From: Paeniglutamicibacter gangotriensis Lz1y
Lineage (GTDB): Bacteria; Actinomycetota; Actinomycetes; Actinomycetales; Micrococcaceae
Direction: 5' to 3'
NCBI RefSeq assembly: GCF_000348945.1
Contig: NZ_AOCK01000009.1
Span: 124,001 to 188,000 of the forward strand
Length of the DNA stretch: 64,000 bases
Of the stretch, positions 1 to 64,000 are shown piece by piece (positions within the stretch are counted from its first letter, which is position 1; every line of letters starts with the position of its first letter). A program made the position numbers and the translations under genes. A model generated the notes under the pieces. That model saw only the letters and a program-made list of their open reading frames with translations. It had not been told where the DNA came from and did not search any database.

Positions 1-140
1 CCGGCCTTAAGTAGATGCTGCTGGCCAACCAGCTCCTCCACCGTGCGCGGTCGCATGAGTACCGCCAGCGGCGCACGCGGCCGGACGTAGTCTTTTTCGT
101 TTTCCTCGTCGTCACCCAAGGCACTGAGCAAATCGTTCAC
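1..140 (-). CDS. rarA: RarA (MgsA) replication-associated recombination ATPase, N-terminal fragment cut by the window edge
   Basis: Only the first 46 codons lie inside the window. A GTG start at 140-138 follows a G-rich stretch (GGTGGG), and an in-frame TAG sits four codons upstream. After an acidic leader (MNDLLSALGDDEENEK) the reading contains PLAVLMRPRTVEELVGQQHL, the signature that opens the AAA+ domain of RarA/MgsA clamp-loader-like ATPases ('PLA.RMRP.TL.E.VGQ.HLL'). RarA acts at stalled replication forks. The gene runs off the left end, so the Walker motifs are not visible. In related actinobacteria rarA lies near aspS and hisS, which fits this location. The identification rests on a short but very characteristic stretch. 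Confidence 0.85.
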   Translation of the reverse strand, partial: MNDLLSALGDDEENEKDYVRPRAPLAVLMRPRTVEELVGQQHLLKA

Positions 141-363
141 CCCACCAGCCTAGTTCAGACGAGCAGTCACAGAATCCGATGCTCTCATGGTGCCGGTGCC
201 GGTGCCGGTCCCCTGCTTACACGCAGCGGCGCACGTCTGGGGTGACGATTCACCAACAACACTGAAAGGGGCGAAGGTCAATCATCTGCTGCGATCGGCC
301 ATTCCAGTGGAGGACCCGAACGTTGGCGCGTTGATGGGATCCTTCGGGGTTGTGGCCAGTGCG

Positions 364-2145
364 TCATCCGGTGTCGGTGCCGGGAGGCCCTTCGAAGAGT
401 CGGGGCTGGTATCCGAGGGTGCGAAGCTCGGGATGCCATAAGAGGTTGCGTTGCGGTGGATTGCAGGGTTTTCCCGCCATTTCAACGACGTAGGGGATTC
501 CCTTGAACGATTTGAGCGTGATCAACCCGGCATGCACTTGGGTGTGGTGGTATTCACACAAAAGTGCCGAGTTTGCCACGCTGGTGGCTCCACCTTTCTG
601 CCAGGGAAGGACATGATGGCATTCACAGGTGGCTGCGGGATGTTTGCAGGCGGGAATGATGCACCCGCGGTCTCGGATGGCGATGGCTCTGCGCTGGGCC
701 TTGGTGAAGCCACGGACTTCGCGGCCGAGGTCGAGCACTTGGCCCTCCTCCCCCATGACGGCCGGAAGGATATCGGCGTCGCACGCATATCTGCGCACGC
801 TGGCTGCGGAGATGGGTTGGTTGTGGTCCGTGAGTCCCGCCTGCTCGCATAGGCCCAGCAAGCTTCGATAGTCGATCAGTAGACCGATCCGTGGCCGCAA
901 CCCGCCGGTTTCACTGACCTCGGTGGCGTTGAGCACTCCCGCCATGGCGGCAATCACCGCATCAAGTAGGAGTTGAGGACTGGTGCGTGCGGATTCATCT
1001 TCGATACCGTCTGGGCCGTAGCCTTCGGGCGGCAGACCGCACGCCAATTCGCTGAGCGGAACGGCATCTCCGGTGGTGCCTGCGGGTATGGCCCATTCCG
1101 GGGCGGGAACACCTGCCGGCGAAAACGTCGGGGTGCCCGAGGCGGAGGTCGGTGTGGGTGCGAACGATTCATCTTCGGTTTCGCGGGGCGGACTCGCTGC
1201 AGGAGTGGACGGCGGCGCCGCAGGTTCCCCGGGACGGGATGTGTTACTGATGGAGCGCGGCGGGGTCTTGGCCGACCTGGGGTTGGTCCAGGCCTCACCG
1301 AAGGAGAGGATCACCTCGGAATCCATGGGGTCGCAACGCAGGGTGTACTCGTCACTGCCGTCGCGGAACCCTCGGAAGAACATGCCGCGCCGAGCCCGAA
1401 TCTCCTCATCGCTCAGCGGAGTGCCGTTCTCTGCCAGGAAGCCACCCCAATCACGTAATGCCGCATCGCACATTTTCGGTTCTGCTGTGCGTGCCTCTTG
1501 GGCCACGGATTCCTCGATGGCAGTATTGATCTCCCCTGCGTCGGGCCGGGTTTGAATGCGCGGTTGCATGGACTGCAGGCGCCCGGCGGCAGATGCGAGG
1601 TTTGCGACGTCGGCGCTGCCGTCGGCCGCGGCCCGGGCTAGGACGGGATAGCTGGGTTCGGCGATGGTGCCATGGGGATCAATCGGGGGAACCGGGGCAA
1701 CTAGGAGTTTTCCGCCGGTGATGCGCCGTCGTGCGTCAGCGGCGGAAATGTGCAGGTGGGCCTGCATGTAGGCCTGGATGTTGCGGTGCGGTGCCATACC
1801 CTGGCGCAGCGCTTCGGCGGGGATCGCGGCGCTTCCCGCTGCCAGGTGTTCGGGTGCGGCGACGAGCTCATCGATCTGCTGGGCGGTGACCGGGTCCAAC
1901 CTGTGCACCTCGACGGCGGCGGCTCGCCGGGTGATCACCAGCTGGGCGTAGGCGACGGTACGAAAAACCCGCTCGAGCAGGCCCATCACCGTGGCGGCGC
2001 TGGCCCCATCCAGGGACATCTGCGCCAGCGACCCGGTGGCAGCAGACAGGGCAAGCGATGTAGCAGCCAGCTCCTGGCCGAGTTCCGCGGTGTTTGCCGG
2101 CCCCGAGTGGGATGCCGATAAAAATGTGCCCATGCCTAAGAGCAT
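364..2145 (-). CDS. DUF222 / HNH endonuclease family protein
   Basis: The protein is about 593 residues from the ATG at 2145; the frame stays open to 2214. The N-terminal two thirds is the helical DUF222-type region common in multi-copy actinobacterial '13E12 repeat' proteins, followed by a Pro/Ser/Thr-rich linker. The last ~100 residues carry an HNH nuclease motif: DRGCIIPACKHPAATC, then CHHVLPWQKGG with its metal-binding His pair, then an Asn and a YHHTQVH ending. A Cys pair before the HNH core probably binds zinc. This family is abundant in Arthrobacter relatives and its role is unknown; nuclease activity is inferred from the motif. No strong ribosome binding site decides between the in-frame starts, so the N-terminus is uncertain. 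Confidence 0.85.
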   Translation of the reverse strand: MLLGMGTFLSASHSGPANTAELGQELAATSLALSAATGSLAQMSLDGASAATVMGLLERVFRTVAYAQLVITRRAAAVEVHRLDPVTAQQIDELVAAPEHLAAGSAAIPAEALRQGMAPHRNIQAYMQAHLHISAADARRRITGGKLLVAPVPPIDPHGTIAEPSYPVLARAAADGSADVANLASAAGRLQSMQPRIQTRPDAGEINTAIEESVAQEARTAEPKMCDAALRDWGGFLAENGTPLSDEEIRARRGMFFRGFRDGSDEYTLRCDPMDSEVILSFGEAWTNPRSAKTPPRSISNTSRPGEPAAPPSTPAASPPRETEDESFAPTPTSASGTPTFSPAGVPAPEWAIPAGTTGDAVPLSELACGLPPEGYGPDGIEDESARTSPQLLLDAVIAAMAGVLNATEVSETGGLRPRIGLLIDYRSLLGLCEQAGLTDHNQPISAASVRRYACDADILPAVMGEEGQVLDLGREVRGFTKAQRRAIAIRDRGCIIPACKHPAATCECHHVLPWQKGGATSVANSALLCEYHHTQVHAGLITLKSFKGIPYVVEMAGKPCNPPQRNLLWHPELRTLGYQPRLFEGPPGTDTG

Positions 2146-2338
2146 GGACCCCGGGTGGTGGATCTGAACGGCTAAAGTACCGATTGTGTGGGGAAGTACA
2201 GCTGCGCGCACCATCCGTCATCCACCGGGTGGACTGGCGCGAGGACCTGTGCGTAGTAGGTAGAGTCGATACGTCCGACGCACGGACCGGAGGCCAGGAA
2301 GAGGTCCGCGGCCGCGGACAAGATTCGAAGGTGGATAT

Positions 2339-2779
2339 ATGAAGGCAGTAGTACAAGTCGTCTCGCGGGCCTCGGTTGAGGTCCAGGGTTCCGTGGTGGG
2401 GAAGATCGAGGGCCCCGGACTGGTGGTGTTACTCGGCGTGACCCACGGAGACACTCCGGCACTGGCCGCGAAGTTGGCGGCGAAGATCTGGCGGCTACGG
2501 ATGCTGGCCGGTGAAAAGTCCTGCGAAGACCTCGCCGCTCCCCTGCTGGTCATCAGCCAATTCACGCTTTACGGAGATGTGCGCAAGGGACGCCGGCCGG
2601 GATGGACGAATGCCGCGCCCGGAGCGGTCAGCGAACCGCTCTACGAGGAGTTCATGGCGCAGCTGCGGGCCTTGGGTGCACACGTGGAATCGGGTGTCTT
2701 TGGTGCGCTGATGGATGTTTCGCTGGTGAATTCAGGACCCTATACGCTCATCGTTGATACCGACGATCTGCCCGGCTAA
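2339..2779 (+). CDS. dtd: D-aminoacyl-tRNA deacylase (DTD)
   Basis: At 146 residues it has the usual DTD length. DTD hydrolyses D-amino acids (and mischarged Gly) from tRNA, acting as a cytosolic dimer. Two family motifs are present: SQFTLY (73-78), one wall of the active site, and NSGPYT (131-136), which holds the cross-subunit Gly-Pro. The second usually reads N-D/S-GPVT, so Tyr replaces Val here. The stretch before SQFTLY is several residues shorter than in E. coli DTD. The gene is a single unit, convergent with the HAAS-like membrane-protein gene; the stop codons are 48 bp apart. Confidence 0.93.
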
Positions 2780-2827
2780 GCGGATTTTTCACCTACAGGG
2801 GCGCCGGTCCACACAGCTAAGGCGAGA

Positions 2828-3943
2828 TCATTTCTCCTCTGCGTCGGCCAACAACCGTGCGGTACGACGTCGTTCGGCCTGTACTTCCTTGGCATCGGAG
2901 GAAATCCGGGAGGGTCGCCACGCCATGACGAGATAGGCCGCCAGGGCGAGGACCATCACCGACTGGATGATAAGCCACGCAGTGGTGGGCCCCTCGATGA
3001 GCTCGCTGATGATCGTGATGCCGAAGAAGACCACGATCAAGCTGAATCCTGCACGTCGCAGGATAATGCCGCGTTTCAGCGGTGTGCGCGTTGCCGCGGC
3101 GAGGTGGGCGGCGAATCGTTCAACGTTTCCGAAGTCGGCGGCCGCGGTGCCGTGTGCCCCGGGGTGTTGACGGTGTTCGCGAGATTCGGCCAGGGCCGCC
3201 ACTGCCTGCTTCTTGGTGAAGAGATAGCGGCCGCGGAGCAGGTTCTCGGCGTGGTCAAAGTAGTGTTCGTCGTCCCACGCTGAGTCGTCGACCAGCGGTC
3301 GTGTCGCCGGTTCGGGCAGTTTGAACGCGAGGACGATCAGCACGATGCCGATCGGGGGCATGGCCCAGTTCGGCGGACCCGGAGCCTCGAACCCGCCCAA
3401 CGCCGTCATCAGCGCAACGGTCCCAGCAAAACCGGCCAGGGTCCCCACCCAGATGGCCAGCGGAGCGCGCAATCGGCCTCGGGTGCGCAGTACCCAACCC
3501 CATGCGGCGAATCCGCACAGGCCGAACATCAGCGGGAAGAGCAGCATGACCGGGCCGGCGAATGTGCGTGCCATCCAACCGTCGGAGAATCCGATCCAGA
3601 TCCCCAAGACCAGCAGCAGGCAGCCGAGGCTCGCGAGCATGACGGTGAAGGCCCCGGCGGCGCTGTGGAAGGGCAAGGAACCCTCCAGTATCTGGGCAGC
3701 TGGCCGGGACTGTTTGCCGCGCTTGCGTCCGAATGCCACGGGTTCTCCGAAGAGTTCGCTCGGTGTTTGTCCGCTGGCGGCAACGGATTCGCGGACCTCG
3801 TCCAGCACCGGGGCGAGTGCCTCGTTGGGGGCCCCGGCGAAGATCATGGCACCTGCAGCTAATTTGGCCCATTCGCGCTGTGGCTCGGGCCATTTCTCGG
3901 CTTCCGTGTCCAAGACGCTCTTCTTGCGGTCGTCGCGTTTCAT
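2828..3943 (-). CDS. HAAS-like / permease-prefix membrane protein paired with PadR
   Basis: The protein has 371 residues, starting at the ATG at 3943 seven bases after GGAGG; the frame extends further but without a ribosome binding site. Residues ~15-75 are a charged helical segment ending in ELFGEPVAFG, resembling the HAAS/permease-prefix modules that accompany PadR regulators. Four hydrophobic helices follow (~90-200). A second soluble segment of similar character (LLRGRYLFTKKQAVAALAES, then DFGNVERFAAHL) precedes two final membrane helices and a basic tail. It lies 55 bp downstream of the PadR gene on the same strand, so the two are probably co-transcribed. Family knowledge suggests a membrane sensor or signalling partner of PadR. 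No enzyme motif is visible. Confidence 0.7.
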   Translation of the reverse strand: MKRDDRKKSVLDTEAEKWPEPQREWAKLAAGAMIFAGAPNEALAPVLDEVRESVAASGQTPSELFGEPVAFGRKRGKQSRPAAQILEGSLPFHSAAGAFTVMLASLGCLLLVLGIWIGFSDGWMARTFAGPVMLLFPLMFGLCGFAAWGWVLRTRGRLRAPLAIWVGTLAGFAGTVALMTALGGFEAPGPPNWAMPPIGIVLIVLAFKLPEPATRPLVDDSAWDDEHYFDHAENLLRGRYLFTKKQAVAALAESREHRQHPGAHGTAAADFGNVERFAAHLAAATRTPLKRGIILRRAGFSLIVVFFGITIISELIEGPTTAWLIIQSVMVLALAAYLVMAWRPSRISSDAKEVQAERRRTARLLADAEEK

Positions 3944-3998
3944 GCTGTCCCTCCGGTGATCGTGGGGCGTTCGGCGGTGTGGGTGTGTGCGCTGCGTG

Positions 3999-4325
3999 TC
4001 ATGGTCGCAGCACCGCGTTTTGGAAGAAGGACCAGAGTTCACGTTGGGCGGCCAGGTGCCCGCGGCCGATGCCGGTCAGCGTGTAGACCTTGCGCCCGGG
4101 GGCACCGTCGCCGTCTTCCCACGTGCTGTCCATGTATCCGGCTGCTTCTAGCTTGACCAGTGCCGGGTAGAGCGTGGCGCCCTTGATCGGCGAGAATCCG
4201 CGGGCCTCGAGGATCTGGCCGAGGGCGTAGCCGTGGTTGGGGCCGGCTTCCAGGGCGTCGAGCAGGCTCATGGGCAGCAGGGCGCGCTGCCAGGTCCCGG
4301 GGAACTCTTTGCCCCCGCCTAGCAT
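3999..4325 (-). CDS. PadR family transcriptional regulator
   Basis: The 108-residue reading starts at the ATG at 4325 behind GGGGGAG; longer in-frame starts give an Arg-rich, non-homologous extension. The sequence is a PadR winged helix: LLDALEAGPNHGYALGQILE, then GATLYPALVKLEAAGYM, and a wing with GRKVYTLTGIGRGHL. PadR proteins are dimeric ligand-responsive repressors that usually control a neighbouring transporter or membrane-protein gene, here the downstream HAAS-like gene. The AT-rich upstream region at 4470-4505 contains the palindrome ATCTAGAT, a candidate operator. Confidence 0.88.
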   Translation of the reverse strand: MLGGGKEFPGTWQRALLPMSLLDALEAGPNHGYALGQILEARGFSPIKGATLYPALVKLEAAGYMDSTWEDGDGAPGRKVYTLTGIGRGHLAAQRELWSFFQNAVLRP

Positions 4326-4722
4326 GCTCGCTCCCCCGAGGACCGGCACCAAGGGCTGTTTCCGGCACGGCTGCTTTTGTCGTCGTGCCGGGCGTTTGAG
4401 GTCGTCATGTCGTGGCCTTTCCCTGGAGGGTGCGTATCGTGGGAACCGCACGCCGCGAAAATCCGGACTAAGTCAAAAACTGATCTAGATTTAAAACAAT
4501 AGCAGTGTTGTGCACACTCTGGGTGGTTTCACGCGACGAAAAGAGAAGTTGCGCCCGGCAGTGACCCAAAATCCCGCATGCGCCCCGACCGGCAGAAGAC
4601 CGCAAGCCGCGCACGCCAGCAGGCGCCGACACACTCGGCATCCACCCCCTCAGACCTGGCCGCTCCCCCGGGCAGATGATCCCCCGTCCGCCGCAGACTT
4701 GGACGGCACCTCCCCGGACATA
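4326..4722. other. Non-coding gap upstream of padR
   Basis: This 397-bp stretch lies between the padR start and the aspS terminator. Its only notable feature is an AT-rich island at 4470-4505 on the padR strand, including an 8-bp palindrome ATCTAGAT at 4483-4490. It probably holds the padR promoter and operator. The open frames crossing it are continuations of the antisense shadow of aspS. No other gene is supported. Confidence 0.4.
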
Positions 4723-4764
4723 GCTGTGGGGGCGTCCACCTCGAAAGGTGGACGCCCCCACAGC
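4723..4764 (-). terminator. Strong intrinsic terminator downstream of aspS
   Basis: A perfect 19-bp inverted repeat (4723-4741 and 4746-4764) closes on a 4-base loop CGAA. It lies 27 bp beyond the aspS stop. No long T run follows, but the GC-rich 19-bp stem is typical of actinobacterial terminators. Confidence 0.8.
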
Positions 4765-4791
4765 AGGCCCCTCAAAGGGGCAAAGAAGAGA

Positions 4792-6594
4792 CTACTTGGC
4801 GTCGGCCGTAGCCGCCTCGTTGGACTCGGCTTTCTTGGGCTCCGGCTTCGAATCGACTCCGGCTTCCTTGCGCTGCTGCGACGTGATCGGAGCAGGGGCG
4901 GAAGTCAGCGGGTCGAATCCGCCGCCGGTCTTCGGGAAGGCGATGACGTCGCGGATCGAGTCCGAACCGGTGAGCAGCTGCAGCACACGGTCCCAACCCA
5001 GGGCGATTCCGCCGTGCGGCGGGGCGCCGTACTTGAAGCCCTCGAGCAAGAAGCCGAACTTCTCCTGCGCGGATTCCTCGTCGATACCCATCATCTTGAA
5101 CACACGCTGCTGCAGCTCGGCCTGGTGGATACGGATCGAGCCGCCACCAATCTCGTTGCCGTTGCACACGATGTCGTAGGCGTAGGCCAACGCGTTTTCT
5201 GGATCCGTGTCGAAGGTATCCATGAATTCGGGCTTCGGGGAGGTGAATGCGTGGTGCACTGCGGTCCAGGCGCCGGTGCCCACAGCCACATCGCCCGAAG
5301 CAACCGCTGCCGCGGCGGGCTCAAACATCGGGGCGTCGACAACCCACACGAAGGCCCAGTCGCCTTCCTTGATCAGGCCGGTGCGGTGACCGATTTCCAC
5401 GCGGGCTGCGCCCAACAGGGAGCGTGCCTCGTTTTTGGAACCCGCTGCGAAGAAGATGCAGTCTCCGGGCTTGGCGCCGGTGGCCTCGGCCAGGCCTGCA
5501 CGCTCAACATCGTTCAGGTTCTTGGCCACCGGGCCGGCGAGCTCGCCGTCTTCCTTGTAGAGCACATAGGCCAGGCCCTTGGCGCCGCGCTGCTTGGCAA
5601 ATTCCTGCCAGCCATCCAGGGTGCGGCGAGGCTGGGTGGCCCCGCCGGGCATGACCACGGCACCGACGTGCGGGGCCTTGAAGACGCCGAAGCCGGTGTC
5701 CTTGAAGAACTCCGTCATGTCGGTCAGTTCCAGGCCGAAGCGCAGGTCCGGCTTGTCCGAACCGTACTTGGCCATGGCCTCGTGGTAGGTGATGCGGGCG
5801 ATCGGCGTCGGGATTTCAACGTCGATCAGCTTCCACAGTTCCTTCACCAACGATTCGCCGAGCGCGATGATGTCATCCTGCTCAACGAAGGAGGCCTCGA
5901 TGTCCAGCTGGGTGAACTCCGGCTGGCGATCGGCACGGAAGTCTTCGTCACGGTAGCAACGGGCGATCTGGTAGTACTTCTCGAACCCGCCGACCTGCAA
6001 CAGCTGCTTGAACAGCTGCGGGGACTGCGGCAGCGCGTACCAAGATCCGGGGGCCAGGCGGGCCGGGACCAGGAAATCGCGGGCACCTTCGGGGGTGGAG
6101 CGGGTCAGCGTCGGGGTTTCGATTTCTACAAAACCATCGTCGTGCAACAGGTTGCGGGCGATCCTGTTGGCCTCTGAACGCAAACGGATGTTGCGGTTCG
6201 GGGTGGGGCGACGCAAATCCAGGTAGCGGTGGCGCAGGCGAGCTTCCTCGCCGACCTCCACGTGCTCGTCGATCTGGAAGGGCAGCGGTGCCGAGGTGTT
6301 CAAAACGACGACCGTTTCGGCGATGACCTCGATCTGACCGGTGGCCAGCGCCGGGTTCTCGTTGCCCTCGGGGCGTCGTTCGACGGTGCCGGTGATCTGC
6401 AGGACGAATTCGTTGCGCAGCGGGTGGAAGACTTCCTCCTCGCGCACCACGACCTGGGCGAAGCCCGAGGCGTCACGCAAGTCCAGGAAGGCGACCCCAC
6501 CATGGTCGCGGCGGCGTGCCACCCAACCGGTGAGGGTGACGGTTTCTCCGATGTGCTCGGCGTTCAAGGTGCCGAGCTGATGAGTGCGTAGCAC
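4792..6594 (-). CDS. aspS: Aspartyl-tRNA synthetase, probably non-discriminating (Asp/Asn)
   Basis: The protein has 600 residues from the GTG at 6594, which follows GGAAAGGA; upstream in-frame codons have no ribosome binding site. The order is an OB-fold anticodon-binding domain ([20 protein letters not shown]), the class II catalytic core ([34 protein letters not shown]), the bacterial GAD insertion, and motif 3 ([10 protein letters not shown]). The His in RRDHGG sits where Pseudomonas-type non-discriminating AspRS has His and E. coli AspRS has Leu. The enzyme may therefore also charge tRNA(Asn) for later conversion by GatCAB, which is inference from this residue. The tail after the core is Lys/Glu/Ala-rich. 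hisS lies 223 bp upstream on the same strand. Confidence 0.96.
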
Positions 6595-6817
6595 TGCATT
6601 CCTTTCCAGAAGGTGGGTGCATTCCGCCCTGCACCGGCGTTCCCGCGCCCACGCCGGTGGCGCGTGCAAAGGGTGCTGGTGTGGTGCGGAAAACGAGAAT
6701 CTATGTGCGAGTTTACCGGCAGCGGCGCACCGGGCGCACCGGAACCGCCCCGGCTGTGCGCTGACTCACGTTTAGAGCGTGCTGCGAGGTGCGGTTCCGG
6801 GGCTTCGAAACGGTTCT

Positions 6818-8152
6818 TTAACCGGCGGCAGTGACCTGGTTGGTCAAATCCGCGGCGGCGGGAAGCCAGATGGCCGGATCCGCGCTGGCCTGTTCGCCAC
6901 TGCGGATGTCCTTAACCTCGTGGGTCCCGTCCTCGGCGGTGAACCAGACAAAGGGGATGCCGCGCTTGTCGGCGTACTTGATCTGCTTGCCAAACTTTTC
7001 CGCCTTGGCCGCCACCTCGCAGGCGATACCGCGCGAGCGCAGCGCGGCGGCAACATCCTGCGCCTCGTGCCAGGACTCGTCATTGGCCAGGGTGACCAGC
7101 ACCGCGGAGGGCACCGAGCGAGCGGCCGTGGCAGTTTCTTCGCCGAGCATGCGCGAGACCAGGCGGGTGACACCGATGGACAGTCCGACGCCCGGGTAAT
7201 TCTTCTTGCCCGTGGAGGCCAGTGATTCGTAGCGTCCACCGGAGCAGATCGAACCGAGGGATTCGTGACCCACCAGCACGGTTTCGTAGACCGTCCCGGT
7301 GTAGTAGTCCAGGCCGCGGGCGATGGACATATCGGCCACGACCTTGCCCGGGGCGCGGCGCACCGCGGCCTCGATGACCTGGGCCAGTTCGTCCAGACCC
7401 TCCTCAAGCAGCGGGTGGGTGATGCCCAGCGCGCGGACCTGCTGAACGAAGGAAGTGTCCTCGGTGCAGATCTGTGCCAGGGCCAGGGCTGCGGCCACCT
7501 GTTCGTCGGTGGCGCCAAGTTCGGTCTTGAGCAGTTCGGCGACCTTGTCGGCACCGATCTTTTCCAGCTTGTCGATGCAGCGCAGCACCCCGGCGGTGTC
7601 TTGAAGACCCAGACCCAGGTAGAAGCCCTCGGCGAGCTTGCGGTTGTTCACGCGCAGCCGGAAGTCTCCGATGGGCAGGGCCGAAAGCGCCTCGGCGATC
7701 ACCAGGGCGAGCTCCACGTCGTAACGGAAGGGCAGGGTGCCATCTCCGACCACGTCGATGTCGGCCTGGGTGAATTCGCGGAAACGTCCGTCCTGCGGGC
7801 GCTCACCGCGCCAGACCTTCTGCATCTGGTAGCGACGGAACGGGAAGGCCAGGTGTCCGGCGTTTTCCACCACGTAGCGGGCGAAGGGAACGGTGAGGTC
7901 GAAGTGCAGTGCCAGCGCATTGGGATCCGACTTGGTCGTTTCCTCGGCGGCCAGACGGGACAGGCCATAGACCTCTTTGTCGATCTCGCCCTTGCGCAAC
8001 AGTTGGCCGACGGTTTCCACGGCGCGGGTCTCGATATTCGCGAACCCATGCAACTCGAAGATCCGGCGCAGCGTGTCCAGTACGTGCTGCTCCACCGCAC
8101 GCTCCTGCGGGAGCCATTCGGGGAAACCGGATAGTGAGGCCTTGCGTGCCAT
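6818..8152 (-). CDS. hisS: Histidyl-tRNA synthetase
   Basis: The 444-residue class IIa synthetase charges tRNA(His). Visible motifs are motif 2 (RRYQMQKVWRGERPQDGRFR, with the ATP-binding Arg), the histidine-binding HisA loop ARGLDYYTGTVYE, and the glycine-rich motif 3 (YPGVGLSIGVTRL). The C-terminal ~95 residues form the anticodon-binding Rossmann-like domain (SAVLVTLANDES...). The ATG at 8152 follows AGGAG. The gene is divergent from the DUF349 gene across a 287-bp gap that must hold both promoters. aspS follows on the same strand. Confidence 0.96.
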   Translation of the reverse strand: MARKASLSGFPEWLPQERAVEQHVLDTLRRIFELHGFANIETRAVETVGQLLRKGEIDKEVYGLSRLAAEETTKSDPNALALHFDLTVPFARYVVENAGHLAFPFRRYQMQKVWRGERPQDGRFREFTQADIDVVGDGTLPFRYDVELALVIAEALSALPIGDFRLRVNNRKLAEGFYLGLGLQDTAGVLRCIDKLEKIGADKVAELLKTELGATDEQVAAALALAQICTEDTSFVQQVRALGITHPLLEEGLDELAQVIEAAVRRAPGKVVADMSIARGLDYYTGTVYETVLVGHESLGSICSGGRYESLASTGKKNYPGVGLSIGVTRLVSRMLGEETATAARSVPSAVLVTLANDESWHEAQDVAAALRSRGIACEVAAKAEKFGKQIKYADKRGIPFVWFTAEDGTHEVKDIRSGEQASADPAIWLPAAADLTNQVTAAG

Positions 8153-8439
8153 GAAGTCTGTACTCCTAGTAAAAGGGGGAAAGCGTTAGGTGGTTGCCAC
8201 ATGCCGTGACTGCCGCAGGTCAGGACCCTTCTCGGCCCGCGCCGAGGGCGCGTCAAAATGGCAGGTGGCTGAACAAGTCTACTGGGGTGGCACTGCGCCG
8301 AGGGCGAAACGACGCGATTACGTCGGCCCAACGGGGTTGCAAAGTTCCAATGCCCGGGTCCCGGCAGGTAAAGTGGCGGAGACAGTTGAGTCCCGGGCGC
8401 CAATTCCCGGGGCCGAACCTTAGCGAAAGAGTTTCAGCG

Positions 8440-10138
8440 GTGACCACCAGTCAGCAATCCGACGACAATCTCCAGCCAGCAGCATCGGCCGAGGAGCAGC
8501 AACCAGTAGGCACCGATGCGCCCTCCCAGACGGCCGAAGCCGCGCCGGTGACCGAGGCCGAGCAGGCCCCGGTAGCGGAAGCAGCCGCCGAAGAGACCCC
8601 TGCCCAGGAAGCCCCGGTAGCTGAAGCAGCCTCCGAAGCAGCTCCTGCTCCGGAAGCCCCGGCCGAAGAGGCCCCCTGCCCAGGAAGCCCCGGCCGAAGA
8701 GTCTGCCACCGCACCGGCCGAAGCGGCTACACCCGCAGCCGTGCCAACCCCGGCCCCGGCTCCTACTCCGTCTGCAGTGCCGACCCCTGCTGCAGTCGTT
8801 CCTGTTCCCGGCGCACCGCGCCCGGCCGGAAAGCACGCTGCCAAGGTCACGGCCCCGGTTGCCGCTCCCCCGACCTTCACCTCTGATCTCGCCGAAGCAG
8901 CAAAAATCAGCCGCGTGTCAGAGGACGGCCATGTCTTTGTCATCATCGACGGCACCGAGCATCCCGTGGGCCAGTACCCGGATGCCAGCACCGAAGAGGC
9001 GCTGGCCTACTTCGTGCGCAAGCACGACGAGGTGGTGTCCTCGCTGATGCTCCTGGAGCAGCGCGTCGCCGCCAAGGCCCCGAGCTCGGACATGAACAAG
9101 ACCCTTGACCACCTGGCCGCCACGGTTGCCGAACGTGCCATGGTCGGGGACATCGCCGCCTTGGAAACACGCATCGAGGCCGCACGCACCTTGGTCAACG
9201 AGCTGGCCGCCGTCGAACGCAAGGCCAATGAGGAACTGCGCGTCTCCGAGCTGGCGGTCCGCGAAGCCATCGTGGCCGAGGCCGAGGCCCTGGCAGCCCT
9301 TGATCCGACCACCGTGCAGTGGAAACAGGGCAGTAACCGGATGAACGACCTCTTCGACGCCTGGAAAAAGGCACAGAAGTCGGGCGTGCGTTTGGGCCGC
9401 AACACCGAAGACACGCTCTGGAAGCGTTTCCGCGGGGCACGGACCACCTTTGACCGCCACCGCCGTGCGTACTTCTCCCAGCTGGACGCCACCAACGCCG
9501 AGGCCAAGGCCGCCAAGGAAGCGTTGATCGTCCGCGCCCAGGAGCTCTCAAACTCCACCGACTGGGGTGCAACCGCCGGTGAGTACCGCCGCCTGATGGA
9601 TGAGTGGAAGGCTTCCAAGCGCGCCTCGCGCAAGGACGACGACGCCCTGTGGGCACGCTTCCGCGCCGCCCAGGACGTATTCTTCGAGGCCCGCGCAGCA
9701 ACCAACGCGGCCATCGACGAGGAATTCGGTGCGAACCTGATCGTCAAGGAGGCCCTGCTCGTTGAAGCCAAGGCCCTGTTGCCGATCAAGGATTTGGCCG
9801 CCACCAAGAAGCTGCTCGATTCGATCCGCGACCGCTGGGAAGCAGCGGGCAAGGTCCCGCGCGCCGACATGCAGCGCGTCGAGTCCTCGCTGCGCCAGGT
9901 CGAAGATGCTGTGCGCTCCGCCGAAGACGACCAGTGGCGTCGTTCCAACCCGGAGACCAAAGCCCGTTCCAACTCGATGCTGACCCAGCTCGAAGACGCC
10001 ATCGCCGGCCTCGAGGCAGACCTCGCCAAGGCACAGGCCAAGGGCGTCGAGTCGAAGATCAAGGATGCCCAGGAAGCCCTGGACGCCCGTCGCCTCTGGC
10101 TCGAGACCCTGCAGAAGTCCTCCGCCGACTTCCAGTAG
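8440..10138 (+). CDS. DUF349 domain protein with a frameshift in its Ala/Pro/Glu-rich N-terminus
   Basis: The intact product would be about 565 residues. From a GTG at 8440 (VTTSQQSDDN...) the frame encodes a low-complexity Ala/Pro/Glu region built of units like APEAPAEEAP. At the C5 run 8672-8676 it shifts; removing one C rejoins it to the downstream frame (AQEAPAEESATAPAEA...). The remainder, open from an internal ATG at 8741, contains several helical DUF349 repeats with the pattern W..LF.AWK and LW.RFR (e.g. LFDAWKKAQKSG, LWKRFRGA, LWARFRAA). DUF349 proteins are coiled-coil-rich and of unknown role. The base change may be a sequencing error or a true mutation. Translation from 8741 would still give all DUF349 repeats. 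Confidence 0.85.
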
Positions 10139-10151
10139 CAGCCGCTGCTAG

Positions 10152-10203
10152 ACGCCGGGCGGGATGCGCATCTATTTGAGGTGCATCCCGCCCGGCGTTT
10201 TTT
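10152..10203 (+). terminator. Intrinsic terminator after the DUF349 gene
   Basis: Arms of 16 bp (10152-10167 and 10183-10198, ACGCCGGGCGGGATGC and its complement) form a perfect GC-rich stem, followed by a T6 run at 10198-10203. It lies 14 bp after the stop codon. Confidence 0.93.
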
Positions 10204-10276
10204 ATGCCCACTGAGGTTATCCACAATCTGGGTATCCCCCCTGTCGCGGGGCCCTCGATGCTGTGAGAGTGGATGG

Positions 10277-10900
10277 ATGGAGAACACCCAGCACTCCGAG
10301 AACCTGAGCGACGCGAAACCGGCGGCACTGATTGTCTTGCAGGTCGGCGACCCCTTCACGCGCAATGAGCTGGCGGCCATGCGGCTGCGCGGCTCGGTAC
10401 GCGAGGTGCTGCCCGGCGCCTATGTCCCCGCGGGGCAGCCAGATGCACCCTGGATCCGCGCGCATGTGGCAGCGGCGGTGGCAGGCGAGCAGTATGTGCC
10501 AGGCCGGGCCCTGTGCAAAGGCACCGCGGCCTGGATCTACGGGTGCGCCCCGATGCCGACGAAACTGGACATCGTGCTGCCTCGCTACCACCGGCCCTGT
10601 GCCCCGCGTGCCGGGATGGTGCTACGGCTCAGTGAGGGTGTCATCGACGACGAGCAGATCTGTACCGTCGGCGGAATCGCTGTCACTGCCCCGCTGCGCA
10701 CCGCCATGGACATCGCCTTCAACCTCGAGATCATCGACTCGATGCCGGTGCTTGCAGCCATCAATGCCACGGGGAGGCTGCGCTGCAACTATACCCAGAT
10801 GTTCGAATCGATCACCGGCCAGGTACGTCGGCCCGGACGTCGCCGGGCCTTGATGGCCCTGAGTCGCTTGATGGAAACACGGCTGCCCGCAGCGGCCTGA
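10277..10900 (+). CDS. AbiEi-antitoxin-like protein of unknown function
   Basis: The product is 207 residues from the ATG at 10277. The N-terminal part (FTRNELAAMRLRGSVREVLPGAYVPAG) resembles the winged-helix opening of AbiEi-type proteins. It is followed by a nuclease-fold-like segment with ALCKGTAAWIYGCAPMPTKLDIVLP and VTAPLRTAMDIAFNLE, as in many actinobacterial 'type IV toxin-antitoxin AbiEi' annotations. No AbiEii nucleotidyltransferase toxin lies beside it, so an antitoxin role is doubtful. It stands alone between the DUF349 terminator and convergent rel. The family assignment is by pattern memory only. Confidence 0.6.
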   Translation: MENTQHSENLSDAKPAALIVLQVGDPFTRNELAAMRLRGSVREVLPGAYVPAGQPDAPWIRAHVAAAVAGEQYVPGRALCKGTAAWIYGCAPMPTKLDIVLPRYHRPCAPRAGMVLRLSEGVIDDEQICTVGGIAVTAPLRTAMDIAFNLEIIDSMPVLAAINATGRLRCNYTQMFESITGQVRRPGRRRALMALSRLMETRLPAAA

Positions 10901-10943
10901 ACCAGGCCTGCCACGGGCAGCTACATACGCTCCACTACCGGCC

Positions 10944-13235
10944 TCAACTACGCCGGGAGCCCCCGGAGGTCCGGTACACGTCGTAGACCCCGTCGATCCG
11001 GCGGACAGCGTTCAGCACGTGGTTCAAATACTTCGGGTCCCCCATCTCGAAGGCGAAGCGGGAGAAGGCGACCCGGTCCCTGGAGGTGGAGACGCTGGCG
11101 GCCAGAATGTTCACGTGGTTCTCCGAAAGCACCCGGGTCACATCCGAGAGCAGGGACTTGCGATCCAGCGCCTCGACCAGGATCTCCACCAGGAAGACAC
11201 TGGACTTGGTCGGTGCCCACTGCACCTCCACCAGCCGGTCGGGCTGGTTTTCGAGTTCCTTGAGGTTCACGCAGTCGGTGCGGTGCACCGAGACCCCCGA
11301 GCCCCGGGTGACAAACCCGCAGATCGGATCCGGCGGCACCGGGGTGCAGCAGCGGGCCAGCTTGGCCAGCACCTCCCCCGCGCCCGGGACGATGACCCCG
11401 GCGTCGGACTCGGTGGCCTTGGCCGCGGTGGCGAAGATCGGAGTCTCCTCCAACACCTCGGCGACCGAACCGTTTTCCCCGCCGACCAGGGCGGTGAGGT
11501 GCTCGATGACGTTTTGCGCGCTGGTGTGTCCGTCGCCGACCGCCGCGTAGAGCGCGGAGATGTCGTGGTGGCGCAGTTCCTGGGCGACGGCCGAGAGCAC
11601 ATCGTGGGTCATCAGCTTCTGCAACGGCAAGTTGTTCTTGCGCAGCGCCTTGGTCAGCTGCTCCTTGCCCTTTTCGATCGCCTCTTCGCGGCGTTCCTTG
11701 GTGAACCACTGGCGGATCTTGTTCCGCGCTCGGGCGGACTTCACAAAGCCCTGCCAGTCCTGCGAGGGTCCGGCGTTCTCGGCCTTGGAGGTGAAGACCT
11801 CCACCATGTCCCCGTGGTGCAGCTCGGAGTTCAGCGGGACCAATTTGCCGTTGACCCGCGCCCCGATGGTGCGGTGTCCGACGTCGGTGTGCACCGAATA
11901 GGCGAAGTCCACCGGGGTGGCGCCCACCGGCAGCGAGATGATCTGCCCCTTGGGGGTGAAGACGAAGACCTCTGCGGTGTTGATCTCGTAGCGCAGCGAG
12001 TCCAGGAATTCGTTGGAGTCGCTGGTCTCTTTCTGCCAGTCCATGAGGCTGCGCAGCCAGTCCATGTCCTGTTCTTCGACGCTCCGGTTCCCGGATCCGG
12101 CGCCGTGCTTGTACTTGAAGTGCGCCGCCACCCCGTATTCTGCGCGCTGATGCATGTCGTTGGTGCGGATCTGGATCTCCACCGGCTTGCCGGCGGGCCC
12201 GATCACGGTGGTGTGCAGCGACTGGTACAAGTTGAACTTGGGCAGCGCAATGTAGTCCTTGAATCGACCCGGCAGCGGGGTCCAGCGCGCATGCATCAGC
12301 CCCAGCACCGCGTAACAGTCCTTGACGGTGTCCACCAGCACGCGCACGCCCATCAGGTCGTGGATGTCGTCGAAGTCCTTGCCGCGCACGATCATCTTTT
12401 GGTAGATCGAGTAGTAGTGCTTGGGGCGGCCGCTGATGGTGGCCTTGAGCCGCGCAGCGGTGATGTCCTCGGCGATGGCCCCGCGCACCGTGGTCAGGTA
12501 CTTTTCGCGTTCCGGGGTCCGTTCCCCGACCATCCGCACGATTTCCTCGTACACCTTGGGGTGCAGGGCGGCGAAGGAAAGGTCCTCGAGTTCCCACTTG
12601 ACGGTGTTCATGCCCAGCCGGTGGGCCAGCGGAGCGAAGATCTCCAGGGTTTCGCGGGCCTTCTTGGCACTGGATTCCGGGGAGACATAGCGCCAGGTGC
12701 GGGCGTTGTGCAGGCGGTCGGCGAGCTTGATCAGCAGCACCCTGATGTCCTTGGACATCGCGATGACCATCTTGCGCACCGTTTCGGCCTGCGCCGCATC
12801 CCCGAATTGGACCTTGTCCAACTTGGTGACCCCGTCGACGAGCTTGGCGATCTCCTCGCCAAACTCGCGGGTCAACTGCTCCAGAGAGTATTCGGTGTCC
12901 TCGACGGTGTCGTGCAGCAGCGCTGCGGCCAGGATGGACCCGGTCATACCCATCTCGGCCAGGATGGTGGCCACTGCCACCGGGTGGGTGATGTACGGAT
13001 CCCCGCTCTTGCGCTTCTGGCCCTCGTGGTGGTGCTCGGCCACGGTGTAGGCGCGCGAGAGCAAATCGAGGTCGGCCCGCGGGTTCTGCGCACGTACCGT
13101 GCGCAGCAACGGCTCAAGGGTCGGCGGGGTGGCGGTGGAACCGCGCCCGGTCAGCCTGACCAGCCGGGAAATCGTTGAACGTCGGGGTGCGGGATTCGGG
13201 GACCCTGGCATCATGACACCATGGTTCTCGGCCAT
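10944..13235 (-). CDS. rel: Bifunctional (p)ppGpp synthetase/hydrolase Rel
   Basis: The 763-residue long RelA/SpoT homologue makes and degrades the stringent-response alarmone. The HD hydrolase domain has THPVAVA and LLHDTVEDT (HD at 108-109) and KLADRLHN (170-177). The synthetase domain has [13 protein letters not shown] and [13 protein letters not shown]; the RFKD at 324-327 is the charge class seen in bifunctional Rel rather than in E. coli RelA. TGS ([31 protein letters not shown]), helical, CCTPVPPD zinc-finger/RIS and ACT domains follow. The ATG at 13235 has a near-perfect AAGGAGG. Hydrolase and synthetase sites both appear intact. Confidence 0.97.
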
Positions 13236-13399
13236 CGGGGTGCCTCCTTTTCGATCGGGGTCCGTCGCCTTGGCGCTGGCACGGCAAAAATCGTCGCTGG
13301 TGGATTCGCTCCAACCCCCAGTGCCTCACGGGCCTTGCGGGCCGAAGACCGATTCCAACTTCCTTCTTGCTAGGTTATAGCACTTCGGGGCCCATGACG

Positions 13400-13440
13400 G
13401 ACGGCGGGGGCCCGGAGCAGTGCTCCAGACCCCCGCCGTC
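13400..13440 (-). terminator. Probable stem-loop terminator downstream of secF
   Basis: Arms of 11 bp (13400-13410 and 13430-13440, GACGGCGGGGG and its complement) lie 35 bp after the secF stop on the minus strand. An inner GGAGCA/TGCTCC pairing lies in the loop. There is no T run, so confidence is moderate. Confidence 0.6.
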
Positions 13441-13474
13441 GAGTCAACCGGGAAACCCGGCGAGAGCTCGGTGA

Positions 13475-14458
13475 CTACGCGTGAGCCAACCGGTGCTCAT
13501 CGATCTTCTTGTTGTGACGCATGATTTCCGGCTCCCCGTCGCGCAGCCACGAGTACAGCGGAGCCTGCACAAACAGCGTCGACAGCGCCGAGACGATGAT
13601 GCCGATGAACAGCGCCAGCGACAGGTCCTTCAGCGTACCGGCTCCCAGCAGGTAGGAACCGATGAACAGGATCGAGGCCACCGGCAGCACGGCAACCACC
13701 GAGGTGTTGATCGAACGCACCAGGGTCTGGTTGACGCCCAGGTTCACCAGTTCCTCGAAGTTGCGTTTAACCTGCCCCTCGTACCCGGCGGTGTTCTCGC
13801 GGACCTTGTCGAAGACCACCACCGTGTCATATAGCGAGTAGCTCAGGATCGTGAGGAAACCGATGATCGCCGAAGGGGTGACTTCGAAGCCGGAGAGCGC
13901 ATAGATCCCGGCGGTGATCACCACCACCTGCAGCAGGCCGATGATCGCGGCGAGGGACATCTTCCAGGTGCGGAAGTACACGGCCATCAGCAGCGCCACC
14001 AACAGCACGAACACCACCAGGCCGATCAACGCCTGCTTGGAGATGTCAGCACCCCAGGTTGGGCCGACGAACGTCGAGGTCACTTCGGACTTGGTGACAC
14101 CGTAAGCCCCGGACAGGGCTTCGGCGACCTCAAGGGTCTGGTCGTCGGTGAGCTTATCGGTCTGCACACGCATGGTGTTCGGCGCAATGTTGGTCACCCG
14201 GGGTTGGTGGTCCGGAGCGATGGCCAGCACCGCTTCTTCCCCGATGGGCACCTCGGTGTGCTCGACCTGCGAAATGGTGAATTCGGAGCCACCACGGAAC
14301 TCGATGCCCAGGGTGAAGCCGCCCTTGACGACCGGAACCAGGATGGCCAGCAGCACCAGGACCGCCGAGATGGACAGCCAGAGTTTGCGCTTGCCCGTGA
14401 ACGGGTAGGACCGTTTGCCGGTGTAGAGCTCATTGCCCCATGTTGCGAGATTACCCAT
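13475..14458 (-). CDS. secF: Protein translocase subunit SecF
   Basis: The product is 327 residues from the ATG at 14458, which overlaps the secD stop by 8 bp, indicating translational coupling; longer in-frame extensions run back through secD. The first membrane helix is followed by the periplasmic/extracytoplasmic P4-like domain (LGIEFRGGSEFTI) and five more helices. The conserved helix-4 region (AIIGFLTILSYSLYDTVVVFDKVREN) carries the family's D..VVFD.VREN motif. SecDF uses the proton-motive force to complete protein export through SecYEG. It is in an operon-like order with secD and yajC. Confidence 0.95.
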   Translation of the reverse strand: MGNLATWGNELYTGKRSYPFTGKRKLWLSISAVLVLLAILVPVVKGGFTLGIEFRGGSEFTISQVEHTEVPIGEEAVLAIAPDHQPRVTNIAPNTMRVQTDKLTDDQTLEVAEALSGAYGVTKSEVTSTFVGPTWGADISKQALIGLVVFVLLVALLMAVYFRTWKMSLAAIIGLLQVVVITAGIYALSGFEVTPSAIIGFLTILSYSLYDTVVVFDKVRENTAGYEGQVKRNFEELVNLGVNQTLVRSINTSVVAVLPVASILFIGSYLLGAGTLKDLSLALFIGIIVSALSTLFVQAPLYSWLRDGEPEIMRHNKKIDEHRLAHA

Positions 14459-16184
14459 TTGTTGAATCCTTATCGGCGCTATCGTCCTGTGTGGTGGGCG
14501 CCGAAACACTGGTCGCGGCCTTGCGGCGTTCGGCGATGGTCTGCCGGCGAGTGGCCTCGGAAGCTGCCTTGGCGTTCTTCTTGCCGCGGGCGCCTTCTGC
14601 CTCGGGGCTGAAGCTGCGGACCTTGCCCGCACCGCGGTACAGCGGAACAACGCCGAGCAGCGAGGGATCCAGGCCCGAGAAGCGGTGTCCTTCACCGAAG
14701 AACTTGGTCTTGCCCAGCAGCTGCAGGATCGGGTGGGTGAGCAGGAAGACCACGATGATGTCAACCACGGCGGTCAGGCCCAGGGTGAAGGCGAAGCCGC
14801 GCACGTTGCCCACGGCAACGATGTAGAGCACCACAGCGGCCAGGATGTTCACGGCCTTGGAGGCCAGGATGGTGCGCTTGGCGCGCTTCCAACCGATCTC
14901 CACGGCGGAGGGCAGGGGGCGCCCATCACGTAGTTCGTCACGGATGCGTTCGAAGTAGACGATGAAGGAGTCGGCGATCAGGCCGATGGCGACAATCAGG
15001 CCCGCAACACCTGCCAGCGACAATCTGTAGTTCATTGACCAGCCCAACAGCACCAGCGCCAGGTAGGTCAGTACGCCCGAGACCAGCAGTGACACGATGG
15101 TCACCACGCCCAGCAGGCGGTACTGGAAGATGGAATAGATGGCAACCAGGATCAGGCCGATAATGCCGGCGATGAGACCGCTGCGCAGCTGGTCGGAGCC
15201 CAGGGTTGCGGAGATCTGCTGTTCGGACTGGATCTCGAAGCTGATCGGCAGCGCACCGAACTTCAGCTGGTCGGCCAGGGCCTTCGAGCTTTCTTCGGTG
15301 AAGTTGCCGGTAATCTGTGCTTTTCCATCGGGGATCACCGCGTTGGACCGCGGTGCGGAGATGACGGTTCCATCGAGCACGATCGCGAACTGGTTCTGCG
15401 CGCCTTCCAGCGCGGTGAGGCGCTGGGTGACTTCGGCGAACTTCTTGGTGCCGTCGGCGTTGAATTCCAGGTTCACTGCCCACTGGCCGGTGACTGCACC
15501 CTGCTGGCCGCGGGCCATGGAAAAGGATGAATCGGAAATGTCGGCGCCCGGGACCTCGACCGGACCCAGGATGTATTTCTGGCCCACATCCGGGTCGCAG
15601 GAGATCATCGGCTCGTCGGCCTCATGTTCTTCGTCCGAGCGCTGGCCGAGTTCGGTCGGGCAGTCAAACTTCTCGAACTTCTGGTACAGCGCCGCGTCGA
15701 CCCAGTTCACATCCGAGCCGTTTTCCGGCTTGGCGGTCGGCTTAGGCAGATCGGCCTTGGCCAGCCGCTGGTCCTCGGGAACCGCAGTGAAGGAACCTGC
15801 GAGGATCACCGCACGGAACTCCATATTGGCCGAGGCCTGGATCAGTTCACGGGTACGGGTATCGGGAATGCCGGGCATCGAGACCACGACGTTGCGCCCG
15901 GATTGGGTGGTGATCTCCGCTTCGGAGACGCCCGTACCATCCACACGCTGGCGGATGATTTCCACCGCCTGGTCCAGTTGTTCCTGCGTGGCGGCGTCAC
16001 CGCCTGCCACTCGTGGCGCGAGAATCATTTGCGTGCCACCCTCAAGGTCGAGGGCAAGCTTGGGGGCGAGTGCTGCCTTCCCGCTGAGCACGCCGGTAAT
16101 CAAGATGGCTGCCGAGATAAGGAAGATAACGCCGAGCCAGAGCAGGGATTTTCGCGCCTGCTTGATCGGACCAGTAGATGACAT
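14451..16184 (-). CDS. secD: Protein translocase subunit SecD
   Basis: The 577-residue protein has a first membrane helix (~12-34), then LALDLEGGTQMIL (the family D1 motif) and a large extracytoplasmic domain with the P1 region (QAVEIIRQRVDGTGVSEAEI). A set of membrane helices follows, containing GLIVAIGLIADSFIVYFERI, the conserved 'G..ADS.V...ERI' segment. A basic Lys/Arg/Ala-rich tail ends the protein. The stop overlaps the secF start. yajC lies 236 bp upstream on the same strand. Confidence 0.95.
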   Translation of the reverse strand: MSSTGPIKQARKSLLWLGVIFLISAAILITGVLSGKAALAPKLALDLEGGTQMILAPRVAGGDAATQEQLDQAVEIIRQRVDGTGVSEAEITTQSGRNVVVSMPGIPDTRTRELIQASANMEFRAVILAGSFTAVPEDQRLAKADLPKPTAKPENGSDVNWVDAALYQKFEKFDCPTELGQRSDEEHEADEPMISCDPDVGQKYILGPVEVPGADISDSSFSMARGQQGAVTGQWAVNLEFNADGTKKFAEVTQRLTALEGAQNQFAIVLDGTVISAPRSNAVIPDGKAQITGNFTEESSKALADQLKFGALPISFEIQSEQQISATLGSDQLRSGLIAGIIGLILVAIYSIFQYRLLGVVTIVSLLVSGVLTYLALVLLGWSMNYRLSLAGVAGLIVAIGLIADSFIVYFERIRDELRDGRPLPSAVEIGWKRAKRTILASKAVNILAAVVLYIVAVGNVRGFAFTLGLTAVVDIIVVFLLTHPILQLLGKTKFFGEGHRFSGLDPSLLGVVPLYRGAGKVRSFSPEAEGARGKKNAKAASEATRRQTIAERRKAATSVSAPTTQDDSADKDSTNG

Positions 16185-16420
16185 CGTGAGGCTTTCTGAT
16201 TGTTCGGCGCCCCTGCGGCGGGGGTCGAAGATTCCGCGGAAAACCCGGAGTTAGGCTCCCCTTTTCGACGCACCCGCAAGGGTGTGGGTCAGGGGTTCCG
16301 CTCCGGGCCGCATGGTGAAGGTCGTTCGAAGGACGGATCGCTCACCCGAGTCCCTACGGGGACACGGTAATCCGCCCGACGTTCACTCCTGGGTTGAGCT
16401 GCCCGAGGGCACCGAAAGGA

Positions 16421-16873
16421 TCAGGCCTTGGGGCCGTTGCCCTCGTTGTTCAGGCGGCGCAGGGTCTCTTCGGGGGTTTCGTTCTCGGAGCCGGCGGCCT
16501 CATCGGCGCTTGCGGCCGAGGTCAGCGACGACGCGTCGTCGGGGATTTCCACCGACGGGGCTTCCTCGGCGGCGACTACCTTGGCGACGACCTGCGAGTG
16601 GACCGTGACGAAGCTGCCCGGGGCAACCTCCAGGACGATCTTGTTTTCATCGGTGTCGATGCTGTGGACGGTGCCAAAGAGACCGAACTGGGTCATTACT
16701 TCGGCGCCGACGGCAAGGTTGGAGCGCAGCTGCTCCTGTGCCTTGGCGGCCTTCTTGCGGCCACGCATCATCATGAAGATCAGCAGGCCGAAGGCGGCAA
16801 GCATGATCAGCATCGTCGGGTCGAAAGCGGCTTTTCCGCCTTCAGCGGCTTGGGCCAAAACGTTTTCGGTCAC
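16421..16873 (-). CDS. yajC: Preprotein translocase subunit YajC
   Basis: The 150-residue protein has one N-terminal membrane helix (~20-36: MLIMLAAFGLLIFMMMRGRK), then the YajC core, where NLAVGAEVMTQFGLFGTVHSI corresponds to the family 'G..V.T.GG..G.V'. The Glu/Ala/Ser-rich C-terminal extension is longer than in E. coli (~110 aa) but common in actinobacteria. YajC associates with SecDF. It is first in the yajC-secD-secF group. Confidence 0.93.
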   Translation of the reverse strand: MTENVLAQAAEGGKAAFDPTMLIMLAAFGLLIFMMMRGRKKAAKAQEQLRSNLAVGAEVMTQFGLFGTVHSIDTDENKIVLEVAPGSFVTVHSQVVAKVVAAEEAPSVEIPDDASSLTSAASADEAAGSENETPEETLRRLNNEGNGPKA

Positions 16874-17050
16874 GTGGGGATACCTGTTCCTAAGTCATTG
16901 TCAGCGGCGCACGGATAGTACTCGGGTGCACCGGTGGGCCATCCCATACTATAGGGAGTTTCGGCACAATCCCCGACCTTCGGGCCGATGTGGCCTGCCA
17001 ATGTCCTAGGAATCCGGCGCGGTGCGCCGAATCGTTGTTCGCTGCGGGCG

Positions 17051-18109
17051 CTAATCGTCGCTTTCGCTGTCGAGCTCGATGCCGCCCTGCCCGGCGAAGA
17101 TCGCGTCGGCCGGCATGCTCAAGCCCAAGTGGGCCCAGGCCGCGGCGGTGGCAATGCGGCCGCGCGGGGTGCGACCCAGCAGGCCCTCGCGAACCAAGAA
17201 CGGCTCGGCGACGGTTTCCACGGTCTCGGTTTCCTCACCCACGGCGATGGCTAGGGTGGAGAGGCCCACCGGTCCCCCACCGAACTTGCTGCACAAGGCG
17301 AAGAGCACAGCACGGTCCAGGCGGTCCAGACCCCGCTCATCGACCTCATACATATCAAGGGCGGCACAGGCGGCTCGTTCGTCGATGGTTTCCTGCCGGT
17401 TCACCAGCGCCCAGTCGCGCACGCGACGCAGCAGCCGGTTGGCGATACGTGGGGTGCCTCGCGAGCGGGAAGCGATCTGGGAAAAGGCGGCGGAGTTGAC
17501 CGAGAGCGAGAGCATCATCGCCGAACGGCGCAAGACCAGTTCGAGTTCCGCCACCGAGTAGAACTCCAGGTGCCCGGTGAACCCGAACCTGTCGCGCAAC
17601 GGTCCGGGCAGCAGGCCGGCGCGGGTGGTGGCCCCGACCAAGGTAAAGGGCGGGATCTCCAGCGGGATGGCGGTGGCTCCCGCACCCTTGCCCACGATGA
17701 TGTCGACCCGGAAGTCTTCCATGGCCATGTACAGCATTTCTTCGGCCGGGCGGCTCATCCGGTGGATCTCATCCAGGAAGAGCACTTCACCTTCGGAAAG
17801 TGAGGAGAGGATCGCGGCCAGATCCCCGGCGTGTTGGATGGCCGGTCCGGAGCTGATGCGCAGCGGCGCATTCATTTCCGCGGCAATGATCATCGACAGC
17901 GTGGTCTTGCCCAGGCCCGGCGGACCCGAGAGCAGCACGTGGTCCGCGGTGCGTTCACGGATCTTGGAGGCTTCCAGAACCAAGGAGAGCTGTTGGCGTA
18001 CGCGCGCTTGCCCCACGAAGTCGTCAAGGTTTTTCGGTCGCAGCGCCGCTTCGAGGACCCGCTCCTCGGGCTCGGAGCCGGAGTCGGTCAGTGCACCTGT
18101 TTCGGACAT
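17051..18109 (-). CDS. ruvB: Holliday junction branch-migration helicase RuvB
   Basis: The 352-residue AAA+ motor drives branch migration with RuvA. Walker A is GPPGLGKTT, Walker [10 protein letters not shown], sensor 1 LVGATTRAG; the arginine-finger/sensor 2 region is [16 protein letters not shown]. The C-terminal winged helix ends with [10 protein letters not shown]. It starts 9 bp after the ruvA stop with AGGAG upstream, so the two are co-translated. The short Glu/Asp-rich tail is normal for the group. Confidence 0.97.
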
Positions 18110-18118
18110 CTGCTACTC

Positions 18119-18739
18119 CTAGTTTCCCGGCCGGTTGCCGCGTCCCAGGGAGCGCAGCACCGCCCGCAGGATCTCCGGGACGCTGCCGGTGGCAACGATC
18201 TCCGGTTCGTTTTTGGCCAGGGCATCCAGTGCCTTGGTGGCATCGCGCTCGATCCAGCCCAGCCCGGTGAGGGCCTCGAGGACCTGCGGCTCCCAGGCCG
18301 GAGCGCTCGCGGTGGCGCCGGAGCCCACCGGAGCCCCGGTGGGGGCGAGCTTTCCGCTGAGCTCCAGCACAATGCGCTGGGCGCCCTTGGGTCCGATGCC
18401 CGAAACTTTGGTGAAGGCCTTGGTGTCCTTTGTGGTGGCGGCGATGCGCACTTCTTCCGGGGTGTGAACCGAGAGGATGGCCAGGCCGGTGCGCGGGCCG
18501 ATACCCGAAACCCCGGTGAGGATCTCGAAGACCTCACGTTCCTCCCCGGAGGCGAAGCCAAAGAGCGTCATGGCATCCTCGCGGACCACCATGGAGGTAT
18601 GGACGAGGGCTTCGCGGCCCACCTGCAAGGTGGCCAGTGTCTGCGGAGTTGCCTGGATCAGCATGCCGAAGCCGCCGACCTCGATGATGGCGGAATTCAG
18701 GTTGACCTGTTGGGGTGTTCCGCGCAGCGTGGCGATCAT
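18119..18739 (-). CDS. ruvA: Holliday junction DNA-binding protein RuvA
   Basis: The product is 206 residues from the ATG at 18739 behind CGGAGGA; an 18-residue upstream extension is not homologous. The N-terminal OB domain begins MIATLRGTPQQVNLNSAIIEV. Two helix-hairpin-helix segments follow (LTGVSGIGPRTGLAIL and VSGIGPKGAQRIVLEL), and a Pro/Ala/Gly linker leads to the C-terminal RuvB-binding three-helix domain. RuvA tetramers hold the four-way junction. ruvC lies 137 bp upstream and ruvB 9 bp downstream. Confidence 0.95.
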   Translation of the reverse strand: MIATLRGTPQQVNLNSAIIEVGGFGMLIQATPQTLATLQVGREALVHTSMVVREDAMTLFGFASGEEREVFEILTGVSGIGPRTGLAILSVHTPEEVRIAATTKDTKAFTKVSGIGPKGAQRIVLELSGKLAPTGAPVGSGATASAPAWEPQVLEALTGLGWIERDATKALDALAKNEPEIVATGSVPEILRAVLRSLGRGNRPGN

Positions 18740-18876
18740 CTGGGGGTTTCCTCCGGGGTGACGGGCCGCGCACAAGGTTCTTCGAACACGCAAGCCATAC
18801 GAATATATCTACGAACAGCTTACAGCTTCCACGGCCACCTTCCGCAGATGGGACCGCGGCGGCCCGGCCCGCGCAG

Positions 18877-19485
18877 CTACCGCGCTTTGACCGAGCGCGC
18901 CTTGGCCTCGGCGGCAATCCAGGCCCGCTGGGCCGGGGTCAATCCCGAGGATCCGCCGGCCGGGCGCGGTGCCGAGGCCGAGGCCGCAGCACCCGCGGCA
19001 CCGAAAGCCGCCCCACGCCACCCGTGGGTGATCGCCAGGGCAGCGGCGTCGGCCGCATCGGCAGGTTGCGGCGGGGCATCCAACCTCAGGATCTTGGCAA
19101 CCATCTTGCCCACCGACTGTTTGTCGGCGCGGCCCGATCCGGTCACCGCCGCCTTGACCTCGGTCGGGGTATGCAGCGCGACAGGAATATTGCGTCGGGC
19201 AGCCGAAACAATCACCACGCCGGAGGCCTGGGCTGTGCCCATCACGGTGCTGACGTTCAATTGGCTGAACACCCGTTCCAGTGCCACGACATCGGGTTTG
19301 TACTCATCGAGCCACGCATCGATGCCATCGGCGATGGCCAGCAGTCGCTGATCCAACGGGGTTCCTGCCGGGGTGCCCACCACCGTGACATCGATAAGCG
19401 TGGCGCGGCGGTTGGGTTCGACGTCGACCACGGCCAGGCCGCAACGGGTCAGTCCGGGGTCGACGCCGACCACTCGCAGGGACAT
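18877..19485 (-). CDS. ruvC: Crossover junction endodeoxyribonuclease RuvC
   Basis: The product is 202 residues from the ATG at 19485, seven bases after the yebC stop. RNase H-fold resolvase motifs are present: the first catalytic Asp in [16 protein letters not shown], the Glu in DVVALERVF, and the C-terminal acidic pair in [16 protein letters not shown]. RuvC cuts Holliday junctions with RuvAB. The C-terminal ~40 residues (Ala/Gly/Pro then Arg-rich) extend beyond E. coli RuvC. Confidence 0.95.
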
Positions 19486-19492
19486 ATAGGGA

Positions 19493-20248
19493 CTAGTCCT
19501 CTTCGAGTTCTGCCATGACCTCGGCGGTGATGTCCGCGTTGGAGTAGACGTTCTGCACGTCATCAAGCTCTTCAAGGGCGTCGGCAAGCTTCAGGAACTT
19601 GCGCGCCGAGTCCGCGTCGAGCTGGACCTGCATCGAGGGGACGAATTCAACTTCGTCGGTTTCGTATTCGATGCCTGCTTCTTCGAGAGCCGTGACTACC
19701 GCACGCAGGTCTGCGGGATCGGAAAGGATCTCGAAGTGCTCCCCTGATTCCTTGACTTCGTCTGCCCCGGCATCAAGCACGGCCATGAGCAGGTCATCTT
19801 CGGTCAGGTCATTCTTCGGCAGACCGACGACCCCCTGGCGGGAGAAGAGGTAGGCCACCGACCCGGGGTCAGCGACGGTGCCGCCATTGCGGGTGATCCC
19901 CAGGCGGACCTCGGAGGCCGCACGGTTCTTGTTGTCGGTCAGGCACTCAATGAGCAGCGCCGAACCCTGCGGGCCGCGGGCCTCGTAGATGATCTCGGTG
20001 TAGTCGATGACCTCGCCGGTCAGACCAGCGCCACGCTTCACGGCACGGTCGATGTTGTCGTTGGGAACCGAGGTTTTCTTGGCCTTGGCGACGGCGACTT
20101 CCAGACCCGGGTTTCCGGCCATATCTGCACCGCCGGCGCGCGCTGCTACCTCGATGTTCTTGATCAGCTTGGCGAACGCCTTGGCGCGCCTGCTGTCGAG
20201 GATTGCCTTCTTGTGTTTGGTGGTTGCCCATTTGGAGTGGCCGGCCAT
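19493..20248 (-). CDS. yebC: YebC/PmpR family protein
   Basis: The 251-residue protein begins [20 protein letters not shown], the invariant start of YebC/TACO1 proteins, and contains [20 protein letters not shown] and the [19 protein letters not shown] segment. The family was described as DNA-binding regulators, and more recent work links it to ribosome stalling at poly-Pro; which role applies here is not visible. The start lies two bases after the pdxT stop, with an AGAGGAG inside pdxT, and ruvC follows at 7 bp, so it is embedded in the pdxT-ruvCAB operon. Confidence 0.95.
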
Positions 20249-20250
20249 GC

Positions 20251-20919
20251 TTACGCGTCTCCTCTGATCATGTGAATAAAAAGTTCGTGGATCCGGCGCT
20301 CCCCCGCCACCTCAGGGTGGAAGGAAGTCGCCAACAATTTTCCAGAACGTACTGCAACAATTCTAGCCGTCCTTGTCCCGTCCACGCCTTTTGGCGTGTT
20401 CTCGGCGGGTATTGATGCCAATACCTCCACGGTATCGCCGACGCTTTGAACCCAGGGAGCGCGGATGAATGCAGCACGTACCGGGGGTTGTGCACCGCCC
20501 GGAGTGCTCCCTGCAAGCCCATCGAGCCCCTTGATCTCAAGGTCAACTTCGAAGGAGTCGACTTGCCGGCCGAAGGCGTTGCGTTTGACCACCATGTCGA
20601 TTCCCCCGAAACTTTGCTGGGGTTCACCCCGCAGGTTCATCGTAGGATCGGCAATCGTGTCGGCCAACAAGATCATGCCGGCGCACGATCCGTAGACAGG
20701 GAAACCGTCGGCGATCTTGGCTTTGAGCACCGCGGCCAGACCGTACAGGCGCGAGAGCTTGTCGATCACCGTTGATTCACCGCCGGGCAGCACCAACCCA
20801 TCGAGACCCGACAACTCATCCGGGGACTTCACCGGCAATGCCGCCACGCCAAGCGATTCCAAGGCCTCGAGGTGTTCGCGCACATCACCTTGCAGGCCAA
20901 GGACTCCAATTCTTAGCAC
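20251..20919 (-). CDS. pdxT: Pyridoxal 5'-phosphate synthase glutaminase subunit PdxT
   Basis: The product is 222 residues from the GTG at 20919 ([13 protein letters not shown], matching the family start); a GTG at 20970 adds 17 non-homologous residues. PdxT supplies ammonia from glutamine to PdxS. The nucleophile Cys is in [12 protein letters not shown], the oxyanion strand is LVLPGGEST, and the catalytic His/Glu are in SFHPEVAGE. The segment after [12 protein letters not shown] is longer than in Bacillus PdxT. Its partner pdxS lies 4.5 kb upstream rather than adjacent. Confidence 0.93.
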
Positions 20920-21057
20920 CAGGGGCCAATCGCTTTCTCGTAGTGCGCGGGTGGGGTAGGTGCCGCGCACCGCGATGAAGTACGTGGACAGCTCAGAATA
21001 AACCCGTCGACCCCCGGCTCGATATTTTTATGACGACACGACGGGCCGCGCCGAGTC

Positions 21058-22320
21058 CTATTGGTCGTCCAGTGTCCACATTTTTGCCCCGCTGTCCTTG
21101 GCATTCATGGCGTTCACTGTCCCGGTGGTGCGTTTGAGGGACGCGGCGTCCTGGCCCATGGTCGTGCAGGGGTCACCTGCGGCGGGCAGTGCGCACCAAC
21201 GCAAGGGTGACGGTTTCATGATGTGTGGCGCCCAAACCAGTTCTCCCGGCGCCCAGGAATCGCCGGTGCGCACGAACTGCATCTTCACCGTCAGCCCTTC
21301 TTTGTTCAGCACCGTCTTGGTGGCGTGTTTGGCCACGGAATTTCCCAGCCCGTAGACGATCCAGGTGCCGTTGCGCTTTTCGATGGGCAGCACCGAGTGG
21401 GTGTGGTGCGAGTAGATGAAATCGAATTCGCCGCTGTCCGCCAATGCCCGGTACAAAACCAGCTGCGAATCGGTCGGCGTATTGGTGTATTCGGCTCCGT
21501 CGTGGATCGCTGCCATGACGATGTCGGCGCCTGCGGCACGGGCTTCCTGGGCCCGATCGATCATCGAGTCCTTGTCGATGTCATCTACACGCCACGGAGC
21601 GTCTTCCTTGACCCCGTTTAGTGAGTAGGTGCCGGCGATTACGGAGATCTTTGCGTTACCGACCTCGGTGAGCAACGGTTTCTTGGCTTCGGCCTTGCTG
21701 CGGTATGAACCGGTGGATATCAGTCCGGCGGCATCGAGCGCATCCAAGGTGCGCTTGATTCCCGGGACCCCGGCATCCATCGAGTGGTTGCTCGCGGTGG
21801 TGCAACCGTCATAGCCGACTTCTTTCAACGCCGGGATGATTTGTGGCGGGACGATGAACATCGGGTAGCCACTGAAAGGTCCCTTAGCTGCGGCGACGGG
21901 GGTCTCAAGGTTGCATAGGGCCAGGTCGCTTTGTGCCAGGTACGGGGCGATTCCGGCCAGGATCGGTTCGAAATCGAGCTTCCCGTCGCCGTCCTTTTCA
22001 GCTTGTTCCCACAGCGCTGGGTGCAACAGGATGTCTCCGGCCACGGCAACCTCAAGGCATTCATCCCCCGGGCAGGACGTGTCTTGAGGTGTAGCCGCAG
22101 CGGAGTTGCTGCTTGCAGGAGCCGGTGGCTGGCCGGTTTGGCTGGGGGCCGCTGTGCCTGCCGAGGAGGCGGAAGACGGCGCCGTCGATGTCTGCGGTGT
22201 CGATGCCTGTGGTGTCGGCGGTGTTGGTGCGCAAGCGGCAAGGGAACAGCCCATCAGGAGGGCTGCAGCGAGGGCTGCGCCCCTGGACGCCGGAATCTTG
22301 CCGGCAAAGCGATCAAACAT
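21058..22320 (-). CDS. CapA-family (PgsA/CapA metallophosphatase-like) lipoprotein
   Basis: The product is 420 residues from the ATG at 22320. A lipoprotein signal ends in the lipobox LAAC (~29-32), followed by a Pro/Ser/Thr/Ala-rich spacer to ~80. The CapA domain starts at LEVAVAGDILLHPALWEQ and includes LCNLETPVA, TASNHSMDAG, GTYSLNG, IHDGAEYTNTP and YSHHTHSVLPIE, the family's metal-binding Asp/Asn/His positions. Bacillus CapA/PgsA proteins are linked to poly-gamma-glutamate capsule, but no capsule synthesis genes lie nearby, so the substrate is unknown. It is divergent from the M3 peptidase gene and sits between pdxT and pdxS. Confidence 0.88.
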   Translation of the reverse strand: MFDRFAGKIPASRGAALAAALLMGCSLAACAPTPPTPQASTPQTSTAPSSASSAGTAAPSQTGQPPAPASSNSAAATPQDTSCPGDECLEVAVAGDILLHPALWEQAEKDGDGKLDFEPILAGIAPYLAQSDLALCNLETPVAAAKGPFSGYPMFIVPPQIIPALKEVGYDGCTTASNHSMDAGVPGIKRTLDALDAAGLISTGSYRSKAEAKKPLLTEVGNAKISVIAGTYSLNGVKEDAPWRVDDIDKDSMIDRAQEARAAGADIVMAAIHDGAEYTNTPTDSQLVLYRALADSGEFDFIYSHHTHSVLPIEKRNGTWIVYGLGNSVAKHATKTVLNKEGLTVKMQFVRTGDSWAPGELVWAPHIMKPSPLRWCALPAAGDPCTTMGQDAASLKRTTGTVNAMNAKDSGAKMWTLDDQ

Positions 22321-22399
22321 AGCTAAGAGCCTAACCTTGCTGCGTGAACTGCGGCGCGGGAAACTCGCTGGGACCCGGGCATATGACAGGGTTAAGACC

Positions 22400-24421
22400 A
22401 TGCATAATCCGTTGCTTCAGCTAAGCACCTTGCCTTTCGAGTTCCCCGATTATTCGGCCCTGAACGCATCATATTATCTGGATGCCGTCAGGCAAGGCGT
22501 CGATGAACATCTCGTCGAGTTGAAGGCCATCGCACAAGATGTACGGCCCGCCGACTTCACCAACACCTTCGAAGCCTTGGAGCGCAGCGGCCAGTTGCTG
22601 CGTCGGGCAGTGATGGCGTATTGGACGGTGTTCTCCGCCCACGGCACCGAGGACCTGCGCGAGATCGATCCGGAGATCCAGTCGATGGTCTCCGGCCACC
22701 AGGACGCCATCCACTTGGACGGGGACCTGTATGCGCGTTTGGCCTCCGTCGATGCCGCGCAGCTCGCCGGCGAGGAGGCCCGTCTGGTCTCCGAGACACT
22801 GCGCACCTTCCGTGCTGCCGGTGCCGAGCTTGAGCCTGAGGCCAAGGACAAGTTGCGTGCGCTGAACAGCGAAATCACCGACCTTTCCAGCGAGTATTCA
22901 CGCAAGCTGCTGGGTTCCATGAACGAGTCGGCAGTCCTTTTCACCGATGCTGCCGAACTCGCGGGCCTGGGCGAGGGCCAAGTGGCAGCTGCCGCCGACG
23001 CAGCACGCGCCGCCGGGCACTCGGACGGATACCTTTTGACACTGGTGCTTCCCACCGGGCAGCCGTTGCTGGAGCGTCTCGAGCTTTCCGAGTCCCGCCG
23101 CCGGCTCTTCGAGGCCTCGGTGAATCGTGGCCAGGTCGGTGAAAACAAGAACCTGGAGTTGGGCGCCCAGATGGCCGCTCTGCGTGCCACGCGAGCCGCT
23201 TTGCTCGGCTTTGCCACGCACGCCGATGTGGTGCTGCAGGAAGCCACTGCCCCGGATCTTGCCGCGGTGCAGGCTCGTTTGGCCGAATTGATTCCCGCTG
23301 CCGTCGCCAACGCGCGCGCCGAGGCCGTGGAGCTGGAAAAGATTTCCGGTTCCCCGATCCAGCCGTGGGATTGGGCCTACTATTCCGCTGCCGTGGCCCG
23401 TGAGCGTTACACCCTCGATCGCGGGTCGTTGCGTGAATACTTCGAATTGGATGCGGTGCTTGAGCACGGTGTGTTCTCCGCCGCCGGCCGTCTGTATGGC
23501 ATCTCGTTCACCGAGCGATTCGATTTCCCGAAGTACCACCCCGATGTGCGCACCTGGGAGGTCTTCAACGAGGACGGGTCAACGCTGGGATTGTTTCTCG
23601 GTGACTTCTTTGCCCGGCCCACCAAGGCTGGCGGTGCTTGGATGAATTCGATTCGGGAATCTTCCTCGCTGTTGGAAGAACGCCCCGTGGTCACCAATAC
23701 CCTCAATATCCCCAAGCCCGCTGCCGGCGAGCCCGCCTTGGTGAGCTTGGACGAGGTCAACACGCTCTTCCACGAATTCGGGCACGCCTTGCACGGTTTG
23801 TTCTCCGCTGGCATCTACCCCTCGCTCTCCGGGACCAGCGTTCCGCGCGACTTCGTAGAATATCCTTCGCAGGTCAACGAGATGTGGGCGTTGCACCCCG
23901 AGGTCCTGCCGGGGTACGCCCGGCACACCCGCACCGGGGAACAAATGCCGGCAAGCATCGTTGAGACCTTGGAGGCGGCCGCTCTCTGGGGCGAGGGTTT
24001 CTCCACGACCGAATACCTCACCGCCGCCGTCTTGGATCTGGCCTGGCATTCGCTCGGTGACGGGGAAACTATCGATGACCCACTGGCCTTTGAGCAGCGG
24101 GTGCTCACCGAGGCCGGGCTGATCCCCGAGATGGTCCCCTCGCGCTACCGCACCGGATATTTCAAGCACATCTTCGACGGCGGGTATTCTGCGGGGTATT
24201 ACTCCTACATCTGGTCCGAGGTTTTGGATGCCGACACCGTTGAGTGGTTCACCGAGAACGGTGGGCTGACGCGGGAGAATGGGGAGAGGTTCCGTACCGA
24301 ACTGCTCTCGCGTGGCAACACCCGCGATCCATTGCAGTCCTACGAGATCTTCCGCGGTGCTCCTGCCCGCATCGAACCACTGCTCAAGCGTCGCGGCTTA
24401 GAAAGAGGCAAGACGGCGTGA
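22400..24421 (+). CDS. M3 family zinc oligopeptidase (Dcp/OpdA-like)
   Basis: The product is 673 residues from the ATG at 22400; the frame extends upstream over the capA 5' end without a start signal. The thermolysin-like zinc site HEFGH is at 458-462 within LFHEFGHALHGLFS, and the more C-terminal M3 region has YSAGYYSYIWSEVLDADTVEWF. This family cleaves short cytosolic peptides, often as dipeptidyl carboxypeptidases. There is no signal peptide. The stop overlaps the start of the GNAT gene (GTGA), so the two are translationally coupled. Confidence 0.93.
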   Translation: MHNPLLQLSTLPFEFPDYSALNASYYLDAVRQGVDEHLVELKAIAQDVRPADFTNTFEALERSGQLLRRAVMAYWTVFSAHGTEDLREIDPEIQSMVSGHQDAIHLDGDLYARLASVDAAQLAGEEARLVSETLRTFRAAGAELEPEAKDKLRALNSEITDLSSEYSRKLLGSMNESAVLFTDAAELAGLGEGQVAAAADAARAAGHSDGYLLTLVLPTGQPLLERLELSESRRRLFEASVNRGQVGENKNLELGAQMAALRATRAALLGFATHADVVLQEATAPDLAAVQARLAELIPAAVANARAEAVELEKISGSPIQPWDWAYYSAAVARERYTLDRGSLREYFELDAVLEHGVFSAAGRLYGISFTERFDFPKYHPDVRTWEVFNEDGSTLGLFLGDFFARPTKAGGAWMNSIRESSSLLEERPVVTNTLNIPKPAAGEPALVSLDEVNTLFHEFGHALHGLFSAGIYPSLSGTSVPRDFVEYPSQVNEMWALHPEVLPGYARHTRTGEQMPASIVETLEAAALWGEGFSTTEYLTAAVLDLAWHSLGDGETIDDPLAFEQRVLTEAGLIPEMVPSRYRTGYFKHIFDGGYSAGYYSYIWSEVLDADTVEWFTENGGLTRENGERFRTELLSRGNTRDPLQSYEIFRGAPARIEPLLKRRGLERGKTA

Positions 24422-25173
24422 CAACCATTAGTTTCGCCCAAGAGGCATTGACCCACTGGCACCAGGCCGTGGCCATGTCCACGGGCGGGAAGCTTTTCAC
24501 CACCCATGGTTGTTCATGGGCCTGGCAGCCGGCGCGTGCCCGGTTGGTATTGCTTTTCCCGGCCCACGCGCAGGAAGCCGGGTTGCGTCCTGGCCTTGCC
24601 GAGGGCACCCGTTTGGGTGCCCGCCGGGTGGAAGCCTGGGTTAATTCCGGCGCCCCCTCTGGTCCGTTGGAATCGGCCGGGTTCTCGGATACCTCGCAGA
24701 TTTCCTGGCATGCCGGGGAATTGCGGCCCCGAGCCGAGGCATGGGAAGGCAGAGTCCGTCTGGGCACCGAGATCCCCGAGGCCAAGGGTGCCGATGCGCG
24801 CGAGCTGCAAGTCGCCAACTTGTGGCGGGATCCGGTGGCAGCCGGGCTCAGTGCAGGGCACCCGGCATTGCGCCGTATCGAACAGGCCACCGCACGCACC
24901 ATGGAGGGCGATCTGGTGGGCCGGGCCTTCGCCCAACAGGCCTTCGGTGGACAGCTGGCCATACACGGCTTGGCCGTCTCACCCTCGCTGCGCCGCCACG
25001 GCGTTGGCTCGGCGCTGCTTAACGGCTTGGCCCGCGGCATGGTTAATCCCCTCGGCCTGGACGAGGATACGGAGATCGAGCTCATTGCCGCCGCAACTCC
25101 TGGCTCGGCACCATTCTTCGAGGCCAATGGCATGCGGCTGTTGGGCCGCGGCCGCCACCTGTTGCTGCGTTAG
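24418..25173 (+). CDS. GNAT family N-acetyltransferase
   Basis: The product is 251 residues from the GTG at 24418, which overlaps the M3 peptidase stop by four bases and follows GAAAGAGG. The C-terminal third has the GNAT acetyl-CoA motif A (LAIHGLAVSPSLRRHGVGSALL, with R-x-x-G-x-G) and the β6/β7 region with PFFEANGMRLLGRG. The N-terminal half looks like a divergent GNAT fold (possibly a tandem arrangement) without a recognisable motif. The acceptor substrate is not predictable. Confidence 0.85.
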   Translation: MTTISFAQEALTHWHQAVAMSTGGKLFTTHGCSWAWQPARARLVLLFPAHAQEAGLRPGLAEGTRLGARRVEAWVNSGAPSGPLESAGFSDTSQISWHAGELRPRAEAWEGRVRLGTEIPEAKGADARELQVANLWRDPVAAGLSAGHPALRRIEQATARTMEGDLVGRAFAQQAFGGQLAIHGLAVSPSLRRHGVGSALLNGLARGMVNPLGLDEDTEIELIAAATPGSAPFFEANGMRLLGRGRHLLLR

Positions 25174-25416
25174 TACTCGCGCGGCCCGAAGACCCTGTGC
25201 ATCGTCGAGGTTGGGACCAAGTTCGCGAATCCTGCGGCGCCGAGAGCTTGGCGACCGAATATTCGATGCGCTGATCAGCCACGCCCGGGGCCATACCCCG
25301 GCAGCCAACGACCAACGGACCGAGCGATTCCCAGATCCGCGCTCGCCCGTTTGATGAAGGGGAATGCAGGATCCGGTGCACCCGGTCCGTCGTTTTGCCA
25401 AGCTACTGCCCGGAAC

Positions 25417-26331
25417 CTACCAGCCGCGCTCGGAGAGGCGGTGCGGTGCCGGGATGTCTGCGACGTTGATGCCGACCATGGCTTCGCCCAGTCCGCGGGA
25501 GATCTTGGCCAGCTGGTCGGGATCGTTGTAGAAGGTGGTCGCCTTGACTACTGCTGCGGCGCGCTGCGCGGGGTTGCCGGACTTGAAGATGCCCGAGCCC
25601 ACGAATACACCGTCGGCGCCAAGCTGCATCATCATCGCGGCGTCGGCCGGGGTGGCGATGCCTCCGGCGGTGAAGAGCACGACCGGGAGCTTTCCGGTGC
25701 TGGCGACCTCCTTGACCAGCTGGTACGGGGCTTGCAGTTCCTTGGCCGCCACGTAGAGCTCGTCTTCGGGAAGGGCGGCAAGCTTGGCGATCTCGGAACG
25801 GATCTTGCGCATGTGGCCGGTGGCGTTGGAAACATCGCCCGTTCCTGCTTCACCCTTGGAGCGGATCATGGCCGCACCTTCGTTGATGCGTCGCAGTGCT
25901 TCGCCGAGGTTGGTGGCGCCGCAGACAAAGGGGACCTTGAAGTTCCACTTGTCGATGTGGTGCTCGTAGTCCGCCGGGGACAGGACCTCGGACTCGTCGA
26001 CGTAGTCGACACCGAGGGACTGGAGGATCTGGGCTTCGACGAAGTGGCCGATGCGTGCCTTGGCCATCACCGGAATCGACACCGAGGCGATGATGCTGTC
26101 GATCATGTCCGGGTCGCTGGCGCGCGAAACCCCGCCCTGGGCACGGATGTCGGCAGGGACCCGCTCGAGTGCCATGACGGCGACAGCACCTGCATCCTCG
26201 GCGATCTTGGCTTGTTCGGCGGTCACGACATCCATGATGACGCCGCCCTTGAGCATGTCGGCCATGCCCCGCTTGACACGGTCGCTACCTGTGGTGGCAG
26301 CAGGGTTACGGACGCCTTCGTTTTCAGACAC
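25417..26331 (-). CDS. pdxS: Pyridoxal 5'-phosphate synthase lyase subunit PdxS
   Basis: The product is 304 residues from the GTG at 26331, eight bases after AGAGGA. The TIM-barrel enzyme condenses a pentose phosphate, a triose phosphate and PdxT-derived ammonia to PLP. Hallmarks are [32 protein letters not shown], the Schiff-base Lys in [26 protein letters not shown], and the phosphate-binding [14 protein letters not shown]. It is nearly the most conserved protein in the window. pdxT is separated from it by the GNAT, M3 and CapA genes. Confidence 0.97.
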
Positions 26332-26672
26332 CTGGTGTTTCCTCTCAATAAGCTCAGCAGTACGCGAATCATCGTAGGTCCGCCGCGTCACAAAGCCCTT
26401 GGGTGTGTCGTCACAAACCAAAACTGGGTGCACTATCACCTACATCCTAGTCCTAATTACCCGCAATATAGGGGTTTAAGACCGAACACTTGACTGGTTT
26501 CGGCGATGACCCCGGTGGCGAAAAGCGCTGCGGGACCCTGCCGACCGGCAAGGGGCTCCTCGACGCTTCACCCGGTTCCATGTGCGGGCTCGCGACGCTG
26601 GGCGGCGTTCGCCCCTAACATGCGCAAGTCTCGCTATGGTGTGGGGAACCGACACCACACCTGGGAGAAGTC
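26332..26672. other. Divergent intergenic region of pdxS and a membrane-protein gene
   Basis: This 341-bp stretch has no supported gene. On the pdxS side it includes an AT-rich segment (26440-26480) that could carry the pdxS promoter, for instance TTGCGG about 18 bp before TAGGTG. On the other side is the GGGAGAAGTC ribosome binding site of the gene at 26673. No MocR-type regulator accompanies pdxS. Confidence 0.4.
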
Positions 26673-27719
26673 ATGTTCGAGGATCTTGCACACAGCGCCC
26701 TGGCAGTGTTCCTTTTTGCCCTGGCGGGCTTCTGCCTGACCTGGATATTTTCGCCGCTGACCACCGTCTGGGAAATGGCACGGTTGCGGATCACGCCGCG
26801 CAGTATCGACGACCGGCTTGCAGGCCAATCACTCATTGGCCCGGTCATCGTCTTTGGCACCGTCGGGCTGGTCGTCTCCGGCATCGTGGGGTGGTCGGTC
26901 GGCACCTTGATGGAGGAATTCGATCCGGTCGATTTCACCTCCAGCGCCCGGCACATCAACGTCGCCCTTCTCTCGCTGGCCGTCTTTGTGGTCGCCGCCT
27001 ACCTGGCCAACGCCTATGCGCGGTTTGGCGCCGGGCGGCCGAGCAACCTCGGGGAACGCCTCTACGAGCTCCAGCACCAGGAACGCGGCTTCTATGCCGC
27101 CGACCACATGGACGAAAAGCATTGGCTGATGCTGCGCTCCAGCATGACCGACGCGTTCACGGCGATGCGCCGATCCGATGCGGACCTGCTCACCGGCGCG
27201 CTGGGAACCGCGCCCGGTGCCGAGCCGTGGCAGCAGGTGAGGCAGGAAACCGTGCTCGCCTGGCGCTCCTCACATCCTGACACCCGCAATCCCGCCGCCG
27301 AGCGCGCACTTGCCCGCCGGCTCTGGCGGCTGCACCCCACACACTGGATCCGCATCGGGCTGCTGTGCGTCTTGGCCGCGGGCATGCTGCTGTTGGCCAT
27401 CGATTCGCGTGACGCGGCCGCGATCGCCGCGGCGCTGGCCGCCATCGGGCTTGCGTTGCTGGTGGTGCCACCGTTGGTGCTGCGGGCCGCGCGTTCGGAA
27501 AACCGCCGGCGCACCGCCACCTTGCTGCGGGACCTGCTGTGGACCCAACGGGCAACGACCCTGATCGACCGGCAGCTGGCGGCGCTGCGCACACCGGATC
27601 CGGCAAGCAGCAACGGAACACCCAGCTGGTCCCAATTACTCGCTATGGTCAACCGCAAGATGCAGGGGCAGCTGTCCGCCGCGTCTCCCGAGGAACCCAT
27701 GTTCGATAGGGAATCCTGA
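26673..27719 (+). CDS. Membrane protein of unknown function
   Basis: The 348-residue product starts at an ATG behind GGGAGAAG. I do not recognise the family. Hydrophobic helices lie near residues 8-28, 50-76 and 90-112, and a helical pair near 228-270, so four to five membrane passes are likely. The central soluble part (115-225) is rich in Arg/Glu and contains QQVRQETVLAWRSSHPDTRN. The C-terminal ~75 residues are soluble and basic. It stands alone, convergent with the HIT gene across a terminator. Confidence 0.75.
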   Translation: MFEDLAHSALAVFLFALAGFCLTWIFSPLTTVWEMARLRITPRSIDDRLAGQSLIGPVIVFGTVGLVVSGIVGWSVGTLMEEFDPVDFTSSARHINVALLSLAVFVVAAYLANAYARFGAGRPSNLGERLYELQHQERGFYAADHMDEKHWLMLRSSMTDAFTAMRRSDADLLTGALGTAPGAEPWQQVRQETVLAWRSSHPDTRNPAAERALARRLWRLHPTHWIRIGLLCVLAAGMLLLAIDSRDAAAIAAALAAIGLALLVVPPLVLRAARSENRRRTATLLRDLLWTQRATTLIDRQLAALRTPDPASSNGTPSWSQLLAMVNRKMQGQLSAASPEEPMFDRES

Positions 27720-27744
27720 ACGCCCTGGCACCCCAGAGACGACG

Positions 27745-27778
27745 GTGGCCCCCGGGAAGCAAACACCCCGGGGGCCAC
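27745..27778. terminator. Bidirectional terminator between convergent genes
   Basis: A 12-bp perfect stem, GTGGCCCCCGGG (27745-27756) and its complement (27767-27778), encloses a 10-base loop, AAGCAAACAC. It lies between the stop of the membrane-protein gene (27719) and the stop of the HIT gene (27801). Confidence 0.8.
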
Positions 27779-27800
27779 AGCGGGCAACAACGCTGCCTAG

Positions 27801-28397
27801 TTAGTCGATTTCACTCCAGCCAACCCGCAACTCCGTGTGGATGTCACCCAGGGTCGCCGGGATCGCCTTGGTCTCGGCAATGATCGGGAAGAAGTTCCCG
27901 TCCCCCGCCCAACGCGGGACCACATGCTGGTGCAGGTGCGCGGCAATGCCCGCTCCCCCGGTGACGCCCTGATTCATGCCCAGGTTGAAACCGGTGGGAC
28001 GCGAGACATGACGCAGCACGCGCATGGATTTTTGCGCCAGCGCCGCCATTTCCGCGGTCTCCTCCACCGTGATGTCGGTGTAGTCCGGGACATGCCGGTA
28101 GGGACAGATCAGCAGGTGTCCGGGGTTGTACGGGAAGAGGTTCAAGATCACGTAGGCACTCTTGCCGCGGTGGATGATCAGTGACTCCTCATCGCCACGC
28201 GTCGGACCGGCGCAGAAAGGACAGCTCTCCTCGTCCTTGACCTGCCCCTGGCCTGCCTTGATGTACGCCATCCGGTAGGGGGTCCACAGTCGTTGGAACG
28301 AATCGGGCACGCCTGCTACCGCGAAGTCGTCGGTGATCGCGGCGTCAGCCGCCTGCTGCGAAACCCCGCCCGCACCCGTGTTGGTGGACTCCCCCAT
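27801..28397 (-). CDS. HIT family hydrolase/phosphorylase, Ap4A phosphorylase-like
   Basis: The product is 198 residues from the ATG at 28397. The histidine triad HLHQHVV is at 154-160; CPFC at 59-62 and HRG at 76-78 resemble the Zn-coordinating N-terminal site of larger HIT proteins. It directly follows thrS (4 bp after its stop), the arrangement of Mycobacterium tuberculosis Rv2614c-Rv2613c, where the HIT protein is a diadenosine tetraphosphate phosphorylase. An alarmone-degrading role is inferred from this synteny and similarity. Confidence 0.88.
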   Translation of the reverse strand: MGESTNTGAGGVSQQAADAAITDDFAVAGVPDSFQRLWTPYRMAYIKAGQGQVKDEESCPFCAGPTRGDEESLIIHRGKSAYVILNLFPYNPGHLLICPYRHVPDYTDITVEETAEMAALAQKSMRVLRHVSRPTGFNLGMNQGVTGGAGIAAHLHQHVVPRWAGDGNFFPIIAETKAIPATLGDIHTELRVGWSEID

Positions 28398-28401
28398 GGC
28401 T

Positions 28402-30405
28402 CTAGGCTTCCCGGTTCTTGATGGCTGCGACAATGCGGGCCACCGCATCGTCCACGGCCACACCATTGTCGGTGCTGCCGTCGCGGAAGCGGAAGGAGAC
28501 CGCCCCTGCCTCGGCGTCCTCGCCGCCGGCGATGAGCACGAACGGGACCTTTTCCTTCGACGCGGTGCGGATCTTCTTCGGGAACCGGTCCGAGGAGATA
28601 TCCGCCTCGGCGCGGATGCCGGCGGCCTTGAGCTTGTCGATCACGTCGAACATGTACTCGTTGAAGGCCTCGGCCACCGGGATGCCCACGACCTGGACCG
28701 GGGAGAGCCACGCCGGGAAGGCGCCGGCGTAGTGCTCGGTGAGCACGCCCATGAAGCGCTCCACGGAACCGAACAGGGCGCGGTGGATCATCACCGGGCG
28801 CTGGCGGGTGCCGTCGGCGGCCTGGTACTCGAGCTCGAAGCGCTCGGGCAGGTTGAAGTCCAGCTGGATGGTGGACATCTGCCAGGTGCGGCCCAGCGCG
28901 TCCTTGGCCTGCACGGAGATCTTCGGTCCGTAGAAGGCCGCTCCGCCCGGGTCAGGGACCAGTTCCAGGCCCGAGGCCTCGGCGACCTCGGCGAGGGTGC
29001 GGGTGGCTTCCTCCCAGATGGCGTCATCGCCAACGAACTTCTCCGGGTTCTTGGTGGAGAGCTCCAGGTAGAAGTCATCCAGCCCGTAGTCCTTGAGCAG
29101 ACCCAGCACGAAGTTCAGCGTTTCGGTGAGCTCGTCCTTCATCTGCTCCTTGGTGCAGTAGATGTGGGCGTCGTCCTGTGTCATGCCGCGCACGCGGGTC
29201 AGGCCGTGGACTACACCGGACTTCTCGTAACGGTAGACCGAGCCGAATTCGAACAAGCGCAGCGGCAGCTCGCGGTAGGAGCGTCCGCGGGAGCGGAAGA
29301 TCAGGTTGTGCATCGGGCAGTTCATCGGCTTGAGGTAGTAGTCCTGGCCGGGCTTGCGCACGGTGCCGTCCTCATTGAGCTCCGCATCGACATGCATCGG
29401 CGGGAACATGCCGTCCTTGTACCAGTCAAGGTGCCCGGAGACCTCGTAGAGGTGGCCCTTGGTGATGTGCGGGGTGTAGACGAACTCGTAGCCGGCCTCT
29501 ACGTGGCGCGCACGGGAGTAATCTTCCATTTCCTTGCGGATGATGCCGCCGCGCGGGTGGAACACCGGCAAGCCGCTTCCGAGCTCGTCGGGGAAGGAGA
29601 AGAGGTCAAGTTCGACACCGAGCTTGCGGTGGTCGCGGCGCTCGGCCTCGGCGATGCGCTCCTGGTAGGCCTTCAGATCGGCCTTGGTCGGCCAGGCGGT
29701 GCCGTAGATGCGCTGCAGCTGCTGGTTCTCCTGGTTGCCCAGCCAGTAGGCGGCAGAGGTACGGGTCAGCGCGAAGGCGTTGGAGATCAGCTTGGTGTTG
29801 GGCAGGTGCGGGCCGCGGCACAAATCGCACCATACGATGTCGCCGGTCTTGCGGTCGACGTTGTCATAGATGGTGATCTCGCCCGCACCGACCTCGACGT
29901 TAACGCCTTCGCCGGCGGAATCGGCCTCGTTGGCCTTATTCAGCAGCTCAAGCTTGTACGGCTCGTTGGCCATGGCCACCTTGGCCTCGTCCTCGGTGAC
30001 AACCCGGCGGGCGAACTTCTGGTTCTGGTTCACGATCTTGAGCATCATCTTCTCAAGGGTCTTCAGATCCTCGGGAGTGAACGGCTCGGCGACATCGAAG
30101 TCGAAGTAGAAACCATCGGTGATGTACGGGCCGATGCCCAGCTTGGCATCCGGGCGCAGCTGCTGCACGGCCTGGGCCATCACGTGCGCGGTGGAGTGTC
30201 GCAGGACCTCGAGTCCTGCCGGGGAATCAATGGTCACTCGCTCGACGGTGGTTCCGGCCTCCAGCGGGCGGGCCAAATCGCGCAGTACGCCATCGACGTG
30301 CATGACGACGACCTCGCGGTCGTCAAAGTACAGCTCGGCCCCGGTAGTGCCGGCATTCACCTCGCGTTGTTCGCCATCGACGGTCAGTGTGATTTGCTCA
30401 AGCAC
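28402..30405 (-). CDS. thrS: Threonyl-tRNA synthetase
   Basis: The product is 667 residues from the GTG at 30405 behind GAGGAG. The N-terminal TGS domain ([20 protein letters not shown]) is followed by the editing domain with [11 protein letters not shown] and later the CRGPHL site. The class II core has [20 protein letters not shown] and the tRNA-contacting [19 protein letters not shown]. The anticodon-binding domain starts near [14 protein letters not shown]. All signature regions are present at normal length. HIT lies 4 bp downstream. No T-box leader is apparent in the 213 bp upstream. Confidence 0.97.
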
Positions 30406-30618
30406 TACGGCTCCTCGTTTCGTGGTTCGGCTTCAGGGCTTGTGGCGTACGGTGGCCACAGCCAGCCAACACCCAGCTTAACCGACTCCCACCGGTGCCA
30501 ACCAATCGGAAAGCGCGCATGTCATCGTGACATCATCGTTTCAACCGTCCGACGGCTCCAAACCGCGCGACCGCGCACGGCCCTAGGCCCGGGGTTTCGA
30601 GGGTCCGGCAGGTCCGGG

Positions 30619-31266
30619 CTACGCGTGCTCCAGGTATTTGAGCACGGCCAGCACCCGTCGGTGGTCGCCTCCGGATGGTTCCAGGCCCAGCTTGGAGAAG
30701 ATCGCGGTGATGTTCTTCTCCACCGCCCCCGCCGAGAGGAAGAGCTCCGCACAGATCCCCGCGTTGGTGCGACCCTGCGCCATGAGTTCGATCACCGACT
30801 GTTCCCGCGGGGTCAGCCGCTGAAGCCCCGCGGGCCGGTTCGAGACGCTCATGAGTTGGCGCACGACTTCCGGGTCAAGCACGGTTTCCCCGGCGGCAAT
30901 CCGCACCAGCGCCTGGATGAACGTGGCAACATCAGCCACCCGGTCCTTGAGCAAATATCCGGTGCCCGAGGGCGTCCCGCCAAAGAGTGCTGAAGCATAG
31001 CGCGTCTCCACATATTGCGAGAGCACCAGCACCCCGACGTCGGGGTGGGTTCTGCGCAGCACCAGGGCCGCCTGAATACCTTCGTTGGTGTGGGTCGGCG
31101 GCATCCGGTTATCCATGATCACCACGTCGGGGGCCTGCATCTCCACGGAGGCGAGCAGGTCATCGGCGTTGTCCACGGCGGTGAGCACCTGGTGCCCGCG
31201 GCCGGTCAGCAATTCGGTGAGCCCGGCGCGCAGCAGGGCCGAATCCTCGGCAATGGAAATCCTCAT
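30619..31266 (-). CDS. NarL/LuxR-type response regulator
   Basis: The product is 215 residues from the ATG at 31266 behind GGGGGAAAC. The receiver domain begins MRISIAEDSALLRAG, with the phospho-acceptor Asp52 in VVIMDNRMPP and the conserved Lys in YLLKDRV. The LuxR helix-turn-helix is at ~150-205 (RLTPREQSVIELMAQGRTNA). It sits 28 bp downstream of the histidine kinase gene, with which it forms a two-component system. The linker and HTH resemble the beheaded regulator remnant at 33576. Confidence 0.93.
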   Translation of the reverse strand: MRISIAEDSALLRAGLTELLTGRGHQVLTAVDNADDLLASVEMQAPDVVIMDNRMPPTHTNEGIQAALVLRRTHPDVGVLVLSQYVETRYASALFGGTPSGTGYLLKDRVADVATFIQALVRIAAGETVLDPEVVRQLMSVSNRPAGLQRLTPREQSVIELMAQGRTNAGICAELFLSAGAVEKNITAIFSKLGLEPSGGDHRRVLAVLKYLEHA

Positions 31267-31294
31267 GCCCAAGTTTCCCCCGGATCGTTCCCGT

Positions 31295-32689
31295 TCACGA
31301 AAGCGGCAGGCTGAGAGTGATCTCGGTGGGGCCACCGCGCGGCGAGGAAATGTCCAAGGTCCCGTCGACGTTTGCTGCACGCGCCTTGAGCCCCGTGATG
31401 CCGCTTCCGGCTGTGGGGTCCACTCCTCCGATGCCATCGTCAAGCACGCTGAGCACCAGGAGTTTTCCGTGGTTGGCCGTAGCGACCTTCAAAGTGATGC
31501 GCGTTCCTGAGGAATGCTTGGCCGCGTTGTTCAGCAGTTCCGCGGCACAGAAGTAGGCGATGGCCTCGATCGCCGGGCCCGGACGGGAAGCCAACGAATA
31601 GGTTAGGGACACGGGCATCGGCGCCGCTGCAACCAGCGATTCCAGCGCCGTATCCAGTCCATCGTTGATGACCGCGGGCCGGATGCCGCTGGCCAAGGAC
31701 CGCAGGTCGCTCAACGCATCGGATGCGGTTCCCTGCGCGCTGGTCAACAGCGACTTGATGTTTTCCTCGATGTCTTTATCGGCCAACCGGTCCCTGGCAT
31801 CACCCAGTTTCATGGCGATGGCCACGAGCTGGGCCTGGGTCCCGTCGTGCAGGTCCCGTTCGATCTGCGCCAGCCGGGCGTCGGCGTCCTGCACCGTGTG
31901 TTTGCGTCGTTCTTCAACACTTTTCACTCGTAGTTGCGCCTCGGTGGGTCCCAGCAACCCGGCGGCCAGCATGCCCTGCAGGCGCGCCAGTCCGTTGTTG
32001 ATCGCGGGCCACAACAGGAAAGTGAATAGCAGCCCGACGGCCACGTACACCAGGTTCCAGGTCGGCCCCTCGGCGTAGATGTTGGACCCGATACTGGTCC
32101 CCCGGTGCCAGCTGCCGTCCGTTGCTTGCTGCAGGGGAAGCCACTGAACCCAGTACCAGTAGGTCAGGCAGCCCAGGCCCGTGACAAGAAAGGTGATGCT
32201 GAGCAGGGAGGCAACCAGGGTTGTCGCGAAGCTGACCAGCATGTGCGCAAGGGCGCGCCAACCACTTGCGTCGCCCAGCCCGGAGCGAATGAAGCCCATG
32301 AATCCTGGACGCCTCACGAGCCGCGGTGGGGCCTCGACGTGCTGCTCCAACAGCGACCCGGCGAGGGCTCGCTGCAGCCGGCCCCAGGATCGTGCACCCA
32401 TGACCATAGCCGCGGCAACGCTCAGTCCGACGATGGTCACCAGGAGCGATGCCCCCAAGGAAATCGTCAGGATGGCATAGGTGAAGCCGAAGGGAACCAG
32501 CAACAGCATGGCCCAGTGGTAGGCAAAGGCTCGCCACGTGGTTCTCTTGAAAAATGCCGGCACGAATTTCTGATCCCTCTGATATATGGAGCTAGGTGGT
32601 GCGGTTACTGAGAATGTTGGCATCATGGTGCCAACGGCGCTTTTATCCGGGCGTGAGGCCATCGTAGTCGTGTTCACGCTCTCTAGCAT
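31295..32689 (-). CDS. NarL-type sensor histidine kinase
   Basis: The 464-residue protein has an N-terminal sensor with about four membrane helices (~58-105 and ~150-245) in the style of actinobacterial DUF4118-free 'sensor domain' kinases. The HisKA_3 phospho-acceptor is in IERDLHDGTQAQLVAIAMKL, and the HATPase has the N-box ELLNNAAKHSSG, the G1 box DDGIGGVD and the G2 box GSGITGLKARA. No ligand-binding domain is recognisable. The start is not fixed by a good ribosome binding site; ATG codons at 32689 and 32662 are both possible. Confidence 0.92.
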   Translation of the reverse strand: MLESVNTTTMASRPDKSAVGTMMPTFSVTAPPSSIYQRDQKFVPAFFKRTTWRAFAYHWAMLLLVPFGFTYAILTISLGASLLVTIVGLSVAAAMVMGARSWGRLQRALAGSLLEQHVEAPPRLVRRPGFMGFIRSGLGDASGWRALAHMLVSFATTLVASLLSITFLVTGLGCLTYWYWVQWLPLQQATDGSWHRGTSIGSNIYAEGPTWNLVYVAVGLLFTFLLWPAINNGLARLQGMLAAGLLGPTEAQLRVKSVEERRKHTVQDADARLAQIERDLHDGTQAQLVAIAMKLGDARDRLADKDIEENIKSLLTSAQGTASDALSDLRSLASGIRPAVINDGLDTALESLVAAAPMPVSLTYSLASRPGPAIEAIAYFCAAELLNNAAKHSSGTRITLKVATANHGKLLVLSVLDDGIGGVDPTAGSGITGLKARAANVDGTLDISSPRGGPTEITLSLPLS

Positions 32690-32844
32690 TCTACGGAAAA
32701 TCAGGTGGCGACATGGGGCAGCCCGCCCTTTTACCCGGGGGATTTCCCCCGTTTTTCACTACGGGCCACACCGGGAGCACGACTTCGCCTGACTCAGGGT
32801 CATGGAAAAGTACCGCTCTGAACCGTCGGCTACACGGGCGCCAT

Positions 32845-32868
32845 CCAAGGTTAGGGCCTTAACCTTGG
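32845..32868. repeat. 24-bp palindrome 1 upstream of the CMD-like gene
   Basis: CCAAGGTTA and TAACCTTGG form perfect 9-bp arms around GGGCCT. A closely related palindrome begins exactly 40 bp further on. The pair looks like a double operator for a dimeric regulator, for instance MerR-like, but no regulator gene is adjacent. Confidence 0.55.
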
Positions 32869-32884
32869 TTAGCGACGCCCTTAT

Positions 32885-32908
32885 CCAAGGGTAGGACCCT
32901 ACCCTTGG
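32885..32908. repeat. 24-bp palindrome 2 upstream of the CMD-like gene
   Basis: CCAAGGGTAG and CTACCCTTGG form perfect 10-bp arms around GACC. It shares the outer CCAAGG/CCTTGG with palindrome 1, with start points 40 bp apart. Confidence 0.55.
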
Positions 32909-33126
32909 GCAACGAATCTCAAGAGCACGTCGCAACCACGATCAGGCGCGGGGCACCTGACTCCTACGGATGCGACAGAAGTCCTGGCCCAGCGCATTGG
33001 CGAACATCGCGAGGACCTGTTGACGCCGAATATGCGGGCCCATCTGTCCAAACGCGGACTGATGGGTTCTGGGGGCCGGCTGTCAACCCCTAGCAACTTC
33101 TCAGCAAGCCGGGCTAGCATCTAGTC

Positions 33127-33579
33127 ATGGAACCCAGGGTGAATCTCAGCAAGTCCGATCCTGCTGCGTATGCGGCGCTGTTGGCCATGAACAAGGCTGC
33201 CAGCGATTCTGCCGATGCCGCAGGAATTGATCCCAAGCTTCGCGAGCTGCTCAAGGTGCGTGCCTCGCAAATCAATGGTTGCACCTATTGCCTGCGCATG
33301 CATACACGTGATGCCCTCGAACTCGGGGAAAGTACCGATCGACTGGCCGTGGTCTCCGCGTGGGCCGACTCCGAGTACTTCACGGCGGTGGAACGCGCGG
33401 CCTTGGCATTGTGCGAATCCATCACCATGGTCTCGGTGGACCACGTCCCGCATGGGGTTTACACCATGGCCAGGGCGGTGCTTTCCGACGACCAGATCTC
33501 GGCCGTCGCCTGGCTGAGCGCGGCGATCAACATGTTCAACCGGGTCGCGATCGCTTCCCGCTACCCGGTCAAGCCCTAG
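33127..33579 (+). CDS. Carboxymuconolactone decarboxylase / AhpD-like protein
   Basis: The 150-residue protein has the CMD-family fold pattern with the AhpD-type CxxC pair, Cys52 and Cys55 in [16 protein letters not shown], followed by the conserved His. Such proteins are often peroxidase-like alkylhydroperoxide reductases. [13 protein letters not shown] and the C-terminal [12 protein letters not shown] segment are typical. The stop codon TAG overlaps, on the opposite strand, the stop of the truncated LuxR gene. The ribosome binding site is weak. Confidence 0.88.
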
Positions 33580-33803
33580 CTCCTGCCCTGCGCCTGCAGG
33601 TAGGACATGACCACCAGGACCCTGCGGTGGTCCTGCGGGTCCAATGGCAGCTCGAGCTTGGCCAGGATGTTGCCCACATGCCTCTCCACGGTGCATCCGG
33701 TCAGCCACAGTCGTTGGGCAATTCCTAGGTTGGCGCGGCCCTCGGCCATCAGCGCCAGCACCTCGCGTTCGCGCAGCGTCAGCGCCTCGATACGGCGGTT
33801 GGT
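33576..33803 (-). pseudogene. Beheaded LuxR-type response regulator (DNA-binding domain only)
   Basis: The minus-strand frame encodes only a LuxR helix-turn-helix: [20 protein letters not shown], then [20 protein letters not shown], ending [13 protein letters not shown]. It matches the C-terminus of the complete regulator at 30619 (which ends DHRRVLAVLKYLEHA). Upstream of 33803 the frame stays open to 34073 but crosses into hipA antisense and shows no receiver domain. It is therefore a 5'-truncated remnant, probably cut when the hipBA region arrived. Confidence 0.75.
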
Positions 33804-33898
33804 GCATGGGGAGCACCGCTGGGTTATGGCCGTTTCCGACCCAGCACAGGGCAGCCCGCTGCGCGGAAAAAAGCCACAACGTATCCGCCGACGCGGCC

Positions 33899-35095
33899 CT
33901 ATCCCTGCATCTCGTGCCGGCGGAAGCGCAGTTCCCGCTGGGCTCCGCGCAACGGGGAACCCGCGAAGGGCAGTGCGGTCAGGTCCACCGAGGCCGCGGC
34001 CTTGAGTGCGAGCCGGTTTGCCGAAGCCGCTGCCCTGGCCGGCAATCCGAGGGAGTCGGCGAATTGCGCCCAATGCCGGGCCTTGAGGTTCTTGAGTTTC
34101 CCGGAGACCGGAAGGGCCAGGGTCTCATCCCCGTAGAGCAGCGTGCAGGGCAGGTCATAGAGGGGCGAGATCTCGAAGCCGCCGTCCTCCCGCGCCAGGA
34201 CCGAGAGGTTCTTGGCATGCAGGTCCCCGTTGCCGGTCAGCCACGCAAAGGCGTACTGCAGGTAGAGGTTGCGGCTGGCCACCACCGGGGCAACGCACAA
34301 ACGGGCCAGGGCCAAGGCAACGTCCTCGGCTGCCACGGCGTACTTCGCGGCCGGGGGCAGGCCCATGACCTGCGTTCCGTCCTCGAGGGCCATCCGGTGC
34401 CAGTGGCCATCGGTTCCCTTCCGGCGGTCGAACCGCTCGACCAGCAGGCCGGTCAGGCCGTTCTTGTCATGGATGAGCCGGTTGCGCGCCACCGGGAGAT
34501 TCAGGTTCCTCGCCCCGACCAGGTGTGCGGCCTCGTTGGCCACCAGATGGGGGTTCTGCGCGGGATCCAGCTTGAGCAGATAGCGTTGGCCCCGCGTTGC
34601 CAACGGAGTGGTGAGCATCGAAGCGCTCGCCTTGTCTTGCACACCTGGAAGTGCGTGCAGGTCCACAGAGTTCGCCAGCACGGCGAAGTCCAGGTCCTCC
34701 GGATTCGAGGTGTCGGCCAGCGCCTCGGGTTCGGCGGGAACATCTCCCGCGGGAACGACCTGCACGTCGCCCGGGACATCGGCCCCCACAGCGAGCAGCA
34801 AGGTCAATTCGTCGTCGAAGCTGGTCTTAGTTGCATTCTTCAGCACCGTCAGGCGGTGCCCCTCGGGAAGTAACCCCGCAAAGAACGCGGGAAGAGCACC
34901 GTTGGACGTCTCGACCGCGGCGGTGTCCGGCGGCAGGGAGAAGGCCACCGGCGCATGGCCTTCTGCAAGGTAGTTGGCCAGATAGCCGAAGCGGATGCCC
35001 CCGGCAGCCGTCCGGGACAGCTCCCCCGCGTGGACGCCGTTCTTGTAGACGTCGGCACGCTCGATGAACCTGAGCCGTTGGAGGTCCGGGGTCAT
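33899..35095 (-). CDS. hipA: HipA family serine/threonine kinase toxin
   Basis: The 398-residue HipA protein overlaps the hipB stop by 4 bp (ATGA), as usual for the module. The Couple_hipA N-terminal domain contains [13 protein letters not shown]. The regulatory/phosphorylation-loop region is [11 protein letters not shown]. In the kinase lobe, KLDP provides the ATP-binding Lys, [12 protein letters not shown] the catalytic Asp/Asn, and ISPLYDLP the Mg-binding Asp. HipA phosphorylates glutamyl-tRNA synthetase in E. coli, causing persistence; the target here is unknown. All catalytic residues appear intact. Confidence 0.93.
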
Positions 35096-35292
35096 CGACC
35101 GACGCCAAGCTTGAGCCCCAGGACATTGAGGACCGAGGCCACCGCGCGCAGGGACGGATTACCTGTGGCGGTTTCCAGTGCGCGCACGGTTCGCTCGGAG
35201 ACCTCGGCCAGGTCGGCCAGCTCCCCTTGGGTCAACCCGGCGTCTTTGCGGGCCCGGCGAATCTCCAGCCCCAACACCGATACGGTTTCCAT
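35092..35292 (-). CDS. hipB: HipB-like XRE-family antitoxin/repressor
   Basis: The product is 66 residues from the ATG at 35292 behind GAGGGAG; the frame extends upstream into the operator region but has no start signal there. The HTH is IRRARKDAGLTQGELADLAE followed by VSERTVRALETATGNPSLR, the HipB/Xre pattern. It is shorter than E. coli HipB (88 aa). It should bind and neutralise HipA and repress the operon, probably through the CGGCAA-N4-TTGCCG sites at 35307, 35367 and 35428. Confidence 0.9.
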   Translation of the reverse strand: METVSVLGLEIRRARKDAGLTQGELADLAEVSERTVRALETATGNPSLRAVASVLNVLGLKLGVGR

Positions 35293-35306
35293 ACCACTCC
35301 CTCTAC

Positions 35307-35322
35307 CGGCAAAATATTGCCG
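35307..35322. promoter_or_regulatory. Putative HipB operator 1
   Basis: CGGCAA-AATA-TTGCCG, perfect 6-bp arms, lies 15 bp upstream of the hipB start, so binding would cover the promoter or ribosome loading site. Two more copies follow at 60- and 61-bp steps. Confidence 0.65.
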
Positions 35323-35353
35323 TTCTCGATGCTCCCCCTTCCCATGATCCATG

Positions 35354-35390
35354 AAAAACCCGCTTTCGGCAAGATCTTGCCGAAAGCGGG
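35354..35390 (-). terminator. Terminator of the upstream VOC gene containing a HipB-like site
   Basis: A perfect 32-bp palindrome (35359-35390; arms CCCGCTTTCGGCAAGA and complement) is followed on the minus strand by a T5 run (35358-35354), a good intrinsic terminator for the VOC gene ending at 35453. Its centre (35367-35382) is CGGCAA-GATC-TTGCCG, the same motif as operator 1. Confidence 0.75.
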
Positions 35391-35427
35391 CTCTCGGTTT
35401 GGTTGCATCCAACACAAGAGGGTCAAC

Positions 35428-35443
35428 CGGCAACTTACTGCCG
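35428..35443. promoter_or_regulatory. Putative HipB operator 3
   Basis: CGGCAA-CTTA-CTGCCG, one mismatch from the 35307 site, lies 61 bp beyond the central site and just after the VOC stop codon. The even spacing of three sites suggests cooperative binding or looping. Confidence 0.45.
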
Positions 35444-35452
35444 ATTCGGCAG

Positions 35453-35830
35453 CTATCCGTTCGGGCACTGCGGCAGGTACTGCACCGCCCACTTATTCCC
35501 GTCAGGATCGGCGAAGTACACGAAGTGCCCCCAGTCCAGGATCATCACGTCGCTGACCTCCACCCCCTTGGCCTTCAGCTCATCGTGCGCCACCTGGATG
35601 TCACTGACCACCATCTGAAGCATGGGAGCCGAACCGGGAGCCGCGTCGGTCAGCCCCTCACCAATGGTGATGGAGCAGGCGGAACCCGGCGGGGTCAGCT
35701 GGACGAAGCGGATCGACTCGGTAGGCCGTTCGTCGTGATCGGCGTTGAAGCCAACCTTGTTGACATAAAAATCCTTGGCACGGTCCACATCGGACACGGG
35801 GACAAACACCAGTTCTAGTTTCCAGTCCAT
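35453..35830 (-). CDS. VOC family protein (glyoxalase/bleomycin-resistance superfamily)
   Basis: The product is 125 residues from the ATG at 35830. The βαβββ pattern starts MDWKLELVFVPVSDVDRAKD with FYVNKVGFNADHD, and ends with HFVYFADPDGNKWAVQ, whose Asp-Pro-Asp-Gly and following residues are standard. This resembles the YybH-less 'glyoxalase' annotation common in actinobacteria; substrate unknown. It lies between the Tn3 insertion and hipBA, and the transposon entered 80 bp upstream of its start. Confidence 0.85.
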   Translation of the reverse strand: MDWKLELVFVPVSDVDRAKDFYVNKVGFNADHDERPTESIRFVQLTPPGSACSITIGEGLTDAAPGSAPMLQMVVSDIQVAHDELKAKGVEVSDVMILDWGHFVYFADPDGNKWAVQYLPQCPNG

Positions 35831-35870
35831 GGCGCCCACGCTACTGCCGCGGCAGTAGCGGCGTAAAGGG

Positions 35871-35910
35871 TTACTGGAGCTATGCCGACCCGGTGGTGCA
35901 GCTCCAGTAA
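35871..35910. repeat. Stem-loop abutting the transposon insertion site
   Basis: TTACTGGAGC (35871-35880) and GCTCCAGTAA (35901-35910) form perfect 10-bp arms around a 20-base loop. The Tn3 element starts at the next base, and the last five bases AGTAA are its target duplication. The hairpin therefore predates the insertion. Confidence 0.6.
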
Positions 35911-35948
35911 GGGGTCTGAACTGCAGCGGAACAGTGGTTGGCGCTAAG
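35911..35948 (+). repeat. Tn3-family terminal inverted repeat, left
   Basis: The 38-bp repeat starts GGGGTCTGAACTGCAGCGGA and ends GGCGCTAAG. It matches the right repeat except for A versus G at position 10. It is preceded by the target duplicate AGTAA. Confidence 0.95.
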
Positions 35949-35970
35949 TAATCTGTTGGGGTGACATGGT

Positions 35971-36552
35971 TCAAGTGTTGCTGATGGGCAGGTGGCGGTA
36001 AATGGATGCCCGGGATACGCCGAGTGCTTTGGCGATCTGGGTGGGACTTTCCCCGTTGGCATTCCTGGCTCGGGCGGCGGCGAGGGTATCGGCATTCATG
36101 ACGGTGGGGCGGCCGCCGGTGCGGCCCTGGGCTCGGGCTGCGGCGAGGCCGGCCATGGTGCGTTCACGGATCATGTCGCGCTCGAGTTCGGCGAACGCGG
36201 CCATCATGACGAAGAAGAATTTCCCTTCTCCTGTTGGGCTGTAGGTTCCCGTGAGGGTTCCGGTGAGAATGCGCAGGCCGACTCCTTGGTCGTGGAGGCC
36301 GTCGGCGATGGTAAGTACTTCCTTCACCGACCGGCCGAGGCGATCCAATTTCCATACGCACAAGGTGTCCGTCGGACGGAGATGGCCGAGCGCTTCAACG
36401 AGCCCCGGGCGGGCGGTGGCGCGGCTGGAAATTTTGTCTTCGAAGATCCGCCCGCAGCCGGCGGTTTCGAGGGCATCGCGCTGGAGCTGGGAGTCTTGTC
36501 CGTTGGTGGATACGCGGGCGTAACCGATGAGATTGAATTGCTGGGTTGCCAT
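35971..36552 (-). CDS. tnpR: TnpR serine resolvase
   Basis: The product is 193 residues from the ATG at 36552. The serine-recombinase catalytic domain begins NLIGYARVSTNGQDSQLQRD with nucleophile Ser15; the catalytic Arg cluster is represented by WKLDRLGRSVKEV. The E-helix region AFAELERDMIRERTMAG leads to a C-terminal HTH (ESPTQIAKALGVSRASIYRH). Its reaction resolves transposition cointegrates at res. The res-like dyads lie just upstream. It is complete and of normal length. Confidence 0.95.
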   Translation of the reverse strand: MATQQFNLIGYARVSTNGQDSQLQRDALETAGCGRIFEDKISSRATARPGLVEALGHLRPTDTLCVWKLDRLGRSVKEVLTIADGLHDQGVGLRILTGTLTGTYSPTGEGKFFFVMMAAFAELERDMIRERTMAGLAAARAQGRTGGRPTVMNADTLAAARARNANGESPTQIAKALGVSRASIYRHLPISNT

Positions 36553-36560
36553 GGACCAAC

Positions 36561-36622
36561 TGTCTCACAACCGTCTCACAACATTACTGTCACCGAGTAT
36601 GTTATGAGACGGGTTATGGACG
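36561..36622. promoter_or_regulatory. res accessory subsites (II/III-like) upstream of tnpR
   Basis: Half-sites TGTCTCACAACC (36561) and CGTCTCACAACAT (36572-36584), followed by the inverted ATGTTATGAGACG (36599-36611) and GGTTATGGACG (36612-36622), form a dyad with 13-bp arms (one mismatch) plus an extra half-site on each side. This is the layout of resolvase accessory subsites, and it would overlap the tnpR promoter. Confidence 0.65.
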
Positions 36623-36655
36623 ATTTTTGATCGGCGCGTCGCTGGACCCCGGAAT

Positions 36656-36682
36656 CGTCTCAGAACCGGTCGTTTTCGGACG
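36656..36682. promoter_or_regulatory. res site-I-like crossover dyad, tnpR side
   Basis: CGTCTCAGAACC and the inverted GGTCGTTTTCGGACG form a ~27-bp dyad with the same CGTC...GAC ends as the accessory subsites. Its centre is near 36669, two bases from where the 50-bp inverted repeat shared with 39768-39817 begins (36667). It is therefore the likely crossover site. Confidence 0.6.
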
Positions 36683-36716
36683 CCGTGCAGGCTTAGCGTC
36701 GGATATTCGGCGAATT
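36667..36716 (+). repeat. 50-bp inverted repeat flanking the Tn3 cargo, left copy
   Basis: Fifty bases starting CGGTCGTTTTCGGACGCCGT and ending CGGCGAATT recur without mismatch, inverted, at 39768-39817. The outer boundary lies at the centre of the site-I-like dyad. Weaker similarity (AAGCCGCCCC) continues inward after a small indel. Confidence 0.9.
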
Positions 36717-36741
36717 ACCAGTAAGCCGCCCCCATAGCCAC

Positions 36742-36974
36742 TACAGGTCCCGGGGCATCATCGTGAGTATGTTCTTCCAGTCCTAGAACCAGGGCGTGGA
36801 AGCCTACGGGGAGAAGGGCATGGCCAAGCTTTGGGCCGGGCTATCCTGACCATCTCGGGCATGCCGGCTGGCCTCATCGAGCTGGAGCACTACTCGTACA
36901 AGCCCTACGCCGATGATGTGGTTCAATCCCAGGAGTACTACGAAGGTATCGCTGTCAAGGACGGCGTTCTGTAG
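36742..36974 (+). pseudogene. Degenerate coding sequence inside the transposon
   Basis: One frame reads SRGIIVSMFFQS, a TAG (36784), then NQGVEAYGEKGMAKLWAG; about 60 bp on, another frame reads ILTISGMPAGLIELEHYSYK and PYADDVVQSQEYYEGIAVKD, ending at TAG 36972-36974. The compositions are protein-like, but no single frame is intact and there is no start. It looks like the C-terminal end of a metabolic enzyme broken by a stop and a frameshift. I do not recognise the family. Confidence 0.5.
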
Positions 36975-36982
36975 GCTCACAT

Positions 36983-37042
36983 AACAGTACGAATGAAGGT
37001 CCGGCCCCGTTGGACTGGGGCCGGACCTTCATTCGTACTGTT
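36983..37042. repeat. 26-bp perfect inverted repeat (large hairpin)
   Basis: Arms 36983-37008 and 37017-37042 are perfectly complementary over 26 bp (outer AACAGTACGAATGAAGG) with an 8-base loop GTTGGACT. It lies just after the degenerate coding remnant and 16 bp from the stop of the 88-aa gene, so it could act as a bidirectional terminator, although no T run follows. The perfect stem is unusually long. Confidence 0.7.
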
Positions 37043-37057
37043 GAAAACATTCAAAAA

Positions 37058-37324
37058 TTATGTAGTCGAAGTCCACCCAATAATTAGCGCAACCATCATA
37101 AGTGCTATACCCACGATGCTCGGAATAAGCGGCAACCAATACCACCTATTCCTTCGCAGGCCCTTGACACACCAAACCGCGATTACTACTGGTGGGATGA
37201 GCAGAAAAGTATTGTCGTTGATGAATACTAGCCAGATGGAGAAGGCGAGAAGTACGAAGGCGATTAGAGGTCCGCTCTTCGACGGCAATGTTTTTGTTGG
37301 CACCTCGTGAGCTAGATTTGCCAC
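37058..37324 (-). CDS. Small membrane protein, possible immunity partner
   Basis: The product is 88 residues from the GTG at 37324 behind a strong AAGGAGA. After a short polar N-terminus come three hydrophobic helices (~19-35, 38-54, 61-84), with a basic KGLRRNRW loop between the second and third. No family is recognised. Base composition is clearly more AT-rich than the chromosome. It lies 61 bp downstream of the secreted-protein gene on the same strand, so the two are likely an operon. The pairing of a secreted protein with a small membrane protein is reminiscent of effector/immunity pairs, but that is inference only. Confidence 0.75.
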   Translation of the reverse strand: MANLAHEVPTKTLPSKSGPLIAFVLLAFSIWLVFINDNTFLLIPPVVIAVWCVKGLRRNRWYWLPLIPSIVGIALMMVALIIGWTSTT

Positions 37325-37385
37325 GGGATCTCCTTTTGAAAGTTGATTATTTCTCTAGACCTGATTGTACGGGTGTTTGCGCCAT

Positions 37386-38669
37386 TCAGTACCTGCCATT
37401 GTCGAAGTTCAGCGATTCGTAGTTGCAGACGTTTACGCGTGTCAAGCACCCAAATCCCTTATTCGTACGACCGAAGATCGTCTTCCAGCTGGACTGGTTA
37501 TTTGCCTTGATATAGGTCTCGTGATGCGGAACAGGTCGGCGAATGGCGTTTCTGAGCGAGAAGCTACCTGATTTGGTGATGTTGACAGTCATTCGGCCAA
37601 AAATCGGCAGGGTTGCAGCCGTGTTACACAGTGGATTGGTAACCACCACATTGATGTATGCAGTACCTGATGTTGAAGACATGCCCTGATTTTTGAATGT
37701 GATCCCGGAGGCTGAGGCAGTTTTAGTGGACTCGTTTTTCCATACGCCACTTACTTTTTTCTGACGGGTAGTTGAGCCAACAGACTTGCCAAAAGTCATG
37801 GTCTTATTGCTCCAATTCATGGTAACTCTGGCATAGGTTCTATTGGATCCCCCTGTGCTCCAGCTACGATTGTCTCCCTTAAATCGATAACTGCCGATTG
37901 GCGGAGTGCAAGCGCCTTGTGGCGCTGGTGCTGTTGCTCCCGCAATAAAGGTCTTATAACGGAATTCCGTGCTCGTACGTGCGGCAGCAGCCTTTGCGGC
38001 AACCTGCGCGGCGGCAACTACTGCGACGTCAGTCGAATCTTTAGGTACCGTTGCGGGTATGCCCCACGTAGTACCAGCGCTTGGGACTTCCATCTCGCCT
38101 GCATCGATGCGCTCAGCCTCATCTGAAGTAACGAATTCATTCATTTCGTCCCTACTCAGCGGCGTTTCAGCAGTCACTGTATATTCGTATTTCGATCCAG
38201 GATTGATACTCGTGTCTACAAATGAAGTCTCCCCATTCAAGGTCGCCAAAAGCACTTCATCGCGATAAATGTAGGTTCTTGCTGCTCCCATATCTGGCCA
38301 AAGAAGATCAACTTTCGTTGGGCTGACAAGTGCGGCTGCGCGATCTTCTGGATTCTTAGATTCGAGAAGAGAGCCATTGAGGAGTGCTGTACCGTCTTCG
38401 GTTTCTACTTTGAAGAAATCGGGCAATGCTGCTGACGCAATCTCTTGCACATCAACCAAATTTTCGCCATCTCGAATTTCCACATTGCCATGGCGATCTT
38501 TTTTGATGGCAAAATCTGATTCTTCATGCTGGGTATCGGTACTGCTTATTTGGTTCGCAACTGGTTCTATATCAGTCACGGAAGCCGAAGCAGGAAGCGA
38601 GCTTGAAATGAACAATATAGTCATAACAAAAGCACAATATCTTGTAGTTTTTCGCATTAATTTATTCAT
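37386..38669 (-). CDS. Secreted protein with FN3-like domain and possible DUF3238-like C-terminus
   Basis: The product is 427 residues from the ATG at 38669 (a GTG at 38678 is in frame). A classical signal peptide (basic RK, hydrophobic core, cleavage after ASA ~29) directs export. A polar region to ~110 is followed by a fibronectin-III-like module (VDLLWPDMGAARTYIYRDEV ... YEYTVTAET) and an Ala-rich linker. The C-terminal ~190 residues contain GSYRFKGDNRSWSTGGSNRT, paired Cys and HHETYIKANNQSSWKTIFGR. This recalls DUF3238-type secreted proteins of Bacillus, from memory and not verified. The AT-rich codons differ from the host and mark it as transposon cargo. Function unknown. Confidence 0.75.
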   Translation of the reverse strand: MNKLMRKTTRYCAFVMTILFISSSLPASASVTDIEPVANQISSTDTQHEESDFAIKKDRHGNVEIRDGENLVDVQEIASAALPDFFKVETEDGTALLNGSLLESKNPEDRAAALVSPTKVDLLWPDMGAARTYIYRDEVLLATLNGETSFVDTSINPGSKYEYTVTAETPLSRDEMNEFVTSDEAERIDAGEMEVPSAGTTWGIPATVPKDSTDVAVVAAAQVAAKAAAARTSTEFRYKTFIAGATAPAPQGACTPPIGSYRFKGDNRSWSTGGSNRTYARVTMNWSNKTMTFGKSVGSTTRQKKVSGVWKNESTKTASASGITFKNQGMSSTSGTAYINVVVTNPLCNTAATLPIFGRMTVNITKSGSFSLRNAIRRPVPHHETYIKANNQSSWKTIFGRTNKGFGCLTRVNVCNYESLNFDNGRY

Positions 38670-39213
38670 TCGTCTCACGATTCAATCTTGACCTACTGGA
38701 CATCTTGGATGATCTGTATAGCTAAATTAGCTTATCCGAGATTGTCGACAGCATGCAGGCAAACATGCAGGTGTAGGCTTGATTTAAAATCCCTGAAACA
38801 CTTGTACCTTTAACTTAATTACGCTGAAGGAACAGGAAACTCAGTTCGTTAGGTTCGAGGTTGCCACTATTTTTCACTGTCCATGCGGCGGCTGCTCTCA
38901 TGACCAGCATAAGTACATCGCAGCGCGGAACAAGGCACTCAAGAACCGGTTCTCATCGACGCGAGGATCCTCGCTGTTATACAAACTCGCAGCGCTTGCC
39001 AGTGAAAGATAGACTAGAGTTTTTGGCCTCTCGAATAATTTCATGGTGTCAAGCCTCTGGTTGAGGCCGCCGCATGGACAGAGTCCGCCCGAGAACTCTT
39101 GGTGACTTAAGCCCAACACTAAACATTTTCTTCAGGGCCAATGCACTTTGGAGATAGCCGCGCGGGGGTGCGACAAAGTTTACTGGGGGGTCGCCCCTTT
39201 GCCTTTTTTATGG
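38670..39213. other. AT-rich non-coding part of the transposon cargo
   Basis: This 544-bp stretch has no intact gene. From about 38797 one plus frame is open for ~70 codons to TAG 39010-39012, reading FHCPCGGCSHDQHKY and then YIAARNKALKNRFSSTRG. It lacks a usual start codon and may be a relic of a Cys/His-rich protein. The upstream part (38680-38800) must hold the promoter of the secreted-protein gene. Confidence 0.4.
39163..39209 (+). terminator. Possible plus-strand terminator in the cargo
   Basis: GGGGTGCGAC and GTCGCCCC pair with a one-base bulge, followed after a few bases by a T6 run (39204-39209). No intact plus-strand gene precedes it, so it may belong to the decayed frame at 38797-39012. 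Confidence 0.4.
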
Positions 39214-39664
39214 CTAAATATCAACCTGGGGAATGTCCCTCGGGAGCCGCAAATATCGGCTATGGTTCCGGCGGGTGCGGGTGCGTGGTTTCATCAAGGC
39301 GTGGAATGGCCCGTCGGGGCTGGTGAGCCGGTCCATCAGCGGGTAGAAGTGGTCCCGGTAGTACACCAGGATCGCTTGGGGTCCGTCCAGCTTCACCTGT
39401 TCCCAGGTCACCCAGAGCGCCTGGACCGGGGGGGTCGGCTTCCGGTGCCGGGTAGTCGAACCAGTTGGGTGCCCACTTATTGGTGCCGTAGAGCCTGCGC
39501 AGGTAGTGCGGCAGCGCCAACTCCTGTAGCTATTGCTCGCAATCCCGGTAGGTGAAGGACAGTGCCGGGGCGGGTTGCCCTTCACCTGCGTGCTCGGCCT
39601 GCGCCTCTGGTTCCTCCGTGGCGTCGTCAAGGTCAACCAATTCTTCATCCGGGACCGACATCAT
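39214..39664 (-). pseudogene. DUF4913 plasmid-type protein, inactivated
   Basis: From an ATG at 39664 the minus strand reads MMSVPDEELVDLDDATEEPE, then FTYRDCEQ followed by an in-frame TAG, then LQELALPHYLRRLYGTNKWA. A frameshift moves the rest to ALWVTWEQVKLDGPQ, YYRDHFYPLMDRLTSPDGPF and HALMK. This is the DUF4913 pattern of actinobacterial conjugative plasmids. One stop plus one frameshift make it a true pseudogene. The bases just upstream also read NRKRIIGAAQPNRTQEKV, possibly the end of a preceding plasmid gene. Confidence 0.75.
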
Positions 39665-39767
39665 CGGGACAACACCTTTTCCTGGGTCCGGTTGGGCTGG
39701 GCCGCACCGATGATGCGCTTGCGGTTCTTCATCGCGGTGTTGGAGTTCGTGAGGCTGGGGCGGCTTG

Positions 39768-39817
39768 AATTCGCCGAATATCCGACGCTAAGCCTGCACG
39801 GCGTCCGAAAACGACCG
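39768..39817 (-). repeat. 50-bp inverted repeat flanking the Tn3 cargo, right copy
   Basis: This is the exact reverse complement of 36667-36716 and sits 13 bp beyond the tnpA stop. Its outer end (39817) lies within two to three bases of the centre of a second site-I-like dyad at 39802-39827 (CGTCCGAAAACGACC / GATTGTGGACA), whose outer half differs from the left one. Confidence 0.9.
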
Positions 39818-39830
39818 ATTGTGGACATCG

Positions 39831-42800
39831 CTATTCGTCGTCGGGAGAATTTGCCGGGTTACGCAATGGCCGGAGATTGTCGTCGAAGGGGGTAGCGAAG
39901 GAATACCTGCCGTGGACATTGATGTGCGCGTCTCCCAAGGGAGAAAGCCTCGCCACGTCGGCGTCATCCACGGGATGTCCCTGCTCCCGCAGGGCCGTCA
40001 GAGCCGCATCGATGTAGCGGGTGTTCCACAGGATGACCGCGTTCAAAACGAGCCCGAGGGCGCCGAGCTGGTCCTCCTGGCCCTCACGGTATCGCTGGCG
40101 CAGTTCCCCACGCTGGCCATAGAAGATTTTCCGGGCCATGCGGTGCCGGGATTCCTGGACGGTGAGTTGAACGTGGATCGATCGACGGTAGCTCTCATCG
40201 TCCGGGTCGTACATGGCCAGCAGATGCAGGGTCTTTGCGGCACGCCCATAGTCGGCGAACGCCGCCCCGAGCGGGGTGGGGTTGCCGTCGCGGCTCAGCA
40301 TCCGCAACAGGTCATAGCCGGCGACCGAACCGCTGTGCAGGGACCCCACCACGCGCAGCATGTCGGCCCATTGGCCCCTGATGCGCCCGGCGGAGAGCTT
40401 GTTCGTTGCGACGGCGTTCAGGGAACCATAATCAACAGCCTGCCCGCCGGGCACGGTGAGGCGCCACAGACGCTGGTCGGGCATATCGGCCAGACGCGGG
40501 CTGAACTGGTAGCCCAGCAGACGGAAGAGCCCGAACACGATGTCGGAGTAAGAGGCGGTATCCGTCGCGATCATCTGCGGGGCGGGTCCGCCGTCACGGT
40601 TGAGGATCACGTCCAGGACATGCAAAGAGTCGCGCATCGTGCCGGTCACCACCACGGCACCGATGCCGGACACCTGGTCGTTGATGGCGTTGAGCCAGGT
40701 CACGCCGCGGCCCTGACCGAAATAATGCGGATTCGGGCCGGCGTCTAAGGTGCGGACCGGGACAACGAACCGCAACCCATCGACGGAGGCCACCAGCCCG
40801 CCGCCCCAGGCCCGGGCCGTCGGCACACCGGCCTGGGCATCGATGAGACGGGCGTTGGCGGCGGCCAGGGTGTCGCTGCGCAGGTAATTCTGCGCCTCAT
40901 GTGAGAGCCGGCGACGGCTCAATGCCGGATGTCCGTGTTTGATCACCGGCGCGAATCCGAGGTTGCAGCCTTCGGCGACCAGTACCGCGGCCATCGAGGT
41001 CGCCAGATCGGTGAGTCTGGAACCGGAGGCCTGCCCCGTCATGCCCAGGTGGGTGAAATCGTTCAAATAGCCGGTCCAGGCGTTCACTTCCAGCAGCACG
41101 TCAGGAAGATCCACCCGGGGCAGCATTCGCTCGACGGTGTCCCGCAACGCGGTCAGCGTATCCGGTTCCGGCACCGCTTCCAACCGCGACTGATGGATGC
41201 GTGTGCGACCATCGGGGCCTGTTTCCAAACGAAGAGGGGCAGTGCCCGAGCCCGCTTCAGCGGGTCGGATCCGGGCGGCGAGAGCTGTGTAGGCCGTGTC
41301 CAGTCGTGCGGCAAGGTCACTAAGGTGCGCATCAACGGGGTCCTGTAATCGCAGCGCGGTGAGGACATCGGGACGGGCCTGTTCCCAAGCCTCGCCATCC
41401 AGGAGGCGTGCCCGTGGGTCGCCCCACCGGGCGGAATCCACCGCGTACACATCCCGGCGACGCAACGCCCGATGCAATGCCTCGAGCACGCACAGCGTGT
41501 AGGCCCGGTGATCCACCAGCTCATCCGGCGATTCCGGAGAGGGAAACACCAGCCGCCGCCACGACCCGACCACCACCTCATCCACAATCTCCGCCCGGGT
41601 CACCCGCTTGCGTCCAACCAGGCACCTCAGGCCCCGCACCGCGGTCAACAGCGCAGTGCCCGCCGGTGTTGCAGCCAATGGCAAGACTTTAGCGATCACC
41701 GCGACAAATGGCCGGACGGTGGCGTATCGTTTCACCAGTTCTGCCTGCCCTTGGTCCGCGTCGTCCCCGGCGTCGGGTGCCAGCTCCTGAACGGTCGCCA
41801 CTGCGGACATGAGCTTCTCCCTCGATATGGCTACTTGCAACCTGTTCCACGCCTCAGCCGGGTCCAGCCCCGTGCCCTGGGCCTCGGCACATTCGAGCAT
41901 CACCTTCGCCGCTGCAGCCAACGTCACCGACGCCCGCCTCAACTGAGGCAAGGACTTCATCCGGTCCTTGGCCGAGGCGCGCACCGCAGGCCCGATGAGC
42001 TTGGTCGCCATCAGAACGGAGAACAAGTCAAGGGCATCATCAACCGCCGATACCTGTAACGCCCCGGCGGTGGCCAACAATGTCGCCCACCGGCGTTTTT
42101 CCGGCATACGTCGTAGCGTCGCAGCATCCGATGACAGGCCCTGCCGTGCCAGCACCTGGATACGCCCCGCCGGAATCTCGCCCAGATCAACGTCGCCGAC
42201 ACCCATCCCGGCGATCTCCGCAGCGCGCTCCAAAGCCCGGACCATCTCCGGCCCCGAGGCCCGGGTTGGGGCTCGGCGCATCCGCTCCAACCCCGAGGAT
42301 CGGGTATCAGCCGGCACCGTGAGTAAACCATCAAGACCACGACCAAGTTCCGTTGAGACTCGTTGCGCCAGCACCGAATACAACCGATCGCCGGCCGTGC
42401 TTCTGGCCTCCGCGACGAGTCTGGCCAACACGCTCACTCCCGGCAACAGCACCCGCTCCGCACGAAGCCACGCCACGCTCTGATCGAAGAGCTGGGTCGG
42501 CCGCTCGGCCCGCGTCCAGGCACGAGCCGTCAGAAAGCCCTTGAATTCGGCGACCGTTTCGGGCTCTGACAACCGCCGGTACCCATACGCTCGGGCTATC
42601 TCCCAGCGGTGCTCGTAGGGGGTCTTTGGCCGCTCCGCGTAACTCCCCAAAACGGAACCATCGGCGATCCCGAGTTGCGATGCCATGAAGTCAACCGCCG
42701 CTTTTGGTACCGCCACCGGGTCATCAAGAAACGTCCCCAGAAAACGTAGTGTCCCCAGCTGCAAACCAAAGCCAAGCTGGCTACCCTCGCCACGGCGGCG

Positions 42801-42923
42801 ACCAACCAACTCCAGATCCCGGTCATCAAGAAAGAAGAACCGTTCCAATTCGGCCCGTGAAATCGGACCGGAGAATTGGCCATACACCGCTACTTGGTCA
42901 TCACTGAGAAATTCAACTGGCAT
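39831..42923 (-). CDS. tnpA: Tn3-family transposase TnpA
   Basis: The 1030-residue protein has normal Tn3 TnpA length. The N-terminal DUF4158-like domain starts MPVEFLSDDQVAVYGQFSG. The catalytic region has ASVDGLRFVVPVRT (first Asp), ATDTASYSDIVFGLFRLLGY (second Asp) and the C-terminal block RDGNPTPLGAAFADYGRAAK with LNAVILWNTRYIDAAL. It recognises the 38-bp ends and forms cointegrates. The frame is intact and the start lies 27 bp inside the right terminal repeat. Codon use is host-like GC-rich, unlike the cargo. Confidence 0.96.
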   Translation of the reverse strand: MPVEFLSDDQVAVYGQFSGPISRAELERFFFLDDRDLELVGRRRGEGSQLGFGLQLGTLRFLGTFLDDPVAVPKAAVDFMASQLGIADGSVLGSYAERPKTPYEHRWEIARAYGYRRLSEPETVAEFKGFLTARAWTRAERPTQLFDQSVAWLRAERVLLPGVSVLARLVAEARSTAGDRLYSVLAQRVSTELGRGLDGLLTVPADTRSSGLERMRRAPTRASGPEMVRALERAAEIAGMGVGDVDLGEIPAGRIQVLARQGLSSDAATLRRMPEKRRWATLLATAGALQVSAVDDALDLFSVLMATKLIGPAVRASAKDRMKSLPQLRRASVTLAAAAKVMLECAEAQGTGLDPAEAWNRLQVAISREKLMSAVATVQELAPDAGDDADQGQAELVKRYATVRPFVAVIAKVLPLAATPAGTALLTAVRGLRCLVGRKRVTRAEIVDEVVVGSWRRLVFPSPESPDELVDHRAYTLCVLEALHRALRRRDVYAVDSARWGDPRARLLDGEAWEQARPDVLTALRLQDPVDAHLSDLAARLDTAYTALAARIRPAEAGSGTAPLRLETGPDGRTRIHQSRLEAVPEPDTLTALRDTVERMLPRVDLPDVLLEVNAWTGYLNDFTHLGMTGQASGSRLTDLATSMAAVLVAEGCNLGFAPVIKHGHPALSRRRLSHEAQNYLRSDTLAAANARLIDAQAGVPTARAWGGGLVASVDGLRFVVPVRTLDAGPNPHYFGQGRGVTWLNAINDQVSGIGAVVVTGTMRDSLHVLDVILNRDGGPAPQMIATDTASYSDIVFGLFRLLGYQFSPRLADMPDQRLWRLTVPGGQAVDYGSLNAVATNKLSAGRIRGQWADMLRVVGSLHSGSVAGYDLLRMLSRDGNPTPLGAAFADYGRAAKTLHLLAMYDPDDESYRRSIHVQLTVQESRHRMARKIFYGQRGELRQRYREGQEDQLGALGLVLNAVILWNTRYIDAALTALREQGHPVDDADVARLSPLGDAHINVHGRYSFATPFDDNLRPLRNPANSPDDE

Positions 42924-42950
42924 GGCACCAACCTAAGCCAATTACGAAGG

Positions 42951-42988
42951 CTTAGCGCCAACCACTGTTCCGCTGCAGCTCAGACCCC
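42951..42988 (-). repeat. Tn3-family terminal inverted repeat, right
   Basis: The 38-bp repeat, read inward on the minus strand, begins GGGGTCTGAGCTGCAGCGGA. It is followed outside by the target duplicate AGTAA (42989-42993). Confidence 0.95.
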
Positions 42989-43022
42989 AGTAAGGAGAGG
43001 GAAGCTGCACATTCCCGGTCGG

Positions 43023-44663
43023 CTATTCGGGCATCAGATCCCTGGCCCGGAAACGCCAGAACCCGATCGTGGCCAGCACCAAAGCGATGACGAACAGGAC
43101 CACCAGGGGCAGCAGGGCGAAGTCCTGGGCCGGGATCCGCGGAACCGCACCAAACGGGGTGAGCTTGATGAAGTCCTCGGACAGAAAAAACAATCCGCCG
43201 AACATCGCAGCCATGACCGAAAGCCCGTAGATGACCCACACGATGCCGGTGCTGGGCCGCGGAATGGATCCCTGGCAAAAGAGCAATACCCCGAGCATCA
43301 GCAGCACCGCCGGCCAGTACCCAAACGACGCCGCGGCCATGGAACCGCCGGTCGCCGCGCCCTGGGAGGATGCCCCGGAGAGATAGCCTCCAACCAGCAG
43401 CATCACCACGGAGCCGACCCCCGCCACCAAGACGTGCGCCCACAGCCAGCCGAAGCGCGAGAGCGAACCGGCCAGCTGGCTCTCCAACCTCCCGCTTTCC
43501 TCTTCGCTGCGCGCCCCGGCCAGCGTCTGGATGGCGAAGGCCCCGGCCAGCAATCCGTTGAAGAGCACGAAGATGCCCATCACCTCGTCAAGTATGTTGT
43601 CCCCGGTTCCCACGAAAGACTTGGCGAACGGGTTGTTCGGGTCCAGTACCGAGGCCATCACTTTGGCGACCGAACCGAAGAACAGTCCGGCCACCGCGGC
43701 CCCGATGAACCAGCCCAGCAGCGAGGCGCGCTGCAGGCGCAGCACCAGCCCCAGCGGGGCGCAGATGAAAGCCGAAGCCGTGGCGGGCCCGCCACGCTCG
43801 GGCAGGACGCCAGCGCCTAGGTCCCTGCGGGATTCCACGCGCAAAGCCAGTGCGCAGCCAAGCACCGCCAGGCCCAGCAGGGCCAGCAGCGGCCACCAGT
43901 TGTTCTCCCCGAAGGAGCGCATGTTTTGCGCCCAGCCAATGGGCGAGAACCAGCTCAGCGCGCTCGGGTTTGTGCCGTTGGCTTGCAGGTCGGCACCCGC
44001 ACGGATGAAATAGAACAGGCCCACCAAGCCCACGCCCAGCGCGTTCGCTCCGCGGCTGGTGGTCGCCAGCTGGCCGCAGATCGCCGAGACCGCCACGAAG
44101 GCCAATCCGGTTCCGGCAATGGAGGCGCCCATGGTCCAGGATCCGTCGCTCGGGAGCGACAGGGACAGGCAGAGCATGGAGATCAGCAACCCGGTGACCA
44201 CCGATAGCGAGCCTGCCACCAGGTAGTTGGCCACCGAGTAGGCGTGCCGTCCCAGAGCGGCCGAACGCAGCAGCTCGGTGCGCCCGGCCTCCTCGTCGGC
44301 ACGCCCGTTGCGGGTGACCAGGAAGATCGAGGCGAAGCCCAGGGCCACGGCCAGGGTCATCCAGATCTTGATGACCAGGATTCCGCCGAGCGAGCCCGCG
44401 GCGTAGGGCAGCCCGGTCATCGCGGCCACGGCCGGGGTGTTGGCCACCTGGGCGTAGGCGTCGCGGGCGGCCTGGGTCGGGAAGGCCTCCTGCTGGGAGC
44501 CGTAAACCATCGGGATCATCACGGCCAGCACCGCGGCCCAGATGAGCAGCCGCAGCCAGTTGCGGCGCAGGATGAAGCGCACCGCGTTGCCGAGTCCGGC
44601 CAGGGTGCCCGTGGCCGCGGAGGCGCCGGCACCGGCGCGCACGGGGAAGGTCAAGGTGCTCAT
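43023..44663 (-). CDS. ABC-2 type antibiotic exporter permease
   Basis: The 546-residue integral membrane protein has about twelve hydrophobic helices in two similar halves, as in actinobacterial 'polyketide antibiotic exporter' (TetB/LanT-less ABC-2) permeases. [20 protein letters not shown] and [20 protein letters not shown] are the two equivalent cytoplasmic 'EE.GR.E.L' loops, supporting internal duplication. It overlaps the ATPase gene by 4 bp and should form the channel with it. The substrate is probably a lipophilic drug, by inference. The Tn3 right end lies 34 bp after its stop codon. Confidence 0.87.
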
Positions 44664-45616
44664 CGCGCGCCGCCCGCTGGTGCGTGGGCATGGCGCCCGG
44701 CCTTGGTCTCGCGCGGCTCCGCGGGCAGTCCCCCGTAGTGGCGCAGGAATAGATCCTCGAGCGACGGCGGGGCCGACACCAAGGAGCGCGGCGAGTACCT
44801 TGAAAGAGCCTCGAGCACGCCGCCAAGGTCTTCCTCGACGACGGTGAAGGTGGCCTTGGGCCCGTCGAGGACCAAGTCGTTGATGCCCGGGACCGAGGCC
44901 AGCGCGTTGGCGTTTCCGGTCAGCAGCACCGAGACGGTGGTGCGGTGCAGGTGGCGCAGCGCCTCAAGGCGCCCGGCCTCCACGGTCCGACCCTCGCGGA
45001 TGATGGTCACGGTGTCGCAGAGCTTTTCCACTTCGGCGAAGATGTGGCTAGAGAGCAGCACGGAGCGCCCTGCGTCCTTGGCCTCGCGGATGCAGGCGGT
45101 GAAGACCTGTTCCATCAGCGGGTCAAGGCCGGATGTCGGCTCGTCCAGCAGCAACAGCTCGGCATCGGAGGCCAAGGCCGCGACCAGGGCAACCTTCTGC
45201 CGATTGCCCTTGGAATAACTGCGGGCCTTTTTGGTGGGGTCCAGGTCGAAGCGTTCGAGCAGGCTGTCGCGCTTGGCGGCGTCCACTGACCCGCGCAGGG
45301 CCGAGAGGATGCCGATGGCCTGCCCGCCGGTCAGGTTGGGCCACAGGGCCACCTCGCCCGGGACGTAGGCGATGCGCCGGTGCAGCTGGACGGCGTCGTC
45401 CCACGGGTCCCCGCCGAGCATCTTCACGCTGCCCGAATCGGCACGCAGCAGCCCGAGCAGGATGCGGATGGTGGTCGACTTGCCCGAACCGTTGGGCCCG
45501 AGGAACCCGGCGACCTCCCCCGCCTCGACCTGCAGATCCAGTCCCGCCAGGGCAACGGTGCGACCGAAGCTTTTGTGCAAGTCGGTCACCGAAATGGCCT
45601 GGGTGTTGGTGGACAT
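44660..45616 (-). CDS. ABC transporter ATP-binding protein (drug export)
   Basis: The 318-residue ATPase has Walker [21 protein letters not shown], the signature region [16 protein letters not shown] (a divergent LSGGQ, as usual in this exporter type), Walker [13 protein letters not shown] and the H-loop [11 protein letters not shown]. The C-terminal extension (~220-318) is typical of ABC-2 drug exporters. It overlaps the permease gene by 4 bp and lies 10 bp downstream of the TetR gene, giving a TetR-ATPase-permease operon. Confidence 0.93.
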
Positions 45617-45626
45617 GGTTTTCTCC

Positions 45627-46301
45627 TTACCGTGTCACGGTGTCTCCCGCGAGGCCCGCGGGCGGGTTCCTGGTTCCGGCCAGGAAAGCCAGGTATTCAT
45701 CGAGGTATTCCCGGGTGGTAAACAGCCCCTCGGTGTACAGCTCGAGGGTCGGCAGCACGGCCTCGGCGTAGTAGCGATCCATCACCGCACCAAAGTCGTC
45801 CAACGGCCTCTCGGGACGCATCGCGAAGCTGACCACCATGGCGCCGACCGATTGCTGGACCAGGAGACGCACGCGTGCCTCCTCGTCGCAGCTGGGAACG
45901 ATGATTCCCCGCTCCACGGCGTCGCGGGAGATCTTCAGATTCTCGGTGACCAGGTGCTCGATGAAGTCCCGTCCCGCGTCCCCGCCCGCGCGGACCGAGC
46001 GCAGGATGTAGACCAGCAGGACCCCGCCCTCGCGCGAGGACGGGAACCGGGCGAAGAGTTGCTGTGGCGGCGTCTTGAGGCTTTCGTTCTTCAGCGTGCG
46101 GTAGCGTGCCAGCACCGTGGCGTCGCATTCGGCGCGCAACGCTTCCTTGGATCCGAAGTGGTGGCGGACCAGACCGGCGCTGACCCCGGCCCGGGCGGCA
46201 ATGGCGCGCAGTGATTCGTCGAACCCGTGCGCAGCGAAGCACTCGATGGCGGCGTCGCGCAGCCGGGCCCGACCGGTTAGGTCTTCACGGGCTGCACTCA
46301 T
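45627..46301 (-). CDS. TetR family regulator of the ABC exporter operon
   Basis: Counting from the ATG at 46301 gives 224 residues: the TetR_N helix-turn-helix is [20 protein letters not shown], then [20 protein letters not shown], followed by a helical ligand/dimer domain. It probably represses the exporter genes 10 bp downstream. CTATACA repeats around 46301-46325 could be the operator or -10 element. Oddly, the frame has no stop upstream and continues into an SdpI-like membrane domain with its own ribosome binding site at 46766, so a 379-residue fusion is possible. Confidence 0.88.
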
Positions 46302-46766
46302 GTATAGGACGCTACTCGCGTGTATAGCGTCCGGCAATAGGTCGAAAGTCCCGAACTTTCGGGGCTCACGGGACCGGCAAGGTTGGTCCTGTTCGGGCAC
46401 GGGTTCGGCCTCGTTGGCGAAGGGCTTGGCGACGCGGTTGGCATCCTGGCCCGAAACGACCAGGAAGGTCGGGACGACCAGGTAGCCGGCACCAGTGAGC
46501 GCGAAGGCCACGGTGAACCATCCCGGGAGGCAGAGCAGCGCGGCAGCGAGGAGGACCAGTTGGCCTGCGCGGCCCGCCCGCACCAGCTGTGGTGCCGCGG
46601 CGTGGTGGTCTTCGCTCCAGGCCGTGTCGTTGGCCCGGGTGTGGCGGGTCTTGATGCCGATCCGCTCGTTGCACGGCAGCTTCCCGTCCCTCATCATGGG
46701 GGCCAAAACCCGGGCCCTGAGGGTGACGAGCACGAGCGCGAAGTGAAGCACACCCATCAGATCCAT
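46302..46766 (-). CDS. SdpI-like membrane domain continuous with the TetR frame
   Basis: An ATG at 46766 behind GGGAGA opens a frame with a first membrane helix (MDLMGVLHFALVLVTL), then the SdpI-family loop KLPCNERIGIKTRHTRANDT and AWSEDHH, and two more helices (~69-104). The family includes the immunity/signalling protein SdpI of Bacillus. No stop occurs before the TetR ATG at 46301, and a ~45-residue polar linker joins the two. Either it is a membrane-tethered regulator or the SdpI stop was lost. Confidence 0.65.
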
Positions 46767-46897
46767 GTCCGTCTCCCGGCCATCACTGCCTGGCCAACCT
46801 GGCCAACCAATGCTCGCGTCCCCGGTTGCGATGTGAACAGGTGTGAAAAGTGTTTATGAATACCTGTCACGCCTGTTCACCAGCTGCCGCTTGTCCC

Positions 46898-49800
46898 TCA
46901 GGCACCCAGATAGCCGCGGGTGTCCAGGTCCTCGGCGGCCATGCGTGCCGCCAGGGACTGCCCCGTTTTCCGCACGGGCTTGGTGGAGGAGCCGAAGCTC
47001 TCGTTGCGGGCGCGTGCGGGGTCGGACAAATAGCCGGGTCCAGGCAGTGCGGATTTTTCCGACAGATCCCAGGCATCCAGCGCCTGCAGGCTGATGCCGC
47101 GCGGTCCGGTGCGCCGGGTGAGCCCGTGGATCAGCAGCAGCCGGGTGGAGAAGAGCAGCGGGCCGCAACGCTGCTGAGCCTCGTGGAAGAATGTGGCATC
47201 CACGCAGCCGGTTCCGTCGTCCACCGAGATGAACACGACCCGCCGTCCGCCGCGCATCGGCGGGGTCTGGGTGGCAACCCGCACCCCTGCAACCAGGACC
47301 TCGGTGCCGTTGCGCATGCCCAGCAGGTCCTGGGAGTGCGAGACCCCCAGGGACCGCAGCAGCGGGGCGTGGGATTCCATCAGGTGGGCGGTGACATCGA
47401 TGGACATCAAATCCAGCTCGGTGCGGACCACCTCATCCAAGGGTGTTTGTGCCGCCCCGATGGCCATGTTGGCAAAGTCCAGGTCCCCCAGCGGCAACGC
47501 CAGCTGACCGTGGATCGGACGATAGCGCTGCGGCAGCACCTTGCCCGCCGGCGTCCGCAGGTGCTCGATCAGGTCTGCCCGGTTCCCACGCCCGGTCCGG
47601 GCTTGTAGCGAATCGAAGGCGCCCAGTGCCGCAAAGTGGTTCAGTGAGGTGCGGCTGAGCCCCGAACGAGCCCGCACATCGGCGATGGAGTCGTAGGGCT
47701 GCCCCGCGGCCACGCGGGTGACCTCGCGTTCGGAAACCCCGCGGATCCCGCGCAGCGAGAGCCTGATCCCGTACCTCCCCGGGGGCGTGGAGCCCGGAGC
47801 CCGCGGCACCACCGGCACGTGGGCAGGGGGAAGCAACCCGTCGAGTTTCTCCACCTTGTAGCCAGGTGCGGAGCGGTTGATATCCAGCGGCAGGATCTTG
47901 ATGCCCATGCGTCTGGCCTCGGCGACCAGCAGCCGCTTGGGGTACATGCCCGGATCGTGTTCCCAGATGCCGGCCAGGAAGGCCTCGGGGTGTGTGCCTT
48001 GAGCCAGGCCGAATGGTAGGTGGGCACCGCGAATGCCGCCCCGTGGGCCTTGCAGAAGCCGAAGGAGCCAAAGGCCGCCAGGGTTGCCCAGACCTCGTCG
48101 ATGACACTGAGCGAGTAGCCGCGACTCAGCGCCCGGGAGCGGAAGAGCGCCTCGACCTGTGGTTCGGCCAACGGGTTGCCCAGCAGCCTGCGGTACACAT
48201 CGGCCTGGGCCAGCCCGCATTCGGTCATCACATCGAAGATCCGCAAGACCTGTTCGTGGAAGACCGTGACCCCGTGGGTCTCGGCGAGCGCCGGTGCCAG
48301 ATCCGGGTGGGGGTATTTTTCGGGGGCGAAGCCGTGGCGGTTTTCCAGGTAGGGCTTGACCATGTTGGATTTCATGGGTCCGGGGCGGAAGAGGGAGATG
48401 TCGATGATGAGGTCGTTGAATTCGGCCGGTGCGAGTTTGCCGATGAGTTCGCGTTGTCCCGGGGATTCGATTTGGAAGCAGCCCAGGGTGTGGGTGGAGC
48501 GGATGAGCTCGAAGGTCGGTTCGTCGTCCAGCGGGACCAGGGCCAGGTCGATGGCTCCGCGGGGATCGATGTAGTCGGGGATGGATCCGGGCGCCCCTCC
48601 CCCGTGGCCGCCGGCCTGTGCCACCGCCTGCGCATCGGGGTGGATGCGGGCGATTTCTTCCAGGGTGTAGGTGATGGCCGATTGCATGCGCACCCCCAGC
48701 ACATCGAGCTTGAGCATGCCCATGGGGTCCATGTCGTGCTTGTCGAATTGGCTCATGGGCAACTCGATGCCGCTGGGTTCCAGCGGGGTGCGGTTTCCCA
48801 AGGAGGCGTCGGAGAGGATGACTCCGCAGGGGTGCATGGAGATGTGGCGGGGCAACCGGTCGAGTCGTTCGGTGAGGTCCACGAGCAGGTCGAGTTGTTT
48901 TTCGGTGCCGAGGCGGTCGGCGAAGGGCGCGAGTTCCGGCTTTTCGGCCAGCGCGTCGCGGAAGGATGCTGCGGAGAAGCGCCAGAGCTGTTTGGCGATC
49001 ACGTCGATGTCCCCCTCCCCCATGCCCAGTGCCGCTCCTGCATCGCGTACCGCCCCGCGTGCGCGGTAGCCGTTCTGCATGCTCATGAGGCTGACGCGCT
49101 CTGCGCCGAAGCGTTCGAAGATCTTGTGGTAGATCTCGTGGCGTCTGGCGGATTCGACATCGATGTCGATGTCGGGCAGGGTGGCTCGGCTGCGGGAGAG
49201 GAAGCGTTCAAAGAGCAGGTCGTGGGCCAGGGGGTTCACCTGGCTGATCCCGATGAGGTAGTTCACCAGCGAGGAGGCCCCGGACCCGCGGGCGGCTGAG
49301 CGTATCCCCATGGTGGTGATCATGGAGCTGACTTCGGCGACGGTGAGGAAGTAGGGGGCGAAGCCGAGGTCGGAGATGGTGGAGAGCTCTGCCTCCAGGC
49401 GGTGGCGCATTCCGGGGTCGTTGGCCTGTGCGGGGATGAGCCGGGTGATACCGGCCTCGGCGCGGGAGGCCAGTTCGATATTGGGGTCGGCGGTGATGCC
49501 GATGATGTGGGCTTCGGGGACTACCGGGATCGACCATCCGGTGTCCAGGGCGGGGTCCAGGCGTGCCCAGTCGGCGAGCGCTGCGGTGTTACGCAGCAGG
49601 GTGGTGGCCAGGGAGGTGTCGGCGGCGGAGGCTGCGATCTCGCGTGCCAGGTGGTGCATGAGTGCGGCGGGTTTGAGCCAGCCTTGCCCATTGGGTTGGA
49701 TGTCGTTGAGGGTGGAGAGAGAGGATAGGGCGCGTGCGGAGTCCAGGACATCGGCGGTTGCCGCCCCATCCGGGTCGGTGTAGCGCACCTCGTTGGTCAG

Positions 49801-50463
49801 GACGGGGGCGATGCCCACGGATTCGGCGCAGCGCAGCATGCGGATGGCGTGTGCTGTGCTGAGCTTGGCCCCGGGGGTATTCAGGTGCGTGGTGACCTCC
49901 ACCCTGAGGGAGTCTCCCCCCAGCAGGGAACGCCAGGTACGCAGTAGGGCACGGGCGTGGGTGTACTGCCGGCGTGCGGTGGCCAGTCCGATGTCGGAGC
50001 CCGCCCCCAGCAGGATCGTCAGCAGTGTTTCGCCCTCGGGGCCCAGTGCATGGGCTGCCAGTTCCTCGCGGGTGATGCCCGTTCTCGGTTTGTTGATCCC
50101 CGTGCTGGTGCTCATCTGGTGTGCCGCGGTGATCAGGCGGCATAGTGCCGCATATCCAGCACCGTTGTCATGCCCCCTAGCCAGCGCGACGATTCGGCCG
50201 GCAACGCGCAAGGGCAGTGGCTTTGTATGGGGTGTGGTTGCCGGATCGGGTTCGAGGATGGCCAGATCGACCCCGAGGATGGGGTCGATGCCATGTTCGA
50301 TGCAGGCTTTGAGGTGTTTGACGCTTCCGTAGAGTCCGTCGCGGTCGGTGATGGCTAGTGCGTCGGCCCCGTCGGCGAGCGCGGCTGCCACCAGGTCCTT
50401 GGGCCAGGAGACCCCGTAGTGTGCGCTGAAGGCAGAGGCGACGTGCAGGTGGGTGAAGCTCAT
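46898..50463 (-). pseudogene. dnaE2: Error-prone DNA polymerase DnaE2, frameshifted
   Basis: The gene would encode ~1188 residues, starting at the ATG at 50463 behind GGGGA. The PHP domain (FTHLHVASAFSAHYGVSWPK, ITDRDGLYG) is followed by the polymerase core with RGSGASSLVNYLIGI, LPDIDIDVESARRHE and PMGMLKLDVLGVR. In the FCKAHGAAFAVPTYHSAWLK segment, one base is missing around 47990-47993 (a C4 run), and the next frame resumes EAFLAGIWEHDPGMYPKRLL through the HhH and OB domains to SLAARMAAEDLDTRGYLGA. DnaE2 is the SOS mutagenesis polymerase working with ImuA/ImuB. No imuB is nearby. A LexA-like box lies 194 bp upstream. Sequencing error is possible. Confidence 0.9.
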
Positions 50464-50783
50464 GCGCATCCCCTGTGTGGTGCCCCGAGGCTTATGCGTG
50501 CATGTTTGGTTGCGCTCATGATGGTGCCCGCTCCCCTTTGGCCCGATGGTTCACCTTTCCCCCTGGTGGGCTGCGCATGCGGGCGTGCCTTGGTTGCTGT
50601 TCCGTGAGGCGTGATTCAGCCGGCTCCACGGGTCGGGGGAACAAGCCCATCATATTCGAACACCTGTTCTAATCAAACCTTAAAGAGGTGCGCGCCCGGG
50701 GTTCCATGGCCTTCGAAATCGGGGTTCCCGCCGCTGACCTGCATCGGGAAGTCGTCAGTGAGAAGGCCCACTCGGGGGCTTGC
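50464..50783. other. Intergenic region upstream of dnaE2
   Basis: This 320-bp gap between the oxidoreductase stop and the dnaE2 start contains a LexA-like box at 50656-50671. I see no small gene with a supported start in it; the plus-strand frames are shadows. Confidence 0.4.
50656..50671. promoter_or_regulatory. LexA (SOS) box upstream of dnaE2
   Basis: TCGAACACCTGTTCTA matches the Gram-positive SOS consensus (CGAAC-N4-GTTCG) with one mismatch in the right half. The 194-bp distance to the dnaE2 start is long but there is no gene between them. Confidence 0.7.
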
Positions 50784-52148
50784 CTAGATTCCCTCGGTAG
50801 ACCAGAGCTTGTCGAGGGCCACGAGGTAGGCCTCGGAATAGCTGGGGAATTGCGGGGCCATATCGCGCAGTACCTCCAACGAAATCTGCCCCCTAATGGC
50901 CAACGAGGCGACATGTATCCATTCGCTGGCCTGCGGGGCCACGGCCCAGGCGCCGATCAGTACCCGGCGGCGCCTGTCGACTAGGATGCCTAGGTCCCCT
51001 TGCGGGTCGCGCTCATAGGTCCAGGGCCGGGCGATTGCCGCCGGCAGGTTCACGCGGATTGCTGCGGCATCGATCCCGTGTTGCCCGGCAGTTTCTAGGG
51101 TGAGTCCCACGGCTGCGATTTCCGGGCTGGCGAACACCACCCGTGGGATCCCGTCGTAGCTGGCACTGCGCTCTTTGCCCAGGATGCAGTCGGCCACGAT
51201 GCGTGCTTGATATTTGGCCACATGGGTGAAGGGCATGATCCCGGTGACGTCACCGACAGCCCAGAGCCCCTCGGCGGCCCAGCAGTGCTCATCCACCCGT
51301 ACGTTGCCGCTCCCATCGAGGGTTGCTCCGGCCTTGGCCACGCCCAAAGCACCCGCGCGCGGGGTCCGTCCGGTGGAGAATATGACAGCATCGACCGCAA
51401 TTTCCGTCTCCCCGCGCAGCGTCAGGATGCTACTTCCATCCTCCCCGCGCCGCCCGCTGGCCACGGAGCTATTCAAATGCACGGCGATCCCGAGTCCAAG
51501 TAGGTGACTGTGGGCCAGTTCGGCAACTTCGGGTTCCTCGCGACCCAGTAGCCTGGCGCTTCGGTTCAGCACCGTGACCTCCACCCCGAAGCCGGCGAGG
51601 AAGACGGCCGTTTCCAGGGCCACTGCGCTTCCGCCCACGATGGCGACGGAGGCGGGCAGCGCGGTTAGGGTGTAGACCTCGCGGTTGCCCCAGGCGGTAA
51701 TGTCCCGGACTCCTGGGAAGTCGGGGGTTGCCGGCTCGGTTCCGCTGGCAATGATGATGTGGTGGGCGAGGTATTCATTCCCGTTGGCGGTCACATGGCC
51801 GGGCCCGGTAATTTTTGCCGTTCCGCGCACCACCGTTGCCCCTCGCTCGAGGTACCCCTGCTCCTGGGCGGTGTCATCGAGATGCCGGGCCATGTAGTCG
51901 CGATATTCCCGGGCCTTCTCCCAGTCCAGAGGGGTTGCCGAGGCCCCGGCGACCTTGGAAACCTCGATATTCACCTCGGGTCCGCGCAGGATGGTCTTGG
52001 AGGGGATGCAGGCCCAGTAGGCGCACTCTCCGCCAATGAGTTCGGATTCGAAGACAACAACCTTTTTGCCGGCCGTCAGCAGGCGGTCTGCAACGACCTC
52101 GCCGCCCGGGCCCATGCCGATGATCGCGGCATCGAATATTTCTTCCAT
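50784..52148 (-). CDS. Pyridine nucleotide-disulfide oxidoreductase, dihydrolipoamide-dehydrogenase-like
   Basis: The 454-residue flavoprotein has the FAD-binding IGMGPGGEVVADRLLTAGKK, a redox-type Cys pair in GGECAYWACIPSK (C-x4-C), the NAD(P) site VAIVGGSAVALETAVFLAG, and the FAD-ribityl segment LWAVGDVTGIMPFTHVA. The C-terminal interface reads PQFPSYSEAY where classical lipoamide dehydrogenases have the catalytic His-Pro-Thr...Glu; the His is absent. It is therefore more like the LpdA/quinone-reductase branch than a true E3 component. It sits alone between dnaE2 and the DUF6504 gene. Confidence 0.88.
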   Translation of the reverse strand: MEEIFDAAIIGMGPGGEVVADRLLTAGKKVVVFESELIGGECAYWACIPSKTILRGPEVNIEVSKVAGASATPLDWEKAREYRDYMARHLDDTAQEQGYLERGATVVRGTAKITGPGHVTANGNEYLAHHIIIASGTEPATPDFPGVRDITAWGNREVYTLTALPASVAIVGGSAVALETAVFLAGFGVEVTVLNRSARLLGREEPEVAELAHSHLLGLGIAVHLNSSVASGRRGEDGSSILTLRGETEIAVDAVIFSTGRTPRAGALGVAKAGATLDGSGNVRVDEHCWAAEGLWAVGDVTGIMPFTHVAKYQARIVADCILGKERSASYDGIPRVVFASPEIAAVGLTLETAGQHGIDAAAIRVNLPAAIARPWTYERDPQGDLGILVDRRRRVLIGAWAVAPQASEWIHVASLAIRGQISLEVLRDMAPQFPSYSEAYLVALDKLWSTEGI

Positions 52149-52299
52149 CGGAGCACTCCCCTGTTCGCGTCCCTCGTGGCCGCCATCCAGGCACCCGCTC
52201 CCAGCTTTGCATCTGGCGCGGCCAACGACCAGAGTCGCGCCCTCTTCCGAGGTGTGGACTCAAAGCCTTGCGAGCGGCCCAGTACCCACACAGCCCCCC

Positions 52300-52611
52300 T
52301 CAGGCGCTTTCCTGGTAGGCCTCGGGCATGCGAATAATGCGCCAACGCCCGGTATCGGCCTGGCGTGAGACTTCGAAGGTGCGCAGCGGCCCCACTCCAG
52401 CAAGCTTGACCTGCAGTTGCCAGACCTCATAGTCGACAAGCCCCGGGCCGCGGCCGCGTTCGGCACGCAGCTCCTCGATCCACCACTTTCGTCGTTCGAA
52501 CCAGCGCACCGGCTCTGCCGCAAGCCTGTATTCGCGACCCTGCCAGCGCATGCGGATCGGCACGCCCGCCGGCGTGCAGTCAACTTCGATCGATTGGGTA
52601 AAGATCCCCAT
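52300..52611 (-). CDS. DUF6504-like protein, SOS-cassette associated
   Basis: The product is 103 residues from the ATG at 52611. QSIEVDCTPAGVPIRMRWQG and REYRLAAEPVRWFERRKWW are the DUF6504 pattern, a small protein encoded beside imuB and dnaE2 in many actinobacteria. Here imuB is missing and an oxidoreductase separates it from dnaE2. A LexA-like box lies ~105 bp upstream. The molecular role is unknown. Confidence 0.75.
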   Translation of the reverse strand: MGIFTQSIEVDCTPAGVPIRMRWQGREYRLAAEPVRWFERRKWWIEELRAERGRGPGLVDYEVWQLQVKLAGVGPLRTFEVSRQADTGRWRIIRMPEAYQESA

Positions 52612-52715
52612 TCGCTCGCCACCCTTCCCGTCGCACCAGCAGACCCAACGCTTCGCACACCCCATGGAGTGAAAAGCGGTTGCGGGCTACATGCGTGCAC
52701 TCAACCATTTTATTA

Positions 52716-52727
52716 GAAACTTTGTTC
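52716..52727. promoter_or_regulatory. LexA-like box upstream of the DUF6504 gene
   Basis: GAAACTTTGTTC fits GAAC-N4-GTTC with one mismatch. It lies between the DUF6504 gene and the divergent VOC gene, so it could affect either. Confidence 0.5.
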
Positions 52728-52816
52728 TATGCAAGATGAGACTAGAACGTACATACGACAGTTTGTTGTTGCGGGGCGCCGTTGACGTGCTTTCACATGG
52801 GCCTAAGCTTGGAGCC

Positions 52817-53257
52817 ATGACCCTCAACACGCCTCCGGCAATCACCGCACTCACCCTGGGGGTGCGCGATCTCCAGCGTTCACGCGACTTCTACGTCGCT
52901 GGCCTGGGATTCCGCGAAATCAATTTCATCCCCGGCGAGATCCTGTTCATCCAGGCCGGGTACGGGCTGATGCTCGCATTGTGGAACATTGAATCGATGC
53001 CCGGCGAATACGGCGACGTCGGGCACGGCCCCCTGGCCCCGCCCGTGTCACTGGGCCACAACACCACCAGCGTCGAGGAGGTCGAAGACCTCTATGCGAG
53101 GGCGCTTGCTGCCGGTGCGACAAAAGTCAGCGCGCCGATGCTCCGGGACTGGGGAGGCACCAGCGCCTGCGTGGCGGACCCCGACGGGTTCCGCTGGGAT
53201 TTTGTGCACAACCCGGGCTTCGTCATCGATGACGATGGGACCGTCACCGGTGTTTGA
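52817..53257 (+). CDS. VOC family protein
   Basis: The product is 146 residues from the ATG at 52817 behind GGAG; the open frame upstream crosses the SOS-like box and lacks a signal. ITALTLGVRDLQRSRDFYVA and GLGFREINFIPGEILFIQ begin the fold, and SACVADPDGFRWDFVHNP ends it. Glyoxalase/dioxygenase superfamily; metal ligands and substrate are not certain. The last bases lie 15 bp before the AAA ATPase start, suggesting co-transcription. Confidence 0.87.
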   Translation: MTLNTPPAITALTLGVRDLQRSRDFYVAGLGFREINFIPGEILFIQAGYGLMLALWNIESMPGEYGDVGHGPLAPPVSLGHNTTSVEEVEDLYARALAAGATKVSAPMLRDWGGTSACVADPDGFRWDFVHNPGFVIDDDGTVTGV

Positions 53258-53272
53258 TTCGCGGTGCCACCT

Positions 53273-53995
53273 ATGAAGCTCTCCAGTCTGCCGATCCGCA
53301 GCATCGGCGAACACGCACTCTCCCCGGCTCCGCGCGGTCAGTGGCCACAAACTCTTCCACCGGTACTCCAGCTTCTGGATCAGGGCTTGGACTTCGGCGC
53401 CGCCACGGTCTTCGTAGACGAAAACGGTTCGGGAAAATCAACACTCATCGAAGCCATCGCTCTGGGCTACGGGCTGTCCCCGGAGGGCGGCTCCACAGGT
53501 GCCCAGCACAGCACCAGGGCCACCGAATCGGGTCTGGAAAACCACCTGCAGCTGCTGCGCAATATCGGTGCCAGCCGCCGCGGCTACTTCTTGCGCGCCG
53601 AAACCATGCACGGCCTTTATACGTATCTGGAAGACAATCCCTCCATGCGGCGCAAGGATCCCGAATTCCACACCATGAGCCACGGCGAATCGTTCCTCGA
53701 ACTCATCGTGGACAGGTTCCGCGAGGGCGGGCTGTGGGTATTGGACGAGCCGGAGTCAGCACTCTCGTTTTCCGGCTGTCTGGCGTTGGTGGGCATCTTG
53801 AAGGATCTCATGGCCCAGGGCGATTCCCAGGTCATCATGTCCACGCACTCGCCGCTGCTGGCGTCCCTGCCCGGCGCGGACATCTACGAGGTCGGCCCGT
53901 GGGGGCTGCGACACAGCAACTGGGACGATTTAGATCTGGTCACCAACTGGCGTTCCTTCATGAACATGCCCGAACGCTACCTGCGGCATCTTTAA
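53273..53995 (+). CDS. AAA family ATPase (SMC/ABC-like nucleotide-binding fold)
   Basis: The product is 240 residues from the ATG at 53273 (GTG at 53264 also in frame). Walker A is VFVDENGSGKSTLIEAIA, the signature-like region HTMSHGESFLELI, Walker B GLWVLDEPESALSFSG, and the H-loop VIMSTHSPLLAS. This is the short 'AAA family ATPase' type related to RecF/ABC ATPases and found alone in many bacteria, with no known partner. It overlaps nothing and is followed by a GC-rich hairpin. Confidence 0.85.
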   Translation: MKLSSLPIRSIGEHALSPAPRGQWPQTLPPVLQLLDQGLDFGAATVFVDENGSGKSTLIEAIALGYGLSPEGGSTGAQHSTRATESGLENHLQLLRNIGASRRGYFLRAETMHGLYTYLEDNPSMRRKDPEFHTMSHGESFLELIVDRFREGGLWVLDEPESALSFSGCLALVGILKDLMAQGDSQVIMSTHSPLLASLPGADIYEVGPWGLRHSNWDDLDLVTNWRSFMNMPERYLRHL

Positions 53996-53996
53996 C

Positions 53997-54031
53997 GCGG
54001 TGCGGCGGGGCACCGGGCCCCGCCGCACCGC
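53997..54031. terminator. GC-rich hairpin after the ATPase gene
   Basis: Arms GCGGTGCGGCGGGGC (53997-54011) and complement (54017-54031) form a perfect 15-bp stem with a 5-base loop, immediately after the ATPase stop and 17 bp after the convergent 57-aa gene. It probably terminates both. Confidence 0.75.
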
Positions 54032-54047
54032 AAAAATCCCCGAGGGG

Positions 54048-54221
54048 TTACTCTTCCTGCTGCGAATCAGCAAGATCCGGGTCGAAGTCCGCGGGCAATG
54101 CCCCACCTTCACCCTTCCACTTGGACAGCTGCTTTTCGCTGACCTTCCGTGCATCAGTACTGGGTGTCAGGTTGTTCTCTAGTTCTTCATTATCGGTCAT
54201 GTTGCCTGTCTCATCGCTCAT
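54048..54221 (-). CDS. Small acidic protein of 57 residues
   Basis: An ATG at 54221 behind GTAGGAAAT opens MSDETGNMTDNEELENNLTP, followed by DARKVSEKQLSKWKGEGGAL and PADFDPDLADSQQEE. The composition is highly charged and acidic with no membrane segment, and it ends next to the terminator hairpin. I do not recognise a family with certainty. The ribosome binding site and codon use support a real gene. Confidence 0.65.
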   Translation of the reverse strand: MSDETGNMTDNEELENNLTPSTDARKVSEKQLSKWKGEGGALPADFDPDLADSQQEE

Positions 54222-54300
54222 ATTTCCTACGCTAGCCCCTCCACCGGATACTGGCCAGCTTCCCTTTGACCTTGAGCGCGCCGGATCCGCCGACCACGCT

Positions 54301-55119
54301 TCAATCCATCTTCGCCACGCGCGACTTGACGATCAGAAACAACCCGTAGCAGCCCAACCCAACACCAGTGAAGATCAGTGCATAATCGCCAAACGGCTGC
54401 TCGCGCAGGGACTTCAGTGCGCCATCCAGCCCGGTGGATTCCTCCGGGTCGGACTGCAGCGTGGCGACGATGACCAGGAGCCCGACCAGGAACAAGGCGA
54501 CACCCTTGGCCATGTAGCCAAGCACACCCAGAATCAGGGTCCCCCGGCGCAAGGCCTTCGAGGCGGGCAGGACAATCTGCTTGGTGAAAGACTTCAGCAG
54601 ACCCCTAATGACGAAGACGACACCGGTGATGGCAATTCCGGCCCCCACCAGCAGCAAGAGCATCGGGCCGAAAGGCATGGACATCACCTGGGCCGTGGCG
54701 TCGCTGGTTGATTCGCTGCTCTCCTTGCGGTTTCCCAGGCCAAAGGAAGCGAAGCCGATGGCCAACACAAAGAACACGATTCCTTGCCCAGCCGCGGCCA
54801 GCTTCTTGCCCAGCCGTCTGCGTACCGCCACCCGCCGGTACCCGAAGATCACTTCGCTTAGTTGCCACAGTCCCAAGGCCAGACAGGCAACTGCTCCTGC
54901 CCACAGCAGCACGACTCCTGCCGGCTGGGCGGCCAGCTGCGCCATCGCCCCTCCCTGGTCGGCATCCTGGGAGTCACCCAGGGCCAGCCGGACGGCGATG
55001 ACCCCGATCAGTAGGTGCAGCAGACCACTGACGGCAAAGCCCGCCCTGGCAGCTATCACGAATGCGCGTGAGTTCGAAGCGTCCTCGGCCGCGTTTGCGA
55101 CGTCTTCAAGGTCCTTCAT
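54301..55119 (-). CDS. DUF1206 family membrane protein
   Basis: The 272-residue protein consists of three similar ~80-residue units, each with two hydrophobic helices: ARAGFAVSGLLHLLIGVIAV / GVVLLWAGAVACLALGLWQL, then AAAGQGIVFFVLAIGFASFG / PMLLLLVGAGIAITGVVFVI, then LGYMAKGVALFLVGLLVIVA / YALIFTGVGLGCYGLFLIVK. This threefold repeat is diagnostic of DUF1206. The function is unknown. It starts at an ATG at 55119 behind GGGAACC. Confidence 0.9.
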   Translation of the reverse strand: MKDLEDVANAAEDASNSRAFVIAARAGFAVSGLLHLLIGVIAVRLALGDSQDADQGGAMAQLAAQPAGVVLLWAGAVACLALGLWQLSEVIFGYRRVAVRRRLGKKLAAAGQGIVFFVLAIGFASFGLGNRKESSESTSDATAQVMSMPFGPMLLLLVGAGIAITGVVFVIRGLLKSFTKQIVLPASKALRRGTLILGVLGYMAKGVALFLVGLLVIVATLQSDPEESTGLDGALKSLREQPFGDYALIFTGVGLGCYGLFLIVKSRVAKMD

Positions 55120-55320
55120 GTTCTAGGTTCCCTTCCCCAGTGCGAGCCCATCCAACGAGTTTCACGGTGGTAACCACATCCTGCCACCACGGAACAAAAA
55201 CCACCTAGCGGAGCCCGGCGCGCCCCGAAACCCAGGATGAGCAAGGCTCGTCCCCTTTCCCCTGTATTTTGCCGCTTCACGGACTTACCGTGGAACTGCC
55301 AAACACGAAAGGTGACAGCG

Positions 55321-55716
55321 ATGAGCACACAGATCCCCGAGCTCGCGGGAATCCACCACGTCAAGCTCCCGGTCACAGACCTCGAACGCAGCCGGGTTTG
55401 GTACCAGAGCAGGCTCGGCTTTGAGCAGGCCATGGAATTTAGCGACGGGGTGAAGGTGATCGGGCTGCTGCTGAGGCACCCGCGAGGAGGACCGGATCTG
55501 GGCTTATGGCTCGACCCGGACCGGGCGGCGGCCGCAGCAGGCTTCGATTATTTTGTTTTTGGTGCCACCAACAGACAGGCGCTCGAGGCCCTGGCGGAAA
55601 GGCTGACAGCACTGGGCGAACCTCACCCCGGCGTCCACCCGGGAGCTGCCGGATGGGTGCTGCCGCATGTCAAGGATCCGGACGGGCATGAATTGCGTTT
55701 CCAATGCCAAGAGTAG
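55321..55716 (+). CDS. VOC family protein
   Basis: The product is 131 residues from the ATG at 55321 behind AAAGGTGACAG. GIHHVKLPVTDLERSRVWYQ and RLGFEQAMEFSDGVKV are the VOC opening, with a probable metal-binding His in IHHVKLPV, and VKDPDGHELRFQC is the closing motif. Likely a metal-dependent glyoxalase/dioxygenase-type protein of unknown substrate. Confidence 0.88.
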   Translation: MSTQIPELAGIHHVKLPVTDLERSRVWYQSRLGFEQAMEFSDGVKVIGLLLRHPRGGPDLGLWLDPDRAAAAAGFDYFVFGATNRQALEALAERLTALGEPHPGVHPGAAGWVLPHVKDPDGHELRFQCQE

Positions 55717-55788
55717 GAGTCCCGACCTCGGCAAAGAACGGACACGGAGAACAGGCCATTCGATGTCCGCACCGCGGACTCCGTCGCC

Positions 55789-56211
55789 CTATTCGGCCGA
55801 GGGCCGCTGACGCTGCTGTTTGGTGGCGGAGCGGTGGGATTTGGCGGCAAGACGCCGCCGCTGCGAGCCTTTGGTCGGCTTCGTTGCCCGGCGGCGCGGC
55901 CCATCGGGCGCAAGCGCGGCGCTCACGGCAGTAGAAAGCTTCTGCAGGGCAGTCTCCCGGTTGCGCAACTGGGAGCGCTGCTCGGAGGCGGTGACAGTCA
56001 GGATCCCGGCAATGAGCTTCGATTCCAGGCGTTCGAGCAGCCGCTGGCGTTGCTCCTCACTCAGCACGCGCGAATCTGCGACTGACCAGGAAAGCTCAAC
56101 GCGGCTATCCGAGGTGTTCACGTGCTGTCCTCCCGGCCCGGAGGAACGCGAAAACCTCCAGTCAAGCTCGGCTGCCGGAATCGTCAGCGCCGGTGAAATC
56201 TCCAAATCCAT
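55789..56211 (-). CDS. arfB: Alternative ribosome-rescue factor ArfB (YaeJ)
   Basis: The 140-residue protein has the peptide-release GGQ at 27-29 within RSSGPGGQHVNTSDSRV and a basic C-terminal tail (PRRRATKPTKGSQRRRLAAK...) that enters the empty mRNA channel of stalled ribosomes. Length and order match ArfB rather than RF1/RF2. It hydrolyses peptidyl-tRNA on non-stop ribosomes. Single gene. Confidence 0.95.
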   Translation of the reverse strand: MDLEISPALTIPAAELDWRFSRSSGPGGQHVNTSDSRVELSWSVADSRVLSEEQRQRLLERLESKLIAGILTVTASEQRSQLRNRETALQKLSTAVSAALAPDGPRRRATKPTKGSQRRRLAAKSHRSATKQQRQRPSAE

Positions 56212-56500
56212 GCTTCAAGCATCGCATGACGCGGTGGCACCCCGCTCCGACTGAGCTGGTCCCCGAGGTCGGAAATCGAGTGCGACCCAGCTTGGCCGGC
56301 GTTCCCACGCAAACCCAGCAGGTAGCGATCTGGGTCCTTGGTCCGGTCGGTCGTGTCCGGCTGAAGGACACGAACACTGCCACCGGCCCCCGCTCCGGCA
56401 CGCTCTGTTCCCCAAGGGACCACACCGCGGGACTCGAGTTGGTCGAGGCCCGTGCTGCTGCTCTTACTCTGGAAGCTTGCCGCGGTGTACGGGCAGCGCG

Positions 56501-57721
56501 CTATGTTCGTTTGCCGGCGGAACGCAGTGCTGCCGCAACGTGCGCGGTTCCATCTTCGGTTGCCAGCACCGCCGCCAACCGGCGGGCATTTGCCCCATAC
56601 TCCGGAGTCGTGGTGGCTTGCGTGATGGCTGCGGCCAACCGCTCGGTGGTGAGTTCCTTGTACGGGACCGACTGCGGGCCCGCACCGAGTGAGACGATTC
56701 GTGCGGCCCAGAACGGCTGGTCCGTATAGATCGGTACGCTGACCGTCGGCACCCCGGCGCGCAGACCAGCCGCGGTCGTACCCGCCCCTGCATGGTGGAT
56801 GACGGCGGCCATCTGCGGGAACAGCCAGTGGTGGGGAACGGTTCCGATGCCCAGAGCGTCCGGCGCGGAGAACTCTTCAACCCCCTGCAGCACCGCACGC
56901 ATACCTGCTCGGCGTACGGTGTCCAGCATGAAATCCATGTCCAAGGCGGCGCTGCTTCCGAATCCGATGAAGACCGGAGGAGGCCCGTCCGCAAGGAATT
57001 CGACCAGCTCGGCGGGCGGTTGCCAGTCCGGCTCGGTGTCCGGCCACCAATAGCCGGTCAAGGACAGACCTGAGCGCCAGTCCGTCGGACGTGGCAAAAC
57101 GGCCGGGCTGATCCCGTGCAGAACGGGACTGTTTGCTTTCCTGCGTTGCCGTTCGGCGACGGCCCTGGACTTCTTGCCCAGCCCAAGGGTCCGGCGCAGT
57201 CGGGCGCTGGGAGCGTCGTAGGGCGCCTTCCCTGCGGTGATCAACGAACCGAGCAATTTGTTGCCCACCGGTCCCAGGCTGCGAGCGGTGCCCAGGACCA
57301 TGGGCGGGTAGGCGGCGCTGGCTTCCGTGGGTTGCAGATGGGCGCCGAGGGCGGGGATGCCCAAGGCCTCGGCGACGTCGTAGGCATAGGGAGCCACCGC
57401 ATTGGCCAGAATCACGTCGGCACCATGCTCGGCCGCGGCCAGGGTGCCACTTGCGGCCAGGTCCATGTAGTCCCCGAGTTCACTCATGTACCAGCGAAGA
57501 TCCGCGGCCGTGGCCTTCTTCCCGGGTGCGGCGGGGCTCACCAGATGGCTCATGTCCCCGGGAAGTTCGCGGTGCTCGCACCCGGCAGCGGTGATCAACG
57601 GAGCGTAGGCGGCATTGGCCGCGATGGCCACCTCAAAACCCAAGGCCTGGAGTCTGCCGCCGAGTCCCGCCATCGGGGCGACGTCTCCCTTGGTACCGGG
57701 CGTGATCATGAGTACTCGCAT
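56501..57721 (-). CDS. GT1 family glycosyltransferase (macrolide/sterol type)
   Basis: The product is 406 residues from the ATG at 57721 (another in-frame ATG 12 bp upstream). The GT-B fold opens with MRVLMITPGTKGDVAPMAGL, the acceptor-side loop, and has the nucleotide-sugar motif HHAGAGTTAAGLRAGVPTVS with PIYTDQPFWAARI. This is the UDP-glucuronosyl/glucosyltransferase type that modifies macrolides, sterols or lipids. It is divergent from a TetR regulator whose operator lies in the 56-bp gap, so it is probably induced by that regulator's ligand. Confidence 0.88.
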   Translation of the reverse strand: MRVLMITPGTKGDVAPMAGLGGRLQALGFEVAIAANAAYAPLITAAGCEHRELPGDMSHLVSPAAPGKKATAADLRWYMSELGDYMDLAASGTLAAAEHGADVILANAVAPYAYDVAEALGIPALGAHLQPTEASAAYPPMVLGTARSLGPVGNKLLGSLITAGKAPYDAPSARLRRTLGLGKKSRAVAERQRRKANSPVLHGISPAVLPRPTDWRSGLSLTGYWWPDTEPDWQPPAELVEFLADGPPPVFIGFGSSAALDMDFMLDTVRRAGMRAVLQGVEEFSAPDALGIGTVPHHWLFPQMAAVIHHAGAGTTAAGLRAGVPTVSVPIYTDQPFWAARIVSLGAGPQSVPYKELTTERLAAAITQATTTPEYGANARRLAAVLATEDGTAHVAAALRSAGKRT

Positions 57722-57740
57722 GGTGGTTCTCATTCCGATT

Positions 57741-57763
57741 GATTGCGATCACTGTTCGCAATC
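57741..57763. promoter_or_regulatory. TetR operator between the divergent GT and TetR genes
   Basis: GATTGCGA and TCGCAATC are perfect 8-bp arms around a 7-base spacer TCACTGT. The site ends 15 bp before the TetR start and 20 bp before the glycosyltransferase start, so it could control both. Confidence 0.7.
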
Positions 57764-57777
57764 AAGTTTATAGTGAC

Positions 57778-58536
57778 ATGATGACTGGACCTAATGCACG
57801 TGATCGAACGGAAGACGGATCAGCCATGGCCTCACATGACCCCCTCGATGTCTGGCGGCGGCCGGAGCGTTCCGGCGTCGGACCAAAACCGAAACACTCG
57901 CGCGCAGCGATCGTTGCGGCGGCGATAGAGATCGCCGACAAGGACGGCATGGCGGCGGTCTCCATCCGGCGTGTGGCCGCCGACATCGGAGCCGGAGCGG
58001 CCTCCTTGTACCGGCATTTGAACTCCCACGACGAGCTCGTTGAGCTCATGGTCGACACCGTTGGCGGCGAATACGACCTCGGGCCTTCCGCCGAACCGCC
58101 ACGAGCCCAACTACTAAATCTGGCGCGGCAGGGCCGTGCCATCATGCACCGCCACCCCTGGCTGGCCCCTTTGCTGCTGACTCGGCCCTCCCTGGGGCCA
58201 AACTCGCTCGCATACCTCGAGCGCGCTCTTGCCGCACTGGTGACGGTGGACATGCCCGGTCCGGCCAAGCTCCAGACAGTGGCCATGTTGACCGCGATTT
58301 CCTCGGCCTTTGTCCAAAACGAGCTGGCCCAGTCCGCCGGACCCGGTGCAATCGATCACGGGAACAAAGAACGACTGCAGCACTTATCCGCCGCGTTCCA
58401 GTCAGGGAAATACCCGCATCTGGCCGGTGCGCTCGCCGGACACCTTGAACAGCAGAGCCCGGACGAAACATTTATGGGCGTCATCGAGAACTATTTGGCG
58501 GGCGCCGGTCTTCCGGTGTCCGTCGGTTTCGACTGA
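57778..58536 (+). CDS. TetR family transcriptional regulator
   Basis: The product is 252 residues from the ATG at 57778. The N-terminal HTH is AAIVAAAIEIADKDGMAAVS followed by IRRVAADIGAGAASLYRHLN, with the C-terminal TetR_C_1-like helical domain (LLNLARQGRAIMHRHPWLAP). The palindrome at 57741 overlaps its promoter, so it is probably autoregulated and represses the divergent glycosyltransferase, a common drug-inactivation arrangement. Confidence 0.9.
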   Translation: MMTGPNARDRTEDGSAMASHDPLDVWRRPERSGVGPKPKHSRAAIVAAAIEIADKDGMAAVSIRRVAADIGAGAASLYRHLNSHDELVELMVDTVGGEYDLGPSAEPPRAQLLNLARQGRAIMHRHPWLAPLLLTRPSLGPNSLAYLERALAALVTVDMPGPAKLQTVAMLTAISSAFVQNELAQSAGPGAIDHGNKERLQHLSAAFQSGKYPHLAGALAGHLEQQSPDETFMGVIENYLAGAGLPVSVGFD

Positions 58537-58881
58537 GGGGCATGCCGCCCCCGGACTCGGCCCGGGGCCGTAGCGAGTCCATGAACCGGAGCCACACCTC
58601 GTCGATGCAGCCAAGGGACACTCCCCCACGGCTCTTCATGGAGAAATGGCGCGGGGCATCACGCCGCTCCAGCCCCAGGGGCGCGAGAGCCACCGCTCAG
58701 GGGCCCGCTCCCCTTGGCACGGCAACTCCTGAAGCCCGGCAACCCTAGAGAATCCGCCATGCAGAGGTGCGTACCTAATACCAAAACAGGCACTCCAGCC
58801 AGAGACTTTAGGGGGCTTTCGCCACCTTCGGGCACACCATACACTGGGCTTGTATCCACTACCGGCAGAAGGTGCGAGACC
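58537..58881. other. Intergenic region without a supported gene
   Basis: This 345-bp stretch follows the TetR stop. I see no protein-like frame and no strong repeat. The last ~60 bp could carry the promoter of the Pro-rich ORF at 58882. Confidence 0.35.
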
Positions 58882-59046
58882 ATGACGATCCCACAGCCCC
58901 CAGAACCCCCGGTCCGACCGGCCGAACCCGGGCGGGTTCCCCCCGTGCCACCCGGTCCTCCGTCCGAACCACCTCCGGACCCGGGACCGGTGCCCCGCCC
59001 GCCCGTGGAGCCCGACCCCCCAGGGCCGTTCCCACCGATCCGGTAG
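58882..59046 (+). CDS. Proline-rich 54-residue protein
   Basis: The ATG at 58882 follows AGAAGGTGCGAG. The product is over 40% Pro (MTIPQPPEPPVRPAEPGRVP ... PPVEPDPPGPFPPIR). It lacks a signal peptide or membrane helix and resembles no family I know. Pro-rich frames arise easily in GC-rich DNA, so it may be spurious. Confidence 0.4.
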   Translation: MTIPQPPEPPVRPAEPGRVPPVPPGPPSEPPPDPGPVPRPPVEPDPPGPFPPIR

Positions 59047-59129
59047 AACCCTGCCCCACACCGGTGGACCAGTAATCTCCGCCGTACGGAGGTGCAAGAA
59101 CACCGGCTTGGGTCGGCCTTGACCAGGTT

Positions 59130-59531
59130 TTAGCGCTGGGAGAGCCGGACCATGTTGCCCGACGGATCCCGGAACGCACAGTCCTTCGGACCCCACGGCT
59201 GTTCGATGGGCTCCTGAAGCACCTCGGCCCCGGTGGCTCTGACCTGCTCGAAGAGCCCCTCGAGGTCATTGGTGCTGAACACCGTCATGGGCAGCACGCC
59301 CTTGGTGAGCAGCTCCTGCATGGCGTCGCCGTCGGCTTCCGAGCGTCCGGCGTGCGGGTCCGAGAGCACGATGCCCAGTCCCGGCTGGATGTCCGAGCCG
59401 AGGGTGACCCAGCGGTGCTCGCCCGAGGAGACGTCGTTTTCGACCTTCAGGCCCAGCCCGTCGCGGTAGAAGGAAATGGCTGCATCAACGTCGTTGACGG
59501 TGATATGTGAGTACTGCAAAGAAATATCCAT
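59130..59531 (-). CDS. VOC family protein (AraC-paired)
   Basis: The 133-residue protein opens ISLQYSHITVNDVDAAISFY with RDGLGLKVENDVSSGEH and closes with CAFRDPSGNMVRLSQ. It is the type often encoded next to AraC regulators as a resistance or detoxification lyase-like protein. The AraC gene lies 266 bp upstream on the same strand. Confidence 0.87.
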   Translation of the reverse strand: MDISLQYSHITVNDVDAAISFYRDGLGLKVENDVSSGEHRWVTLGSDIQPGLGIVLSDPHAGRSEADGDAMQELLTKGVLPMTVFSTNDLEGLFEQVRATGAEVLQEPIEQPWGPKDCAFRDPSGNMVRLSQR

Positions 59532-59797
59532 GGCCTAAGAATAAGACGCTGTTCCCGAGGGGCGCTTCTCGGATCCTGCTCAATGTCTGGCGCCCACCGG
59601 AGGTCAAAGTACGGCCATACATGTGAATGGTCGTTTTCCCTGCGACGACCGAACCGACCCCGCCCGTATCATCACGCGTCTCTCGAGCCACGGGCCACGG
59701 CTTGAGAGACGCAAGTTTCACCACCGAGGGAAGTGCTGCGTTCCATCCGGTTATCCCAGAAAAAGTGGGCCACCCTGACACCTGGGTGCCCGGGATT

Positions 59798-60211
59798 CTA
59801 GTACCGAGGAGTTCCAGTGCTCTTGGGCCGGGTCACGGACTTGGCAATGCAGGCCGGCATGGCCTCCACCGCCGCGTGCTCCCGGTTCCGGTACCCGCTG
59901 GGACTTTCCCCGGTGATCTGGGTGAAGCTGGTGCTGAACGACCCCAGCGAGGTACAGCCCACCTCCATGCAGGCATCTGTCACGCTCGTTCCGGCGCGCA
60001 GCAACGCCATGGAACGCTCGATGCGCCGGGTCATCAGGTAGGCGTAGGGGCTCTGCCCGTAGGCTGCCTTGAACTGCCGGGAGAAGTGGGCCGCGGACAT
60101 CAGTGCCTTGGCAGCCATGGTGGGAACATCAAGGGGCTTCGCGTAGTCGCGGTCGATCATGTCCTTGGCCCGACGCAGCGCGGTGAGCGTTTCCAGATCG
60201 GCTTGCTTCAT
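59798..60211 (-). CDS. AraC family transcriptional regulator (DNA-binding domain type)
   Basis: The product is 137 residues from the ATG at 60211. It has both AraC helix-turn-helix motifs: MAAKALMSAAHFSRQFKAAY and DACMEVGCTSLGSFSTSFTQ, with the signature FTQITGESPSGYR. There is no ligand-binding N-terminal domain, as in MarA/SoxS-like short regulators. It probably activates the VOC gene downstream. Confidence 0.88.
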   Translation of the reverse strand: MKQADLETLTALRRAKDMIDRDYAKPLDVPTMAAKALMSAAHFSRQFKAAYGQSPYAYLMTRRIERSMALLRAGTSVTDACMEVGCTSLGSFSTSFTQITGESPSGYRNREHAAVEAMPACIAKSVTRPKSTGTPRY

Positions 60212-60296
60212 GGAGTTGAGGCTATCAGTGCCCCATACCCCCGCGAGGCGGCGGACAGGGCCTCGCGCCCACGGCCCAGCTGTACCCGGGCAAACC

Positions 60297-60334
60297 CTAT
60301 CGAAAGAACCCTTGCGAAAGAGTTCTTTCGATAG
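60297..60334. promoter_or_regulatory. Operator of the HTH regulator/MFS operon
   Basis: CTATCGAAAGAAC (60297-60309) and GTTCTTTCGATAG (60322-60334) are perfect 13-bp inverted arms, and a third half-site CGAAAGA lies between them. It abuts the AGGAG of the gene at 60348, so repressor binding would block transcription or translation initiation. Confidence 0.75.
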
Positions 60335-60347
60335 GAGCGTGTGGCGC

Positions 60348-60917
60348 ATGGACATCACCGACGCCAAGGCCATGCGAGCACTGGCTCACCCCCTGCGCAT
60401 CCAGCTACTCGGAGTCGTCGGGGTCCACGGCCCCATCACCGCCGCCCGGGCCAGCGAATACGTCGACGAAAGCCCCTCCAATTGCTCTTTTCACCTGCGC
60501 ACGTTGGCCGAGCATGGTTACATTGAGCGCGCGCCCGGCGCCACCGGACGCAACAAACCCTGGCAAATCACCGGCATCACCCAGAACTTCAACAGGGACC
60601 AAGCGGACCCCGACGCCGAACTGGCAGCCGTGGCCCTTGGCGACGTGTTCCAAAACTGGGAATTCGAACGCATGCGTGCCGGACGGCACCTTCCGGTCCC
60701 CGAGGCCTGGAAGGGACACCTGTACGACTCGGGATCAACCCTCTTCCTCACCCCAGAGGAAGTTGATGGCTTCGCAGCGAACTTCCAGCAGCTCATCGCC
60801 CCCTACATCGGGCGTATCACCGATCCCGCACAGCGTCCCGAAGCATCCGCACCCGTACGCGTTTTCATGGCCACAACCCTGGCCCACGACCTCATGCACA
60901 AAGACACCAAACCATGA
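60348..60917 (+). CDS. HTH (ArsR-like) transcriptional regulator of an MFS gene
   Basis: The product is 189 residues from the ATG at 60348 behind AGGAG. The winged helix is MRALAHPLRIQLLGVVGVHG, with SEYVDESPSNCSFHLRTLAE and HGYIERAPGATGRNKPWQIT, as in ArsR-type regulators with a longer C-terminal domain. The C-terminal half includes LTPEEVDGFAANFQQLIAPY. Its stop overlaps the MFS start by 4 bp. It probably represses this operon through the palindrome immediately upstream. Confidence 0.88.
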   Translation: MDITDAKAMRALAHPLRIQLLGVVGVHGPITAARASEYVDESPSNCSFHLRTLAEHGYIERAPGATGRNKPWQITGITQNFNRDQADPDAELAAVALGDVFQNWEFERMRAGRHLPVPEAWKGHLYDSGSTLFLTPEEVDGFAANFQQLIAPYIGRITDPAQRPEASAPVRVFMATTLAHDLMHKDTKP

Positions 60918-62163
60918 AGGCCCTGCTCTCCATCCCCGTGTTTCGCAGGTTCACCGGAGCCTGGACCATCGACAACCTCGCCGACAGCGCCCTGTTCCTC
61001 ACGCTCTCCATATGGGTCAAGGACATCTCGGGCTCCTCCGGCGCGGCAGGGATGGTCTTCCTGGTGCTGGGGCTGCCCATCGTCCTGTCCCCACTGACCG
61101 GCGCGCTCGCCGACAGGCACCCTCGGCGCCGACTGCTGATCCTGGCAAACACTGCGGCGGCCGGATGCGCGCTGCTCCTGCTGTTGGTCACCGAGCCCGG
61201 TGACCTGTGGCTCATCTATGCCGTTGCCTTCTGCTACGGGCTCCTGGGAATCCTCAACGGGGCGGCGCAATCCGGGATCCTGCGCGACATGCTCACGGAC
61301 GAGCACCTGGACAGTGCCAACGGCCTGCTCTCCACCATCGACCAGGGCCTGCGCATCTTCACTCCCCTGCTCGGCGCGGCCCTCTACACGTTATGGGGCG
61401 GAGGCGCGCTCGCCGTAGGGGTTGCCGCAGCGCTGCTGCTCACCGCGGCGTTGCTGCTGACGGTCTCCGCACAGGAGTCAGCCCCGGAACCGGCATCAGA
61501 ACGTGGAGGGGTCCTCCAGGAGAACTCCGCTGGTTTCCGCCATCTGGGCACCATTCCGCTGTTGTGGCGCATGGTGGTCGTCACGGCGATAGCACTGGGT
61601 GTCATCGGCCTGTTCAACTCGGCGCTCTTCGAATTGATCGAGAAGGGATTGGGAAGGGACCGGGATTCTTTGGGGTCTTGATGAGCCTGCAAGGTGCCGG
61701 GAGCATCCTAGGCGGGCTGACTGCGGCGATGCTGATGCGCAGGGTGGGGCCCGGCCGTGCCGTCGGTCTGGGCCTGGCGATGATCGCCTTGGCCTCGTTT
61801 GCCCCCGCCGCCAGTCTGCTCCCGGTCCTCGTCAGCCCGGAACTTCTGCTGGCCTTGGTCCTGCCCTCGCTCTTCCTCGCCGGGGTGGGTGTCCCGTGGA
61901 TCTTCGTTTCCCTTGTGACCACCCGGCAGCGTCTGACCCCGGCCCGGTTACAGGGACGGGCCGCGGCGGCCACCAATCTGGTCCTCAACGTTCCGCAGCT
62001 GGTCTCGATCGCCGCCGGTGCGCTGTTGGTGGGGATGATGGACTACCGCTGGCTGATGCTCGGGGCCGCGGTGGTGATCTCCGCATGCGCCCTGTCGATG
62101 CTGCGCGGTGAACGGGAGCTGCACCAAGAGACACCGGCACCCGCCCCGGACCTTACCCAGTGA
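60914..62163 (+). pseudogene. MFS efflux transporter, frameshifted
   Basis: An intact gene would encode ~416 residues. The first frame covers TM helices 1-7 (MKALLSIPVFRRFTGAWTID ... GALADRHPRRRLLI, the MFS motif A loop) to LFELIEKGLGRD. One base is missing around 61660-61665 (GACCGGG) and the next frame resumes FFGVLMSLQGAGSILGGLTA through the remaining helices to 62163. It is co-transcribed with the HTH regulator. Sequencing error is possible; otherwise the pump is truncated after about half its helices. Confidence 0.87.
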
Positions 62164-62198
62164 AACTAGCTGCAGAGGTCGGATCCCCGAAGGGCAGG

Positions 62199-62768
62199 TT
62201 AGTCGCTGACCGAGCGAACCACCCGTGCCGGGGACCCGACGACAATGGCTCCGGCTGGCACATCCTTCGTGACGACGCAGGCCGCCGCCAGCACCGCATC
62301 GTCCCCGATGCTCACCCCGGGGAGGATGGTGACGTTTGCCCCGATCCAGACATTGCGCCCGATGGTCACGGGCGCGGGAATCATGTCGGCACGACGGGCT
62401 GGATCAACATCGTGGTTCAGTGATGCGATCACGGCATTGTGCCCGATGAGGCAGTCATCCCCGATACTCACGCCACCTTGGTCCTGGATTTTGCATCCGG
62501 CATTGATGAAGATCCGTTTCCCCAGGGTGATGTTCTTCCCGAAGTCGGTGTTGAACGGCGGAAACAGCGTCACGGAGTCGTCCACCGGCTTGCCAATCAG
62601 TTGCGCCAACAACTCGCGCACCCGCTCGGGTTCGTGGTAGCCCCCGTTAAGTTCGCCGGTGAGGCGCAGCGCCTCTTGGCTGTACCGGTGCATGGTCTGA
62701 TGCAACGGCGAGTTCCCGGGTATTCTCCGCCCGGCATTCAGTTCCTCCAGGAGTTCAACGAGTTCCAT
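62199..62768 (-). CDS. Hexapeptide-repeat (maltose/galactoside-type) acetyltransferase
   Basis: The 189-residue protein has the Maa-type N-terminus, then a left-handed parallel β-helix with hexapeptide turns (ITLGKRIFINAGCKIQDQGG, VSIGDDCLIGHNAVIASLNH with the catalytic His, IGRNVWIGANVTILPGVSIG, DDAVLAAACVVTKDVPAG). It transfers acetyl groups from acetyl-CoA to a sugar or related acceptor; the substrate is unknown. It is convergent with the MFS gene, stops 35 bp apart. Confidence 0.93.
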   Translation of the reverse strand: MELVELLEELNAGRRIPGNSPLHQTMHRYSQEALRLTGELNGGYHEPERVRELLAQLIGKPVDDSVTLFPPFNTDFGKNITLGKRIFINAGCKIQDQGGVSIGDDCLIGHNAVIASLNHDVDPARRADMIPAPVTIGRNVWIGANVTILPGVSIGDDAVLAAACVVTKDVPAGAIVVGSPARVVRSVSD

Positions 62769-63136
62769 GGTGTCCTTTCATCGGGCCAAGAGTTGTTCTT
62801 GGGCAGCTGGTTCACACCCTAGCTTTCAATCCCCCATTGCTGCATCTTCGGCGACCGGGCAACGCCTCGCAGCGCCGGCCACCCCCCGCGTCATCAGGAC
62901 CTTGAGGGGCTTTGCCCTTGTCCCGTGGCTCACGGAACGGTGAGCGACTGCCCTTGGCTCGACCTGGGTGGTGTTCCTGCCCCTTGGATCCCAGCGGATT
63001 TCGGAGTTCCCTGGTGGCGGTCCCCCGGTCCGCGTCGTTCAGCTCCTTCGTCACCTGGTGAACGCGGCGGACTGGGTCTTGACTTGTTGATTGGAGTTAA
63101 AGCTCAAGAGCACCCGACGTCCCTTGGTTCCGACGG
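62769..63136. other. Intergenic region without a supported gene
   Basis: This 368-bp gap separates the acetyltransferase start from the SRAP stop on the same strand. I found no convincing gene, repeat or strong hairpin in it. Confidence 0.35.
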
Positions 63137-63892
63137 CTAGAACAATCCCGAGTGCGCCTCGATAAGCTCGGGCCCGTCGTTGCGCACGTTGCCCACTGCC
63201 GCGTCGACCTCGCGCAGCTCCCAGTCGGAGGCCACCTCGGCAGCATCTGCACGCACCATCTCCACCAGGTCCACCGCGTTCTTGTCTTTCGGATCCAGCC
63301 ACTCGGCCATCGCATCCTTCGACAGCGGGATCGGCAACCGATCGTGCAACCCATGCAGCTGTCGCAGGACCGGGGGTTTGGCATCGGCTGCCGGCGACGG
63401 ACAGGTAAGGATCGTGGTGGAGAGCAACCACTGTTCCGGGTCTCCGTCTCCCTTGGACGGGTCCTTCCACCATTCGTAGAGGCCGGCAAAGAAGATCAAC
63501 GACTCGTCGGCCGGATGTACATAGAACGGGCGTTTCTTGGCCTTCGGGGTGTCCCCGGCCAACCACTCGTAATAGCCTTCCGCGGGGACTGCGCAACGTC
63601 GCGCCTTCACCGCAGATCTGAAAGTTGGCTTCTCGGTCACGGTCTCGCTGCGGGCGTTGAAGGCGCGCACGCCCACGGCCGAGTCCTTAGCCCATACCGG
63701 AACTAGCCCCCATTTGGCCACGTGCACCTGCCGGTGCACCGCGTCGTCGATGATCCGTTCCAGCACGATCGGCACATCGGTGGTGGGCGCTACATTCCAG
63801 GATTGCCGCAATTCAAGGTTCGCGTCGGCTTCCGCTTCGGCTTCGGCCACCAGGTCGCCGATTGCTTTGGCCATTACATATCTTCCGCACAT
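63137..63892 (-). CDS. SRAP domain protein (HMCES/YedK-type, abasic-site DNA-protein crosslinker)
   Basis: The product is 251 residues from the ATG at 63892, chosen because MCGRY exposes Cys2 after Met removal, the residue that crosslinks to abasic sites; the 25-residue upstream extension is not homologous. Other hallmarks are WNVAPTTDVPIV, the conserved Asn/Arg of FNARSETVTEKPTF, the Glu of PAEGYYEWLAG and the His of HGLHDRLPIPL. The annotation 'SOS response-associated peptidase' is historical; no LexA box is visible upstream here. Confidence 0.93.
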   Translation of the reverse strand: MCGRYVMAKAIGDLVAEAEAEADANLELRQSWNVAPTTDVPIVLERIIDDAVHRQVHVAKWGLVPVWAKDSAVGVRAFNARSETVTEKPTFRSAVKARRCAVPAEGYYEWLAGDTPKAKKRPFYVHPADESLIFFAGLYEWWKDPSKGDGDPEQWLLSTTILTCPSPAADAKPPVLRQLHGLHDRLPIPLSKDAMAEWLDPKDKNAVDLVEMVRADAAEVASDWELREVDAAVGNVRNDGPELIEAHSGLF

Positions 63893-64000
63893 CCCCATCA
63901 CCCCTTCTTGTTGCATTTCGTTTAATCGAGACAGCTCCGGACCCTGGGCGCTGCGGACCCACTGCATCCCATAGACACCGTATCGTTTACGCGGTTTCCC

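Follow-up and report, generated by a model that had tools for sequence, protein, structure and literature searches.

Inversion between res sites in inverted orientation has been described before. It is reportedly carried out by Tn3-family resolvases in Tn1721 and Tn2501, which resemble the locus described here in their inverted res but carry a complete res at each end. A composite with inverted, res-bearing TIMEs (copies of TIME244) at its borders is known in both orientations, with 52 of 114 replicons carrying the inverted form, and its authors offer TnpR as a possible explanation (PMC13367494). In Tn5501/Tn4662a and TnTsp1, modules are exchanged at res site I and the swaps break at the site I dinucleotide; as here, the cargo adjoins res site I, but it consists of toxin-antitoxin genes, and the passages concerned do not describe inverted sites (PMC7157771). 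The same source states that the molecular route by which Tn3-family transposons gained res-adjacent toxin-antitoxin genes is unclear. For Tn3, two bare copies of site I gave no recombination (PMC12217951), and inverted sites are strongly disfavoured by its resolvase (PMC9943657). Tn6517 was named in plasmid pA40H2 of the Antarctic Arthrobacter ANT_H40, where its direct repeat is TGGTA; the main text of that paper does not use the term "res site", and its passages on Tn6517 mention neither internal repeats nor inversion (PMC6305408).

The window (the whole 64,000-nucleotide stretch analysed, from Paeniglutamicibacter gangotriensis Lz1y) contains a complete Tn3-family transposon of 7,078 bp that, judged by its sequence, is a second copy of Tn6517. 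It has 38-bp terminal repeats of the GGGG type and a 5-bp target duplication, AGTAA, at 35906-35910 and 42989-42993; both had been overlooked in the sequence-only reading of this DNA. Membership of the Tn3 family follows from a Tn3-type DDE transposase (889.6 bits against NF033527, cut-off 500), the terminal repeats with their duplication, and a serine resolvase with an adjacent res, the last as predicted from the sequence.

35911-42988, no strand: the Tn6517 copy, a complete Tn3-family transposon whose cargo is inverted (terminal repeats, target duplication, identity to NZ_MH067971)
35911-35948, forward strand: left terminal inverted repeat of the Tn6517 copy (repeat search)
42951-42988, reverse strand: right terminal inverted repeat of the Tn6517 copy (repeat search)
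39831-42923, reverse strand: tnpA, Tn3-family transposase of 1030 aa (Pfam DDE_Tnp_Tn3, 1e-125; NCBIfam transpos_Tn3)
35971-36552, reverse strand: tnpR, serine recombinase near DNA invertases (Pfam Resolvase, 4.4e-41)
36561-36622, no strand: tnpR-proximal res half-sites, probable accessory subsites with approximate borders (repeated YGTCTCANAAC motifs, by eye)

By sequence, TnpR appears nearer to DNA invertases than to the gamma-delta resolvase. It scores 162 bits against the DNA invertase 4m6f, with 92 of 179 residues identical, and 74 bits against gamma-delta 1gdt, and the PHROG DNA invertase family matches it at 222 bits. By this criterion, it may belong with the ISXc5-type resolvases, which are close to DNA invertases. 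Further TnpR-like proteins are encoded in the same genome, three of them at 44-46%.

The two copies of Tn6517 carry their cargo in opposite orientations. In comparison to NZ_MH067971, tnpR, res, the repeat arms and tnpA are 99.8-100% identical (tnpR 99.8%, tnpA 99.97%), and the cargo aligns from end to end on the opposite strand at 99.94% identity, measuring 3151 bp in the window against 3153 bp in pA40H2 (L003). The cargo is thus inverted exactly between the repeats, whereas the outer flanks are the same; the insertion site is different. These were the only copies found, with 395 Micrococcaceae genomes searched. Both orientations expected of an invertible segment occur in nature, one copy each. 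A relative with inverted cargo, for which the sequence-only reading had recommended a search, therefore exists. Among 26 cargo stretches compared, many of which end at contig or locus ends, the window and L003 were the sole exact inversion pair; L127 and L135 have reversed pieces in common, without exact ends. As the genome is a draft of 20 contigs, the orientation in the window could in principle reflect misassembly across the 50-bp repeat, but ordinary sequencing reads exceed 50 bp and the unique flanks are unbroken at both arms, which makes such an error improbable.

The ends of the inverted segment coincide with 50-bp perfect inverted repeats, present as originally reported and extendable to 56 bp at 96% identity (36661-36716 and 39768-39823), which is the longest of the four inverted-repeat pairs listed for 30000-46000. 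The arms begin at the centre of site I on the tnpR side and at the centre of a hybrid site I adjoining tnpA.

36667-36716, forward strand: left arm, 50-bp perfect inverted repeat (repeat search, comparison with Tn6517)
39768-39817, reverse strand: right arm, 50-bp perfect inverted repeat (repeat search, comparison with Tn6517)
36656-36682, forward strand: tnpR-side site I, with outer half CGTCTCAGAACCG (36656-36668), centre GT (36669-36670) and an inner half from the ISArsp6/Tn6516-type family
39802-39827, reverse strand: tnpA-side hybrid site I, composed of CGTCCGAAAACG as inner half, AC as centre (GT when read on the opposite strand) and CGATTGTGGACA as outer half
36692-36732, reverse strand: terminal inverted repeat of ISArsp6/Tn6516 type, GGGG end towards the cargo
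39757-39792, forward strand: second terminal inverted repeat of ISArsp6/Tn6516 type, GGGG end towards the cargo

Both dyads described earlier lie at these positions, and their outer half-sites do differ, being CGTCTCAGAACCG on the tnpR side and TGTCCACAATCG (reverse strand) on the tnpA side. The tnpA-side site has a 12+2+12 layout, as opposed to 13+2+12, and no accessory subsites were seen at it. Both centres read CG-GT-CG from the outside inwards, and they match only when inverted, GT with GT, if the place of cleavage is taken from the symmetry of the sites. Each dyad pairs at 8 of 13 positions, and since approximately 1% of 27-mers or 26-mers in 30000-46000 score as high, the dyads alone are weak; the case rests on comparative evidence instead.

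Comparative analyses indicate that each 50-bp arm consists of half of site I joined to a terminal repeat of the ISArsp6/Tn6516-type family. The sequence-only reading regarded the repeats as copies of a resolvase site I half, but they are more than pieces duplicated from the res of Tn6517; it overlooked the terminal repeat of the other family that makes up the inner part of each arm. Terminal repeats of an unrelated insertion, which were to have spoken against its proposal, are therefore present in part, but they face inwards, and for this reason the cargo is not an ordinary insertion. An ordinary insertion or non-autonomous transposon, with the arms as its terminal repeats and no tie to res, would account for Tn3-type terminal repeats forming part of each arm. 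However, the GGGG ends point into the cargo, the opposite of an insertion, no 5-bp duplication was seen by eye around the cargo, and the arms extend beyond the terminal repeat to the site I centre, a breakpoint also found in lineages with other cargos; such an origin is very improbable. An independent insertion bounded by outward-facing repeats was rejected on the inward direction of the repeats and the lack of a flanking duplication.

The arms also differ from those of TIME composites, in which inverted, res-bearing Tn3-derived ends likewise bound the cargo. In the miniature elements compared, one end is of this kind and the other is different, facing outwards. A TIME composite comprises two complete miniature elements with two terminal repeats each and a target duplication outside. 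Here, nothing more than half of site I and the inner terminal repeat is present on each side, and the duplication surrounds the whole of Tn6517. Moreover, the TIME244 composites stand alone, and each of their arms bears a putative complete res, whereas the arms of Tn6517 are hybrid sites within an autonomous transposon.

The ISArsp6/Tn6516-type elements of Micrococcaceae, from which the arms took their site I half and their terminal repeat, are distinct from Tn6517 (transposase 28% identical for L113, resolvase 44-46%), but similarly take up cargo at their own site I. For instance, L115 and L114 match the cargo-free L113 on both sides of AACGATCGTT, with approximately 6.1 kb between. In L117, L144, L146, L147 and L148, the tnpR side of the AACGATCGTT core is common and the other side is not; in L117, neither half of site I survives beside the terminal repeat. 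In Tn6516 (L143), a terminal-repeat-like stretch is retained before the core, and its junction is therefore ambiguous.

Among relatives of Tn6517, sequence is conserved as far as site I, and approximately 14 bp beyond its centre identity is down to chance level. This was measured over 14 lineages: from 22 left-junction loci, 13 were kept and the window added, after omission of the window itself (L001, L005), loci with the same elements as kept rows (L003, L011, L037, L036, L040, L080) and L015, which has its cargo in common with L010. Pairwise identity averages 0.92 over the outer half (inflated, as this was the anchor stretch), 0.74 at +2 to +5 past the centre, 0.46 at +6 to +13 and 0.28 at +14 to +25, and is 0.26 further out, the random expectation being 0.257. 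The end of conservation there marks site I as a place where cargo docks. The variable centre lies within a CG-NN-CG core, CG preceding it in 13 of the 14 lineages and following it in 13; the centre is GT in seven, GC in five, AC in one and TT in one, and differences of this kind would make exchange between non-matching sites harder. The tnpA-side outer half is retained, at times altered, in four of six lineages that preserve the tnpA 3' end at 84% or above. L035 and L037 are without this half. Additionally, two distant relatives without cargo (L074 and L054), of the kind that the sequence-only reading had proposed to look for, have tnpA next to an uninterrupted site I. Its proposal that foreign DNA was joined at the site I centre, leaving two inverted sites, gains from the relatives with other cargos, the cargo-free relatives and the inverted twin. 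Capture of cargo at site I, as read from these sequences, is well supported.

The favoured and reasonably likely history of Tn6517 is that cargo was docked at the res site I crossover point by serine-recombinase exchange and was later inverted as a block, likely by a serine recombinase. The ancestor, like the cargo-free relatives, would have carried tnpA next to an unbroken site I made up of 13 bp, a central dinucleotide and 12 bp. Exchange at the centre by a serine recombinase would have joined DNA flanked by site I and the terminal repeat of the ISArsp6/Tn6516 type; the incoming DNA probably had two inverted copies, as in a TIME composite. The cargo would then have lain between two inverted site I cores, from which it could be inverted as a block.

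Inversion could instead have followed resolvase-mediated capture through RecA-dependent homologous recombination between the 50-bp repeats, with TnpR uninvolved, and this is given somewhat less than an even chance. The arms offer 50 bp of perfect identity, with a crossover somewhere within, and resemble each other more closely than do independent ends elsewhere (86% in L020, 80% in L027), as homogenisation by exchange would predict; one of the two sites also has no visible accessory subsites. However, RecA recombination is inefficient over lengths as short as 50 bp, the identity breaks off immediately beyond the centre of site I, a limit for which RecA has no need, and TnpR is invertase-like. 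The most likely inverting agent would be a serine recombinase acting at site I, either TnpR or a related enzyme of that cell, with its chances and those of RecA about balanced. Points against the favoured history include the tnpA-side site, with its shorter layout and no visible accessory subsites, the behaviour of Tn3 with bare or inverted sites, the differing centres among lineages, and the availability of the 50-bp repeats to homologous recombination, which would yield the same product.

Arthrobacter-type bacteria have one mobile element with a 3-kb payload in opposite orientations in two strains, inserted at the point where cutting by the element's recombinase is expected. In many lineages the joint between cargo and res can be placed at base-pair resolution, and the source family of the arms has been identified; the natural inversion pair offers a simple test system for resolvase-driven cargo capture and flipping. 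A broader and rather speculative suggestion is that at least two Tn3 subfamilies of Micrococcaceae share site I as a docking port, at whose CG-NN-CG core invertase-like TnpR proteins may insert cargo, swap it between subfamilies and flip it. The centre dinucleotide would then set the outcome, with deletion where the centres match in direct orientation and inversion where they match only inverted, as here, and the inverted hybrid layout would lock the cargo in while leaving it invertible.

The cargo between the 50-bp repeats, approximately 3.15 kb, includes a conjugation gene remnant that begins directly after the terminal repeat.

36739-36920, forward strand: remnant of a TraM-recognition/coupling-protein gene (match H94 reaches 36920, H95-H105 are shorter)
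36983-37042, no strand: perfect hairpin of 26 bp with an 8-nt loop, probable terminator (repeat search)
37058-37324, reverse strand: 88-aa protein, membrane-like by eye, no family match
37386-38678, reverse strand: 430-aa protein whose start resembles a signal peptide by eye, no family match
39214-39648, reverse strand: DUF4913 gene (Pfam, 9.4e-14), which adjoins coupling-protein genes in related plasmids

A search of phages with 36650-36730 gave no match at E values up to 0.1, and no Pfam, NCBIfam or PADLOC family was found for the 430-aa protein at the limits used. Its gene is present in three of the 395 Micrococcaceae genomes, including its own, and the next best match is 32% identical.

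The 50-bp perfect inverted repeat noted in the sequence-only reading was confirmed, and it lies within a complete Tn3-family transposon, Tn6517, with the following features.

35911-42988, the complete transposon, with 38-bp terminal repeats and flanked at both ends by AGTAA
left end of the transposon, minus strand, tnpR
36667-36716 and 39768-39817, the arms of the 50-bp inverted repeat, bounding the 3.15-kb cargo that sits between tnpR and tnpA
right end of the transposon, minus strand, tnpA (1030 aa)

When the window's own genome was searched with 36640-36730 (E up to 0.001), only the two arms of this element were matched. A gene for a HipA-like protein (33899-35095) is located beside the insertion.

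The same reading had suggested that the cargo was captured at resolvase site I and could be inverted by a TnpR-type activity, and a related element with its cargo inverted between the arms was indeed found. A plasmid search identified one near-identical element, on pA40H2 of the Antarctic Arthrobacter sp. ANT_H40, which corresponds to Tn6517 in the available text of PMC6305408. Of three papers listed for Tn6517 or Tn6516, this alone mentions Tn6517. Relative to the window, its tnpR, res, arms and tnpA are 99.8-100% identical and on the same strand, whereas every piece of the cargo between the arms is on the opposite strand (99.5-100%); taken as a single block, the cargo is 3151 bp in the window and 3153 bp in pA40H2 (aligned at 99.94%). 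The direct repeat given for the pA40H2 copy, TGGTA (PMC6305408, available text), differs from the AGTAA of the window, and the two are therefore separate insertions. An end of a second transposon family is also present in pA40H2 (L003, the pA40H2 locus, 541-578), 84 bp from the Tn6517 insertion.

The arms themselves derive from this second family. A pattern from the inner arm was found at 16 places in 15 of 395 Micrococcaceae genomes, two of the places being the window's own arms, and the reversed control pattern was found in none of the 395. The inner arm is part of a 38-bp Tn3-type terminal repeat (GGGGTGGCTTGTGAATTCG...CGCTAAG), and a complete, cargo-free member of the family (L113) carries, in order, terminal repeat, site I, res, tnpR, tnpA and terminal repeat. 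ISArsp6 and Tn6516 are among its relatives; Tn6516 resides on pA40H1 of ANT_H40, the same strain that holds pA40H2. Of 14 regions retrieved, 4 contain miniature elements of the family (264-293 bp, with both ends), five in all (L110, L112, L121 and two in L120); each end has one kind of terminal repeat, and a clear site I is seen in L110 and L112. Pieces of the family also occur in the window's genome (contigs C8, 93603-94489, and C16, 29662-37441); among them is a res-like stretch whose start lies at, or close to, the core of site I.

Each window arm consists of the second family's terminal repeat, with its GGGG end toward the cargo, and the site I half that adjoins it in that family; at the centre of the site, one half of the site I of Tn6517 itself takes over. 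Just past the left terminal repeat, inside the cargo, a remnant of a conjugation coupling-protein gene begins, as expected of DNA adjoining an inserted transposon end. Immediately inside the perfect 50 bp the terminal repeats diverge by small insertions and deletions (36717-36733 versus 39757-39767), and the arms are thus identical only up to GAATT. The identity up to that point may come from conversion or from recent duplication.

Relatives of Tn6517 were lined up on their res and tnpA sides. Across the 14 lineages on the res side, CGTCTCAGAACCG is kept (at most one mismatch), followed by the centre dinucleotide, then CG (13 of 14) and part of the inner half-site, and identity falls to chance approximately 14 bp beyond the centre. 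The outer half served as alignment anchor and its identity of 0.92 is thus inflated, an effect that does not reach the drop beyond the centre. The dinucleotide varies (GT in seven lineages, GC in five, AC and TT in one each) within a conserved CG-NN-CG core. The cargos differ for the most part; much is common to L127 and L131, and pieces are common to L132, L135 and the pair L130/L134. Directly beside tnpA, the window element and three relatives (L034, L036 and L040) retain the remaining half, CGATTGTGGAC(A/G) or a sequence near it, which is missing from L035 and L037; L036 has a second whole site I there, in direct orientation. The sequence-only reading had also called for cargo-free relatives, and two more distant ones were identified, with site I read by eye: in L074 (a fragment; tnpA 77%) tnpA is followed directly by site I and res, and in L054 (tnpA 67%) these lie approximately 50 bp past tnpA. 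Together with the half-sites on both sides, they indicate that the ancestral site I comprised the outer left and outer right halves of the window element, and that the cargo sits at its centre. Module shuffling near res is also probable in two hybrids, L124 and L138, since their tnpR is about 91% identical to the window's and their tnpA only 63%; the res of L138 did not align.

The second family takes cargo at the same place. L115 and L114 agree with L113 as far as AACGATCGTT and again from it onward, with approximately 6.1 kb separating the two matches, and in L117, L144, L146, L147 and L148 the tnpR side of the AACGATCGTT core is common and the other side is not. One cargo end is common to L115, L117 and L148. 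Tn6516 (L143) is ambiguous, having a terminal-repeat-like stretch ahead of the core, and no site I half was found at the terminal repeat of L117.

The breakpoints, hybrid sites and inversion are observed directly; that a serine recombinase made the joints we infer because they fall at the site I centre in two families. The double hybrid would be most simply explained by a donor in which two copies of the second family's end, inverted relative to each other, flanked a cargo: a first exchange would fuse the donor and a second would remove the rest, leaving half sites at both ends. The centres of the two window sites (36656-36682 and 39802-39827) agree, as GT, only with the sites inverted, so that inversion would be permitted but deletion barred if, as a rule, the crossover dinucleotides of recombining sites have to match. 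TnpR itself is invertase-like, which favours it as the agent of inversion: its best solved relative is the DNA invertase 4m6f, presumably phage Mu Gin (162 bits, versus 74 for gamma-delta resolvase; 92/179 identical), and its best PHROG is a DNA invertase. A study of ISXc5 reportedly describes a resolvase subfamily close to invertases. However, accessory subsites are visible at the left site only, and according to the available texts inverted sites are disfavoured by Tn3 resolvase, by a factor of about a thousand (PMC9943657), and pairs of bare site I are inactive in Tn3 (PMC12217951). For the inversion step, RecA acting on the 50-bp arms is almost as likely. The window's genome encodes three further TnpR-like proteins (44-46% identical).

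Two related processes are described in the available parts of earlier papers: exchange between Tn3 elements at res site I (PMC7157771), and the inversion of composites that have an inverted, res-bearing miniature element on either side (PMC13367494). Searches covering open-licence papers found no hybrid site I joints of two Tn3 subfamilies that make the cargo of an autonomous transposon invertible, no inverted pair of Tn6517 and no map that places the docking point to the base across many lineages.

Two proteins are encoded in the cargo at 37058-38678: one of 430 aa, whose start resembles a signal peptide, and then a membrane-like one of 88 aa (both features by eye). A homologue of the former in another genome (32% identical; L141, 1342-2571) is likewise followed by a membrane-like ORF (2578-3084), and the two proteins may be a functional pair, for which no family was found. 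Past the end of these genes, a hairpin (36983-37042; 26-bp perfect stem, 8-nt loop) is probably a terminator.
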